The translations under genes were made by a program, and so were the position numbers. A DNA stretch of 64,000 bases, from contig JAENRS010000019.1 in assembly GCA_018466975.1 (NCBI GenBank), positions 1-64,000 on the forward strand. The letters are read 5' to 3'. Below the pieces are notes generated by a model, which was not told where the DNA came from, ran no database searches, and saw only the letters and a list, made by a program, of their open reading frames with translations. Numbering within the stretch: position 1 is the first letter of the stretch; each line of letters starts with the position of its first letter. Of the stretch, positions 1 through 64,000 are shown piece by piece. This stretch comes from Sparassis latifolia. Taxonomy: Eukaryota > Basidiomycota > Agaricomycetes > Polyporales > Sparassidaceae.

Positions 1-2400
1 TGCCTTCGACTCTGGAAATACAATATCCTTCCATATGCATTGCAAGCTCTTGTACAGTGCACTTAGTGGTCGTCACAATAAAGTGGGCTAAGCGCGGGTT
101 GCTGTAGAATATAAAAGGCTGGTTGTACTGATTGACGTCCGACCTCACAGCGAACATGAGGACTTCGGTGCCGGTACGATCGTGAAGGGCCACCAGCTGA
201 AAAAGCGGAGTAGTCAGCACGGTCGGTGAGTACATGAGGAAACTACGTACCTCGTGCTCAATATTTGCCGTAGTCATTCGCGCATCATTGAATGCGCTCA
301 GAGGGACATTGTGCTCGGCATGGGCGCGCATGCTTCGGCGCTCATCCAAAGCCTTCACTTCGTCTTCAGTAGCTGCTTCTTGCTCCTCCTTCGACATGCT
401 CTTCCATCACGTTGATATATCCTTGATTATGGCGGCAGACACACGCTCACGCGGCGCGCCTTCGGGGAGAGCTGAGAGAGAGAGAAAGACATTTGTAAGA
501 GGTACTGTTGATCACCGCAGAGTAGAAGGCACTTCACCATCATTGTACAGCTTTGTCTCCTTGCTCAAGAAGGCATTCCAGCAGCTGACAGCCCTCTTGG
601 ATGAGAGGCGCGAGCATTGCATGATGGCCTTGAAGTAGTAGTCAACACTGTGAGAACTGAAGCGCTCATGGAGGCGCTCTGCTTTGGTGAGAACCACCTC
701 CCTCGCTTCTCGAAGCGCGATGTGATATGCGTCCTTGTGCTCCTTCTGCTTCACCTTCAGCAAAGCCTTTTCTGCAGGGGTGCGGGAAAAGATCTTGCGT
801 TTCGTGCGGTGTCGCCATGGGTAGCGCGTCTGGGTAGTCGATGGTTTACGCCCTCTGGTAGGGAGGCGCTGCAAGCTATCAGGGCCCATCCTGACCATGC
901 GTCAAAGGGCCGTGTTCTCATGTCACAGCGGTGGAAGAGGGGATCACAGAAGCAAGGGAAGCAGTGGGGTGGGAATGACATGTCATAGTTTTTATTCCTC
1001 ACGTGACTATGTTGGAGATTCACAAAAAACATAGAGGAATACAGGACATTTAGGAAACTAAGATCTGAGGCCTGAATATTGAGTATCTATACCTGAGGAA
1101 GTACCAACAAATGCCACAGCCATTGAGCATTCACAGATAGTCCCATGGCATCAACAAACCCTGCAAATTCCTCCAAAGTACTGCTATGAATGCGTGCTTG
1201 CACAATGCGCAGGAGAACGTTGTGAGACATCGGATGTGTTTGGAAATAGACGTCCGCCATCTCTCCGAGAAAGAACACAGGATGACCATGTGGCACCTCC
1301 GCAGAAGTCTCCTGCACGTCCAATGCCGGAGATGAAGCGTAAAAGACAGGATGCCAGAAGAGCTGTCTAAGAACATGTAGGCCATTGGGAGAGCTGCCAT
1401 TCGCGCTCGTTGAGGGGCGTCGTCGTAAATCATCTCCAATGCTGAGATCTAACAAGATCAGTTAAGGTTTGTCACCGGGAGATGAGTGTACTCACTGTTA
1501 ATCATGTGTAACAGCTGGGTCTGCACATCGATGGCGGACTGTGTACTGGAGGACCGCTGGGTCTGCACATCCACGGCGGCCTGTGTACTAGATGAAGCCC
1601 TTGGAGTCCCCACCATCAACGGCATTGCAGCGGTACGTATGTCTGTTGCACGCGAGATTGCTGCACGACCATGGGATGATGCCGTGGAATGCACCGGAGA
1701 AGGCACTGTGCACACGATCGGGGCCAGTGACATAGGTGTTGGCCCGTGTGGACTGGCTGTGCTCATGGTTGTGTGTGAATGCAATGGACTTCGTCGATAT
1801 GGTGGTGGCAAAGATGTGGCAGGTGACGCAGTGTTGACAGCTGTGGTACCTGCAGCAGCTGGCGGGGCACTGCGCTTCAGCCAAAAAAGTAAGGCTGCAA
1901 GGAACGAATTCTCCTTGATGTGCATGGCTCTGGAGAATTGTGTCAGTGGCTGCACATCCCCCGACCTGTAGTGATCACGGTAAGATGTGTCCTGAAAATT
2001 GTGAGCTCAGTTAACTTACCGCTCCCCATCACAGTAGATACCATTTTTTATGCCCCAAACGACAGTGTAGAACTTGCGGCCCAATGGCAGCAAGTTCCCG
2101 ATTGCTGTCGAAGTTGTAATGTACTGTATGAGCGCAATCGAGTCTCTTGCAGCTTCTACATAATGCAGCATGTCCGCGAGAGCATCGTAAACTTTGTGGG
2201 CATCCTCACTGCTGGTGCATCGGACAACGAGAGGCAGCAGGCCGCTGCTATGCCTAACGGCAACATTGCGTGGGCTTCGCAGATGTGAGTACCATTTACC
2301 TTGTAAATGATTTGTGGATTGTCACCCACCGCGTTGGTGAATATACGCCAGGTTGGTTGTTACCGATAACAGCATAAAAGTGGATCGTAGCGGAAGACAT
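1..2400 (-). pseudogene. KDZ-companion gene with RNase H1 N-terminal-like domain, runs off the left edge
   Basis: The start is taken at the ATG at 2400. The first exon reads through HFYAVIGNNQPGVYSPTRW, which resembles the RNase H1 N-terminal/viroplasmin fold. A 46-nt intron (GTAAAT...GTTAG) and later introns near 2028-1976 and 1495-1449 keep the frame. A second similar segment (KFYTVVWGIKNGIYCDGE) follows, then a Ser/Thr/Pro-rich linker with a 45-bp internal duplication (1513-1600). After a less certain junction near 890-1090 comes a basic region with CWNAFLSKE and WKSMSKEEQ, HMG-like in feel, continuing to the window edge. An in-frame TGA at 407-409, just before WKSM, probably replaces CGA, so this copy looks dead. 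It lies 236 bp downstream of the KDZ transposase on the same strand and is probably part of the same element. The exact role is unknown; the domain call is from motif memory. Confidence 0.55.
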
Positions 2401-2636
2401 GTGCATAGAAGTGCGATGTGCGAGTAGCAAGGTGCGCTTGTGAGAGTGATTTGCTATAGATCGATGTGCACCATTGCGACTTACACTGCCAATCGTACTC
2501 TAAGATTGCGGCCTACTGCAGTGACCAGTGCATTCAGCTCAGGATACTGCCACACTGCAAATGCTCAGACAATAGGCCCTCCGTGATAATCTCGCAATAT
2601 ATTTATATTGTCAGACATACAGAAGACATCATGTAA

Positions 2637-5600
2637 CTACACCACGAGATTTGAGACATAATCTAACAAACCACTGATGTCACCTTCTGCTTCGTCGTCA
2701 TCATCAAGCTCCAGTCCCGCGCGCTCTTCTTCATTCAACTCATGCATCTCAGCCGAGAGAAGATCTTCGACATCCGAATGAGCAACCGGCAATGAATGAG
2801 GGACACCAAGACATTCACCAGGAAATGGATTGCCCGTGAAGCCTTGCAGTGCATAGATGCGCTGCAGGAACACGAGGATGTGAGTGTTGACTACCCGACG
2901 GCAAGAGCAATATTCTAGCACAGCACCATGCAGTGGGTCTTGCGGTGGCAGAGGTCATCGAGGACGGTGCTGAAGAGCATGTCCTCATCACGAATGTGGG
3001 TATGAATGCGCCGCACTTCAACGTTACACTTCTGGATTTCCTCATGCGCACGCTGGATCCGGTGGTGGAGATGCATTGTCTCCCGCATGGCTGGCTGCGT
3101 CCACTGCTTCTCACGAATGTCATGGCGGGTATCGTGCAGGAGGTTGAACTCTTCAAGAAAACTGTAGTGAGAAACCTTGTCCCAGTCAAGAGTCGGGCGT
3201 GGAGGATTCAGAGCCACGCTGCGACATTGTATGAGGTGACGGCATTTCGGATTGCCCTGCAGCGTGTCTGGAGGCTCTTGGCAATATACGTGCACACACA
3301 GTAAGCTAATTATTTCAAGCATTAGTTAACAACAACGGCATAGGATCCACTGAAAAATACCTACCTGTCTGCGCGAGATTCAACTTGTGTAGCTCAAAGA
3401 GCCGCTGTATGACAAGCCTCTGCAGCTTACCCAATGCCAGTTGATACTTGTGAGTGGCTATATATTTGACCGTTTCGACGTAAGGAGCATCGGATGGCTG
3501 CCAACGGTTGGTGATACCCATCTTCACTTCCATCGCAATGACTTCCTGCATCAAAATATTGAGATGCTCTTGTAAATAACACCGCCAAGTCTCGAGCTTG
3601 CGAGTAGTCGACATCTCCATTTCATACCGTGTAGGACCATTGGTAGGTGGTAGGAACTGGTAGTCAGTTGGCGTAGCATTGAGGAACCGTGAGGATGCTT
3701 CGTCAACTTGAGTACTATATAAATGTGATCAGCATGGCACCGTATTGATGTCGTGGTTCACTCACGTTATTGCATGAAGCTCTTGTAGTGCCTCGACATA
3801 TGCCATGGCATAGACATCCCATTCCGGCTCCTGCCCAAGTGTTGCAAAATACTGTTGCTCCTCCAACTCGAACAGCTTGAGGTCCTCATCGCAGACACCG
3901 AGAGATGCCATGGCATCTGCGAGAGCAACAGACTGTGTCTGAATAATATCGAGCACTTGCTTATAGTTGTTGTACAACATCGTGCTGAGATTTGAATACT
4001 TCTCGTTGTCCCACTGCTCGAAGAAAAGAAGAATAAATACTTGGTGCCGGAAGGCGGAGGCGTAGCGTGTGACAGAAGCCAGCAGATTTGAAGCACTGAA
4101 GATGCACTCGAGCGTCTCCAGGTCTTCAAGGCCCATCCCTTTGATGATGTTCGGATGGTATCGAGTTTGACAGGGGTAGGAATGCAAGTAACCGTGGAAT
4201 GCGTTGACACAGCAATGCGAGTGAAGGTGGGTGAACATTGGCCCAAGTGAACTGTGACGAACGGTCTGCTCGAAGGAGCAACCAATGTCGTAGCCTGCCA
4301 GTGTGTGAGGTCCGAATACTTCCATAGCCTTCGCGACGATAGCGAGAGGATGTTTAGCACTGTTGATGATTTGTCAGCCCATCCCTTGAAAATAAAAGAA
4401 ATACTTACAGTTCACCGCTCCGAACCATGTCAATCAGCCAGAGAATAAGGCCGTGCCTGCATGCACTTGCAAATATACCTGTCTCCTCAAAGATTCCCCA
4501 CATCTTCTTCTTCTCTTCTGCAGCTGCAGCCTCCCAATTCTCGGTGCAACCGGACACAGGCTCCATATCGTCGTCTGTTGGATCGCCTCCATCCGGTGTC
4601 TGATCTTCACCACGGTCGCTCTCGGCATCCTCGTTGGTATCCCGGTGCAATGGTATGTCGACCTTGTTCAGTGTACATCTCGACTGCACTTCATCGGCAT
4701 ACTTCTCGATGAAGTCTTCTGGAAGGTAGTAGTCGCTGTTGGCTAGCGTCCGAAGATCTCCTGCGCGGTGCCCACCCACAGGAGCCAACCGCTTGAGGGA
4801 ACTGTTACCGTCCATGCAGTACATACACGAGAATTCAAGCGAAGGCTCATCCTTGAGCTGTACAGAGAAAAGGTCAGTACGAGGCAGGCTACATGTAGTG
4901 AAACTCGCACCTCATATCCGCAAGCTGGGCAACCATTTAATGCTCACCAGTTGGGCATATCACGGCCCAGTGCACTAAGGACCTTCTTGCGGACCATGTG
5001 CAGAATCGTAAGGTAGATGTCGAATGCATCGCCAAGCGCGGCACAATAGCGGCGACGGAAAGGAATCTGTAGGTGGCAAGGTTAGCTATCAAGTACTTTC
5101 AGGGGATTTCAGTAAACTCACCATATAAAAATGACAGAGGAGTTTTGCAAAGGCTTCAACACTGAACGAGGGCTTGTAGAGCCTGATACAGTGAAGTAGT
5201 TCTAACGTCTTGAGAGAGATTGCGAGTCCTGGGTTGAGGGGTGTTGATCCGAGGTAACCATTGAGGACAAGAGCTTCGGCGACAGATTCGATGTGTGCAG
5301 GTCGGCAGATTGACGTGGAGTTGACAGTTGAGTAGATGTCAAGGACAGGGATTTCGAAGTTGTAGTCGATGCCATCATCTGCGCTGGCAGTTGCTTCAGT
5401 AGGTTCATCAGCTGGTCGGTCAGGACCATAGCGCCAGGATAAATCTGGCGTCTACAAGTTTCGGGAGAAGGGGCTGCCAATTTTCGTCCAGGTGGCGCAT
5501 ACGTTGCCGCCAAGTGCGCATATCTTTGTACCAGCGAGGTTTTCACCTGAATGTAATGTCACAAATTAGTGTACAAAGAATACTAAAGGGTACTCACTTC

Positions 5601-6030
5601 GACCCCACGATATCTCAGAATGCCATGGTGAACGTCGAGTCATTTTGCAGATCATCTGGTAGCATCTCCCATTCCATATCATTAGCTGCCCCCACCTCCT
5701 CAGTTCTTGGCAAGTCCTGCTGATTGTTGTCCGTACTGTCATCTACAACAGAATCCCCCTGCATGTCCAAGAGCGCCCGGATCTTCTCAGCACTCAGTCC
5801 TGCGACTCACGAGATGAGTGTCGAACCTTGGACAAGGCAGTGTACTCACCAGCAATATTTTGCAGGAGCATTTCTTCCGCTCTCTTTTTCTCCTTTGCGA
5901 TTGCCATCGCGCCATACACGGTTCCATGGACTTCCTTGATGCGCCGTCCGACCACAGATGAGCATGCCGAGGAAACCAAGGTGGTGACTCGGACTGTTCG
6001 GGAGACTCCCTTTGATCTGTGGGCCCCCAT
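2637..6030 (-). pseudogene. KDZ transposase, CxC1-like type (disrupted)
   Basis: Multi-exon gene starting MGAHRSKGVSR at 6030. The N-terminal half contains the block that precedes KDZ cores with CxC1-like clusters: DYNFEIPVLDIYST, LNGYLGSTPLNPGLAISL and KTLELLHCIRLYKPSFS (about 5380-5160). The KDZ core follows, with FDG-like CMDGNSSLKRLAP (near 4800), AGYDIGCSFEQTV, AFHGYLHSYPCQ, KGMGLEDLE and VTRYASAFRHQ (4325-4060). The C-terminal exon is Glu/Asp-rich and ends at a stop at 2637. KDZ proteins are RNase H-fold DNA transposases. Two lesions are visible: an in-frame TGA at 5615-5617 in a context reading MAF-stop-DIVGS, where Arg (CGA) is expected, and a frame change near 5435 between VDARF and SWRYGPD. 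The element's ends were not found. Confidence 0.8.
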
Positions 6031-7682
6031 GCTGAAACAGGCTGTTAGAGCTGACCTACACTAGAGGACATTGTCGAGTCGCAGAGTAGTGCGCAGGGTA
6101 CTAGGTAGCAAGCGCCCCCCGACCAACGGTCCATCACGTGATGTTGTTGAACTTCCTTCAACAACCATGAGCCTGTACTCATTAGACTCAGAATTGTAGT
6201 ATTACAAGCTACAGTATAGCTACACAGTCATAGAACATCAAAAAAGCGAAAAAAAAGGAGAGAATTGGGGAAGATACAAGGGAATTGTCATCATCGTCAT
6301 CGGGGACGGCGGTGATGAGGGCGCCGGCATTGGGCGCGGAAGCGAGATCTGATAGCTGGCGGTACCTGATGATGACCGGCGGGGCGGCACGTGCTATCTA
6401 TACATCAGCACCGATGACGACACGGGCCTTATCAGTGCTATCATGTAAGCTCGATGCTTTGGGCATCGAGCCCACAATATTCCCAGTGTTACCGGCAGTG
6501 TGCAGGACATAGGCCAATTAAGCCTATTAGCTTGCTGTACCGGGGGCGCTTGACAAGCTTATTAGCTTAGGAACATGTGAGGTCCAGGTGACATGTGACA
6601 AGTGTGGCTGGAAGTACTTCCAGCCAAACTTGCAAGGCTTGTGGTTCACTCAATTCTGCTCGGATTTTGATGAACCCAGTAGGCATTCTGACCAGATTTT
6701 TAAGCTGAATCTGATGTTATTATTTTCAGAACATCATATTCACTTCCTGCAGTGCTACAATCCATTTTTTCTGCTTTCTCTCACTCCTGCTTGTTTCTTC
6801 AATGTGTACTGCATGTAATAAATAAGGCGCCCTATCTAACATGTACATGTACATTATAATGTTATTCCACAATTTAACTGGAATTTTTACAATTTTCTAC
6901 ACTTTAGGCTGAGCATTCTAATTCAAAACTAAGGTATCTCAGCCAGTTTTACTCAGATTTACTTGGTTTAAGAGAGTATTCTGAACTATATTATGCATAG
7001 ATTTTAATACCACTAAGGTCTACATCTTAGAATTACTGTGTGCTTCCCTCATTTCACTAACTATAATGCACCAACCTCTGGTGACTGCTGGAAAAAGTGC
7101 ATGATAGTTAAGTTGGTGAAAGGCTCATCCTACAAAGAATAATCCTTTTACCCAAGGAATTGTAACTACTAATGACTATACAACAGACAAATATAATGTG
7201 TTCCTTAGAGTTAGAAAAGCAAAGGTAGATCTTGACATCACTGTCAATTTGATATATAGAAGCAGCTAAAGAAGATAAAGTAAGTGAGAATATATATTAT
7301 TTTATTCTCATAAAAATGCATACTAAATTTGCTGCCTAGAGATGCCATTGAATGAATAAACAAATGGCTATAAAGTGAAGAAAAGTGCAAGAAGAGTAAG
7401 TAGTGAGGGCGAACAGATAAGATAAAGATCTTATCAGCTATATTGGGCAATGTTTGGCCAAGTCGCGCCGGTTTTCAATACAAAAATTTCACAGTCCGAC
7501 TGAATGCAAATTGTAAACAAGTAAGCAGAGCAGTAAGTAACTTTGTTACCAGAGTGGACCCTAACCCTAGGTGTCTCATACAAATTTTGTATTGAATTTT
7601 TGTTCTCACAGCTTCTTGGGGCGGTTTCTTGTCACACCCAGGGTCCAACTAGAACGATTCCTTCGTACCTTAGTCATTGTAA
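6031..7682. other. Intergenic stretch, no gene seen
   Basis: No ORF here looks coding. 6285-6560 is GC-rich; 6700-7500 is strongly AT-rich. A perfect 22-bp palindrome lies at 6605-6626. The right end of the CxC1-KDZ element may lie here, but no inverted repeat partner is visible because the element continues past the left edge. At 7682/7683 the sequence switches abruptly to the old Gypsy copy. Confidence 0.5.
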
Positions 7683-8560
7683 AAGACTGACTTCAAATTG
7701 TGGAGGTAGTCGGGGACCAACTCCTCAACAGTTTTGGGTTTGTCTACAGCTGACGCTTCCTTGTGTGTCTGACGCTTCCTTGTGTGCCTGTTGTGCCAAT
7801 TCCTGTGATTTACCGGATGGTTTATAAAAACTGTATTCTGTGCATTACAGAATAATGGGGATTGAGTACTGTGTGTCATTCTTCCAAGGGTGGGGCCTCT
7901 TTATATAGTGAAGACTGCAGTTTCAGTCCCTTCATTCGTCAAAGGCGATTCCTTCCCGATAGGTTCAAATATCCCAATAACTGGTTTTCCTGCGATATAG
8001 GAGATAACTAGATCGTCATCATCAAGTTGATCCGTAGAGGGTTCTAATGGTGGGTCGTCTGGTTCGGTATCATTCCGCACTGCGGGTAACTCGTCACGCT
8101 CAGTGTTATCGGCTGTGATTTCTCTGATAGATTCCAAAGGTCCAGATGAGGTAGGGGAAGTTTTGGTGGTGATTAACTCTGGGGGTTCGTCTTCCTTGAC
8201 AATTGAAACTTCTTCATCTGGTACATCTTCGACGGTGGGTTTCGGTCGCCATTTGGCGTCTTTGCCAAACCAAAAGTCACCAGTTTCCCAATTGATCATC
8301 GGATTGAGGCATTTAAGCCACGGCATGCCGAGAAGTATGTTTTCTTTGCAAATGCCGGTTAAGAGGAAGCGAGTAAGTGTCTTCCTTCCTCCGATTTTCA
8401 TCATCTTCCAGGTACAGTGGGTAATGGTACCCATCTGATTCGGTGTGCCGCATTTACGACTTTAATCAGTTTTGGTAATTCCCATTTAAGGAAATCATTT
8501 TCTTCCGCAAATTGAATATGCATGAACGTTTCGGCCGCACCAGAATCGATCAAGGCTTCT
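7683..8560 (-). pseudogene. Truncated pol (protease to pre-RT) of the old Gypsy copy
   Basis: The longest open stretch (8434-7901) reads [20 protein letters not shown] and continues closely similar to residues 88-265 of the intact Pol at 10896-14735. The protease motif [11 protein letters not shown] lies at the 8560 end, exactly where the younger element inserted. The reading frame changes near 8440 and 7890, and homology ends at 7683. Confidence 0.85.
8556..8560 (+). repeat. Target site duplication CTTCT (left) of the young Gypsy
   Basis: CTTCT directly precedes the 5' LTR and is repeated at 16521-16525 directly after the 3' LTR. Five bases is the usual Ty3/Gypsy duplication length. Confidence 0.92.
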
Positions 8561-9201
8561 TGTTACAACGCTCCTCACTTGTGGCGCGTCTTTTCTTTTT
8601 CTTTTCCTTGTTCCCTTTACGTTACTAGACCACGTGATCCAACACGTGACTCATCGGAGCGCAACCTCCGATTCTTTATCCAGATGTCCAGAACCCCTAG
8701 TCTAGGGTTACACCGGATCCAACTCCGGACCTTCTTCTTATCGCACATGCAAGACGTGCATGTATGCCTCATCTTTACCTCGTTCTGATACACGACTCGT
8801 TATCCCCATTAGTACTGATTATCTCTCACGACCTTACTCAGCTTTCCCATACATATTACTTCCTCGCTGTTACCCTGCTTAGACATCGTTTCACCTTATC
8901 TAGCCAATGAGCGATCCTGCATTACTGCGTAGTACTGCGGATACCTTTGTATAAGTAGATCGACCTTGTCGAGCTGGATCCCCATCTCGACCTGGTTACC
9001 ATTAAACCAGCTTTTCACTTGCCTTTGACTGAGATCGACCGTCAGTAGCAGACAGCTACTACGAGTCATAAGAATGAACTCTGATCGACCTTCAGTGCGA
9101 GGACATCGCCAGAAGTGTCACTTAAACGGACTTGTGTCTTAGACTAAGACCTTGTCTCGTGACGACTCGACTAGACGCTCGTGTTTCGCTGCCGCATAAC
9201 A
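8561..9201 (+). repeat. 5' LTR of the young Gypsy
   Basis: Starts TGTTACAACGC and ends GCCGCATAACA. It matches 15882-16520 along its length. A TATAAGT box at 8950-8956 is a plausible core promoter for the genomic RNA. Confidence 0.95.
8950..8956 (+). promoter_or_regulatory. TATA-like box in the LTR
   Basis: TATAAGT lies about 250 bp before the LTR end and is conserved in the other LTRs of this family in the window. Its role as promoter is inferred from position. Confidence 0.45.
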
Positions 9202-9441
9202 TTAGGTCGAGATCTTGTTACTCTCTGTGACTTCCTAAAGTCTAACAACGAACTACCGACCGGACCGAACCTTGAAGACTAAACGATACACCCGATTCGA
9301 TTGCTAAAGCACCGTTTGAGATTACTCTGTAATCGAGGTAGCTGAAGGGATAGACTGATCACTCATCTTCGGAGAGGGTTCTGTCTGAGAGACCAATAGG
9401 CCGAGGAGGCTGAGGTAATCACTCGAGCAATCAGCAAATAG

Positions 9442-10889
<1,448 letters not shown>

Positions 10890-10899
<10 letters not shown>

Positions 10900-10931
10900 G
10901 ACGACGGCCACTAGTAATGCATGGACCGTCG
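10890..10931 (+). promoter_or_regulatory. Probable -1 ribosomal frameshift signal at the gag-pol junction
   Basis: The heptamer G_GGT_TTT (10890-10896) is in the gag frame and fits X_XXY_YYZ. The gag stop TGA follows at once. After a 5-nt spacer, CGACGG (10902-10907) can pair with CCGTCG (10926-10931) around an 18-nt loop. Pol is open in the -1 frame from 10896. The old copy keeps the heptamer (complement of 16653-16659) and both stem halves, while its equivalent of the first pol ATG is ACG, which argues against re-initiation. Confidence 0.72.
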
Positions 10932-13900
10932 CATCTTACCGTATCTCCCCTCGTTATTTGTAACACTAGCGGAAATTCAATCACTGTGAATATTTCGTTG
11001 GGAGAGAAGGAAGATGTTACAACAGAAGCCTTGATCGATTCCGGTGCAGCCGAAACGTTCATGAACATTCATTTTGCGGAAGAAAACAATTTCATCAGAT
11101 GGGAATTACCGAAACCAATTAAAGTCATGAATGCAGATGGCACACCAAATCAAATGGGCACCATTACTCATTGTACCTGGAAGATGATGAAAATCGGAGG
11201 AAGGAAGACACTTACTCGCTTCCTCTTAACCGGCATTGGCAAAGAAAACATACTTCTCGGCATGCCGTGGCTTAAACGCCTCAATCCGATGATCAACTGG
11301 GAAACCGGTGACTTTTGGTTTGGTAAAGACGCCAAATGGCCACCGAAACCCACCGTCGAAGATGCACCAGATGAAGAAGTTTCGATTTTTAAGGAAGATG
11401 GACTCCCAGAGTTAATCACCACCGAAACTTCCCCTACCTCGTTTGGACATTCAGAATCTATCAGAGAAATCATGGCCGATAACACTGAGCGTGGCGAGTT
11501 ACCCGCAGTGTGGAATGATACCGAACCAGATGACCCACCATCAGAACCCCCTATGGATCAGCTCGATGATGACGATCTAGTTATATCCTATATCGCAGGA
11601 GAGCCAGTTATTGGGATATTTGAACCCATCAGGAAGGAGTCACCTTTGACGAATGAAGAGACTGAAACCGCAGTCTTCACCATACGAAGAGGCCCCGCCA
11701 TTGGAAGAATGACACACAGTACTCGATCCCCATTATTCTGTAATGCACAGAATACGGTCTTTTACAAACCATCTGGTAAATCACAAGAATTGGCACAACA
11801 GGCACACAAGGAAGCATCAGCTGTAGACAAACCCAAAACCGTCGAGGAGTTGGTCCCCAACTACCTCCACGATTTGAAGTCCGTCTTTGAAAAGAAAGCA
11901 GCTGAACGCTTTCCAGAAACCAGGCCTTGGGACCACGCCATTGACTTGAAACCCGATTTTATTCCACATGACTGTAAAGTCTATCCGTTATCGCTCAAAG
12001 AACAAGGAGCGATGGATGACTTCCTGGAAGAAAATCTGCGAAAAGGATACATCCGACCGTCGAAATCTCGAAAGAACGACGGAGCACTACGTCCCTGTCA
12101 GGATTACCGATACCTGAATGAAGGAACGGTGAAGAACGCCTATCCTCTTCCGCTCATCTCTGACCTTACGGATCAATTCAAAGGCGCATCGATCTTTACG
12201 AAAATGGATTTATGCTCCGGATATAACAATGTCAGAATCAAAGATGGTGACCAATGGAAGGGCGCATTTAAGACAAATCACGGACTTTTCGAACCTATGG
12301 TCATGTTCTTTGGACTCTGCAACTCCCCGGCGACTTTCCAAATGATAATGAACGCACTCTTCAAGGACATGATCGATGAGGGATGGATAGTCATTTACAT
12401 GGATGATATCCTCATCTTCTCAAACAATTTGGAAGAACATCACGTTCGAACCCGACACGTACTCCAACGACTCAAAGACAACGACTTATTCCTTAAACCG
12501 GAAAAGTGTTTCTTTGACGTTAAAGAAGTCGAATTCCTAGGCATGATCATTCGAGAAAACTACATTGGCATGGACCCTATCAAACTTAAAGGAATTGCAG
12601 AATGGCCTGAACCAAGCACGGTAAAAGGTGTTCGCTCTTTCCTAGGATTTGGAAACTTCTATCGGAAGTTTATTGCCAACTTCTCGAATATTGCCAAACC
12701 ATTGACGAATCTTACGCGCACTGCCGCTGGATCTCCACCTTTTGAATGGACAACAGAATGTCAGACAGCTTTCGACACATTGAAGCAACGATTCAGTACC
12801 GCCCCAGTACTGTTACTGCCTGACAAGGCAAAACCCTTTATTGTTGAATCCGACACTTCCAAGTTTGCTACGGGTGCAGTTTTACGCCAAGCCGACATCA
12901 ATGGAGACCTCCATCCTTGTGCCTACATTTCACAGACGCTCAATCCAGCTGAACGGAACTACGAAATCTACGACCGTGAACTCCTCGGAATCATTCAAGC
13001 TCTCGCTGAATGGCGCCATTATCTTGAAGGCTCTCCCCATCCCGTCAAAGTTCGCAGTGATCACAAGAACCTCACGTACTTCCGTACAGCTCAGAAGTTA
13101 AACCGCCGACAAACACGATGGAGTCTCAAATTATCACAATTTGATCTTCACCTCATCCATGTCCCTGGCACTCAGATGATCCAATCTGATGCGCTATCTC
13201 GTCGTAACGGACTCGATGACAGTGAAAGTGACAACGAAGATCGCGTTCTTTTACCCAACGCACTATTCGTGCGGTCCATTTCCCCGACACTATTCAATGA
13301 AATCAGGAATCACGCAGCAAAAGACCTCATTGTTCACGAAGCCCTCGAAGCGATTGCGCACAAAGGGCCATTCCCCATGAAATCATCGCCTTCCGACTGG
13401 GAAGTTCGCGATGGTGTCATCCTTTACAAGGGAAAAATCTACGTTCCACCATCCGAAACTCTTCGTCGTGACCTCGTTCGACTACATCACGACTCCCCTG
13501 CCATGGGTCACCCTGGAAAGTTCAATACCCTTGAACTGTTACGTCGTGAATTCTGGTGGCCCGGCATGTATACATTTGTCTACAATTATGTTGAAGGCTG
13601 TGCCGCCTGTCAACAAATGAAACCGAATACTCATCCAACTCGTATTCCTTTGGAACCAATTCCTGCCGACCCACACGCATTACCATTTTCCTGTTGCACC
13701 ACCGATTTTATTACCGACCTCCCCGTTTCCAACGGTTTTGATTCGATTATGGTCGTGGTAGACCATGACCTTACGAAGGGGGTGGTTCTTACGCCCTGCC
13801 TCAAAACGATCACAGCCGAAGGAACGGCCAAGATTTTTCATAACAAAGTATACTCGCAGTTTGGATTACCCGACCGAATCATCTCGGATAGAGGACCTCA

Positions 13901-14735
13901 ATACGCATCCAAGGTCTTCCAAGAGTTAAATCGACTACTCCAGATCAGATCATCAATGAGCACAGCTTATCACCCTCAGACAGACGGAGAAACAGAGCGA
14001 GTCAACCAGGAGCTGGAAATCTATCTTCGACTCTATTGCGGAAACAACCCTGAAACATGGGCCGACCGCCTGCCAGACCTCGAGTTTTGTCATAACACAA
14101 GGGAACACTCGGCACGGAAGATGAGCCCATTCCACATTATGATGGGATACGAACCACGTGGACTCCCTTTCGTATTCCCGACCACGAACATTCCATCGGT
14201 TGAATCCAGGCTTGACATGTTGCAGAAGATAAGGCTAGAAGCACTAGCCATGCACGAGTTAGCCCGACAACAGATGGCGGACCGAGTCAGACAAGGATCA
14301 CCGAAGTTTACGTTAGGACAGGAGGTCTGGCTAGACTCGAGGAACCTGAAGGTCAATTACGCCTCGCGCAAGATAGCACCAAAGCGTGAGGGGCCATTCG
14401 AAATTGTCGAAGTCATCGGACCAGCCAACTATCGTCTCAAACTCCTGAAGACCTGGCGAGTTCATTCCGTATTCCACGCCGCCCTTCTATCTCCTTATCG
14501 CGAAAATGACATACATGGTCCGAATTACATGAACCCACCACCTGATGTCGTTGATAACGAAGAAGAGTACGAAGTCGAAGCCATCCTGAATCACAAGACG
14601 TACCGAGGTTATCTGAGGTACTTAGTCAAGTGGAAGGGATATTCTTCAGCAGAAAACTCGTGGGAACCTACCCACAATTTACAGAATGCCAAGCGAATCC
14701 TCGATGCATATAAAAGGACCAGGAGAATCCAGTAG
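10896..14735 (+). CDS. pol: Pol of the young Gypsy: PR-RT-RNase H-IN-chromodomain
   Basis: 1,279 aa, uninterrupted, read by -1 frameshift from gag (first ATG 10917). Domains in order: aspartic protease ([11 protein letters not shown], about residue 47); reverse transcriptase with [15 protein letters not shown] and the active-site YMDD (about 495-510); RNase H ([37 protein letters not shown]); integrase with an HHCC finger ([11 protein letters not shown] ... CAACQQMK) and catalytic D, D, E in [23 protein letters not shown] and [16 protein letters not shown]; and a C-terminal chromodomain ([17 protein letters not shown]). The chromodomain places it among chromoviruses, which target heterochromatin. 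No key residue is visibly missing, so it may be autonomous. Confidence 0.96.
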
Positions 14736-14752
14736 AGGAGAAGAAACCCGGA

Positions 14753-14929
14753 ATGACTACCACGACGGTTTTCCTCATCATCTTCCTAATCGTCCTCCAC
14801 TGCACAACCCTCACTTTTCTTTGGATCATCCACCGAATCCTTATCAGACAACTTGTCGAACACACACTCTTCACGCGAGACAGCCCGCACGCTAACGGCT
14901 GGGGTGATCAGAACGATGCCTGGAACTGA
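14753..14929 (+). CDS. Small membrane-protein ORF A downstream of pol
   Basis: 58 codons starting 17 nt after the pol stop. MTTTT is followed by a long hydrophobic stretch, VFLIIFLIVLHCTTLTFLWI (residues 6-25), then a polar tail with basic residues. It looks like a single-pass membrane peptide. It overlaps ORF B by 14 nt in another frame, the compact packing expected of a real coding pair. No known function is recognised. Translation would need re-initiation or a subgenomic RNA. It could be chance, but two adjacent hydrophobic ORFs are less likely by chance. Confidence 0.5.
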   Translation: MTTTTVFLIIFLIVLHCTTLTFLWIIHRILIRQLVEHTLFTRDSPHANGWGDQNDAWN

Positions 14930-15065
14930 TCAGGCAGCTCTTATCTCTGTGGGAATACTCTTTATCGTCCAATGGATTTTCATCTATTTGATTATTACCT
15001 GGATCCACGACATTCTATTTCACATCACAGATAACCGCGATCCCCTTAACGACCGAAAGGTATAA
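14916..15065 (+). CDS. Small membrane-protein ORF B downstream of pol
   Basis: 49 codons; MPGTDQAAL precedes a hydrophobic core, ISVGILFIVQWIFIYLIITW (residues 10-29), followed by the charged end TDNRDPLNDRKV. Its start overlaps the end of ORF A, and 26 nt separate it from ORF3. No relative is recognised. It could act as a small membrane peptide (env-like or viroporin-like), but that is only inference. Confidence 0.5.
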   Translation: MPGTDQAALISVGILFIVQWIFIYLIITWIHDILFHITDNRDPLNDRKV

Positions 15066-15091
15066 AAGGAGGAGAAGACGATATATCATCA

Positions 15092-15958
15092 ATGCCCACT
15101 TCCGCTATAGACGACCTTGTTCACAATATACTCGCTGAAGTCGCCTCCACAATTATGAGCATACCCGCATCGCCTACACTTGTCAATGGAGTACCCTCTC
15201 AAGCACAGACACCCTTTATCCGCGCCTCATCGCCCTCACCTTCTATCGAACTCAGTCACGCATCGGACGAACAAGAATTTGCCACACGTCTGGTCTCGGC
15301 TATCCGTGTTCCTGTCGACTTCACAGATATCCTCGTCGCCTTACGAAATTGCCCGCAAGATCGACAAGCGGTGGTTTCCATGCAACGAGCATTAGAAATG
15401 GTCGAGTGGATGCAGATGGCCAGACAAGAGCTCATCGCAGCAGAGGAAAGGACGAGTAGAGCCCGAACCAGAGTCGACCAAGTCTGGTCATTAATGCGCA
15501 GTACGGTCACTCGTACAGCACAGGAGATTTGGAGAGAGCATGGGGACGAAGACATCGGACACATCCTCGGATACACCACTAATGGAATACCCGCATCCAC
15601 TCCTCGCTCGTCGCCAGAACCAATTCCCGTTCGACCTTGCCCTCCTCGTTCGCACATACCCAGTGGACGATCTCCGTTATCCCAACCATCTTTCTCGACC
15701 GCATCCACTTCTTCGCATCGCAGTCATCCCTACAGGGATGGACGTATCCCCGAACAAGGATCACGAACCAGCCGGCGGGCATGCTACAGATGTGGAGGAG
15801 ATCATTATGTCCGCGACTGCCCCGGCGGCGATGAAGATCACAATATTTCTTGTGAGACAAGAAACGTTAGACGGGAGCTGATGTTACAACGCTCCTCACT
15901 TGTGGCGCGTCTTTTCTTTTTCTTTTCCTTGTTCCCTTTACGTTACCAGACCACGTGA
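15092..15958 (+). CDS. ORF3: third Gypsy ORF with a CCHC zinc knuckle, ending inside the 3' LTR
   Basis: 288 aa. Residues about 60-165 are helical and acidic/basic mixed (coiled-coil-like, around MARQELIAAEERTSRARTR); a Pro/Ser/Arg-rich linker follows. Near residue 231 a complete zinc knuckle reads CYRCGGDHYVRDC (C-X2-C-X4-H-X4-C), the form found in retroelement nucleocapsids. The frame continues into the 3' LTR (from 15882) and stops at 15956-15958. It may supply nucleic-acid binding that the degenerate Gag knuckle lacks. Antisense ORFs in this stretch are treated as shadows. Confidence 0.72.
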   Translation: MPTSAIDDLVHNILAEVASTIMSIPASPTLVNGVPSQAQTPFIRASSPSPSIELSHASDEQEFATRLVSAIRVPVDFTDILVALRNCPQDRQAVVSMQRALEMVEWMQMARQELIAAEERTSRARTRVDQVWSLMRSTVTRTAQEIWREHGDEDIGHILGYTTNGIPASTPRSSPEPIPVRPCPPRSHIPSGRSPLSQPSFSTASTSSHRSHPYRDGRIPEQGSRTSRRACYRCGGDHYVRDCPGGDEDHNISCETRNVRRELMLQRSSLVARLFFFFSLFPLRYQTT

Positions 15959-16520
15959 TCCAACACGTGACTCATCGGAGCGCAACCTCCGATTCTTTAT
16001 CCAGATGTCCAGAACCCCTAGTCTAGGGTTACACCGATCCAACTCCGACCTTCTTCTTATCGCACATGCAAGACGTGCATGTATGCCTCATCTTTACCTC
16101 GCTCTGATACACGACTCGTTATCCCCATTAGTACTGATTATCTCTCACGACCTTACTCAGCTTTCCCATACATATTACTTCCTCGCTGTTACCCTGCTTA
16201 GACATCGTTTCACCTTATCTAGCCAATGAACAATCCTGCATTACTGCGTAGTACTGCGGATACCTTTTGTATAAGTAGACGACCTTGTCGAGCTGGATCC
16301 CCATCTCGACCTGGTTACCATTAAACCAGCTTTTCACTTGCCTTTGACTGAGATCGACCGTCAGTAGCAGACAGCTACTACGAGTCATAAGAACGAACTC
16401 TGATCGACCTTCAGTGCGAGGACATCGCCAGAAGTGTCACTTAAACGGACTTGTGTCTTAGACTAAGACCTTGTCTCGTGACGACTCGACTAGACGCTCG
16501 TGTTTCGCTGCCGCGTAACA
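15882..16520 (+). repeat. 3' LTR of the young Gypsy
   Basis: Direct repeat of 8561-9201, preceded by a purine-rich tract (GACGGGAGCTGA). Differences from the 5' LTR include small indels near 16035 and 16265 and several transitions. Confidence 0.95.
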
Positions 16521-18256
16521 CTTCTGTTGCAACGTCTTCCTTCTCTCCCAACGAAATATTCACAGTGATTGAATTTCCGCTAGTGTTACAAATAATGAGG
16601 GGAGATACAGTAAGATACGACGGTTCATGCGTTACTAGTGGCCGTCGTTTCAAAAACCCAACTGGGTTCGTTCTTCATCAGTCATGTCATTGAAGACGTT
16701 TCGCACATAGGCAATCTGTTCCTCTCTGGTTTCTTCCTTCGGTATCTCCTTCTTCTGTGCAAGGTCTTCTCGCATCTTCTTGATCCATGTAATCGTATTG
16801 GTGTCCAACCTGGGCTGTATTGTTCTAGCACGGGTGAAACTCCCAGACTGGAAGTGAAATTGTCTGTCATTGGCCATATGACCCTTCTTTCTGCATAGGA
16901 AACATAATCCTTCTTTCATTCTCTTCTGTTGCTCATCCGAGGATAAGCGCGAGATATTGATACGATCAACATCCATCACGTTCGGATCCTTCGTAGAGGT
17001 CGAGTAGTAGGGACAATGGGTAGATCAGCCTTTCCCTCGTGTCGTCGTAGTGGCTCCTCGCTTGAAGATCTGGGCAGATCTCCATTGGTTGTCAAACTGC
17101 AAGGTGTATTCGTACCACTTATCAAGTGTCTTGGGCATGCTTTCCATCCCATATATCCTTTGTCGGAGTGGGTCATTAAGTCCCCACTTGAAATATTCGA
17201 TATTTCCGGCATCTTCAAGTTTCGCCTTCAGTACAAGCGATCGGAATTCGGCAATGTAGTCATCCACGGTACGAGTTCCTTGCTTGATGTTATGCAGCAA
17301 GGTACGAGCGGTTTCTTCAATGTTTTCATTGCCAAATGCTTTGTTTACGTCTCTAATGAACTCCGTCCAACTTCCATAAGAAAGGAAGTTGTCATCGATG
17401 AGTTTCGTTTTTATGAAACTCTGCGCCCATGATCCTGCTGTCCCTCCTTGCATGTGCGACAGCGCAAATGCAATCTTTTGATTGTTCTCCTGGTAGACAT
17501 GGCTATTTCCAGCCATGTAGTCCTTGCATTGGTTTATAAATTCCCTGAGCTTCGAACGGTCTGAACTGTTGAAGATCTCGGGTTTTCTGAAACCAAGTTC
17601 CTTCTGGCTAACATGGTGATGACTTTCATCCATGATAATTGTAGCCACTGGTGGGACATTAATGGGTATGATTGGTGCAGGAGTCGGTTGTGGTATGGGA
17701 TTCTGGACAGGGGGGTTCCAAGGGGCATCTGGTCTTTCTCCTTAATAAGAGATCGGTATACCGCTGTCTGCAATATGTAGTAGTACAAGCTCTCCAACGT
17801 TATGGGGTAGAGTTGCTTTGTAGTCGCCACCTGGGTGATCAATGCGTTGATCTGGTCTAATGAATAAAGGTCGTTTGTTTAAAACGTGTACGTTTCTCTG
17901 TGCGTCCCACTCTGCCTGAGATGGGAGGAGATCGATGTACTGCTCTGGAAGAGCGGTCGGGTTGATGTAGTTAAAATCCAGCGTGGATAAATTCTTCTGT
18001 GTGGCCTATGTCTACACGTAGACTGCACACCGTCCTTAACTAAGTGGGTTCGTTCGTCGTCGGCTAACAAGCCCGTAGAGTGTCTTCTGTCTTCAAACTG
18101 ATACACCTATTTGCTGATTGCTCGAGTGATTACCTCAGCCTCCTCGGCCTATTGGTCTCTCGGACAGACCCCTCTCCGAAGATGAGTGATCAGTCTATCC
18201 CTTCAGCTGCCTTGATTACAAAGTAATCTCAAACGGCCCTTTAGCAATTGAATCTG
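16521..18256 (-). pseudogene. gag: Gag and leader of the old Gypsy copy
   Basis: The capsid region reads [20 protein letters not shown] from 17648 and matches the intact Gag closely. The zinc knuckle region (16979-16650) again ends in NDR instead of NDC. An in-frame TGA at 17025-17027 stands where the intact copy has CGA (Arg), and the next-but-two codon is TGT against CGT. A TAA near 17742 interrupts an upstream part. The frameshift heptamer and stem are kept. Pol restarts in the -1 frame (KRRPLVTHEPSYLTVSPL) and is cut by the younger element at 16521. Confidence 0.88.
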
Positions 18257-18264
18257 GATGTATC
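18257..18264 (+). repeat. Target site duplication GATGTATC (left) of the hAT element
   Basis: The same 8 bp follow the element at 24642-24649. Eight bases is the hAT duplication length. Confidence 0.92.
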
Positions 18265-18385
18265 TAGGGAAGGACATGGGTTAGGGTTAGCCCGCGGTGT
18301 TTGCTTAACGGGTCTGGCGGTGACGGGTACAGGTTACATGATATCAACCCTCTGTCATACCACTGACCCGAGCCACGGCCGAGGA

Positions 18386-18477
18386 TACGGTTGGGCGGGT
18401 TCATACGGTTGGGCGGGTTCATACGGTTGGGCGGGTTCATACGGTTGGGCGGGTTCATACGGTTTGGCAGGTTTGTG
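18386..18477 (+). repeat. 18-bp tandem repeat, hAT left subterminal region
   Basis: About five copies of CGGTTGGGCGGGTTCATA, the last one diverged. The GGGCGGGTT core resembles the ACCCGC motifs scattered at the right end (24478-24640). Such subterminal repeats are typical hAT transposase-binding regions; that role is inferred. Confidence 0.8.
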
Positions 18478-18750
18478 GCGGGTTATCTTCTCAGGTATGC
18501 ATGTCATGTTTGCATCATCTACAAACACACTTTGCTATGTCACACTTTTGGCAATTATTATGTACAAGTGCCTTTCTTGTGTCCACTGCACGCTTTGCTA
18601 CCTCGGTTTTGGTGACTTATGGTTACGATTGCCCTTGCATCATAGTTACTGCCTCTTTCACCTATTGCTTTGATGCTTACCAGTGCTTTCGTTCTCTGGT
18701 ATGTGCTTTGATTTCTTCTTCCCCATGCCATTGAGCCTGCCACCCTGAGG

Positions 18751-18758
18751 TATATAAA
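18751..18758 (+). promoter_or_regulatory. TATA box of the hAT transposase gene
   Basis: TATATAAA lies about 109 bp upstream of the ATG at 18860. Confidence 0.5.
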
Positions 18759-18859
18759 GCCCCATGCTACCCCATTTATAATCCCAATCGTCCTGTTCCT
18801 CCAACTCTCACATACATAACCTACTCTATCTGAACACAAATTCCACTTCCATCTCAACC

Positions 18860-21800
18860 ATGGGCTCTAAGAAAAAGCCTCGTGCATCAGCAAGCCGAGC
18901 ATCGGTCGCCTCAGCGGCCTCTTTGGTATCGCAAAAGGTGTCCAAGGTCACAAAGTCAGTCAAGGCTGGTGCAAAAGCACTCATGCGGCCTCTCAAGAAG
19001 GCTCGCTCTGCTCTTTCGAAGAGCGGAGTGAGCCTTCAATCTCACTCGTCATCTAGTGCAATGTCGATCAATGAGACCTCAAGCAAGCCTGTGTCCCTTA
19101 TCGACATTGACCTAGATGATGCCACTGAAGCGGCATCGTCCCAGGTGGCTAACGATGAAGACTCGCCTGAAGCAGAACTTGGTATGCTCTCGCATTCTTA
19201 TTATCTTCCAAGTCATGCTCACCTATTCGAAGCTCGTCTGCAAGCTTCATGGCGCTCCCCGGTCTACTCCTTCTTCAAACTTGCAGAGGTCTCAATTGAC
19301 TATGACGACGAAGGCAGGAAGTACCACTTCTTCCCCTGTGCTGCTCGGCAGTGCAAGAACAAGTACAAAGGTGTGCGTCACTACCAAGATTCCAAGGACA
19401 AGTCTTCAACATCAAACTTGAAGACTCATGCTACGAAGTGCTTTGGCACAGCAGCAGTGGCGGCTGCTATTCAAGGGAAGTCCGATACAGGCAAGGATGG
19501 GTCGATCTTTGCTGCCTTTGCGCGTCGAGGTCAGCGTCCCGTTACAGTCTCACATCGCAACCACAGCAATGCCGAAGTCTGGTGCATCACACTAATATGC
19601 CCATTTATTTGTACTCATGATGCTGCAGGGCTCACCTTGTCAAGTAGCTCACGGAGAGCAATCGTCCAAGCACTATTGTGGAGGATCGCGAGTTTGTTGA
19701 ACTCATAATGGCAGGTCATCCAAATCTTGATATTCCTTCTCACAGGACTGTGTTGCGTGACATACATGCATCGTTTGATCGGTGTCGGGCGTGGATTAAA
19801 AAGCTGCTAAAGATGCATTTCATACGAATTATTTTGCTCTTTGTGCACTGACTTGTACTTGCAGGAGCATCCAGATAGACTTAATTTCGCAATCGATGCC
19901 TGGACTTCGCCGAATCATCGTGCGTTCGTGGCCTGGACAGTCTATCTGGAATATGAAGGCCGCCTGCTGTCGTTTGTGTTAGATATCATCGAAGTTCCTG
20001 AAGTACGTTCCTCGGCTGTATTCACATATTGTCGTACTGACTCTGGGCACTGTAGTCTCACATGAGGGATGCTCTCGGAAAGGCTTTTCATAATATGCTG
20101 ATTGACCTGGGCATCAAAGACAGCGTGAGTCTTTCTGTTATGAATGTGTCTCACCCACTTCTCGGGAACTCATCACACTCCAGATACTTGCTTTTACCGG
20201 GGACAATGCGACATCAAATGACACTCAGTCCAGCAAGCTCGATGAGCTGCCAAATTCCTTTGAGGAAGCTAATTGGGTACAGTGCTTCAATCATACCCTC
20301 AATCTTATGGTCAAATCAATTTTAAAGCTGTTCAATCACAAGATGAAGGACCAAGGGGCTTCTAGTGAGCCAAGCGATGAAAACGATGATGATGAACTGC
20401 CAGATCTCTTGTCAGACTCGGACGACAGTGACGATGATGGCGACGATGAAGGGGAGTCATGGGACCTCAGCAACTTGGACGATCCTGAAGAAGTGGATGA
20501 ACTGGAGGAGCTCGATGTTGCTGAGAAGAGTATACTTCTTGCAGACACTGCTGCAGTGCGATCAACATTGGTAAAGGTAAGTGCCTGTCTTCGATGTATA
20601 AGATTGTGTGTTTACCCTGTATTGGACAGCTCCGGGGTCTCGCTTATGCAATTGTACACTCTACGACCATCGCACTACCCGCGTGGTATAGAGCGTGCAA
20701 GGCTCACGGAGTCCCGAGCTGCCTCATCCCTCGCGATGTTGTTACGCGATGGAACTTCACCCACACTATGATCGTGTTTGCACTCAAATACCGTCATCCT
20801 ATCGATGATATCATGGGCAACAAGGCACTCAAGCTACGCAAGTATGAGCTTGACAACAATGACTGGAGGATCCTGGAAGACCTCATTCACGTCTTAGAGG
20901 TGTGCTGATGCTTCGTAATCTTGGCATTCACATGTACTAAGTAGTATTGTAGAAATTCAAAAAAGCGACATTGTTTTACTCACAAGATGCCGTTGTAACC
21001 ATCGCCAATGTTATACCAAGTATGGATACCATCGACGAAATGCTTAAACCCGGGATAGGTTCACGAACATACCATCCTGCAATTCAGGCCGCTGTGAAGC
21101 TCGGAAAGGCGACCATGAACAGGTATTATTCGAAGACTGACCTTTCGAATGTTTACAGGATCACCATGGGTATGCTTCTCATCCACGACTTGACCTGTGC
21201 CAGCTAACATATTCGTGATAGTGCTCCACCCAGGCCTTAAGTTAGAATACTTCCGTCAGCATGCATGGGAGGCCAATTGGATTGAGGAAGCAAAATGGCT
21301 GACACACGAAGAATACCACAAGCATTATGAGAAGAACACTGATGGCGCACAAGGCGACACTCACAATGAAGCTGTGGTAAGCCCGTCTTTCTTCTGCATT
21401 AATCTGCGAGCTCAACGTACTTCATCCAGGCTTCTGACGACAAATTTGGTGATTTCACTAACATTTCAGTCGCCATGAAGCCCTCTGCGAGAAATGAACT
21501 AGAAGAATACCTTGCAGCTCCCCTCGAGAAGGTCAGGGATCCACTGCGATGGTGGTGGGATTCTCGGAAGGCTTACCCGCACCTTCATCGCATGGCTCTC
21601 GATTATCTCTCTGTACCTGGTGAGTCTTTCTCTGTCTCAATATCATGGAGATGATACTCATTCCAATGTATAGCTACCTCCACCGTGGTTGAACACGTGT
21701 TCTCGCAAGGATGACAATTGCTACATTTCACTCGGAACAGACTTTCTCCAAAATCCATTCACGCTGCGCTTTGCCTTGGCTCTTGGGGTAGATCAGAGTT

Positions 21801-21888
21801 ACTGCATATCACTGATCTTATAGCTGCAGTGAACATGAAGAAGTGCAAGTGGGCTGTTGTAGAAGAGGAGGTGGACGAGCAGGCATAG
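18860..21888 (+). pseudogene. hAT-family transposase (two nonsense codons)
   Basis: Starts MGSKKKPRASASRAS, with a basic Ser-rich N-terminus, then a BED-like zinc finger (FPCAARQCKNKYKGVRHY ... SNLKTHATKC). The catalytic part is spread over exons: FAIDAWTSPNHRAFVAWTVY (19884-19945), a segment reading FTGDNATSNDTQSS (near 20190), VTRWNFTHTMIVFALKYRHP (near 20750) and a C-terminal dimerisation region with RWWWDSRKAYPHLHRMALDY and TSTVVEHVFSQG. TAG at 19645-19647 interrupts HLVK-LTESNRP where Trp is expected; TGA at 21712-21714 follows FSQG where Arg is expected. Except for these the exons read well, so inactivation looks recent. An acidic insert (DEDDDDEL-like) lies near 20370-20530. Confidence 0.87.
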
Positions 21889-22360
21889 TAGCTCACAGAT
21901 GCGGATTGTTAGATTTTATTGTAGATGAAGAATAGTATATTACTGCACCCAATACATTTGGAAGTATTGTGGTTATTTCAACGGCACGCCAGTTTATATG
22001 TTACTTGGGCCCGCGAGTTGTGGCGCTAAGATCTCTTCTCCACTTGGCTCTCACTTTGGCATTGCAATGTTCAAGCAGGATTGTGCCTCAAACACTAAGC
22101 TATGAACACACTCGCCACGCCACTCATCCCATTGGCACGGCAAACTGCTTCCACCATCTTACAAGACTCAGCTGGCTTCCGAGGCATCGCTCAATGGAGC
22201 AAGGACACTGGGCACTTCTCCAAAAAACTCGTCATCTGTTGCTACCCAAAAGCCAACACCTGCATCAACTACTCTCGCTCTTACCTAGGGTATCCTCTCC
22301 GCTCAGCGATCCTCCACACTCTACTCTCCGCATTCTTTACGCCACACTCTTCTAGCTGCT

Positions 22361-24053
22361 ATGGTCGCTGTTACCGAGCCCACTGCTCCAGCCCGCTCAC
22401 CACCAGCTGTCGGCACCTGCATCCACAATGGCACCCTCGAACTCGTAGAAATACTCGGCTACGGAGGTTATGGTGTCGTCTATTGCACGGTCGATATTTT
22501 CTCGCCAGATACCTCACAGGGCACACCGAAGATGATCAAGATTGAGGAGGTGTTTGAGCTCGAGGAGTTCAACAAGATTTTCATGGGCAAGGGCAGGCTC
22601 ATCCAGCCCACACCGGAGAACAAGCCGAAGAGCACCGTGACCATCATGGACTTCGTACGTACCCTGGTGCATCTCGCTTTCGTGTCGCTCTCTCACGCAC
22701 GCGTATACTTGCTGGTACTCTTGCAGGTACAGGTGCTGTTCGGCAATGAGCTCAAGGCACTCAAGGGCAACCGCTCGGTCAAGTGGCCTCATTCCCGGAA
22801 GCGCAACGCTGAGCGTCAGCGCCAGCTGCACTTGCACGAGATAATGCTGCATCAGCTCACATCCGCCTATCCAAATGTCATCACGCTCCACTGCATCATC
22901 GAAGACTTCAATTACACTTATCTTGTCATGGACTACTGCCCTGACGGCAACCTCTTCACCCAGATTCTGCACAATCACCGATTTCAGGCTGGCCACGACA
23001 GAGAAGATGAGCACCGAGTTCTGCACGGGCCAGCCCATGTCGACACTCCCAGCTCTCCAATGAGCAGAATAGGCCCACGAAGCTCGTCCGGGAGAGGTGC
23101 ACTAGCCTCCTCACCATACATTTCGAATTGTGTGTGGACTCACTGTTGACTGCACGCACAACGCGCGTACTGTCCGCGGTACGCTTGTCTATCTACCACG
23201 TCGTTTTTTGTTTCCTGCCCTGGCCAGGTGCGCACAAACCTTCCGACCCTCCCCCTTCGCGCCGGCTTGCCCGACGCAGGAGATTCACATGCGCTCGTTC
23301 CGCCGCAAACCAAAATGGCTCGCGTGTCTGGCACGCCGCGAAGTGCTCGACGTTCACGTGTGGAAATCGCTGTGTTCTTCCTTCCCCCGGACATGCGGAT
23401 GCTCAGACAATGGAAGAGCAGGCAATGCGCCCGCAGCAGGATGCTCGCATCAAAATCTGCGGCTTGGTCAGTTCGCCGCACCGAGGACCCGATGTACTTC
23501 CTCCTCACCCTGCTCCCCATCTCTGAGGAGATGAACCTCCTGCTCTCTCGGATACTTGATGTCGACTGGTGATGCCGGATCACGCTGCGGGAGATGCATC
23601 TGTCGATCGTGGTTATTGATCACTTTTATTCGCCCGACGTCCTGCATGGTGCACTGTCCGTGGGAGGTGGGCATCCAGGTCGATACGGACAGCGAGTCAT
23701 CAGAGGAGGAGGAGGAGCTGGAGCTGGAGCCAGAACCGAAGGAGCTGCCAGAGGCGCAGGACGAGTCAACGTGGAGCAATGATTCGGAGTCAGACATGGC
23801 GTTCGCGACACAGTCAGTGACGGACAAGTCGTCTTGGGCGTATTTGGAGTCATACGTGAAGCGCGACTCGTACGCGTGGTCCATGTCACCCTCGCCAGAT
23901 TCCCCGCTCTTCACGATGATGAAGTTGTTTGAGATGATGAACACCCCCAGTGCTGCATCTCCGTATTCGATCCTGTCATCTTCGCCGTCAATACCGTTGC
24001 TCCCTGTTACCCCTGAAGGCGGCGAGAGTCTGCAGCTGGAAGAGTCGCAATGA
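22361..24053 (+). pseudogene. Captured Ran1/Sks1-like protein kinase gene, broken
   Basis: The N-terminal exon reads LELVEILGYGGYGVVY, a glycine-rich loop. After a retained intron (about 22655-22727) it continues HEIMLHQLTSAYPNVITLHC and YLVMDYCPDGNLFTQIL, the hinge of fungal Ran1/Sks1-like kinases. The catalytic loop is missing: the sequence jumps to DFRLATTEKMSTEF, where DFG has become DFR (22980-23020). C-lobe remnants EDPMYFLLTLLPISEEMNLL (23490-23548) and ITLREMHLSIVVIDHF (about 23580) follow in other frames, then an acidic tail (VDTDSESSEEEEE). It lies wholly inside the hAT ends and is richer in GC than its surroundings. Presence of an intron points to DNA-level capture. Confidence 0.75.
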
Positions 24054-24099
24054 CTGAAGGCCCTCACGCTCTGCAAGCACTCTATTCATCTTTGTCTTC

Positions 24100-24438
24100 A
24101 TGACTTACGACGATTCGTGCAGTGTGCGCAGCATCCGCACTTGGCCAACACTCCATGCCATCTCAGATGTCGATCCTGCACTGGCACTTTTCTCAGAAGA
24201 GCTTATCCCTTGCACGCAGGATTCGTCAAGTCTGTATATTCCTGGTTACTGGATCGTGCGTTCTGCACCAGGGTGGAAGATGATGCCAGAAGATGATTTA
24301 CTTCCTGTGCAGCGGCAGTGCAAGTCCAGCAGTCTCACAGCCGTGGCTTTCTCGACCAACGTCGTTGACCGGCCAATTCTATTGTCATCTATGATCACAA
24401 GTGACCCACTGACATCTCCATCTTGCATTATGCCATAA
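24100..24438 (+). other. 112-codon ORF of unknown meaning inside the hAT
   Basis: Open frame starting MTYDDSCSVRSIRTWPTLHA. It resembles no family I recognise. It follows the kinase remnant and may be more captured host sequence, or chance. Confidence 0.25.
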
Positions 24439-24477
24439 TATATATTTGAATTCCCTGTATATAACAATTTTCTAGCG

Positions 24478-24641
24478 TTGGACCCGTGGTGCAGCCCGCG
24501 GTAATGAAACCCGCGGTGACTTGGACAACTCGCCGGTGTATGCCCGCGGGTCTAAACCCTTACCCGCACGAGGGTCGGTGTTGCGGGTGGTGGGTGCGGT
24601 GTCACTGGTGTGACCCGCAGTGTGACCCGTGTCCATCTCTA
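24478..24641 (+). repeat. hAT right subterminal region and terminal inverted repeat
   Basis: Contains many ACCCGC/GCGGGT motifs and ends with GACCCGTGTCCATCTCTA, the inverse of the left end apart from a few differences. Confidence 0.8.
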
Positions 24642-24732
24642 GATGTATCGTTCAGTCTTCAAGGTTCGGTCCGGTCGGTAGTTCATTGTTAGACTTTGGG
24701 AAGTCACAGAGAGTAATAAGATCTCGACCTAA

Positions 24733-25368
24733 TGTTACACGGCAGCGAAACACGAGTGTCAAGTCAAGTCGTCACGAGATGAGGTCTTAGTCTAAGACAC
24801 AAGTCCATTCAAGAGACACTTCTGGCAATGTCCTCGCACTGAAGGTCGATTAGAGTTCATTCTTATGACTCGCAGTAGCTGTCTGCTACTAACGGTCGAT
24901 CTCAGTCAAAGGCAAGTGAAAAGCTGGTTTAATGGTAACCAGGTCGAGATGGGGATCCAGCTCGATGAGGTCGTCTACTTATACAAAAGGTATCCGCAGT
25001 ACTACGCAGTAATACAGGATCATTCATTGGCTAGATAAGGTGAAACGATGTCTGGGCAAGGTAACAGTGAGGAAGTAATATGTATGGGAAAGCTGAGTAA
25101 GATCGTGAGAGATAATCAGTACTAATGGGGATAACAAGTCGTGTATCAGAACGAGGTAAAGATGAGGCATACATACACGTCTTGTATGTGTGATAGGAAG
25201 AAGGTCCGGAGTTGGATCCGGTGTAACCCTATACTAGGGGTTCTGAACATCTGGATAGGGAATCGGAGGTTACGCTCCGATAAGTCACCTGGTGGATCAC
25301 GTGGTCTGGTAAAGTAAAGGGAACAAAGAAAAGAAAAAGATGTGCCATAACTGAGGAGCGTTGTAACA
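24733..25368 (-). repeat. 5' LTR of the old Gypsy copy
   Basis: 636 bp, reading TGTTACAACGCTCCTCA from 25368 on the minus strand. It is followed at 24732 by the same leader that follows the intact 5' LTR, so this is a 5' LTR and not a solo LTR. It is noticeably more diverged than the two LTRs of the young copy. Confidence 0.92.
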
Positions 25369-25369
25369 C

Positions 25370-25795
25370 ACATCTTCAACTGGAATAACAAGTCCATCAA
25401 GGAGGTCAAGGAGCAAGGGCGCAACATGCTCGGGGCATCCAAGTACTGCACAAGCAAACCGCTCACGGGGCAGGCCACATGGGATTTTGTCGCTCCTGCT
25501 GAACCCACTGTACATGTTCGGCCCGGTATTGCACGCCATCGGAGAGCACGAGCAACTCAACTCATTCATGCACGAGTAGTTCTTTACCATGTTTAAAGGT
25601 GCGAAAGATAATGCTGCACTCAGTACTGGATGCGTGCGACGTGCGACACGCTGCTTCTGAAAGGCTGATGTGACTGTTACGCTATAGCTCAGGCTGGATT
25701 AATGTGCGTGACCTGGCAGATGCACACGCGCTTGCACTGGTGGAGGCAGAAGCTGGTGGTGACATCTTTCACTGGTCACATTGTTTTGCTTGTAT
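25370..25795 (+). pseudogene. Fragment of an extended short-chain reductase gene (GRE2/DFR-like)
   Basis: Directly beside the old LTR. KEVKEQGRNMLGASKYCTSK contains the Y-X3-K of extended SDR enzymes and is followed by ATWDFV. After a frame change, LLNPLYMFGPVLHAIGEHEQ matches the usual NPPxVFGP block. After an intron-like gap, SSGWINVRDLADAHALALVE (25687-25746) matches the WVDVRDLAEAH block. The N-terminal NAD-binding half is absent: the LTR begins at that point and the far side of the old Gypsy is truncated. Probably a host gene destroyed by the Gypsy insertion, or a decayed duplicate. Confidence 0.7.
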
Positions 25796-27912
25796 CTAGT
25801 CTGTCTGAGGTAGTATTTAGTCAATACTTACATGTTGTTGGTTCTGTCCATGTGTAATTCAACTGAGACCTGAATGTGGCGGTGTTGTCAGGCTTTGCTA
25901 CTTTGAGCAATTGGACTGCACTTGGCAAGTATTGGGATACTTAGCTGGTCTGGTGTGTAAGACCTTCAAGGTGAAGCTAAGAGGCCAAGACAAGCCAAGG
26001 TGTTTCCAAGATGTTGAAGTCAGCCAAGACATGTGACATTTTGCTGATGTAGCCAATGTATCACTTTATCACTACGAAAGATTGCATAGTGAAAGATATG
26101 CTCAAGGCTCGGTAACCCATCTTGGGGGTAGATATACAAGGCTACGTAGCCTAGCCTAGATCCCAGTTATACCGCATGTCCTTGGGGGTATCTTGCACCC
26201 AGATATACTGGCAAAAATGCAGTGATTAGTCTTGCATGCCAGTGTTGCGAGTACCGCCACATCGGCAGCCAGTAGAGTTTAAATTCTCCACATATGAGCT
26301 ACTTAATATCGGCCAGGGTAGAGAGATAGAGAGAATGTTGCTCACTCCACCGGCATTGTCAAGGATATTCTCTAGTAGGCCAAGGACGGTGTAAGCAATT
26401 TCCGAAATTCATGTTTGGCATGCATTGACATCATCTTGGACCCTGTCTTAGGCTACATGCTATCTCTATTAAGGATGAGAACACTGGAAAGACTACGGAT
26501 AACTAGGTATACCGTTTTATCTTACTGTGCATTTAAACTCATTGGCGCATATCGGTCATGGTGTAGTAGATGAATATTGTCAAGACGCTTTGAGCTGATT
26601 GTTCTATAGTATTGTATGTTTTGCAAATTGGTTGCAATGAAGCTTTGACATCTTGAAATTGTCGCCTTGGTCAATTGTACAGCAATATGGCCATCGTGCA
26701 CTTTGAGTAGTCTCCCAAAGGCAGTTGTAGCCACTCTGCTTCAACCTTCATGCCTCAGATATCCGTGTCTGACATCTGCTATCTATGGGGGGGTGGGGGG
26801 GTCTTACTAAGAGGTCCATTGTGGGTAGTGATTGCACATCATGTGCTCCCACGACGTGTCCGTAACTCGCATCGAGCACATCGCGTTTCTGTTCCTTCAA
26901 TGTCTCCCTTCACCTGTTCTGCCACCGTATGTCACCCCGACGTGCATGTATATGAGTTAACACTTTTTCTGTGTTCACAGCTATGTTGTATGCTCTATGG
27001 TAGTCCAAGCAGCCTGAGATTTCCTGTGATTAGTCTCCTACACAAAAATCTCTACACCTTCTCTATCACCAACTCTAGCAGATACAATCTTGCTATCACC
27101 TGTGCATTACCACACACCACCACCCATGCCAGGTGGGGAGAATGCAGTGAAGAATAAACATGTTGGTATAAGGTACATCACGTGATATCACCAAAATTTG
27201 TGACTCACACCGGAGACGGGGACTAATATCTAAGTTCCTTACATTGTGGGAACATCCGGCCTAACATTGTACATGTATGACGGCCCGTATGTAGCTCCGA
27301 CGGTCGAAAATATGTTTACAATGTAAGGCCTGATGTCTGGGCATGCGATACCCAAATCACACATTGATAATGTGTGATATTGCAACATATACAATGTTCG
27401 CAAATGGCTATGTTACCATATAACATTCATCCGAAAATTTTAGGTCTCGTTCGGCATGTCCGGCGGGAAGAAATTCTGATCGACATTATGCCTTTCAGGG
27501 CAGACAACAGATTAAATATCGAACTAGTATAAGGGCGACACAAAGTTACAATGTATGATCATTTGACATTTGACATTAGAGTCTATATATGAGGTGAGAT
27601 GTCAGGGCCTCACACCCTTGACCTAATATTCAAACTGTAAGGAGGTCGGACACCCATAGCGCCGCTAAGCGGCTTGACGAGTGGCACACTCGATGGCCGC
27701 TTAGTGGTCATTGGATCGCCAAGTGTACCGCTCAGCGGCTTTTCAACTGGTCGTGGGAGATTGCACAAGCACAAGCACAAGTTCGATCAAAGGAAGTACA
27801 TTAACTGTATATAATGAGAAAGCGGCAAATGACAGGACATTGACAAACAGCGCAGGATGCAACGACGAGGGGCAAGGGACAGGAACAGCACGTAAAATTA
27901 CGAGGAAACCAC
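25796..27912. other. Intergenic stretch, no convincing gene
   Basis: ORFs at 26522-26734 and 26750-27157 show no recognisable protein features. A G-run lies at 26786-26800. From 27180 to 27660 the DNA is AT-rich, with several ACATTGTA/TACAATGT-like inverted motifs. Short inverted repeats around GGGGGTA occur at 26120-26200, perhaps from a small decayed element. Confidence 0.4.
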
Positions 27913-30263
27913 TTATTTGCACACAAGCTGGGCCAAGTCATCCCTATCCACCCTAAGCGTCCTGCTGCCTTCTTCCAGTACTAGAACAAGCGGGTCTGCC
28001 ACGCCCCGCATCGTTCTGCCGTACGCTCCGAAGTTGGGGCCACGCTTACACACGATCGCATAATCGCCAGGGCCTGGTCGCAATATGGCGAGGTCTTGGA
28101 GAGAGACATCGGCATATTCCAGCTTTCGCGTCCGGTATTCGCATCACACCTTGCCGTCCACTGGGGAGGCTCCCTTCATCATGGTCATCAGCTTGTCTCG
28201 GAGTTGACCAGCTGTGCACATGAACTTGAAGCGATAAGTATGGAATGCAGGTGCCACAGCCGCATCCAGCATCCATCCATTGGGTCCTGATGTGAATTCA
28301 GCGGACATTTTGTGTTGATGATGAGGCTACGCACCATTAGGTTCGACTGAAGACATCGATCCATCGGGTCCTAATGTGGATTCAGTGGACGCTCGGTAGT
28401 GGCGGCGCGGTTACGCACCATCAAGTTCCACCGAATACGCCCATGCCGAATCTGTGTCGTGTGACGCGGGTTCTAATTCGTGGCCCAATGGGGTCCGAGG
28501 CCGCTCAGGGAGCGGACCACACTCCACCGTGTCGATGTTGCCCCTGCAATGAGGCAGTTAGATATGACCAGAACTACAAGTAATGAATCTTACCTTTCTT
28601 CTGACCGGAATGCGATCTCGGGCTTTCGGAACAAAAGGACGCCCCTCGAGGTTAAAAGCTTGGCTTCAAGCTCAACCTCGTAATCGCCGTGGTACGTGAC
28701 ATTTCGCAATGTGCCCACAAATCCCTTCAAAGGGCCTTTGATGACATGCACCGCTCGCCCGATGTCGGGATTCCGTTGGTCAGGATGCTTGAGGGCAAGC
28801 TCCATCTCCACCTCTTCCTTCGTTTGCGTCTCAGAGCGTGAGGGGTGCTGCTCTCCCGGCCTTGATACTGTCACTGATGGCTGTATCGAGGTCCATTCCG
28901 CCTCGGACTCTGTGATAAGAGATCCCAGGGTAACACATGATGCTATATCGAGTTTTGAGCATCGATAACATCGCAGGTGGTGGGACATACCTCAGAGGTT
29001 TCCAACACAGAAGAAGTATGAAAGACTCCTGTTATTGGGTTTCTAGTTCACTGAGAAAAGTTCAGTACTTGGAAGCATCGTCGTACGTAGAACATACATG
29101 CTGAGGAAAGTTCTGCTATTAAGGATTGCAATTGCATGAGAAGTGCACAGCGTACCTCGACTTTGTTCGCATGAACAATCGTGACATCGAAATCATCCAC
29201 GGCAATCACTTGCCCTTCCAAGCCCGCATGGAGGCCCGTCTTAACTTTGACCGCATCGCCAACTGCCCAAAGGGGGTGTAACTGAGTTACAGGTAGCACG
29301 AGAGACGAAAGTTCGTCATCCAACTTCTCGTGGTAGAGATTGGTTAGCGTAGCCTGTCCATTAATGACTGAATGCACAACACCGATGAGGCTGCATTGCT
29401 CGCCCTGTATAATGATCACACGCGTGCCTGCAGCCGGTTCGAAGTCAACACAGAATAGAATGAGCTTCGCTATCGCTGTCTTTGGCACGAATTTCGCCGC
29501 ATCAAAGACGAATACGTCGTTTCGAGTCGTGTGGACGTCGAAAGTCACCCGGTCCAAAGTGAGTTCGAGCTGCAGGAGGCCGCCTTTGAACTTCTTGCCC
29601 TTGAGAATATGTATCAGCCGATCACCTTCACTTTCTGTCACAGCCTCTCAGAACAACTCCTTCAGTAATGCTGGCGGCATCGGTTGCTGAGAAGTTCTTC
29701 CGTGCTGCCGCTTTTTTGTAGTAGGCAAGCGCGGAACCACCCAGACGCGGAGGAGAGAGTCCTCTCGCAACTCCATGAAGGCCACATCATGCTTATATGT
29801 ACCACGCGAGATGCACACCCAAGGAGAGAGGAAACTATTTTCCGTAGCTTGAAGGTGGATTCCATCGGGGGCAAGAGAGACGACTGCGCCACCCGACTGC
29901 GAGGCCCGCTGTGCACATCTAGCCACCATGTCTCTCTCCGTAATAGACTGGGCCATGGCTTCTGCATCAGCAGCATCATCGCCGACACATGCATTATCAA
30001 GATGCGCCCGAGCTTGTTGAGTGCGTTGGACGTCGGTGAGCAACTCGGCTGGAAATAAGCTGTAAGATATATCCAATAACACAGCTGAGACACTTACCCA
30101 GTTCCTCCTCCTCTTCTTCTTCTTCCTCCTCCTCCTCCTCCTCCTCGTTGTCGACGATAGCCTCGATATCCAAGTATGGGTTCTTGGCATTCCATGCATG
30201 AGGATTGAAAATGTAAGAACTGACTGCAGTACTTACCGCTTTCCGCGCACGCTTTGAAGACAT
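27913..30263 (-). pseudogene. Spt5-like (KOW-domain) protein gene, probably decayed
   Basis: Starts MSSKRARKA at 30263, then a spliced exon NPYLDIEAIVDNEEEEE, the acidic N-terminus typical of Spt5-like proteins. Later exons read WVCISRGTYKHDVAF and RVWVVPRLP (about 29830-29720); KKFKGGLLQLELTLDRV (near 29590); a KOW-like segment VGDAVKVKTGLHAGLEGQV (about 29250); a second KOW-like segment VHVIKGPLKGFVGTLRN (about 28740); and a C-terminus VSLQDLAILRPGPGDYAIV ending at 27913. True Spt5 is an RNA polymerase II elongation factor; this divergent, shorter form is of the kind scattered in basidiomycete repeats. An in-frame TGA at 28144-28146 suggests a pseudogene, although an unrecognised intron is possible. 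Confidence 0.65.
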
Positions 30264-30472
30264 GGCAGCATCAGTGGTACTGAGAGGTCGGGATAGTGTC
30301 CGTTAGATTTGAGCAATCGTATCTTATGAGACGTCGCTTGGAGTACATGAGGCTTCGACCACGAGGCGTTCATCATCAATCAGCCCACATGTACAATTAC
30401 TTCCGAGTAACACGCGCAATGTCCTTCAACGTCGCACTGCTGGTGATGAGGTGTCACCGAGAAGATTTCCGA

Positions 30473-31807
30473 TGTAGCAGCTGCTCCTGCAGTTATGCGT
30501 GAGCATGCACAAGCGCCGCATTCTCCTATACATTGAGAAACATGTCAGTATAGCTACACCGCCCTTCGTCCATATCGTGCACATACATTATTGTCAGCCT
30601 GTCAGCCTATCAACCTCAGCGTGTACAATCGACCTGGCGCGATCTGGCTGTAACCGCACGGGTGCGTTAATGTCAAGGGTCTTCAGAAATTTTTACGCGT
30701 AAGGTAATCAATAACCAAATCAGCTGCAATTCGATTGTATCCCACTCTGGTATGCAACCGGCGCAAAAGGGTGATGAAACAAACCGTCCGGCAGCTTGGC
30801 TACCTATACTATAGCTAAAGATAACGAGGACCCCACAAGAATAAATAACAATGAAACTACAAAAGAGAGCGAACTACACTACAACGTTACTAAAGGCTCC
30901 AGGCCACATAGCGAATGACAAGCGCTACGGCTGAGAGATGGTGGTGGAACGAGAACAAGAGGAAAGAAACACCCATTCCACCTCCAGCGAAGTTTTGACG
31001 CATTCCGTCGCTTTGTCCCGCGCAAATAAGGCAGCCACACATCACGGGCCACTTGTCATGAGCCGCTTGTCACGAGCCGCTTCTCAGCCTCTGTTTGTCT
31101 CGCACAAATACACCGCATGCACCATCTGGCCGCTGTCCAGAATTTGGGCGCCTTCTTCCTTGCCTTCGAATTTCCATCATCCCTGCGATATTGGCCAGTT
31201 CCTCCGTCACCGTGTCTGCCTCCTCCTCCTCGCCCATGCCCTCCTCGCTGTTGTCATTGTCGACACCATCGCCTCTTCCGCTCCAGTGCCGCTGCCACTG
31301 CCCTTTTCCTCGCCCACTTCGATGCCCTGAGGGCTTCCTCGTAACGCCTCTTCTGTGCAGGTGCCTCTTTCTCGCTGAGCTGTTCTCGTGTGCGCCGCCG
31401 CGCCTGTTTGAATTAGGGGCCAATAGTATACATTGTATTAGAACCTGTATCATAGCCATCCGAGCCACATCTCTGATGATTGAGCGTCATATCGGGTTTG
31501 TACCAAACATAAACATAAGAACCGCGAAAATGCACCATTAATTGGTGCCTGAGCCGCTAGAACAACCCACAGGCCAATATTGGCTCTGCTTGAAAGCCCG
31601 GAACCGTATGTTGTTGCCCATGGACGTATCGTCCACGGCTCACTCTGGCTATACAGATATTACAGATGCTACATAACGATCACTCGCAAATACCGGTCCT
31701 TCGTCAAGGTCTCGACGTCTCCGCTTTCTACAATACCTGGCGCGTATTCATGGAATGGTCAGAAATTACGACGATCGACCACCTGAGCGTACCATGTGAG
31801 TGCTCTA
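30473..31807 (+). repeat. Left arm of a 1.34 kb long inverted repeat
   Basis: Matches the reverse complement of 36100-37436 at roughly 98% by eye, with a few substitutions and small indels. The outer end begins GTAGCAGCTGCTCCTGCAG; the inner end is ATGTGAGTGCTCTA. The arms hold mirrored ORFs, none recognised. Confidence 0.93.
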
Positions 31808-32029
31808 TGCACATCGCTTACATGAATTCCGTGCTGACGCCGTGCTTCTCGTTGACTTCCGCGACAGGTATTCGTGGAACCATCCAGCACGATGCTTCTA
31901 ATCCCAGGTATGTTGCCTTTATATATCCTGCCTGCTGCTGCCAGGCTGATAACGCGAACCCATCGCCATCCGTCCCGGATTTCACTGTCCATGCTACTCC
32001 CTCAGAATTTTGAAAAGTCGGCCGCAAAT

Positions 32030-32411
32030 ATGTCAGACAAGGTGGATGCGGAAGTTTGCTGTCCACATTTCAGTTGCTGACGTTACTCGCCTACAGGTCT
32101 CCGTGTCCCCAGTCCAATGTCCAAAATCTAGTACCGAGACGGACGTGGCGAGCACATCCCGTCCGCCTTCGTCGGACACGCGCATGTCCTTACTGGAGGA
32201 GATCGAGGACCTGAAGCGTGAGCACGTGCGTACGCAAGCGAATGCAATGCAGTTAGTTGCAGATATTCGTGCAATGCGGAAATGTTTAGACGAGTCAGAA
32301 CAACACACGGAGGAGCTCAGCCAAATAGTAGATGCCACAGCCGATGCCGTGGACTCTCTCTGTGCAGAGGTCATTGCCGACAGTGCGTACACGCGTTCAA
32401 CATTGTACTGA
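32030..32411 (+). CDS. Small coiled-coil protein
   Basis: Two exons: MSDKVDAE (32030-32053), a 43-nt intron ending CTACAG, then a second exon from 32097 to the stop at 32411, about 113 aa. A Ser/Thr-rich stretch precedes a heptad-like coiled coil from MSLLEEIEDLKREHVR through LDESEQHTEELSQIVDATAD. It lies between the arms of the inverted repeat. No function is recognised. It is similar in style, not clearly in sequence, to the coiled-coil gene at 33121. Confidence 0.5.
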
Positions 32412-33120
32412 TGTAGTCTTTATTCACTTCCTCCACTAGTTCGCTGAGCAACCTTTAGGGGTTAGCTGTTCGTGTGTTGGGTCATGTATAGTTTGTCATC
32501 CGAGAACGTATTCATTGTTATCTTGCGCTGCATTGTCGTCGGAGAATGTATGTATTCGTTATCAAGTTCTTTCATCATGTGGGCGCCGGTGAAGCCTGCA
32601 AAGCTCGCGCGTGAGACTCGAAAGCATATGGACCCTCTTCCACTATCCCATACCCAGCACACAATTCATTGTGAATTTAAGGTAAAGATTTATAAAACAA
32701 GTTCTTTCCTGGCCATTGAAAAAAAGGGTTAGATTTTCACACTGCTTCTGTCATCACTAGAACCCTTCAAAGCTTCACAGCTAAGTAGGAATCGGGATAG
32801 TGGGATTTTGTATAAAATTTTGTATTAAAAGTGTCGCGACATGCCGATGATCGGAGGAAATATATTGTGCCATGTTGCCCGACTGTCTTCGGCTTCAGAT
32901 ATTTTTTCTGTAGCATATGGAATGCTCAAACTGCATAGAAAGAAGTATCACCCTTCTGGGGCATGTCGGTCACTAATAGTATTCCACCTATAATTATATA
33001 ATAGGGTCTCATGACTATGCCTATATATATTGCGGTGTCTCCGAGTCTTTCCCCATCTCACGTTCGGAGCATACCACCACCACCACCACCATTTCCCCAC
33101 TGCTGTCCAAACTGATCCTC

Positions 33121-33394
33121 ATGGCTAGTCGTGGTCGTAAGTGATGATTATACATTTTGACTTGAATCGATATTAACATTGTTTACAGAGAGCACTTACA
33201 TGGCCTTGGTGTCCTCCATTAGTGACTTACAGGAGGAGGTTCGGACCCTTAGGGTCAGCGTATATCGGACCAAGCAGCTCGTCAAGGATGTAGACCGGTC
33301 CATGATGCTCGTTCGCGAGGTCTTCCCTGTCAGCGGCAAGGGAGGTACATCGCTCTCCTTCGCGCCGCGCTCCTGCAATGTTACTGGCATCTAA
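33121..33394 (+). CDS. Small coiled-coil protein
   Basis: ATG at 33121; exon MASRG, a 52-nt intron (GTAAGT...TTACAG), then STYMALVSSISDLQEEVRTL and KQLVKDVDRSMMLVREVF, ending NVTGI, about 74 aa. A TATATATA element near 33020 and a CCATCTCACG context suggest a promoter. Predicted coiled coil. The mirrored minus-strand ORF is a shadow. Confidence 0.5.
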
Positions 33395-34319
33395 CGTAAG
33401 TCTTTGATGAGTCGGTACATTACTTGACTGATCAGATGTGCATGTAGGTGCCATAAGGCTGTTGGGAGGCAGTCGGCTGTGCGTGGGGCGTTTCGCTGAG
33501 GGACCGTATGGAGATTGTCAGTCGCGTTTGTTGTCTACTTATAAATTTAATGTATCATCTGCTCCCATCGTGGAAAGACTGAAGCTCGGTGAAGGTGGAG
33601 GTGAATGTGTGCTGCAATCAATACTATGGCTCACAAGATCATCGGCATGCCCCCCAAGTCGGCACCTCGCTCAATTAGCCCTTTCCCCTGCCTCTACCAC
33701 TTAGTTATCTCTTATATGTATGATTTTATAGTACTACAACATTCTTGAGGTTGAACGAGCTCAAACGGATCGGTATTGGAGGAGTCCCTTCTTGACCTCC
33801 AATGTAACGCAGACTCACGCTGGCTAGTCACTGGCCGAAGTCTGCCGCGAGCGTCGGCAGCGGGGTTTCAAGTGGTGGCGTTCACAACGACACGGTCACG
33901 ACCTTCGCGCATTAGGCTGCCGAGCGGAGTAACAAAACGGCATGTGTTACTGTCTGTGACATATGCGTTACTTTTGCGTTACTGCCGACTGGGCATGCCG
34001 ACGATCTTGTGAGCCTTAGTATCCCCCGTTCAGGCAGCTGCCCGGGACAGCCAACTTATAACTTTACTGACCATTGGTGCAAATGGGGTCGACTCGTACA
34101 GCACAGATCTGGAAACAACATGGGATAACGCTACATGAGCGCATGTAGGGCGCCGCTCGAATCTAAACAATTGAGTCTACATTCATGACTAAAATCGAGA
34201 GCAGTACAACAATGCAGGATATTTTACAACACGGCCGGTGCAACCTGCAGACAAATAAGCATCGGTCATTTGAGGTTCAAACTATACTTACAGATGCGCG
34301 GGCCTCCTGCTCCTTCCCC
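33395..34319. other. Stretch inside the inverted-repeat block, no clear gene
   Basis: ORFs at 33438-33704 and 33776-34012 have no recognisable features. Confidence 0.35.
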
Positions 34320-34962
34320 CTATCCTTCTTGGTCATGTAGGTCGTGTTTCCTAACTTGGTCTTCAGAACGTCTCTGACTGGCTAACTCTTCTCGTAGTGC
34401 GTGAGCTGGGGATAGAGTTTCGTAGCCTGATGAAGTTCTGTAACTGTCAGTGCCGATCGCATATGCAACTACCCGACGTACCTGGGCATACACTGCGTCC
34501 AACATCGTCTGATTCTGTTTCGAGATTGTCTTGTCCAATTCCAAATACCTGACTGCCAAGTCACCGATGTCCTTCTGTACTTGCTAGTCAGCTACAGTCT
34601 TTGAAAACATTGCAAGATATGCTTCATACCAGAAACTTGTCATACTTCACAGTATCCCACCCGTGTCTCCCTAACTCATCGCTAAGCGTGTAACCTCCTC
34701 GGCCTGGGCGACCTACTTGGCCGTCAGGCTTAGGGATGACAGGTTCTGATGCTGCTGCATCAGCTCCTGGGGAATGCGCGTCGCTAGCAATGCTTTGGCG
34801 TGTGCCAGCCTGAACATCTGATTGAGGCTTGATAAGGTGGAATTTCGACCTTGCCGATGAGAGAGAAGGAGTGAGAAGGCATTCGGCATCGAAACACACA
34901 CGTCCCGATGAGGGTTGGTACTGGCGCTGGATGTGCTGTTTCGTTATCGGCAGTTGGGGCAT
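34320..34962 (-). CDS. Basidiomycete orphan protein
   Basis: Starts MPQLPITKQHIQRQYQ at 34962. A conserved-looking block VGRPGRGGYTLSDELGRHGW precedes an intron near 34625. The next exon reads YLELDKTISKQNQTMLDAVY; another intron follows near 34480, and the last exon ends KHDLHDQEG. I recall similar GRGGY-LxxxLGW proteins in basidiomycete genomes near repeats, without assigned function. It lies divergent from the SAP-like gene at 35127, about 165 bp apart. Confidence 0.5.
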
Positions 34963-35126
34963 GCTGGTCGTGGATGGGGAAGCTCAAAGCTGGGAGAGGT
35001 CGCACCTTCGCGCTAAGTCGCGGTGGACAATAGAACAATAGTCTTACCAATTCAAGTTGCACACTCCATAAGGATTGCAGGCGACTGACATATACAAAAG
35101 AATCAGGCAACCATAGACCACTGACC

Positions 35127-36238
35127 ATGTTCGACCTCGAACGAGCCGAACAGACACTGCTACGGAAAAAGTACAGTAAATCAACTTTCAGCAGGTACAC
35201 GGTGGACATACTTACGAAACTCTGCAATAAGCACAATTTAACGGTCACACCAACTGGCTGGTCGAACGCAGTAAAGCAGGACTACATCGATGCACTCTGG
35301 AAATATGTGAGTAAATCTCACAGTGAACATAGCAGAAGGCACTTACAGTAGTCAGCGACATGCCCCTGCAGCTCCAACGCTCGGTCCTTACACACACGAG
35401 GATACTGCGGCCTCAGCACCTCTTGAGAAGTCGACATCGGAGATTGCACGCAAGCGTAAATCGCCCGAAGAGTGCAACGCGGAGCGATGAGCAAAATGAG
35501 TGCGTCTGACATACAAGCATGTAAGCCTATGACTGCAACGTTCAACCATGTGGTGACCAATGTTATAGTCAAATGCACCCGCAGACGGCGGGATGGTGGC
35601 GTGGCCAGCCAGCAAACGTGCTCTCTCGGGAGAGCGGGAGCGATCGCAAAGCTCTAAACGAGCTCACCTGCAACCCTCCGGCATGCCTCCTCCAGCCCCT
35701 TCAGGCCTTCGTGACCGAGACACTTCGTGTATTTATTCCACGATTGGTAAACGATTGGCTCCCGCAGAGTTTACGGAAAAAGATGCGAGAACTAACAAGA
35801 AGGCTCGCGAAGATCAGGTATGACCTCTTGAATTGCGGTGAGACGAGAAAACGTACTGACTCACCTATCGCGGAGAAGCCCAATGTAGTCCTGCGCATCA
35901 AGATCCCAGCACAGAAGCTGAACGATGAGCAGGCCAAAGTCGTTCATATCAAGCTCTTTGCGAAAGCTAAAGACTGGAAAGCTATACAGGAAATTGAATG
36001 TCACTGCTCCCAAGACGGAAGCCTGAATCTTCTTCAGGTCGCAGCACAGCTCGGTGTACATGGCAAATGTCGTGTAAGTGGGGTGCATCGCGGTTGGACT
36101 AGAGCACTCACATGGTATGCTCAGGTGGTCGATCCTCGTAATTTCCGACCATTCCATGAATACGCGCCAGGTATTGTAGAAAGCGGAGACGTCGAGACCT
36201 TGACGAAGGACCAGTATTTGCGAGTGATCGTTATGTAG
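35127..36238 (+). CDS. SAP-like domain protein, C-terminus in the inverted-repeat arm
   Basis: MFDLERAEQTLLRKKYSKS is followed by TVDILTKLCNKHNLTVTP and QDYIDALWKY, which look like a SAP-type DNA-binding helix-extended-helix motif. Spliced exons follow: SQRHAPAAP ... RKRKSPEECN, then a Lys/Ser-rich stretch around KRLAPAEFTEKDARTNKKAR, then PNVVLRIKIPAQKLNDEQAK and AKDWKAIQEIECHC. If the last exon is read through, it ends at 36238 inside the right inverted-repeat arm. Function unknown; DNA binding is inferred from the SAP-like motif. Confidence 0.5.
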
Positions 36239-37436
36239 CATCTGTAATATCTGTATAGCCAGAGTGAGCTGTGGACGATACGTCCATGGGCAACAACATA
36301 CGGTTCCGGGCTTTCAAGCAGAGCCAATATTGGCCTGTGGGTTGTTCTAGCGGCTCAGGCACCAATTAATGGTGCATTTTCGCGGTTCTTATGTTTATGT
36401 TTGGTACAAACCCGATATGACGCTCAATCATCAGAGATGTGGCTCGGATGGCTATGATACAGGTTCTAATACAATGTATACTATTGGCCCCTAATTCAAA
36501 CAGGCGCGGCGGCGCACACGAGAACAGCTCAGCGAGAAAGAGGGCACCTGCACAGAAGAGGGCGTTACGAGGAAGCCCTCAGGGCATCGAAGTGGGCGAG
36601 GAAAAGGGCAGTGACGACGGCACTGGAGCGGAAGAGGGCGATGGTGTCGACAATGACAACAGCGAGGAGGGCATGGGCGAGGAGGAGGAGGCAGACACGG
36701 TGACGGAGGAACTGGCCAATATCGCAGGGATGATGGAAATTCGAAGGCAAGGAAGAAGGCGCCCAAATTCTGGACAGCAGCCAGATGGTGCACGCGGTGT
36801 ATTTGTGCGAGACAAACAGAGGCTGAGAAGCGGCTCGTGACAAGCGGCTCATGACAAGTGGCCCGTGATGTGTGGCTGCCTTATTTGCGCGGGACAAAGC
36901 GACGGAATGCGTCAAAACTTCGCTGGAGGTGGAATGGGTGTTTCTTTCCTCTTGTTCTCGTTCCACCACCATCTCTCAGCCGTAGCGCTTGTCATTCGCT
37001 ATGTGGCCTGGAGCCTTTAGTAACATTGTAGTGTAGTTCACTCTCTTTTGTAGTTTCATTGTTATTTATTCTTGTGGGGTCCTCATTATCTTTAGCTATA
37101 GTATAGGTAGCCAAGCTGCCGGATGGTTTGTTTCATCGCCCTTTTGCGCCGGTTGCATACCAGAGTGGGATACAATCAAATTGCAGCTGATTTGGTTATT
37201 GATTACCTTACGCGTAAAAATTTCTGAAGACCCTTGACATTAACGCACCCGTGCGGTTACAGCCAGATCACGCCAGGTCGATTGTACACACTGAGGTTGA
37301 TAGGCTGACAGGCTGACAATAATGTATGTGCACGATATGGACGAAGGGCGGTGTAGCTATACTGACATGTTTCTCAATGTATAGGAGAATGCGGCGCTTG
37401 TGCATGCTCACGCACAACTGCAGGAGCAGCTGCTAC
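36100..37436 (-). repeat. Right arm of the 1.34 kb long inverted repeat
   Basis: Reverse complement of 30473-31807. The outer end at 37436 is the inverse of GTAGCAGCTGCTCCTGCAG. No clear direct duplication was found outside the two arms (ATTTCCGAT left, GTCCAAAAT right). Confidence 0.93.
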
Positions 37437-37661
37437 GTCCAAAATCTTTGCGGATTTGATCATGAAGCAATTGAAAAAACTGCAGTGCGGCTGCCATTTG
37501 TCTGAAATTGGTATAGACGTGTTCAGGTGATGTGATGCCTGTGCCTATTCATTCCAATGGCTTATTGTCTGGGTCGGTTTTATATCTAGGATGATGTGGA
37601 GTGCTTGCTGGTAACGACGCCGATCTGGAGCGTGCTCTCCTCCAGTCGATCAGTGGTGTAT

Positions 37662-39332
37662 ATGGAGCAACTATCGCAGACCCGAGGAGGAGAGATGGCT
37701 TTGGAAAGAACACTGTCTGGTCATTCGAAACCAGTCAATTCTATGCTTGTCGCCCAGGATGGTAGTCTACTTCTCAGTGCCGGTACGTTGTGTGTTAGTG
37801 CATTTCTGGTATTCACTTATGTTGCTTCATTCGCAGGCGACGATGCTGTGCTGAAGATATGGAGTTTACGATCGGGAGAACAGCGGCAAGAAATTTTTTG
37901 CACATTCCACGGGCCTATTGGGGCGATCGCGTGGGTTGATCTGGGGGGCGGATTGGATCGAGCCTTCGTGTTCGGTTGTGGCGATGGGTCAATACATTTG
38001 TATGTGCGAGATGATGCGACTGTAAGCTATTCATGAAGTGTCTTTTCATCTGTTTCATCTGTTAGCAGGATGTCTTTCTTTTTCGTTCGCTTGTGTGCAC
38101 TCACGAGGGATACGTGGAGGATATTCGATTCGATCTCAGCCATGGTAGACTAGTCACTATTGGACAAGGAGCAGTTCAAGTGTGGAGGTTTGAATCGGAA
38201 GGTATGTGGTACAATGTCATTCCAATGTCGTGCATTTTGACGGTGTGCGCAGGTTCAATATCTGCTGTATGGGCAACGAAGCCTTGTAAGGATTACATGG
38301 CTCGAGCAGTGCGCTTCTGTGATGAAGGCACAAGCGTTGTAGTTTTTTATGTGGAATCACATGAGATGTAAGTCACGCTATTGCTTTTTGGGGAACGTAT
38401 AATGATTGCAGTTAGTTGCTGCTACTGCATAGAGCCATTCAGATTAAAGTGGTCGAAGATCTTGCCCACTCGAATGTGAGTCTTAGTCCTCTGTTGGAGC
38501 ATGGATTTAATACTTCATCAACAGCGGATATGCCGATTTATCCGTCGACGGAAGAAGTCTCTGGGTGACTAACCTATGTGATGGGCTCAACCAGTATCGA
38601 TTTTCATCTATGGAGCGTGTTCGCAGTTATCCCTACCAGATCGTGAAAAATTATCCTGTGCATGTCGTGATACATGAATCGTCGGTTGTGGTAGGCGGCG
38701 ATGACGGTGTCGTACGGATTTTCGACACAACGAACTATCACAACGTTGAGATGCTGCACCATGGTGCAGGTATGGCTTATTTTATTTTCATTGACATGTG
38801 ACGTTAATCTGACGTTAGCAGGGCAATTGGTACAGGTAGTAACAGTGAGTGGCGTTGGGGAGGCATGAGGCTGCACTCATACTTGCAAAGGCTTATAGCA
38901 CGGAGAGTGAATTCAAGGTAGCGACAGCTTCTTCCGATGAGGGTTCATGCTGTATCAAGATATGGCAGCGGAAGCAGGTGAGCTGTGCTGATTATCTCTA
39001 GCGGGCTCCGCCAACAACATCATTATTCACAGAAGGTCGCTCATCATCGAGATGAGGCGCGAAGGCGTCAGACTGATGTCGGACTCGCATGGTGGCACCT
39101 TGTAATCATGGTCATCCTCACAATTGTGGTTGTCAATGCAGCTAATTCTGTGAACTGGGAAGCTGTCACGGGTAGCATGTTTGACCAAGTCAGGTCGAAG
39201 TCGCAACTGGGAGCGTCTGTAGTGCCGACGAGCGCATTCAGCGGGGGGGCAACATCGGTAGTAAATTGCGATTGGTTAGATGCAGTGTGTGAAGATGAGG
39301 ATGATGATGGAGATGGTGATGATGACATGTAA
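37662..39332 (+). CDS. WD40-repeat protein with a C-terminal membrane segment
   Basis: Starts MEQLSQTRGGEMALERTLSG at 37662. WD40 blades are visible: LSGHSKPVNSMLVAQDGSLL, then GDDAVLKIWSLRSGEQ (exon from 37837), FGCGDGSIHLYVRD, FDLSHGRLVTIGQGAVQVWR, VDGRSLWVTNLCDGLNQYRF and VVGGDDGVVRIFDTTN. Introns near 37783-37836 and at later GT-AG junctions link them. The C-terminal exon has a hydrophobic stretch WWHLVIMVILTIVVVNAAN and an acidic tail ending DDGDGDDDM. This is the architecture of a family of basidiomycete WD40 proteins; the partner is unknown. No disruption was noticed. Confidence 0.75.
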
Positions 39333-39525
39333 TATTTGTAGCAGTGTCAAGTAGAATCACTCAAAGTGGATAGCATGGAATGTATAGCATAATCATGAAA
39401 GTGCTATTCATAGGACGTTCACTGACATGAAAGCATACCGCTTCCCGTCCCAAGTGGTTCAAAATCGGGTGATCCTGTCCGCACTGCATCGCCTCAATAC
39501 TCCTGTGACCAGTGCATATGGTACA

Positions 39526-40258
39526 TCAGCCTTCAGTTACGCGCTGTAGATGCTGAGTTACCTTCTGCAGGGACTTGAACACATAGGTTTCCATTGACCA
39601 TTCCATCCGGATCGCATGGTCAACACGTTCTGATGCTGAGATGATGCTGACTTCCTCGGTACACGTTTTACTCCAGATACTTGCTCCAAAGTCTGGATAT
39701 GCACAGAAAGGATTGAGCGCGGAATCTGGCAAAGGTAAGTACTGGTGGATGGCCAGAAATGCGTGCTGAGAATCTTTCTTGTTACCATCATCTTCATTGT
39801 GACCGACGACCGAAAATATATGCCGGATGACATCTGGTACTGGCGGCACCGTGGGAGATGTTTGGAAGAACACGAGACTGTTCTTCTCGTTGGAGTGGAC
39901 AGTCGAATATCGCGTGCTGCGGATTGTGAGATGGCCATGAAGCAAGCAATGTCGGGTGAGTCACCAGCCTGGGACCAGAATGTTCAGTTCTGCTGATCGG
40001 GCCGCGAGGACATCGTAAAATTCACGTTCCAATCGGCGGACACTAGTCCAGTCAACAGTTGCACCGGTGTCTGGCGAAGGGCCGTCAAGAATTTGTTCGC
40101 CCAAGGTACGGATGTCCGTCATCAATGTGCCTCGCTGATCGCCTCCGAAGCATGACTGGACGATGGGTGCGCAGTCCTTCAGAACTTTCGGGCAGTCATC
40201 CCGCTTCAGAAATGCCTTGACATTGGCCGCGGTGCAGAAAGATTCAAGCGTCAGCCCA
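39526..40258 (-). CDS. Conserved-looking orphan gene, 5' part missing at the KDZ element end
   Basis: The minus frame is open from the element boundary: LTLESFCTAANVKAFLKRDD and DWTSVRRLEREFYDVLAARS (40245-39985), then an intron-like break, then exons with HAFLAIHQYLPLPD, NPFCAYPDFGASIWS and DHAIRMEWSMETYVF, ending at 39526. I recall similar AFLAIxRYxPL ... DFGA proteins in basidiomycetes, with no assigned function. The frame runs straight into the terminal repeat at 40259, so the gene may have been cut by the insertion. The sequence beyond the other end (60027 on) does not clearly continue it. Confidence 0.45.
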
Positions 40259-40335
40259 TTCAGTCATGTTTGTGAACTGGACTCCCATTTACCCTGACAT
40301 TGTCATGAACTGGACAGCCAGCGGACATCGGCCCA
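40259..40335 (+). repeat. Left terminal inverted repeat of the KDZ-TET element
   Basis: Near-perfect inverse of 59950-60026, about 75 bp, with a 1-nt indel and a few substitutions. Confidence 0.9.
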
Positions 40336-40384
40336 TCGGTCTGTGTAAGGAGCTGTCAGTGATCGGCTCATGGCGATGAAGGGA

Positions 40385-41430
40385 ATGCTGGAGCGATGGG
40401 CCCACCACCATAGGAGTATTTCTGAGCGATCGGCCCACCACCATGATGCAACTATTATACAGGCATGGGCCCACCGCCGGTAATAGTTCTGAGCGATGGG
40501 CCCACCGCCATAGGTGTATTTTTGAGCGATCGGCCCACTGCCACGGGGCTATTATACAGCCATCGGCCCACCGCCACCATGGTAGTACTGAGCGATGGGC
40601 CGACCACCATAGGTAGTGGTCTGAGTGATCGGCCCACCGCCACTGGGGCTATTATAGAGCCGTCGGCCCACCGCCATAGGTATATTTCTGAGCGATCGGC
40701 CCACTGCCACGGTGCTATTATACAGCCATCAGCCCACCGCCATAGGTAGTGTTCTGAGCGGTGGGCCGACCGCCATAGGTAGTGTTCTGAGCGATCGGCC
40801 CACCGCCATAGGTAGTGTTCTGAGCGATCGGCCCACCGCCATAGGTAGTCTTCTGAGCGATGGGCCGACCACCATAGGTAGTGTTCTGAGCGATCGGCCC
40901 ACCGCCATAGGTAGTGTTCTGAGCGATGGGCCAACCTCCATAGGTAGTGTTCTGAGCGGTGGGCCGACCGCCATAGGTAGTGTTCTGAGCGATGGGCCCA
41001 CCGCCATAGGTAGTGTTCTGAGCGATGGGCCCACCGCCATAGGTAGTGTTCTGAGCGATGGGCCCACCGCCATAGGTAGTGTTCTGAGCGATCGGCCCAT
41101 CGCCATAGGTAGTGTTCTGAGCGATCGGCCCACCGCCACGGTGCTATTATACAGCCATTGGCCCACTGCCATAGGTAGTGTTCTGAGCGATGGGCCGACC
41201 TCCATAGGTAGTGTTCTGAGCGATGGGCCCACCGCCATAGGTATATTTCTGAGCGATCAGCCCACCGCCACGGTGCTATTATACAGCCATCGGCACAACC
41301 CCATAGGTAGGGTTCTGAGCGATGGGCCGACCTCCATAGGTAGTGTTCTGAGCGATCGGCCCACCACCACGGGGCTATTATACAGCCATCGGCCCACCGC
41401 CATAGGTATATTTCTGAGCCCATAAGCATG
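40385..41430. repeat. Left subterminal minisatellite, about 33-bp unit
   Basis: Roughly 30 tandem units with core GGCCCACCGCCATAGG and spacer GTGTTCTGAGCGAT. A variant spacer (CTATTATACAGCCATC) recurs at intervals. Since 33 is a multiple of three, long repetitive ORFs arise on both strands; these are not genes. Two degenerate units also occur at 41855-41940. Confidence 0.95.
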
Positions 41431-41479
41431 GGTCGCCTGAAATATCTGACTAGCCTGGGCATAGCTGAGTTATTTGCCT

Positions 41480-41850
41480 TGCCCTAGGTTGTCAACTGGG
41501 CTCGTATCGTGTCCGTGTCGTCTTGGTGAAGCATGGGTGGGTGAAGGAACATACCAGATGATTCGTCAGGGAGTAGCATAGGTGGATGTATGAAACATGG
41601 AGATTGGTCGGGGGGAAGCATGGGCGGATGTATGAAGCGTGGAGATTGGTCAGGGGAAGCATGGGCGGATGCCACACCTGGTTGCCCGAGCCAAGAAGTA
41701 GACCATACGAAGTGAGCGGATTGTACCGAAGTCAACGAAGAGCACGAAGTAGGCGAGGATGCGGGCGTGTGCAAATCAGCGTCTGAGCTGAAGGACACCA
41801 CAGAAGAAGGGGCTCCGACGCCGAGTCGTTGCTCATGCGGCACCTCTTGC
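41480..41850. repeat. 42-bp imperfect triplication
   Basis: Three diverged copies around GAAGCATGGGYGGATG between 41525 and 41680. The minus-strand ORF 41843-41484 with repeated FIHPPMLP units is a consequence of the repeat; it could be a short low-complexity protein but I do not call it. Confidence 0.5.
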
Positions 41851-42061
41851 TCAGACCTATTGGCCCACCGCCATAGGTGTAGTTCTCAGCGATCAGTCAA
41901 CCGCCATAGGCATATTTTTCAGTGATTGATCCACCGCCTAACAGGGCAATGATGGAGCTACCGCCGGCCAATAATTTCCACGTAATCCACCCATCATTCC
42001 CTCCAATTCTGGTTAGCTCACTATCAGCTCTCCTTGCAGTATCACACTCTCTCCCACTGTG

Positions 42062-42400
42062 GGAAGGGTTGGCGAACTGTGGCGAATATCCTTCGCCATC
42101 TGAACATGGAGTTCAGAATGACTTCGCCAAACTCTCACAATTGGCATCGGCGTTTCGAGACATGCATCGATACAATTTGGGATGTGCCCTTCTGGGTAGA
42201 GTATGTGGAGACGAATGGCGGTCCTTTCCATCATGAGTAGGGTTGGCGAACTGTGGTGGATATCACTCGCCATCTGAACATGCAGTCCAGAATGACTTCG
42301 CCAAACTCTCCCATGTGGCATTGGCTTTCGAGCCATGCATCAGATACCATTGGGGATGTGCCCTCCTGAGGAGAGTATGTGGCTACTATGTTTCGCCTTA
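42062..42400 (+). repeat. Tandem duplication of about 175 bp
   Basis: 42062-42236 and 42241-42400 align along their length (GGGTTGGCGAACTGTGG, ACTTCGCCAAACTCTC and GGATGTGCCC occur in both). The copies are diverged, so the duplication is old. Confidence 0.8.
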
Positions 42401-42494
42401 CCACACCAGGTACATTGCCCAGGTTCAAAGACATGACAACCTTATATTCGACACACTACAGCACGAACGGACGCCTGGCATTGGGCGATTACAT

Positions 42495-43203
42495 TCCTAA
42501 CTCACGCAGCTGCCGCGTCGCCTCCTGCAGCTCTTCCAGCACCACATCCAGGTTCTGATCTGTCCTCTCGTGCAACCAACTAGTGAGGTTTGCGATGCGA
42601 ACATGCAGCTGTTCAAGCTGCACCAGTGTAGACTTCGGAGGCGGTGTACACCTTCTCCTACATTCTCGAGTTCAGCAAGACTGTAAGGTGCTGGAGCGTA
42701 CCACTCACCCAGGGATCACCAAGTTTGTACCACCAGGCCTCCATAGGGCTCCCGCGGCCCAACCTGGCGATCCCATTTCCACCAGTAGTCGGGTGAATCC
42801 TCGAGTAGGTTCTTAGGGCGAGGAATGAGGGTGGTGGGGCGTGGAATCGCCTTGGCGTCAATGCTGATGGGGCGCAGAACCGCGATTGAAAGTGCAGGCG
42901 GTGAGGACACTGGCGATAACTCCGCCATGGTCAATATGGTCAGCATGACCCGCCAGCGCGAGTCGCCACAGATACCCCTGACGGCAAACTGCACAGGACT
43001 CAGCAGGGTCAGGTGATATCAGCAAGAAAGGCGTACCATCTCCCGGCACAAGCCTTCCTCCCAACGGACCTTGGTGAAGTGATCTGGGTCAGGCTCCAGT
43101 GCCAGAACAGCTTCTTGGATCCTCCAAGTGTAGACTTCCAACTGCAACCTCCCTCTGGAGAACAGGCAGGGCGCGCATCTGATGTTGAAGACTGGGCAGA
43201 CAT
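42495..43203 (-). other. Possible small gene, unrecognised
   Basis: Minus ORF from 43203 begins MSAQSSTSDARPACSPEGGC; a GT-AG intron (about 43041-42994) could join it to an exon reading MAELSPVSSPPALSIAVLRP and SPDYWWKWDRQVG. The frame across the junction is uncertain. No family recognised. Confidence 0.3.
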
Positions 43204-43439
43204 GACGGTGAGTGGATGAGCCGAGGTTGATATCTGATCGACCTTATCTGATGTCTGATGTCATGCGATTGGAGAGCACATGCCGAGATGAAGCCCTCAG
43301 GCGAGGATGGAAGTCACTTCGCCAAATGTGATATTGGTGAGTAGGAATTACATACATGGCGATCACTACATCGATATAGCAAACATGAATATCGTACACC
43401 CCAGTGAACCCTGACTCAAAGCACATTTTCATCGCCCGC

Positions 43440-46400
43440 CCTTTCGTCCTCAATGTCCAGGGCGAGGATGTGGCTGAAGCGTCAGTGGCGTGGCTGGCGA
43501 AGGTCCGCCACATACTCACTTGCCTGGCGGCATAGCAAACATGACCCGCCAGGAAGGATCCGTCATCTCGAGCCAGTGAGCCCATCGTTCCGCATTCCGC
43601 TTGAAGGTGGCTATGGTCCAGGCCATTTCGAGTGGACCAAGACACGCTCCTCCCTCCATCTCTCATATCGAGCTCTGGCACGCAGCCAATTCACTCTATA
43701 GACTGGAGGGTAAATTAGCAGGAGGCCTAGAGATCGATCGGACAATTACGAACACTCGTCCATCCATTCTGATGAACCTCGATCTCCAGCGACATCCATG
43801 GTCAGAACCAAGCCAGGTTGGCGTTCCTGAGCCGGAGGTGCTAGCCTCGATGACGGCAGTCTTCACGTGCAGGTCCTTCTTATCCAAAGGGCGATAGAGG
43901 GCCAAGTCTTCATCGGTGGCGCCCAAGCGCATAATGGCGCATCGGTTGGCGGAATAGAGCCTGGCGCAGGCCAAGACGGTCTGATCGGCAGCATGAACCT
44001 CCGCCTGTGCACGGGTCATGGTTCCGATGCTGTTGGTGGGACGAACCCTCTTGCGGTAGAGGTAAGACTTCAGTCCAAGCGCCATGCGAAGCTCGTGGAG
44101 GATGTCATTCATCAGGCCTTTGCGCAACTCCAACTCTTGGGCCACCAGGGTCTGGAGCCCGTTGGCGATGGCGGCCATGAATCCGATCTGCGAAGGTAAA
44201 TTCAAGGAAGCTTGCTCGGGTGGAATCGCATCCTCGCCATACTCAGCGTCCTCCGGGTGTATTTGAAAAGGATTCTCATCCAAGGAATCCCAGAGCGCAC
44301 CATCGTCACGATCTTCCATGGCGGGAACATCCTCCAACCTTCCCATGAACTTCTCAGAGCGACGTTGGAATGTGAGAATGCTGACTTGAGCGCTGGCGGC
44401 GCTCGAGAGTCTTGAGGTCCTCCGCCATGCTCGGATTTTGACCCGCCTTGCGGATATCATTCGCAAGCTTAAGCCTGAAGGCCGTCAGAGCTCTATTTTT
44501 GTAAAGACGAGGCAAACTCACTGTGCTTCTTGAATTTTGAGGCCAGTCGACAACCATCCGGCGGTGCCCTTCTCCAAGCCCTTGGCGGACTCCTCGCCCG
44601 CCAGTCTGAGTTGGGTGAGGTCTTTACCGGGGCTTGCATTCCACGTCAACTACATGCCACACGATGATGGAAGGATACTCACCCTTCCTGAGCTGGACAT
44701 CGAAGGTGTCCATAATCTTCGGATCATTTTGGCGAGCCTCCATAGCGTCGTCGTACTCCTTCTGCCATGCCTCAAGGACCTCCTCATCTGTGGATGCAGA
44801 TAAAGCTTCAAAGGACTCCTTGCTTCTTGGGAAGCCCAGGAGCACGCGTTTCCACTTTGTCATCAAGGTTGGCACTGTAGGCAGCATAAGGCAGGTGGCA
44901 AATAGGGAAGGAGGAACCAGGCTCACCCATGCGAGTCGTCTTCTTCCAGTTGGAGTCATTCATGTGATCGTCAAGGACTTCTTGGCGGTGAGCTCGGGTC
45001 ATGCCCCTGGTACTGCCTGAGACCTCATTTGTGGGCGCCCACAGGGTCTCGATGACCTCGCCATCGACCATACCAGCGCCAACTATAAAGTTGGGCGAGA
45101 ACCGTTGGAAGCAGCAATCTTGGTGTCCGTGCACATGAAACAAGCCGATGCCTTGGTCTATCTTGAGCTCGAAGGGCATCCTCAGATAGGCGCTGTGGCG
45201 GAAACGTTTGCGGACATGGACGCCATACTGGCACATGATGTCGTACATGACGAGGACGAGGGTGATACCGGTGAGGGTCAGGAGCGCATTGCTGAGAGAG
45301 TAATCCATATTCATTTGTCTGCAGAGGGTGCGTCGGTGAGAATGAATCATGACAAGAGACATATGCGAACCTTTCTCCCTTCTGGAAATCGACGACAGTA
45401 TGAGGGCGAAGAAACCATGTCTGGCGCAAGCAGTGGCCCCGATTCCTGTGGCGTCGAGGTTGGCGCGATCCACATTGGCCTGATTGACAGCGCGGTGCTC
45501 ATGACAAGTGGAGCGCTGGTGGGCTTAGGAGTCAAGGGCGGAAGAAGAACGTGCAGCCAGACACGCACCTGATGGGACTCCATGGCCACCGCCAGATGAG
45601 CCTTGTAATCCTCTTGGCGACCATGAATGCCTGGCCGTCACTGAGGCGGCGTCCTCCTCGGGTGCTTCATCTTCATGTGCTCTGCACTGAAATTGCCATC
45701 CATGACAAAGCCGCGTTTGAACTTCCACTGCACTGGATCCGCTTGCCAATCGAAAGGCAGGTTGAGCCCAGGCTGGGGACAGGCGGGATAAAAGATGGCG
45801 AGGCCACCCTTCTCCACAGGATGGAGGGCATCGTGTGAGAAGCCGTGCCACTTGCGATATTTGAGTTGGCGCCATTGGCGGGACACCCGCATCAGCTCAC
45901 GATAACGGTCCTGGCGAGGAACTGGCATGAACGGTTGGGCCATGGGAATGCATGTGAACACTTACAGGAACGGTGCCAGGGAAGGCATTGCTCGTGACCC
46001 GTTTGAGCTTGCTGTAGTAGTTCAATGCCGCCGTCTTGCACTCTTTGTTCTCCAGAAGGAAATCGTCGAGGGCGGCGAATGTGAAAGCGGTATGGGGATC
46101 CTTGCGGTACCAGGGTAAAGTCCCATTTGAAGAAGCTGCATGTCACACTCCACTGCCATCTCACACTGGCACCAGTCAACGCCGATATGGTGAACGCCAG
46201 AGATGTCGACAATGACTATGATCCGATTCCCGTAACTGTCACGGCGAGGTGGCCGGGAGAGCACCGGTGGCACATCTTCCTCCCAAGTGGGATCGGGAGC
46301 ATCGTCGGTTTGCCTTGCTTCACCGTCAAGGGTGCCTGCCAGAGGTGCAAAGTTGAATGGGACCTCGCCATCATCTGAGACCTCGCCATCATGTGCATTT

Positions 46401-47093
46401 AGGTCTTCATTGGAGGCATTCCAGAAATCGGACCCCGGGGCCACCACCGGCGCAGGGTTGTTATGTGCTGTGAAGGCGCCCAGAGGGCAGGGATCTCCGC
46501 CATGCCCCAAATGGATGCAGACGCCAACCCGATACAGTGATGCCGGCTCAAAATACTGACCCTGCCAATGCTCTATCCGATGGAAAGGAGCACGCTGATG
46601 GCCATTACGACAGCAGTCGGTACAGGTGAGCGGTCTGCCCATACAGTCCAGGCATCGCCACCGTCCCTCGCCAACCTTGCATTCCGCACAGTTTCTGGGC
46701 TCAGGCGGGGCTTCCATCTCGACAATGGCATGAAGATAGTCATCACGGTGGGGTATCCAGTCCCTCATGAAGTCATTCTGGGTCTATCGCGCATGGTCAG
46801 ACCGTCAGATGGTCATGGCGGGAGTGCCCACCTTTGTCTTCCGAGCCGCCGGATCCAGCTGAATCGGCACACCTATGTTGCCCAGGACGTCGCCATCATC
46901 CAAGTTAAACAAGGAGCCTGAAGCTGGAGCCTTCGATGGACTTTTGGAAGGCGATGGCACGTTTGAACCGTGGGCATGGGCAAAATGCGTCCACATAGCG
47001 TACTCCCCTAGTGGTCTGCTTAGCTACCTTGGTCACAAACTCAACCTCGTCATCCAGGTCTACAACGAGCCTGCTTTTGTTGCATCTGCTCAT
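43440..47093 (-). pseudogene. KDZ transposase, CxC2 type (several frameshifts)
   Basis: Starts MSRCNKSRLVVDLDDEVEF at 47093. After an intron near 46825-46772 comes NDFMRDWIPHRDDYLHAIVE and the CxC2 cluster: CAECKVGEGRWRCLDC, CTDCCRNGHQRAPFHRIEHW, FEPASLYRVGVCIHLGH, then IIVIVDISGVHHIGVDWCQC. KDZ core: DRYRELMRVSRQWRQLKYRK, YPACPQPGLNLP, FVMDGNFSAEHMKMK, VNQANVDRANLDATGIGATA, GERQMNMDYSLSNAL, VMYDIMCQYGVHVRKRF, GIGLFHVHGHQDCC, NFIVGAGMVDGEVIETLW, RGMTRAHRQEVLDDHMNDSN, and a C-terminal NWLRARARYERWREERVL (near 43680). Single-base frame changes are visible near 46104, 45650-45600, 45400 and 43625, so this copy is not functional as it stands, unless these are assembly errors. Confidence 0.88.
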
Positions 47094-47622
47094 GGTTCAG
47101 GTCAGTGGGGAGTCGTATTGCAAACTCATCGATGAGCATTGTGTCCCTATCGCACAACACGTGCAAATCACACACGGTCTTGCTGCCCACCAGACTACTC
47201 ATCAAGGTGGTTAAGAATGGCTGCAATGCCTGGGCCTTATCACCTCGTGGTCTCTTTAGGCACCATATCAGCGTTATGCAGATAAGGATGCCATGTTGGC
47301 GAGAGGTCCGCCAATTGTATGTCGCTCTCAGTGCTAACTTTGCCTTGACTCGGAGTAGCATAATGCTCAAAGGGGAAACGTGCACTTGCACTGCGCGCTC
47401 GCCAACGCTGCCGCCATCTGCCCCACTAGCACTCACAACTTCTCGACCGAACACATTTCGCCACCATCTCCGCCAACTTCGAGGTCCGCCAACCATATGC
47501 TGCCATCAGTGATAACTACACCTTGAGCTGAACACTGTCGAGATGTGAAATGCGCACTCGTACCGTGCGCTCGCCAACCTTCAGCTAGGATTCGGAAATT
47601 CGAGACTCCATACATTTCGCCA

Positions 47623-48739
47623 TCACCTCCGCCAACTTTGTCCCGCCAATGAAGCTGCCATCGACAGTCTCCATCCCCTGCATAGTGTTCTCGTCTCCAT
47701 CAGTCTTTGGCATGATGTCCCTCTAATAAGCGAGCCAGTTAGGACCTGTTCTGAGTTAGGAATGCAGACTCGGTGATGAACTGTGCACATGCCAATGTGT
47801 GAGGCGTAATATGAAGCTTGCATCCAGTGGGGCGCCGGAATGCCTAGCCTGTTCTGGACACCCTCTCGCATGAAGTATGCATAGACGAGCCTTTCGCCAT
47901 CTGCTCGAGTGATGCCATGACGAATCGCCTTTCCACAGAAGGCTATGACAGTTCCAGGACTATAATCGATGGCGACACGCATGGCGGGGAACTTCAACCA
48001 CGCGCAAGTGTAGTTGCCCAACGTCGCCAACAGGTCGTAGAAGGTGTATCTTGTCTTGCTATCTCGGTGGAAAGGAGTTTCCCGGTTGGCGATCACCTGG
48101 AGCGCATTGAATGGCGACGACCAGTTCAGCGCCATCTCTCGCAATTCTGGGTCTTGCTGGATCAAACCCAAGCACTGGCGTCCTGCGGCATATAGTGTTG
48201 GGTGAACGACGGCCAGGATGGCGCCCAGCAATGCGGAGGAGTCATGAATATCACGCAGCCAACTTCTTCCGCCCTCAAGCTTCAGGCTGGCGGAGGTCTC
48301 CAGCCTCCCAGACTCCATATGCTGCAAAGGCTGTCCAGACGCAAGGCAAATGGCGTGGCGAGAGACCCACCTCTCTTACTTGTTGGAACCAACCTGGCGA
48401 GAGACACAAGGAGCCCGCTGGGGTGGGCACACTCCTCAGGAGGCAAGAAGTACAACGGGTTGTGTCGCCAACTGGCGGTGGTGCTGGAAGGCTTACTGGC
48501 TGCTATTGCTGGGTGTAGGGCCCTGGTCGCTTGGAGCATCTTCGTCTGACAAATTTGTCAGATCACAGCGCAAGGCTGGGCAAGCCACTCACCTGGCGGT
48601 CTGGTATCAACACTCTTGGAAGTATCCAAGCCAAGATGCGTCCGTGCATGTCCACGAGGGTGGCGGGCTGGTCTATCGTATTCGCTCTCACCAAATGGAG
48701 GAGGCCACTTCCGTTCCAGTTCTGCCTCGAGGACTTCAT
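47623..48739 (-). CDS. TET/JBP-family 2-oxoglutarate/Fe(II) dioxygenase
   Basis: Fungal TET/JBP proteins oxidise 5-methylcytosine in DNA. The C-terminal exon (48327-47623, 234 codons) is open and holds all expected catalytic residues: H87 and D89 in ANRETPFHRDSKTRY, the distal H137 in GTVIAFCGKAIRHGI, and R146 in ADGERLVYAYFMR, the 2-oxoglutarate-binding arginine. The family blocks WSSPFNALQVIANRETP, LATLGNYTCAWLKFP and GIPAPHWMQASYYAS are present. Upstream exons read ATLVDMHGRILAWILP (from 48739; the true start may lie further up), an intron at 48586-48540, then LHPAIAASKPSSTTASWRHN and PPEECAHPSG. The junction near 48360 is not resolved. It lies upstream of the CxC2-KDZ transposase on the same strand, the known KDZ-TET arrangement. 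Confidence 0.85.
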
Positions 48740-49720
48740 TCTGCCCGTGGGCTGAATCGAAAGGCTGTCGCAATATCTATCAATGTCCCTGCAGCCTTAC
48801 TATTACAATGGCGTGATCAGTGTGATCAGACCTGCGGCAAGACTAATGACTACCAGGATTACGGATGGCCTTCACAAGAGCATCTGCAATGCCATTGCAC
48901 TCCAATAGGAGGCGGATGGCATGGCGGAGAGCACTTCTATAGATGGCGCAGAATGGGCTGCATGAGTGGCCAGATGGAGCTTTCGGCGGAACATGAGCTC
49001 CAAGACTCCTGCTATCTGATCGGTCAGTGGCATGGGTGACAGATTGCTCATCTTGATACTATCTGCCAATCAATGGGGCGATTACAGCATGCATCGGTTG
49101 AAGGCAGCACAGGTGTATGGCGGGCTCAGGCGGTTGGCTTGCAGATGCAGGGAGAATGTAGGAGGGCCAGAATGGCAAAGAACAGTATGCATTCATCTGC
49201 CTGCATATTGCTTGCAAGCACGTCCCTTGCACATCTCACATGTTCATCATGCCGCCGAGCCGGACTTGATGCCGCCATGCGGATCACGGGCGGGTGGTCC
49301 GCCATGTCTGGGCCCTTCGTCACTGCCATCTAATTGGCGAGCCTAACTCCGAGGAAGCCCTTTATCCCACAGATTGGCATGCAGATGATCGCCAGATTGC
49401 CTCCGCCCAGCATTCGTGAGATGAAGTTGGCGTGGTGTGCTCTGCCATAGAAGCGGCATTCAACATTGCCTTTCACCAGGCATGAATGCTAGTGCATACC
49501 TACTACCACCTCCGCCACTGCGAAAAATACACATACAATGCTTCAGCAGTCACCACACACCATGGCGAGGAGGGTAATTGGTGTAAGCCCAAATGGGCCA
49601 TCAGCACGTGCATATTGAGTTGTGGGCGGCCGCCGAGGAAATGGACAGGCGCTGCCCGTTGAACTATCGACCCCCTTCACTGCCCCAACACAAAAATCTC
49701 ATCCTCGACATCGAGAAAGC
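48740..49720. other. Stretch between the divergent TET and HMG-like genes
   Basis: May hold the 5' part of the TET gene (minus ORF 49329-49126, MAVTKGPDMADHPPVIR) and promoters. Nothing else is recognised. Confidence 0.35.
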
Positions 49721-52619
49721 ATGCCGGCGAGATTTGTAATTTTGACGGAGCATCAGCCCATACTCTCTGAGAAGCTGCGGTCTTATGACACGGCAGATGC
49801 CAAGGGTCGCAAGACTCTGGTTCAGAGCTTGCGCCAGAAGCTAAAGACACAGTTTGTTGACGCATCAAATTATGACGACATCATTGTGGAAACTGTGAGC
49901 AGTGTTTCATGTCTGTGAGGTCCCCACTAACTCTCACCGCAGAAAATCTGAGAGTGGCTCAATAATCACACCCGCCATGTGCAGGAGAAAGTGACGAAAA
50001 AGCGTATGCATGTTTCTGGCAAGCCCAATGCCTTCAAGGTGTGGGATGCGCTGGAGAGGGACAAGGTGACTGAGACAGTGAGAGCACTCACGGCAGAAAA
50101 GGGTTGCAATGTCTCCAAGGTGTGGAGAGTGGCACAGAGTGCCGAATGGGCAAAACTGTCCGAGGAGGAGCAGAAGGTGTATGAGGCAGAAGGTGTATGA
50201 GAAAAAAGCGGAGAGTTGGCATAATGGCACTCTGGATGATAAGACGAAAATGAAGTGCATACCTCCTGTCACGTAGCATAAGGCAAATCCTGACCTAAGA
50301 CAGGCTGAGGGAGCAGCAAATGATGCAATATCTGAAGAAGTTTGCCAAGACTATGTGGGACACCATGGGCATTCGCATGGCATTCATGCTAGCATATCCG
50401 AAGGAAGCGGGAGTCTGAAGGTAGAGATGTGGCGTAGACCGTCCGACTGTCGCCATCTGCTAACCCAGTGAAGGGTGGAGGTCAACCACGCCATCACCAA
50501 TGGAACTCCATTCGGGGCCTATCCTGGGTGGCTGCGTGCTTACCAGCCTCTAGCAAAGGTGTTCTCTGAGTGGGCCAAAGGCGAATACGGTAAGAAGACC
50601 TCAGTTGCATTGTCGCTGGCACACTGACCTGATTCCTTAGGTGTGACTGAGACTACGGTGATGGTGAAGAAGACACCTGCCGATTGCATGCGGGCCATGG
50701 ACAAGATTCAGTTGACGGCCAACGGTTTTCCTCTGCTCCGTCGGTGCCCGAAGGTATGGCGGAAGCGCCTCTCAAGGTGATGAAGGTACAAGTTCGAGAC
50801 TTCATGAATCATCACTACGGTATGACACTCCCACTCGGTGTTGAGAGATGCTGACCAGTTTACAGCATTGGCGAAGGGTGTTCGGAACTGCAAGTCGCCA
50901 TGGACGAAGCTGAACAGCATAGACGACATCAATGAGGTTATTCCAGCGGAGATGCTACCTGAGAACTTCCAGTGGATCGATCCCTCAAAGATGACAAGTG
51001 TTCCCGTTCGTGCCCTCCTCGACCACTGGCGGGCACGCCAAGAGGAACATGGACCTGAGCAGACCATGCGATTCACCCAGTACTTCGACAAGGATGGCGA
51101 AGCTGCTCCCGCCAAGTATGATCCTCTTCCACCACTTGACGGATCAGCACAGGCATTAGAAGAAGGATCTGAACATGAGGTCCAAGAAGCACTCACACCG
51201 AAGAAGGCGGGGAAGGCGAAGAAGAAGGGTAAACCTGTGCGCAAGGTCACGGGAAAGCGGCATCGAAGGCGACAAAGGGCAAAGCGGCCCCTGGCGGAGC
51301 CAAAGGCGGTGGGCGTAAACGCAAGATGAAAGATGCATACGACTCGGAAGATGATGCCAGAAGCAGCCAAGACTCTGATCGGAGTTCGCCAGATATACCC
51401 AGCATGGCTTCCGAAGAAGATACGGCCAGCGATGAAGATTCAGGGGATGGCGAGAGCGTGATTGCGAATAAAGCGAAGGGCAAGGCAGTCGCCACCACCA
51501 ATGGGCGTAAGGCTAACAATGGTGGTGCACCTCAAGCGAGTGGTAGCGGCGGTGCCAAGACGAAGGCAAGCGAGGTCTCCAAGACCTTCCTCTGGGCGAA
51601 CTGCACAGATTTGACACAGAGGAGACCGATGAAGCATGGAGTGAACTGGAGCCCAGTACAAAGGAGCTCAGGCTTGAGCTTCAAGGCCGAGCCCACGTCT
51701 CACTGGCGGGAGTACTGTGGGAGTACTGTGCCCCACCTCGTGAAAAGGAGAGCGTGTTTCGCCACCCTTTCCGTCGAACGCGATACCAGGATATGCTGAA
51801 GCAAGTCAAGATTGCGACTGTGGTGAGCTCCTTTCGTGGGGATTCATATACACTATTGATCATCCGTCATATAGCCCCAGGTGTATCGTTTCGCCAGGTA
51901 TGATCCGATTCCCTGGAGCGAATGGTCGTATGGCCAGCGCTACCTCCGCCGTCATTTCATGCGGTGGACAACTTTGACATCGTCGAGAACTGGTTAGGCG
52001 ACAAACCATGGCTGACAAAATATCGGTTCTTACATCCACAGGGCGTACAACAATCTGCACTCGTGATTGGTATGGCGCTGAGGACCTCACACGATCTCAG
52101 TTCATTGAGGAGGCGAACCGACCAACCTTCCCGACTATGTGGTGAACTCGGCGATCTCATTTGACGCAGTAGAGCAGCTGCTTCGCTGTTGCGAGATCAT
52201 TACCTTGGACATGGTGGAAGGAGCGTCACCCATGCCATGGTGAAGCCAGTGAGCAAGCCTGCCATGCGCGGTGCCCCACAAGGTGGCGATGGCCTTGGGG
52301 GCCAGGAGGAGCAGGAAGGTGATGCCTCTGCAAGAACTCACGATGGCGCTGCTACTGCTGCCAAAGTTCACAAGGCTCACCAGCCTGCCCCCATGGCTGA
52401 CAAACCAATCATTCCAAGTGGAGAGACGAAGGGCCGAGCCAGGAGACCAGTGGTGGGGCCTCTGGCGATGGCGAAGAGGGCGATGCACACTTGTCCGTAC
52501 CTAGCAGTGGTGCTGAGCGACCGCCACCGCCTCCGTTTATACCTAAGGCGAGGAAGGCGCAGCCACGGAAGACCGTCCGTCAGGTCAAGCCAAAGCGCTC
52601 CAGGAAGGTCGATCACTGA
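49721..52619 (+). CDS. HMG-like orphan protein of the KDZ-TET element (at least one frameshift)
   Basis: Starts MPARFVILTEHQPILSEKLR at 49721. Spliced exons follow: KIWLNNHTRHVQEK-type joint (about 49890-49960) to KKRMHVSGKPNAFKVWDALE and WRVAQSAEWAKLSEEEQKVY, an HMG-box-like arrangement. Then MMQYLKKFAKTMWDTMGIRM; SPWTKLNSIDDINEVIPAEM and QWIDPSKMTSVPVRALLDHW (50890-51040); a long Ser/Lys/Glu-rich linker; RYQDMLKQVKIATV (51780); RFARYDPIPWSEWSYGQRYL (51885); and LPDYVVNSAISFDAVEQLLR (52130), which is one frame off from the preceding EEANRPTF. A low-complexity tail ends RKVDH at 52619. Proteins of this layout are widespread orphans in Agaricomycetes; the function is unknown, DNA binding is plausible. 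Confidence 0.6.
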
Positions 52620-53285
52620 TGCCCTTCAGAGTAATATCCCGGCAGGATCACTGCGCAGTCAGCGTCAAGCGATGGATGAGTCGCCGCCAAGAATACCCGC
52701 AGTCAGCATCCACTAGGAGCTGTGAAAGATTTGAAGAAGCTTCCTGATCCAAAGCGGAAATGTCAACCAGCACGTCCGAGCCCGATGGCGAAGACAGCTC
52801 TGGCGAAGACAATCCGCCACCTCGGAGCGTGGGCGTGGTACTCGGGGCGAGTTGGTAGTGGCCTCGCCGAGAAGAAGAATGCGAGGGCCGAGGACTCGGA
52901 TGATGGTGACAAGCCTCCCGCAAAGCGAAGCGAGCTCTGCCTCAGACCCGGAGGTCAAGGACAAGGGAGAAACCAAGCTGAAGCCGGTCCGTCTGGGGAA
53001 AGCAGCCGCCAAAGTGAAAGAGAGTGGCCAAGTTGGCGCAGGTCGCAAGACCCGCAGTGGCGGCACCAGACCTTGACAATATAACTCCAGTTCAAAGTAG
53101 ACTCGTAGGCTTCCACATTGTTTAATGTGACCCATAGATCTACATAGGTAAAGCCATGGAGATGGTGGCAATGGCGAGGGGAGTTGGCGAGAACTTCAGC
53201 AGGCATTCAGTTGACTTGGAGTGGCAGTGGCGAATCGAGTGCATGGAGATTCCATGCTAGGTTAAAAAGCATGTATATCAATACT
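52620..53285 (+). other. Acidic/Lys-rich coding-like tail region
   Basis: Short open stretches (KDLKKLPDPKRKCQPARP, AEDSDDGDKPPAKRSEL, KLKPVRLGKAAAKVKESG) look like disordered protein on the plus strand, possibly a further exon of the upstream gene or a repeat of its tail. The stop near 53076 is in frame with the last piece. Not resolved. Confidence 0.3.
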
Positions 53286-56200
53286 CTAATGACTACACAT
53301 TGTGGCTATCTGGGCGAAAGGCGGTGAAGACCATGGCGGAGTCGACCTTCTCTCGGAATGCGTCCAGAGACTTCGCCACCAGCGAGGTTTCCTCTCTCGC
53401 CGTCGCCACCTCCTTCCCCACCTTCTTCGCTTCATCCAAAGCGGACGTCGCCACCGCCATCGAATCCTCTTTGGCGAGCGCCAATTCCATCTCCAGCTTG
53501 CTCGCGAGCGATCGCCTCTGCCGCCGAAGACCTGAGCTCCTTCTCCATGCTGTCTGACCGCGCTGCCTGGAGCTCCATCGAATGACGGAGGTCGGCCAAT
53601 TCGCCCTGCAGCTTGTCGACGTCCGCTTGGCTCACCGTCTGGTTCGCGCCTTGCTCCAACCTGTTGACCTTCTCCTTGAGCTCTGGCAGGCAATGTCGCT
53701 TGGCGACGAGGTCCGCCACCGCCAACTTCACGCTCTCCTGAAGCTCGATGGTGACCGGCCTGCGAAACTCCTCCATCGCCAACTTGACCTCTTCGCGAAT
53801 GCTCCGGGCATTTTCTTGAAATGCGGATGGCGGGTTGATTCGCTGGAGCGCCGCTGTGATCTCTGCCTTGACGGTGTTGAGGTCCGCCATCCTCTCCTGG
53901 AATTGGACTTCCATCCCGTCCTTGTGCGCCAGGAACTCCTGTCGCAACTCGGCTGGTCGCGCAGTCATCGTTGGATGACTGCGAGGTTTCTTCGCCACTG
54001 GGGTGTCGCCGTTCACGGGCGGGACTTCCTGTAGACACTCGCTGGACGTCGCGCAAGTGGGGTGCTGTATCCTGGTCAGCGCTGCATGGATTGAAGCTGT
54101 GGCGGGCGCACTTACCCTTGCTGGTCGGAGGCACTGCTCTGAGGCGGTTCGCCTTCGCATCCCTTTTTGCCTCCGCCTCCTTCTTCGCTGCCTTGCGGTC
54201 CAGTGGGGTGCCCCTCTTAGCTGGCCTTCGCCCTTCATCGAGATGTCCTGCCTTCGCCAATGTGGAGGACTTCGCTCCTTCGACGCCTTGGATATCTCCA
54301 GGAAGGCGTCACCTCCTGTGCCACCTCGGCAGCTCCTGCGCTCGTCTCGTGGGGCATCAGCAGCGAACGCCGCCGATCGTCGTGTGGCCGCTCCAGGGCG
54401 CGCTGTTTCATGGTTACATCGACTCCAGCTGCGACAAGATGTCCTGCTTACCTCATCCTCCGCCACCTCTGCCTGATACTCTGGCGCATCCTCTGGTTCG
54501 TCGGCGACTGGTGTCAGCATGCGCTTGCTGCTGCTAGCTTGCGGCGGAGCAGCTGGCCCTGTTTGGAAGGCCATAGCCCGCACCGCCTCCATTGCCAGCC
54601 TGGCGGCTTCCTCCATGCCATCGCCTTCTGCCAGAGGCATCTTGGCTGCTGCCTTTGGAGCACTCGCCCCTTGTTGTCTGCCCGCCCTCCTTCGCAACAG
54701 ACTTGGCAGGCGGGACCTCATCCGCCTCACGTACTGAGGTCCTGGTGACCTCGCCACCATCTTGCGCACCTGAGTTTTGGCTCCTCACCGGCTTTGGCTT
54801 GGGTCCTGATTTCTTACCTTCGCCAGGTTTGGCGACCGCACCAGACTTGGCAGGCGCGCCAGACTTGGAGACCTCGCCAGAGTTGGCGACCTCGCCAGAG
54901 TTGGACAGAGCCACAGCTCCAGTGGCGGTGGCGGACTTGGTGGCGCTTGGACTTCGGCGATTTCTCCACGAGGCCTCGCCTTCAGCGTTGGCTTCATAGC
55001 GCGTGACGGTCGCCTTCTGCTTCGTCGCCTCGACCTCCTCGCCACCCTTGACCATGGAGCTGGATGCTGCAGCATTGCGTGTCTTGGTCTTCTTCGGCGG
55101 CTTGCGCTTCGACGCTCCCATGACCATGGGTTCTGCACCGTCGGGCTCATCGGAGTCGACCTTGACGTCGTATGGAGGTGGCGACGTGGGCAGTGGCTTG
55201 CCCTCTACCACCAGCGCTGCGCACATCTCTTGGAACTCACGCTGTGCGGTGTGTGAGTTTCCTCGCAGGGGCACGCCATCCGTGTTCCTCGGCGCGATGC
55301 TGCAACTGACGCCTCGTGCTGCACATTCGAGGCAGCGACCGAAGTTGGCGGTGTTGAGCTTGCATGGCCACTCTTTCTCCTGGCAGCCAACGCAAGGGAC
55401 GAGCTGCAGGAACATTAGCACAGGTCAATGTCTCACAAGATCGTTACTCACCGAATCTGTTGCATGTGCCCACATGAAGTCAGACACGCGGGTGGACGTC
55501 TTTTTCCACATGTCCTTCTGCGACACCGTCACCTTCGCCTTCGCCTTCGCCGTCGCCTTCCCCTTCGCCGTCGCCTTTGCCTTCCCCTTCGCCTTCGCCT
55601 TCGGTGCGACATGAGGCGTCGCCGTCATCCTCGTTGTCTGTTTGACAGGTTTGGCAGGGGCGTTCGTCTTCGCAACACCGTCGTTAGAGTCCCCTGCGGT
55701 CTTGGCGGGTAGATTGGAAGGCGGTGCCGGAGTCTCGTCTTCGCTTTCGATGAACTCCTTGCTCTTGTATTCCTTCGTCGCACGCTTCTTCTTTGGCGGC
55801 TTGACGGTCGGTACTTCCTCTTCATCGCTTGACTCCTTCGCCTTCCTCTTCCCGCTCTTCTTCGTGCTCACCTTCGAGCCCTCCACCTCGGTCTGCGCCA
55901 TCCTCTTCTGCGCACGCTGCGCTCGGCCAGAGGTGGTCGGGGCCTCGCCTTTCTCCTTTGCGACCTCGATCGGCTTCATCCGCTTCGCCTTCGGAGCCGC
56001 CTCCTCATTCTCACTCTCCTCACTCGACTCTGTGATGACCGCCTTGCGCTTTCGGAGTGATGGGGCAGCTGGCGAGATCGATATTGGTCTGGCAGTTGGC
56101 GGAGGGGGCGACGCCGCATCGACCTCGATGGATTCGGGCTGGCCTGCACCCGGCACGTCTTCCGCCATCTCATCGTCGTCATCTTTGTCGGCATCGTCGT

Positions 56201-57033
56201 CCTCGTCACTGTCGGCATCGTCGTCGTCCTCGCCCTCCTGCTCCTCTCCCTCTCCCTCTCCCTCTCCCTCTCCCCCATCCTCTTCCTCGCTCATCGCATG
56301 CGCCGCCTTCCCCTGCGCCTTCTCCTTGCTCTTGCCCTTTCCCTTGTCCTCCCCCACCTCCACGTGGACGATACGCTCACCCACCATGCCTGTCCCGACG
56401 TCGTTGTCAGCTCTCTCCTTGCCTTTCCCCTTGGTGACGAGGTCCCCGGTAGCCAGGTCCTCCTCGCCACGTCCCTGGGTGTCGTCATCGGCTGGCACAT
56501 TGCCCCAGCCCTCCGCTGGCATACTCTTCACCAGTGGCAGCTTGCAATATGGATCTGGTGCAGTCAGTGTGTCGCTCGGCGCCTCCTGGCGCTTGTGACT
56601 CACCTTCAGTCCACCACTGCCTTCCCAGGTCCTCACACTCCCCATACTCGCGCACAGCCAGAGGTACCTCTTGTATATCCTCTCGTCGTCGTTCGATATG
56701 TGGTCCAGCCGCGCCAGGGCCTTCTGCTGAAATGCGCCGGGTGAATTCCAGCAACGCACTGATGGCGATGCCAGGCATCCTCAGCGACTTCAAGGGCTGC
56801 GGGAAACTCTTTTCAAGCCGACTCTGTGTGGCATATTCGGTGAGGTATGCCAGACCTGCGACCGATGACTTACCACTTCGAGGTAAATCCTCGCCTCCCA
56901 GTCCGAATAGCGAGGGTCGTCCTGGCGGCGCCGCTGCAACAATGGCCGTCAGTCGCGCGGCCTGCAGAACATAGTTGGGGTCGATATCCAGAGTCATGGC
57001 GAGCTTGGCAGAAGAAAGCGTGAGGTGTTTCAA
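53286..57033 (-). CDS. Cys-cluster and coiled-coil protein of the KDZ-TET element
   Basis: N-terminal exon MKHLTLSSAKLAMTLDIDPN from 57033, an intron near 56880, then KALARLDHISNDDERIYKRY and WLCASMGSVRTWEGSGGL. A very acidic stretch (56270-56160) and Lys/Ala repeats follow (KAKAKGKAKATAKGK, 55600). The next exon (from 55404) has a cysteine cluster, CVGCQEKEWPCKLN ... CLECAARGVSC, spaced like a small zinc-binding motif. A Ser/Gly/Lys-rich linker leads to a long coiled coil, EVKLAMEEFRRPVTIELQES through QADVDKLQGELADLRHSMEL, then KVGKEVATAREETSL. Frame changes occur near 56740, 54740 and 53500, so the copy may be damaged. I recall relatives with this order in Agaricomycetes, unassigned. A nuclear DNA- or chromatin-binding role is possible but not shown. 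Confidence 0.55.
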
Positions 57034-57204
57034 AAGCAGAGGTTGCAGTACAGCGGAGGCGGAGCAGACGGCGCTATGAGCTGGCAGGCGCGATCTGCAC
57101 CAAGTTCAACTTCACACGCCACGCGACCACGTGCTTTGCGTGATCGCTGGACTTGCGCGATTTCTCAAGTCTCTCAAGGTCAGTGTGACCTGCCGCAAGT
57201 TCTC

Positions 57205-58750
57205 ATGGCTCCCAACAGTAAGTTCTATTGCTCTCCTTGTGGAATCTGACTCCTTTGTGATGTTATCTGACCTTTCTATGTCATATCAATCCCCTTTCTA
57301 CAACTGATCTCCCGCGATCCAGGACTGATCGAAGACTTGTCTGCTCGCCACAATCTACCTGCCATGGCCAGTGGCGCGGAACCTCCTGACACGCTGGACA
57401 TTACGATGGGCGAGTCGGATGAGGAGGATAGTATCGCTGAGCCCGTCGTCCACTCATTTCGGATCTCCTTGACTCTCCTGGATCTGCCCAGATCTCCTTG
57501 CCTCTCCACTCTGCTTCTCAGACACCCCTCACGCCCGCCACACTACCCGTCCCTGGCAGCTCCATTTGCGCCATCCAACTCGCCACATGAGCATCTTCAC
57601 CGCCACGCCTCGCCAAAGGTACAGGCGTCATCTGGATCTGTGGCGCCTGTGGAGGAAGTCGCGCACTTATTCCTGACCCTCTGGCGCCAGCTTGGGATGA
57701 AAGTCGTGGCAGTTCGCCAATCCATAGGCGTGCACTCATCTCAGATTCCACCCCACTGCGCCCGGTGGAATGTTCGACCGACACTCCTGGCATCTCGCCA
57801 ATCCCTCGGCGCCCTGTTGGAAGCTACTCCCCTTCCTCCACCAGCTCACACTTTCGACTTTCGCACTCCTGACACCTCCCAACTCCCTCGGCGATCGCTC
57901 ATCGCTGAGCCCCTTGGCGCTACACCACGTACATCCATCCGCCCGATAGTCAAGCAAATGCGCCCGATGGCGAGGGCATGCTGGTGGGCGAGACACTTGA
58001 TGCGGAACCAGTGCGAAACTGCTGGACTTTGACAATAGTCCTCCTGCCACGCCAGGGCGACGGCGAGCTCTGGTGATAGACAGCCCTGGCGCGGCGCCTG
58101 TGCGTAGCCAGGTCCGGTGGCTAAATAGTCCCAGCACTTCGCCTCCAAAGAGGCGGCCTTTGTTGGACGATGTTTTAAGTCCACCGCCTCCGCCATCGGC
58201 GCCCTCTCACTCGCCAGCTCGCACTTTCGATGACAGCAATTTCCGCCACGATGCACCTGTCATTCACTATATGAAAGGCAGCATCGAGCCAGTCACTGTT
58301 ACTTCCAGGATGCCAAGTCTGGCAGCACTTCCAGATGAGCTGCCGATCCATCGTCCCACCCATTGGGAACAGGTTCCAGGCTTATTCCCAGATACCACAC
58401 AGCTGCTGCCAATGGCAGTCCCTGGAGAGACGAATGCCGCTTCTGGCTCACAAGTGGCCCGCCTCGGTAGATCGTTTGCGCAGATCGCAGCAGAGGCAGA
58501 CAGTTCCAGTGAGTGCATCCTGGCAACCTTCAGTCTGATGTTGACCTTATTCATAGTGGGCGATGGCGAAGGTGATAGCTTTGCGGTTAGTCGTCGTCGC
58601 GCCATGTTGCGGGAGCGCATTGTACGTCTTCAGCGTGAGCTCAACCTCACTGAGGATATGCACGTTGCGAACCTCAATGCCAGCTCGACCGTGTTCCAAA
58701 TGGGGTACATTCTGAGGGACATTCGTGGCGAGGCGTATCGCAGCAACTGA
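57205..58750 (+). CDS. Pro/Ser-rich protein with a C-terminal coiled coil
   Basis: Begins MAPN at 57205; an intron (57217-57322) joins to RLIEDLSARHNLPAMASGAE and LDITMGESDEEDS. A long Pro/Ser/Thr-rich region with repeated SP and TP motifs follows; frame changes in it are likely because no single frame stays open. The last exons read VIHYMKGSIEPVTVTSRMPS and, after an intron near 58510-58556, SRRRAMLRERIVRLQREL and LTEDMHVANLNASSTVFQMG, ending at 58750. No known domain. It diverges from the Cys-cluster gene, with a 170-bp gap. Confidence 0.45.
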
Positions 58751-58849
58751 ACTAGTGTCTTTGAGCGTTTTGGTGTTAGCAATATATGACCGCTATGTAA
58801 CAGCTTGTATACCAGTACAAAATGGATACATTCACTTCTGCATCACTAA

Positions 58850-59945
58850 GCTCTAAAGCCCATCGCTCCTCCAGTGTACTCTTCAGATGGGCGGACTGCG
58901 CTCGCCATCACCAAGGCATGTTGTTGCCAGCAATTGGCCCATCGCCAAAGGACCTGAGTGAAAGCTTCACTGCATGGGAATATCGCTCCGCCAGCAAAGG
59001 GCCCACTGCCAAGGGTCAGAGGGTTGGCCATCGCCAAGCCGTGTTTTCGCCACCAATTGGCCCTCCGCCATGAGTGCTGGTGAGTGATGGGCCCACCGGC
59101 AAGGTCAGAGGATTGGCGATCACCAGAGCACGTCATCACCACCAATGCGCCCGGAAACTGCAGGGCTGTATGTGACAATGGGCCCATTGGTGGCGATGAC
59201 ATATCCTGGTGATCGTCAACCCACTGGCCTTTGGCGGTGGGCGATGACTGGCGATAACATGCTCTGGCGTTGGCCAACCCACTGGCTTTTGGCGGTGGGC
59301 GATTGCTGGCGGAAACATGTCCTGGCGATGACCTATCCCATGGGTGCTTGCAGTAAGGCCCTCACTGAGGTGCTTTGGCGATGGGCGACTGCTGGCGATA
59401 ACATGCTCTGGCAATCGTCAACCCTCTAACCTTTGGCGGTGGGCCCATCCTTCAGGTTACACTCTGGGCGATCGGCCCACTGCTCGTCGTCATACTCTGG
59501 CGGTGGGCGATTGCTCAGACAAACATGCTCCTCAGACAAACATGCTCTGGCCATGGCCAACACTCTGACCTTTGACGGTGGGCCCATCCATCATCTCATT
59601 CGTCATACTCTGGCGGTGGGCCGATTGCTCAGACAAACATGCTCTGGCCATGGCCAACACTCTGACCTTTGGCGGTGGGCCCATCCGTCATCTTACACTC
59701 GTGGTGATGGGCCCACTGCTCATTGATCATACTTTGGCAGTGGGCCCATCGATGGCGATAACATGCTCTGGCGTCGGCCCACCCTCTGACCTGTGGCAGT
59801 GGGCCCATTGCTTAACGGTTACAACACTGTAATATGCCCTGCTAGTGGGCCGAGCACTGGGATAAGAACACTAGCGGTGGGCCCACTGCTAGTATCCCAC
59901 ACATGAAAGATATGGGCCCACTGCTGGTAGAGGTCAACATGGTGA
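58850..59945. repeat. Right subterminal repeat array
   Basis: Irregular tandem units sharing TGGCGGTGGGCC and ACATGCTCTGGC. TGGCGGTGGGCCGATTGCTCAG here is the inverse of the left array's unit, so the two arrays face each other in inverted orientation. Units are longer and more varied than on the left. Confidence 0.9.
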
Positions 59946-59949
59946 CAAT

Positions 59950-60026
59950 GGGCCGACGTCCGCTGGCTGTCCAGTTCATGACAATGTCAGGGTAAATGGG
60001 AGTTCAGTTCAGGTAACATGACTGAA
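59950..60026 (-). repeat. Right terminal inverted repeat of the KDZ-TET element
   Basis: Inverse of 40259-40335. Confidence 0.9.
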
Positions 60027-61833
60027 AGGTGTGCAGGACCCTTCAACAAACATGCACCCGTGCAGTGTGAGGACACCTGGATGAAGCAGCATACAGAATG
60101 CGTCGATGAGCACAAACCCTCGAGTCAACAAGGAACCTACTCCGCTGGCACGAGCATGGCTCGGAGTGTTGTCTGACCACTCACTCCATGCATGCCAGCG
60201 AGGGCCGTGTAGAACGTGAGCCACGTGTGCCAACAACTCGACGCATCTTCAGATCGTCCACTCCACGCGTGGCAGTGAACGCAACTGCGAGGATCCGGAA
60301 GTTGAGAATGCACCTGTCCCCGACATGGCACGCCATCATCACAGTCCTTGTCTGGTGTGCGCTGACACGGTCGACACTGCCATGTTACCTCGTCCGGTGA
60401 GTTCTTCTGTTATCGCCTGGCAGGGTTGAACTCCCGCATGCTCATCTTCGACGAGGGCCGTGGCCGCTGCATCTTGCTCTACCGCAGAGACATAGTTATC
60501 ATAATCACACATACTATGTGCAGGTGTATAGTAACCTGTGAGACTATGTACTACCTGCCTGACCTGTCTATACTATTTCGACTACCCGTACCCGCCATGT
60601 ACCTCTACAATGCACAGGTTTAGAAACCCATCAATATAGTCCAGGTCAGTGTTGATGACTACACGGGTAGACCTGTGTCCCTGCTTACTCATAGTGTGCA
60701 CCTGAATCCTTGACTGATACACATGGTGTCCTCATGTACTGGAGCCATATGGATGATTCTCATGGTGAGTCATTACTGACATCATCATGCTTACGATCTC
60801 GGGCCGGGTCTTACAACCCTATGCCCTTGTACTGATAACGACGGACCTATTATAGCACTTACATTACTATAGCTACACGTATATAGGCAGTCATGTATTC
60901 GATAGGTTTCTTAATCTGAACCTACCCATTCTTAGACCATATATGCCTTGCGCTTTGCGGATAATGACTGAGGCTTGTGCCGGTCCCCAACAGGGCCGGT
61001 TGGCACTGACGACTTCAGTCCCCTAAAGTCTGACATTGGGCGGGTCACCCCTTGGGTTCCCCGTAACACTTGTGTTCTGTCTTCTGATATGATGCCTACA
61101 ACCAGTGCTGGGCTTAATGGGTTTTCTTATACAAGGCCTACAACTGGTGCAGGGCTTTCCGAGTCTTTGTTGTCTTCCTAATCTGGGTGCCTACAACTGT
61201 GTGCAGGGCTTACCGAGTCTTCTGTCTTTCTAATCTGGGTGCCTACAACTGTGTGCAGAGCTTACCGAGTCTTTATTGTCTTTCTATCCGGGTGCCTACA
61301 ACCATGTGCAGGGCTTATCGAGTACGTGTGTCCTATACAATGTGCCTGGCCGATAACTTTCCTATGTGCTTTCCGAGAACAGTTTAAGTATCTAGCAACC
61401 ATGTGCTAGACTACTCGAAAAAAACTGAACTAGAGTGCAGTAGTTGTGTTCGGAACAACTCATTGTCTGCAGCTGAACTGACTGCATCGGGATCCTTTTG
61501 ATTATGAGTAACAAGTTACAGGGAGGAGTGGAACGAAATCCTATTTTTTTAGTTTATACACTTGTAGGGTAAGCTACAAGTGGAGGGAGAACTCTTCACT
61601 TATAGGGGTTATAAGTGGGGAGAGAAGACTGTCGGTCAATGCGCCTCAGGGGTCCTTTTATACCCCTCGGGTGTCACCCATTGTGACCATTACATAGTAG
61701 TTTACATGGCAAATTGGCCAATAGCAAAATAAGAGCATCACATTGAAGGGATGCATAGTGCACTGAGGTAGAAATCACATCCACGAAGCTGTCTCACATT
61801 TCGGAGATACCACAGGGTGCTACACAACATACT
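60027..61833. other. Intergenic, no convincing gene; minisatellite at 61092-61325
   Basis: The minus ORFs at 60009-60331 include a cysteine-bearing stretch (RSCVHCHAWSGRSED) without a recognised family. 60440-60720 has several short inverted repeats around ACCTGT/ACAGGT. 61540-61690 contains paired CTTATAGGGGTTATAAG-like segments. Confidence 0.4.
61092..61325 (+). repeat. Minisatellite, five units of about 50 bp
   Basis: Units begin GCCTACAACTGTGTGCAG and continue GGCTTACCGAGTCTT, spaced 44-54 bp. Confidence 0.85.
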
Positions 61834-62334
61834 CTAGTCTGACACCAATTGGAAGCTGATTATCGGAGGAGGGAATGCTACAAGCCTGAATGCTACTTCC
61901 AACCCCTCAACTATGATCCGCAACCGTCTCAAAGTACCATCCGCCAGCTTATGTCTACCAGTGATTCCACGCATGACATTGTACAGTTCACGGGCCGTGT
62001 TGCACAATGTCTCAACCTGAAGGCGTAAGGTTCCTGATGGCAATAAAAAGCTGAGGAACGCGATTCCAGGAAAATAGGGACAGGACGACCGTGCACCAAT
62101 GTCAGGGAGACCATCCAGTGGGTGGCCCAAACCAAAGTCCTCATGGACAGCGGGGTCGTCATACAGAATGCACGCAGTCAAACCACGAGGAATACCCGCA
62201 GAAAGGTGGTCCACAATTTGAGGTATTATCCAATGACCGCCTTCTATAGTGCGAGCTGTCGCAAGGTGTATTTCCACTTGGGCAAGGACAGGGATATTGC
62301 ATGGAAGGGGTAGGATGATCCCCACGCTGGCCAC
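61834..62334 (-). CDS. Unrecognised ORF, possible gene fragment
   Basis: 166 codons, MASVGIILPLPCNIPVLAQV to IISFQLVSD, no low-complexity sequence. A further open stretch upstream (62655-62443, LCKYILAEALLHIEIFTE) could be an earlier exon. No family recognised; it may equally be chance. Confidence 0.35.
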   Translation of the reverse strand: MASVGIILPLPCNIPVLAQVEIHLATARTIEGGHWIIPQIVDHLSAGIPRGLTACILYDDPAVHEDFGLGHPLDGLPDIGARSSCPYFPGIAFLSFLLPSGTLRLQVETLCNTARELYNVMRGITGRHKLADGTLRRLRIIVEGLEVAFRLVAFPPPIISFQLVSD

Positions 62335-63647
62335 CTCAGACTGGGCTTAGACCATTGAGACCTGAGGGGATGTGTGAGGGTCAGACAACGAAGAAACATA
62401 TACTCGCAGGAGTCTCACCAGCAGGACGTGCATCCGGACTGCCTATGCTTTCCACAGAATTGGGTTGAAGGACTCGGTAAAGATCTCAATGTGAAGAAGA
62501 GCTTCCGCGAGGATGTATTTGCAAAGGATGATGCTGGCGTCCGTGGATGGGAGATTGAGTTTAGGATGAGAGATATACCTCCGAGGCGGGCAGGTGTTTA
62601 TTAGGTGCTTAGGTGAGCCCGGTGATGGATGACCCCTCAGATTGAGTAGGAGCATGAGCGGACGGGATTGCGAGATATGGCATGATGGGCAGTGATTGCG
62701 AGATATGGCATGATGGGCAGTGATTCAGCGGAGTGATTGTTAAGCAGATGTGGGCAGTATCAGGAGGGCAGGAAAGGTCAGGACCAGTTTAAGTATGATG
62801 GCAGGGGAAGAGATCGGGGTAGAACCCACCATCCCGGAAGGTACGCTTGCGAAAGCCTCATTCACATTCCCATTCCATCCAGTTCATGTGTCTTTGGGCA
62901 GTCTTGTGTTTGTGCATTTTCTGGGCAGTCTTGAATTTCTGTGTTTCAGCATTCTCCTTAGAGCAGTGCAATTTTACTCTGATGCATTTCCAGCGATTAT
63001 TGTGACTACAAAGATTTTCCTAGCTACGCTTTTGGGCTACCCACCTCATACCTCTGGAATAGACTCTTCTCCTTCAATGCATCTCAGACCCCACGCGGAC
63101 TTGATTCCGCTTGTAGTCCACCTTTCCGGCTTGCGACAGAACAACAATCTCATCAACGTGATCAAAGTAGAAAGTAGAAAGGAAAAATGTCTTGGGACCT
63201 TTGTGTCCAATAGCATAAAGTGAGCAGGGAGAAACAGGGCAGATAAAATTCTTGGGACCTCCATGTCCAATGGCATAAAGCGAGCAGGAAGAAGTAGGGA
63301 AAAAGCACTTTCCGAGTTTTTCCCATCTAATAGCATAATGTGAGCATCAGGTGACATGCTTGGCTAACGATCCCGGGTTCGATCCTGGTCATGTGATTTC
63401 TTCATCGAGCGCTACACCAGTGATTACGTGTTCACAAGCCAGACACTTTTGGTGTGTGACAACACCTAGACCAGGTTCCAGAGGTCAGGTGACCATGAAG
63501 CCATGGTCACATGATACATAAAGGTCTAGCCTCCTGTCAAGGCCTCAACATTGCAGTTGTGGGCTGCGAGAATGTCCTAACATGGACCAAAGTCCATTCA
63601 TCCATTCACATAATCTATGCTCGGGATCGTTGTAACACCAGCTATCC
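62335..63647. other. Intergenic; short tandem repeats at 62667-62723 and 63181-63350
   Basis: A 29-bp unit (GCGAGATATGGCATGATGGG) occurs twice at 62667-62723. Three 60-bp units with TAGCATAAAGTGAGCA-like cores lie at 63181-63350. An RNA polymerase III B-box-like GGGTTCGATCC occurs at 63374-63384 without a foldable tRNA around it. No gene seen. Confidence 0.4.
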
Positions 63648-63896
63648 TGTTAGAAATTGCACCTTAGTTCCCAAATAGGAAGGTAGTGATGGCGGGTCAA
63701 GATGCGTCAGGGCGCGTGATTATGCGTTCTAAAATAGATTTCTGTATATATACAGTTCTAGACACTCCACTTTATATAAGCAAATTTCCTTCTTTATCTT
63801 TCTTTGTAATCATGCCCTCAGCTTGTCTGTCCTAAGGCAAAAATTCTGGCGACTCCAGAATTTTATGGGCGCTACTATAGACGCTACTTTCCAACA
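63648..63896 (-). repeat. 3' LTR of a Ty1/Copia element
   Basis: 249 bp. On the minus strand it starts TGTTGGAAAGTAGCG and ends TTTCTAACA, with TG...CA termini, and is preceded by a polypurine tract, GGCTTGAGAGGTAG (63910-63897). The other LTR is outside the window. Confidence 0.8.
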
Positions 63897-64000
63897 CTAC
63901 CTCTCAAGCCAATGGGCATTCTGAGTTTCTTTGTAAGTTTCTTGTGCCTCAGCTTAGGGAGCGACTTTGTTAGGATATCCACTATCATATCCTCTGTAAG
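63884..64000 (-). CDS. pol: C-terminal end of Ty1/Copia Pol
   Basis: Minus frame from the window edge reads LTEDMIVDILTKSLPKLRHK and ends MPIGLRGSVGK at a TAG inside the LTR. DxLTKxLP is the conserved C-terminal motif of Copia RNase H. The rest lies beyond 64000. Confidence 0.85.
   Translation of the reverse strand, partial: LTEDMIVDILTKSLPKLRHKKLTKKLRMPIGLRGSVGK

Follow-up and report, generated by a model that had tools for sequence, protein, structure and literature searches.

Genes of the TET kind strip silencing marks from DNA. Kyakuja elements that carry such genes have been published from the Agaricomycotina, including the Polyporales (Kojima 2025, PMC12730594), and, as far as the main text of that paper goes, the element described here resembles them in its CA..TG ends, 7-bp target duplications, KDZ-type transposase and CcTET-like (AG-type) dioxygenase. 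KDZ1–KDZ3 of Cryptococcus neoformans, about 9–11 kb in size (PMC12810828), are similar to it in having a KDZ domain, a CxC cluster and TIRs.

In this study, we analyzed a stretch of 64,000 nucleotides from Sparassis latifolia (contig JAENRS010000019.1; hereafter the window), together with other copies of an element that it contains. We consider it likely that these copies constitute one family of Kyakuja-like KDZ DNA transposons, ~20 kb long, in which all five genes are mobilized together. The basis comprises the element's ends, 7-bp duplications, empty sites, gene content, CpG decay, and the conservation of gene order and proteins at a diverged locus.

Results

The window copy (19,782 bp) begins with CA at 40252 and ends with TG at 60033, the positions at which similarity among copies ceases. 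Its ends contain an inverted repeat matching at 97% over 64 nt (40273–40336 versus 59948–60011), and end-to-end alignment of both ends gives an imperfect TIR of ~86 bp, with the left TIR at 40252–40338 (plus strand) and the right at 59947–60033 (minus strand), the inner limits being approximate. The inverted ends of about 75 bp described in an earlier note on this DNA are therefore real, although the limits lie 7 bp farther out on each side and the repeat is longer and imperfect. Next to the left TIR is an array (40391–41419, plus strand) of a 33-bp unit present about 31 times, whose core contains a CpG, and the right subterminal repeats (58900–59930, minus strand, limits approximate) have the same core in mostly the opposite orientation. 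With up to two mismatches allowed, the 12-base core was found 30 times forward and twice reverse in the left 1.5 kb, five times forward and 12 times reverse in the right 1.5 kb, and three times each way in the 16.8-kb body, while shuffling the bases of the left end 200 times gave a mean of 0.3 and a maximum of 4. These counts confirm the inward-facing arrays that had been noted before; across 13 copies the left 1.5 kb holds between 13 and 42 forward cores.

Two of the five genes have recognizable enzyme domains, as had been claimed. The CxC2-KDZ transposase gene (42470–47090, minus strand; approximate limits, by offset from a model in the C11 copy), which is frameshifted in the window copy, belongs to the KDZ superfamily by its matches to PF18758 (E 1e-41 and 5e-34) and has a CxC cluster by its matches to CxC2 PF18803 (E 1e-12 and 2e-25). 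The TET/JBP dioxygenase gene (47240–48318, minus strand, limits approximate) matches Tet_JBP PF12851 (E 3e-20), is nearest to the solved CcTet (E 3e-26) and retains its HRD..H motif in the window copy; its CcTET homology and HxD..H motif are those of AG-type TET/JBP enzymes.

The three multi-exon orphan genes of the earlier note were substantiated by exon models built in the copy C11:1289013–1308560 and by matches to annotated Sparassis proteins (for X1 and X3 from both Sparassis crispa and S. latifolia, for X2 from S. crispa), several of the S. crispa proteins bearing near-consecutive locus tags. In searches that each scored 8,000 candidates, the only homologs found were from Sparassis. X1 (49721–53076, plus strand) has 10 model exons and encodes ~960 residues, its start codon being uncertain. 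In the window copy it has a 16-bp tandem duplication at 50187 that is absent from all eight other copies with sequence there (four of 12 have none). X2 (53293–56997, minus strand) encodes ~990 residues in a 13-exon model, and its longest relatives in S. crispa have 1,134–1,175 residues. X3 (57364–58750, plus strand) has two model exons and encodes ~450 residues. As for the labels given to these proteins, X2 is described by its Cys cluster, the HMG-like assignment of X1 falls below the Pfam gathering cut-off of 22.4 for HMG_box_2 (P0001 scores 21.0 bits and P0005 18.6; E 0.18 against SOX-30), and the terms coiled-coil and Pro/Ser-rich were assigned by eye. No Pfam zinc-cluster match was obtained for X2 in P0013, P0014 or the window frame, and the sole source of the name Zn(2)-C6 is the UniRef label of P0014.

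Among 24 pairs of ends assembled by hand, 19 delimit elements of 19.3–21.6 kb, and the other 12 copies that were read at length all align collinearly with the window copy, with 94–97% identity in aligned blocks over 7 kb. The ends counted are a lower bound, since 40 of 130 candidates were scored in one search and 40 of 126 in the other, and some additional ends could not be paired from the end lists. Outside the 24 pairs are a 34.7-kb copy (C8:1439306–1474038) and nested or duplicated sets (C11:3024777–3051688 and C10:2829356–2844661). Exact 7-bp target duplications flank 11 of the 24 pairs and one more pair has a duplication with a single C>T difference, with 0.04 chance matches expected across all 24 × 24 cross-comparisons. 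These 7-bp duplications and the CA..TG termini are those of Kyakuja, and the duplications differ from the 8-bp ones of Zisupton. For the remaining 12 pairs the two flanks do not match each other even with one mismatch allowed, which indicates that many copies have recombined, were misassembled or were wrongly paired by hand; two of the 12, the inverted pair C10:495586–515388 and C10:538596–560016, have reciprocally swapped duplications. Five of five paralogous related repeats read through the left insertion point of the window copy (site A), and on C11 a relative continues across the position at which a copy inserted on C8. The earlier note had named as support other 15–25 kb copies with the same ends and gene set or an empty site in another strain; such copies were found, as were empty sites, these at paralogous places.

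The flanks of the window copy are a different matter. CAAGCGT at 40245–40251 (plus strand) is the left half of site A, and the copy C7:1738578–1758604 has the matching half on its right side, whereas CAGGACC at 60034–60040 (plus strand) is foreign to site A and has an 87% relative at C5:3838532 with no element end adjoining. The five empty sites therefore show that the sequences flanking this copy on the left and on the right are mismatched, so that "fully bounded", as the locus had been called, holds for the family and not for this copy. No target duplication of its own was found, which is most simply explained by flank exchange, and no left partner for its right flank was present among 41 left flanks. 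CAAGCGT also lies beside the left end at C2:554347, which we took as chance since the wider flank differs. Private to the window copy are 63 deletions (1 bp in 46 cases, 2 bp in 14, 3 bp in two and 54 bp in one) versus 51 substitutions, and 38 of the 1-bp deletions removed C or G. It is recombinant or misassembled, and damaged.

All five genes occur inside 16 kb at 28 of 35 X1 places. A close KDZ relative lies within 25 kb of X1 at 32 of 35 places, of X2 at 31 of 35, of X3 at 29 of 34 and of close TET relatives at 33 of 34, with gene pieces counted once and with more distant KDZ matches, two TET matches (C7:3173977 and C6:341876) and ten TET places at 29–37% identity excluded. The exceptions are shorter or stretched copies, the diverged loci of C8 and C11, and one 35-residue fragment; the cargo genes are thus mostly found with KDZ genes rather than away from them. 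Eight of the ten excluded TET places were assigned to a second KDZ-TET lineage, in which X1–X3 were not found in 2.6 kb read on C14; X1 was checked there by exon 2 (X1 matches listed reach E about 1e-17), and no X2 N-terminal match was found near second-lineage loci.

A diverged locus on C8, split by an inserted copy, has TET (minus), X1 (plus), X2 (minus) and X3 (plus) in the order and on the strands of the window copy. Neither a KDZ gene nor element ends could be identified at this locus (107 of 157 KDZ candidates scored), and we call it a putative element from its gene order alone. Across TET, X1, X2 and X3 the pS is near-saturated (0.69–0.76), while pN is 0.17 for TET (73 codons), 0.34 for X1 (391), 0.35 for X2 (139, two loci) and 0.45 for X3 (166), in regions that were chosen by protein similarity from partly decayed genes (2–3 stops in TET, X1 and X3). 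Since amino acids are conserved at this synonymous distance and order and strands are the same, X1–X3 appear to be maintained and to have remained linked during the evolution of the element. Among copies of the family, private changes in X1–X3 are near neutral (ratios 1.00–1.15) and shared changes slightly lower (0.73–0.91), but the difference between the two lacks significance (pooled p 0.13). Private changes fall short of expectation in TET only (ratio 0.50, 43 changes). This comparison covers TET and X1–X3; the KDZ values were set aside, as omission of an exon had broken the frame and the majority reading contained 24 stops.

Across 13 copies we counted 1,193 private substitutions, of which 656 are C>T at CpG, a rate of 285 per 1000 sites versus 13.5–49.9 in CT, CA and CC. 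Such CpG-type decay would be expected of methylated copies. It is present in the arrays too, so resident arrays are not spared.

Discussion

Travel of the five genes as one unit, as the earlier note had inferred, is supported by the common ends, the collinear copies and the linkage of the genes. A segmental duplication or gene cluster with edge repeats would also leave long sequence common to many copies; however, the target duplications differ in sequence among the 11 pairs, the CA..TG ends are common to the copies, empty sites exist and copies are inserted into other repeats, and we give that explanation almost no credence. It is also improbable, in our estimation, that TET, X1, X2 and X3 entered a genuine transposon in a single capture and have since been carried as passengers without benefit. 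The near-neutral ratios within the family and the finding of X1–X3 homologs only in Sparassis would fit such passengers, but the diverged locus, with its conserved amino acids, order and strands, argues against them.

For the window copy only, and not for the family, the mixed flanks and deletions are somewhat probably errors of assembly and sequencing, as a repeat of such length and near-identity would invite. The excess of private deletions over substitutions and the small size of the window contig (226 kb) point in that direction, although private deletions also occur in some other copies (2–29 events under a stricter rule), and the swapped duplications of the inverted pair on C10 also fit real ectopic recombination. 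In either case the mixed flanks matter, as 20-kb copies either drive genome rearrangements or mislead assembly.

For the transposon family itself, we envisage that the KDZ/CxC2 protein would recognize the ends and move the element by a cut-and-paste mechanism, that the host would methylate resident copies, and that the element's TET may oxidize 5mC and so delay silencing. X1 and X2 may be DNA- or chromatin-binding helpers, with the inward-facing arrays as putative binding sites for X1/X2 or the transposase. A more far-reaching idea, which we offer tentatively and regard as rather unlikely, is a self-contained, sequence-addressed demethylation cassette in which X1 and/or X2 would bind the 33-bp arrays and bring TET to the ends and promoters. 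If so, 5mC would be erased from the element itself and not from the genome at large. A TET gene with three partners in fixed order, candidate end sites and CpG decay make element-specific TET action directly testable.

With regard to known systems, TIRs are absent from two Laccaria Kyakuja families according to the main text of Kojima 2025 (PMC12730594), unlike the Sparassis element with its ~86 bp imperfect TIR and subterminal arrays. As that absence describes two families and is not a definition, we use the name Kyakuja-like, an assignment based on ends, duplications and gene content rather than on a transposase tree. Neither X1–X3-like genes nor Sparassis were found in that main text, and searches of mainly open-access literature likewise found no X1–X3-like cargo. 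Of the novelty claimed earlier, the cargo genes therefore stand, whereas the definition of the ends does not, as TET-bearing KDZ elements with defined ends are published (PMC12730594). KDZ1–KDZ3 differ in having CxC1 rather than CxC2, TIRs of 139–241 bp, and duplications of 8 bp (KDZ1) or 4–8 bp (KDZ2 and KDZ3) versus 7 bp, and a TET gene is not named for them in the passages that treat them (PMC12810828).

By way of analogy, the element recalls VANDAL/VANC of Arabidopsis, in which anti-silencing is encoded by the element and the non-coding targets form tandem repeats (PMC10398659). In the Sparassis element, targeting of the arrays is a candidate mechanism only. VANC is not known to be a TET enzyme, and the cassette, if real, would be a counterpart of VANC anti-silencing in a fungus, working through an eraser enzyme. 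The En/Spm TnpA system of the CACTA superfamily likewise has subterminal repeat motifs at both ends, and is not known to carry a TET gene. TET-bearing Kyakuja with 7-bp duplications were already known; what is new in the Sparassis element is the conserved partner genes and the arrays.

Results

The earlier note's bounded KDZ element proved real, with inverted ends, subterminal arrays and gene set (a CxC2-KDZ transposase, the TET/JBP dioxygenase TET, and orphan genes X1, X2 and X3) all recovered. Comparison with other copies placed its limits at 40252 and 60033 (19,782 bp). Its two ends share an inverted repeat of 64 nt (97%) and, aligned end to end, match imperfectly over about 86 bp, with a CA start and a TG finish. 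Inside the left end lies an array of 31 copies of a 33-bp unit, and the right subterminal zone has mixed repeats carrying the array core of the left side, mostly in opposite orientation: 13 copies have 13 to 42 forward matches each in the left 1.5 kb, and the 12 whose right end could be excised have 10 to 18 reverse and 4–5 forward matches each there.

The genome (41.4 Mb, 22 contigs) contains at least 40 left ends (best 40 of 130 candidates) and at least 40 right ends (best 40 of 126), from which 24 pairs were assembled by hand. Nineteen are 19.3–21.6 kb long, the others being 8.3, 9.1, 10.6, 14.3 and 30.5 kb. An exact 7-bp target duplication flanks 11 of the 24, another has one with a single C>T difference, and 10 have neither their own nor an exchanged duplication. 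The inverted copies C10:495586-515388 and C10:538596-560016 have reciprocally swapped duplications, as would be expected if recombination between them had inverted 23 kb; an assembly error is the alternative. All 12 comparison copies, each read as two halves, some with small gaps between them, are collinear with the window element, and aligned blocks over 7 kb are 94–97% identical. The element is a member of a transposon family. The 9.1-kb copy (C10:2499200-2508333) is among those with an exact duplication; it may have lost internal sequence and been mobilised in trans. Two copies of 6.5–6.6 kb, C11:3036251-3042893 and C10:2838182-2844661, have common short flanks despite lying on different contigs (6/7 duplication bases agree), and a nearby right end is common to both places as well (GATCGTAGTT), reflecting a duplicated region or misassembly.

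The left flank of the window copy is a repeat (at least 1.35 kb, 38900-40251) with five relatives in the genome at 96–97%. All five run across the left insertion point, one with a small gap just ahead of it, and are thus empty sites, reading CAAGCAT versus CAAGCGT in the window. Their continuation is the right flank not of the window copy but of another, the one ending at C7:1758604, and this flank likewise starts CAAGCGT. The right flank of the window copy is instead 87% like C5:3838532, where no element end adjoins. The window copy is therefore most simply explained as the left end of one insertion and the right end of another, joined by ectopic recombination or misassembly. Its private changes comprise 63 deletions, 46 of them single-base and one 54 bp long, 4 insertions and 51 substitutions; private deletions also occur in some other copies, with a maximum of 29 events. 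The right flank (60034-61400) is repeat-rich, with at least 43 matches (best 40 of 50 candidates scored), and includes a 53-bp tandem array at 61136-61323. Outside the element, a 1,286-codon open frame occupies 10875-14732.

Because of this probable composite origin and the many deletions, gene structures were taken from another copy, C11:1289013-1308560, in which X1, X2 and X3 were modelled with 10, 13 and 2 exons, respectively. The KDZ, CxC2 and Tet_JBP domains are clear; among solved TET structures, the closest is Coprinopsis cinerea CcTet (E 3e-26). The window copy keeps the HRD..H motif. Among the 8,000 candidates with most words in common, scored for each orphan, a scope in which distant relatives may be missed, all matches were hypothetical proteins: 12/12 for X1 and 8/8 for X3 from Sparassis crispa and S. 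latifolia, and 7/7 for X2 from S. crispa. On these matches, the host genome is probably that of a Sparassis. X1 has a sub-threshold HMG_box_2 match. The Cys cluster of X2 has a UniRef label, Zn(2)-C6, and no Pfam match.

Discussion

Taken as a whole, the evidence makes it quite likely that the five genes move as one unit of a Kyakuja-like KDZ transposon family. Genome-wide, X2, X3, TET and KDZ all lie within 16 kb at 28 of 35 X1 places. Among the remaining places is a diverged C8 locus that has TET, X1, X2 and X3 in the order and strands of the window element; its X2 is interrupted by a copy of the present family, and a C11 relative reads through the insertion point as an empty site. Neither a KDZ gene nor element ends were identified at the C8 locus, so we infer that it is a diverged element. 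For the same reason we weigh the five-gene unit slightly lower, and slightly higher the possibility that TET, X1, X2 and X3 were captured once and copied along without benefit, which we nevertheless consider improbable. Between the present and the diverged lineage, synonymous sites are near saturation (pS 0.69–0.76), and pN is 0.17 for TET, 0.34 for X1, 0.35 for X2 and 0.45 for X3; these ratios are soft, since protein similarity guided the choice of regions and the genes of the diverged locus show partial decay, but X1, X2 and X3 all point in the same direction (pN < pS). Among copies of the family itself, private changes in TET are below expectation (ratio 0.50, 43 changes), ratios for X1–X3 are near 1, and constraint on these three was not significant.

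The 13 copies together carry 1,193 private substitutions; C>T and G>A account for 908, of which 656 lie at CpG. The private C>T rate is 285 per 1000 CpG sites versus 13.5–49.9 in other contexts, the mark expected of methylated CpG. More than half of the private substitutions are C>T in each of the 12 other copies save the one on C5, which has 48%, and C>T at CpG occurs in the subterminal arrays as well. An element-coded demethylation system would face such a methylated, decaying copy population. TET as a counter to silencing is a suggestion of Kojima (PMC12730594); we propose that X1/X2 and the arrays might direct the element's TET to its targets.

A second KDZ-TET lineage (C14:675499-688459, C8:489276-501959, C9:271490-284117, C10:4938132-4950888 and C11:2344607-2358544) is about 41% (KDZ) and 31% (TET) identical to the present element, with the two genes 12–13.5 kb apart on opposite strands. 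It probably has different cargo, because a zinc-finger-like frame lies between KDZ and TET on C14 (zf-C3HC4_4, E 0.007, below the cut-off).

Kojima's main text (PMC12730594) makes no mention of HMG, zinc, additional genes, subterminal repeats or Sparassis. It does describe TET-bearing Kyakuja, Polyporales included, and the present element is like these in its TET, its 7-bp duplications and its CA..TG ends.
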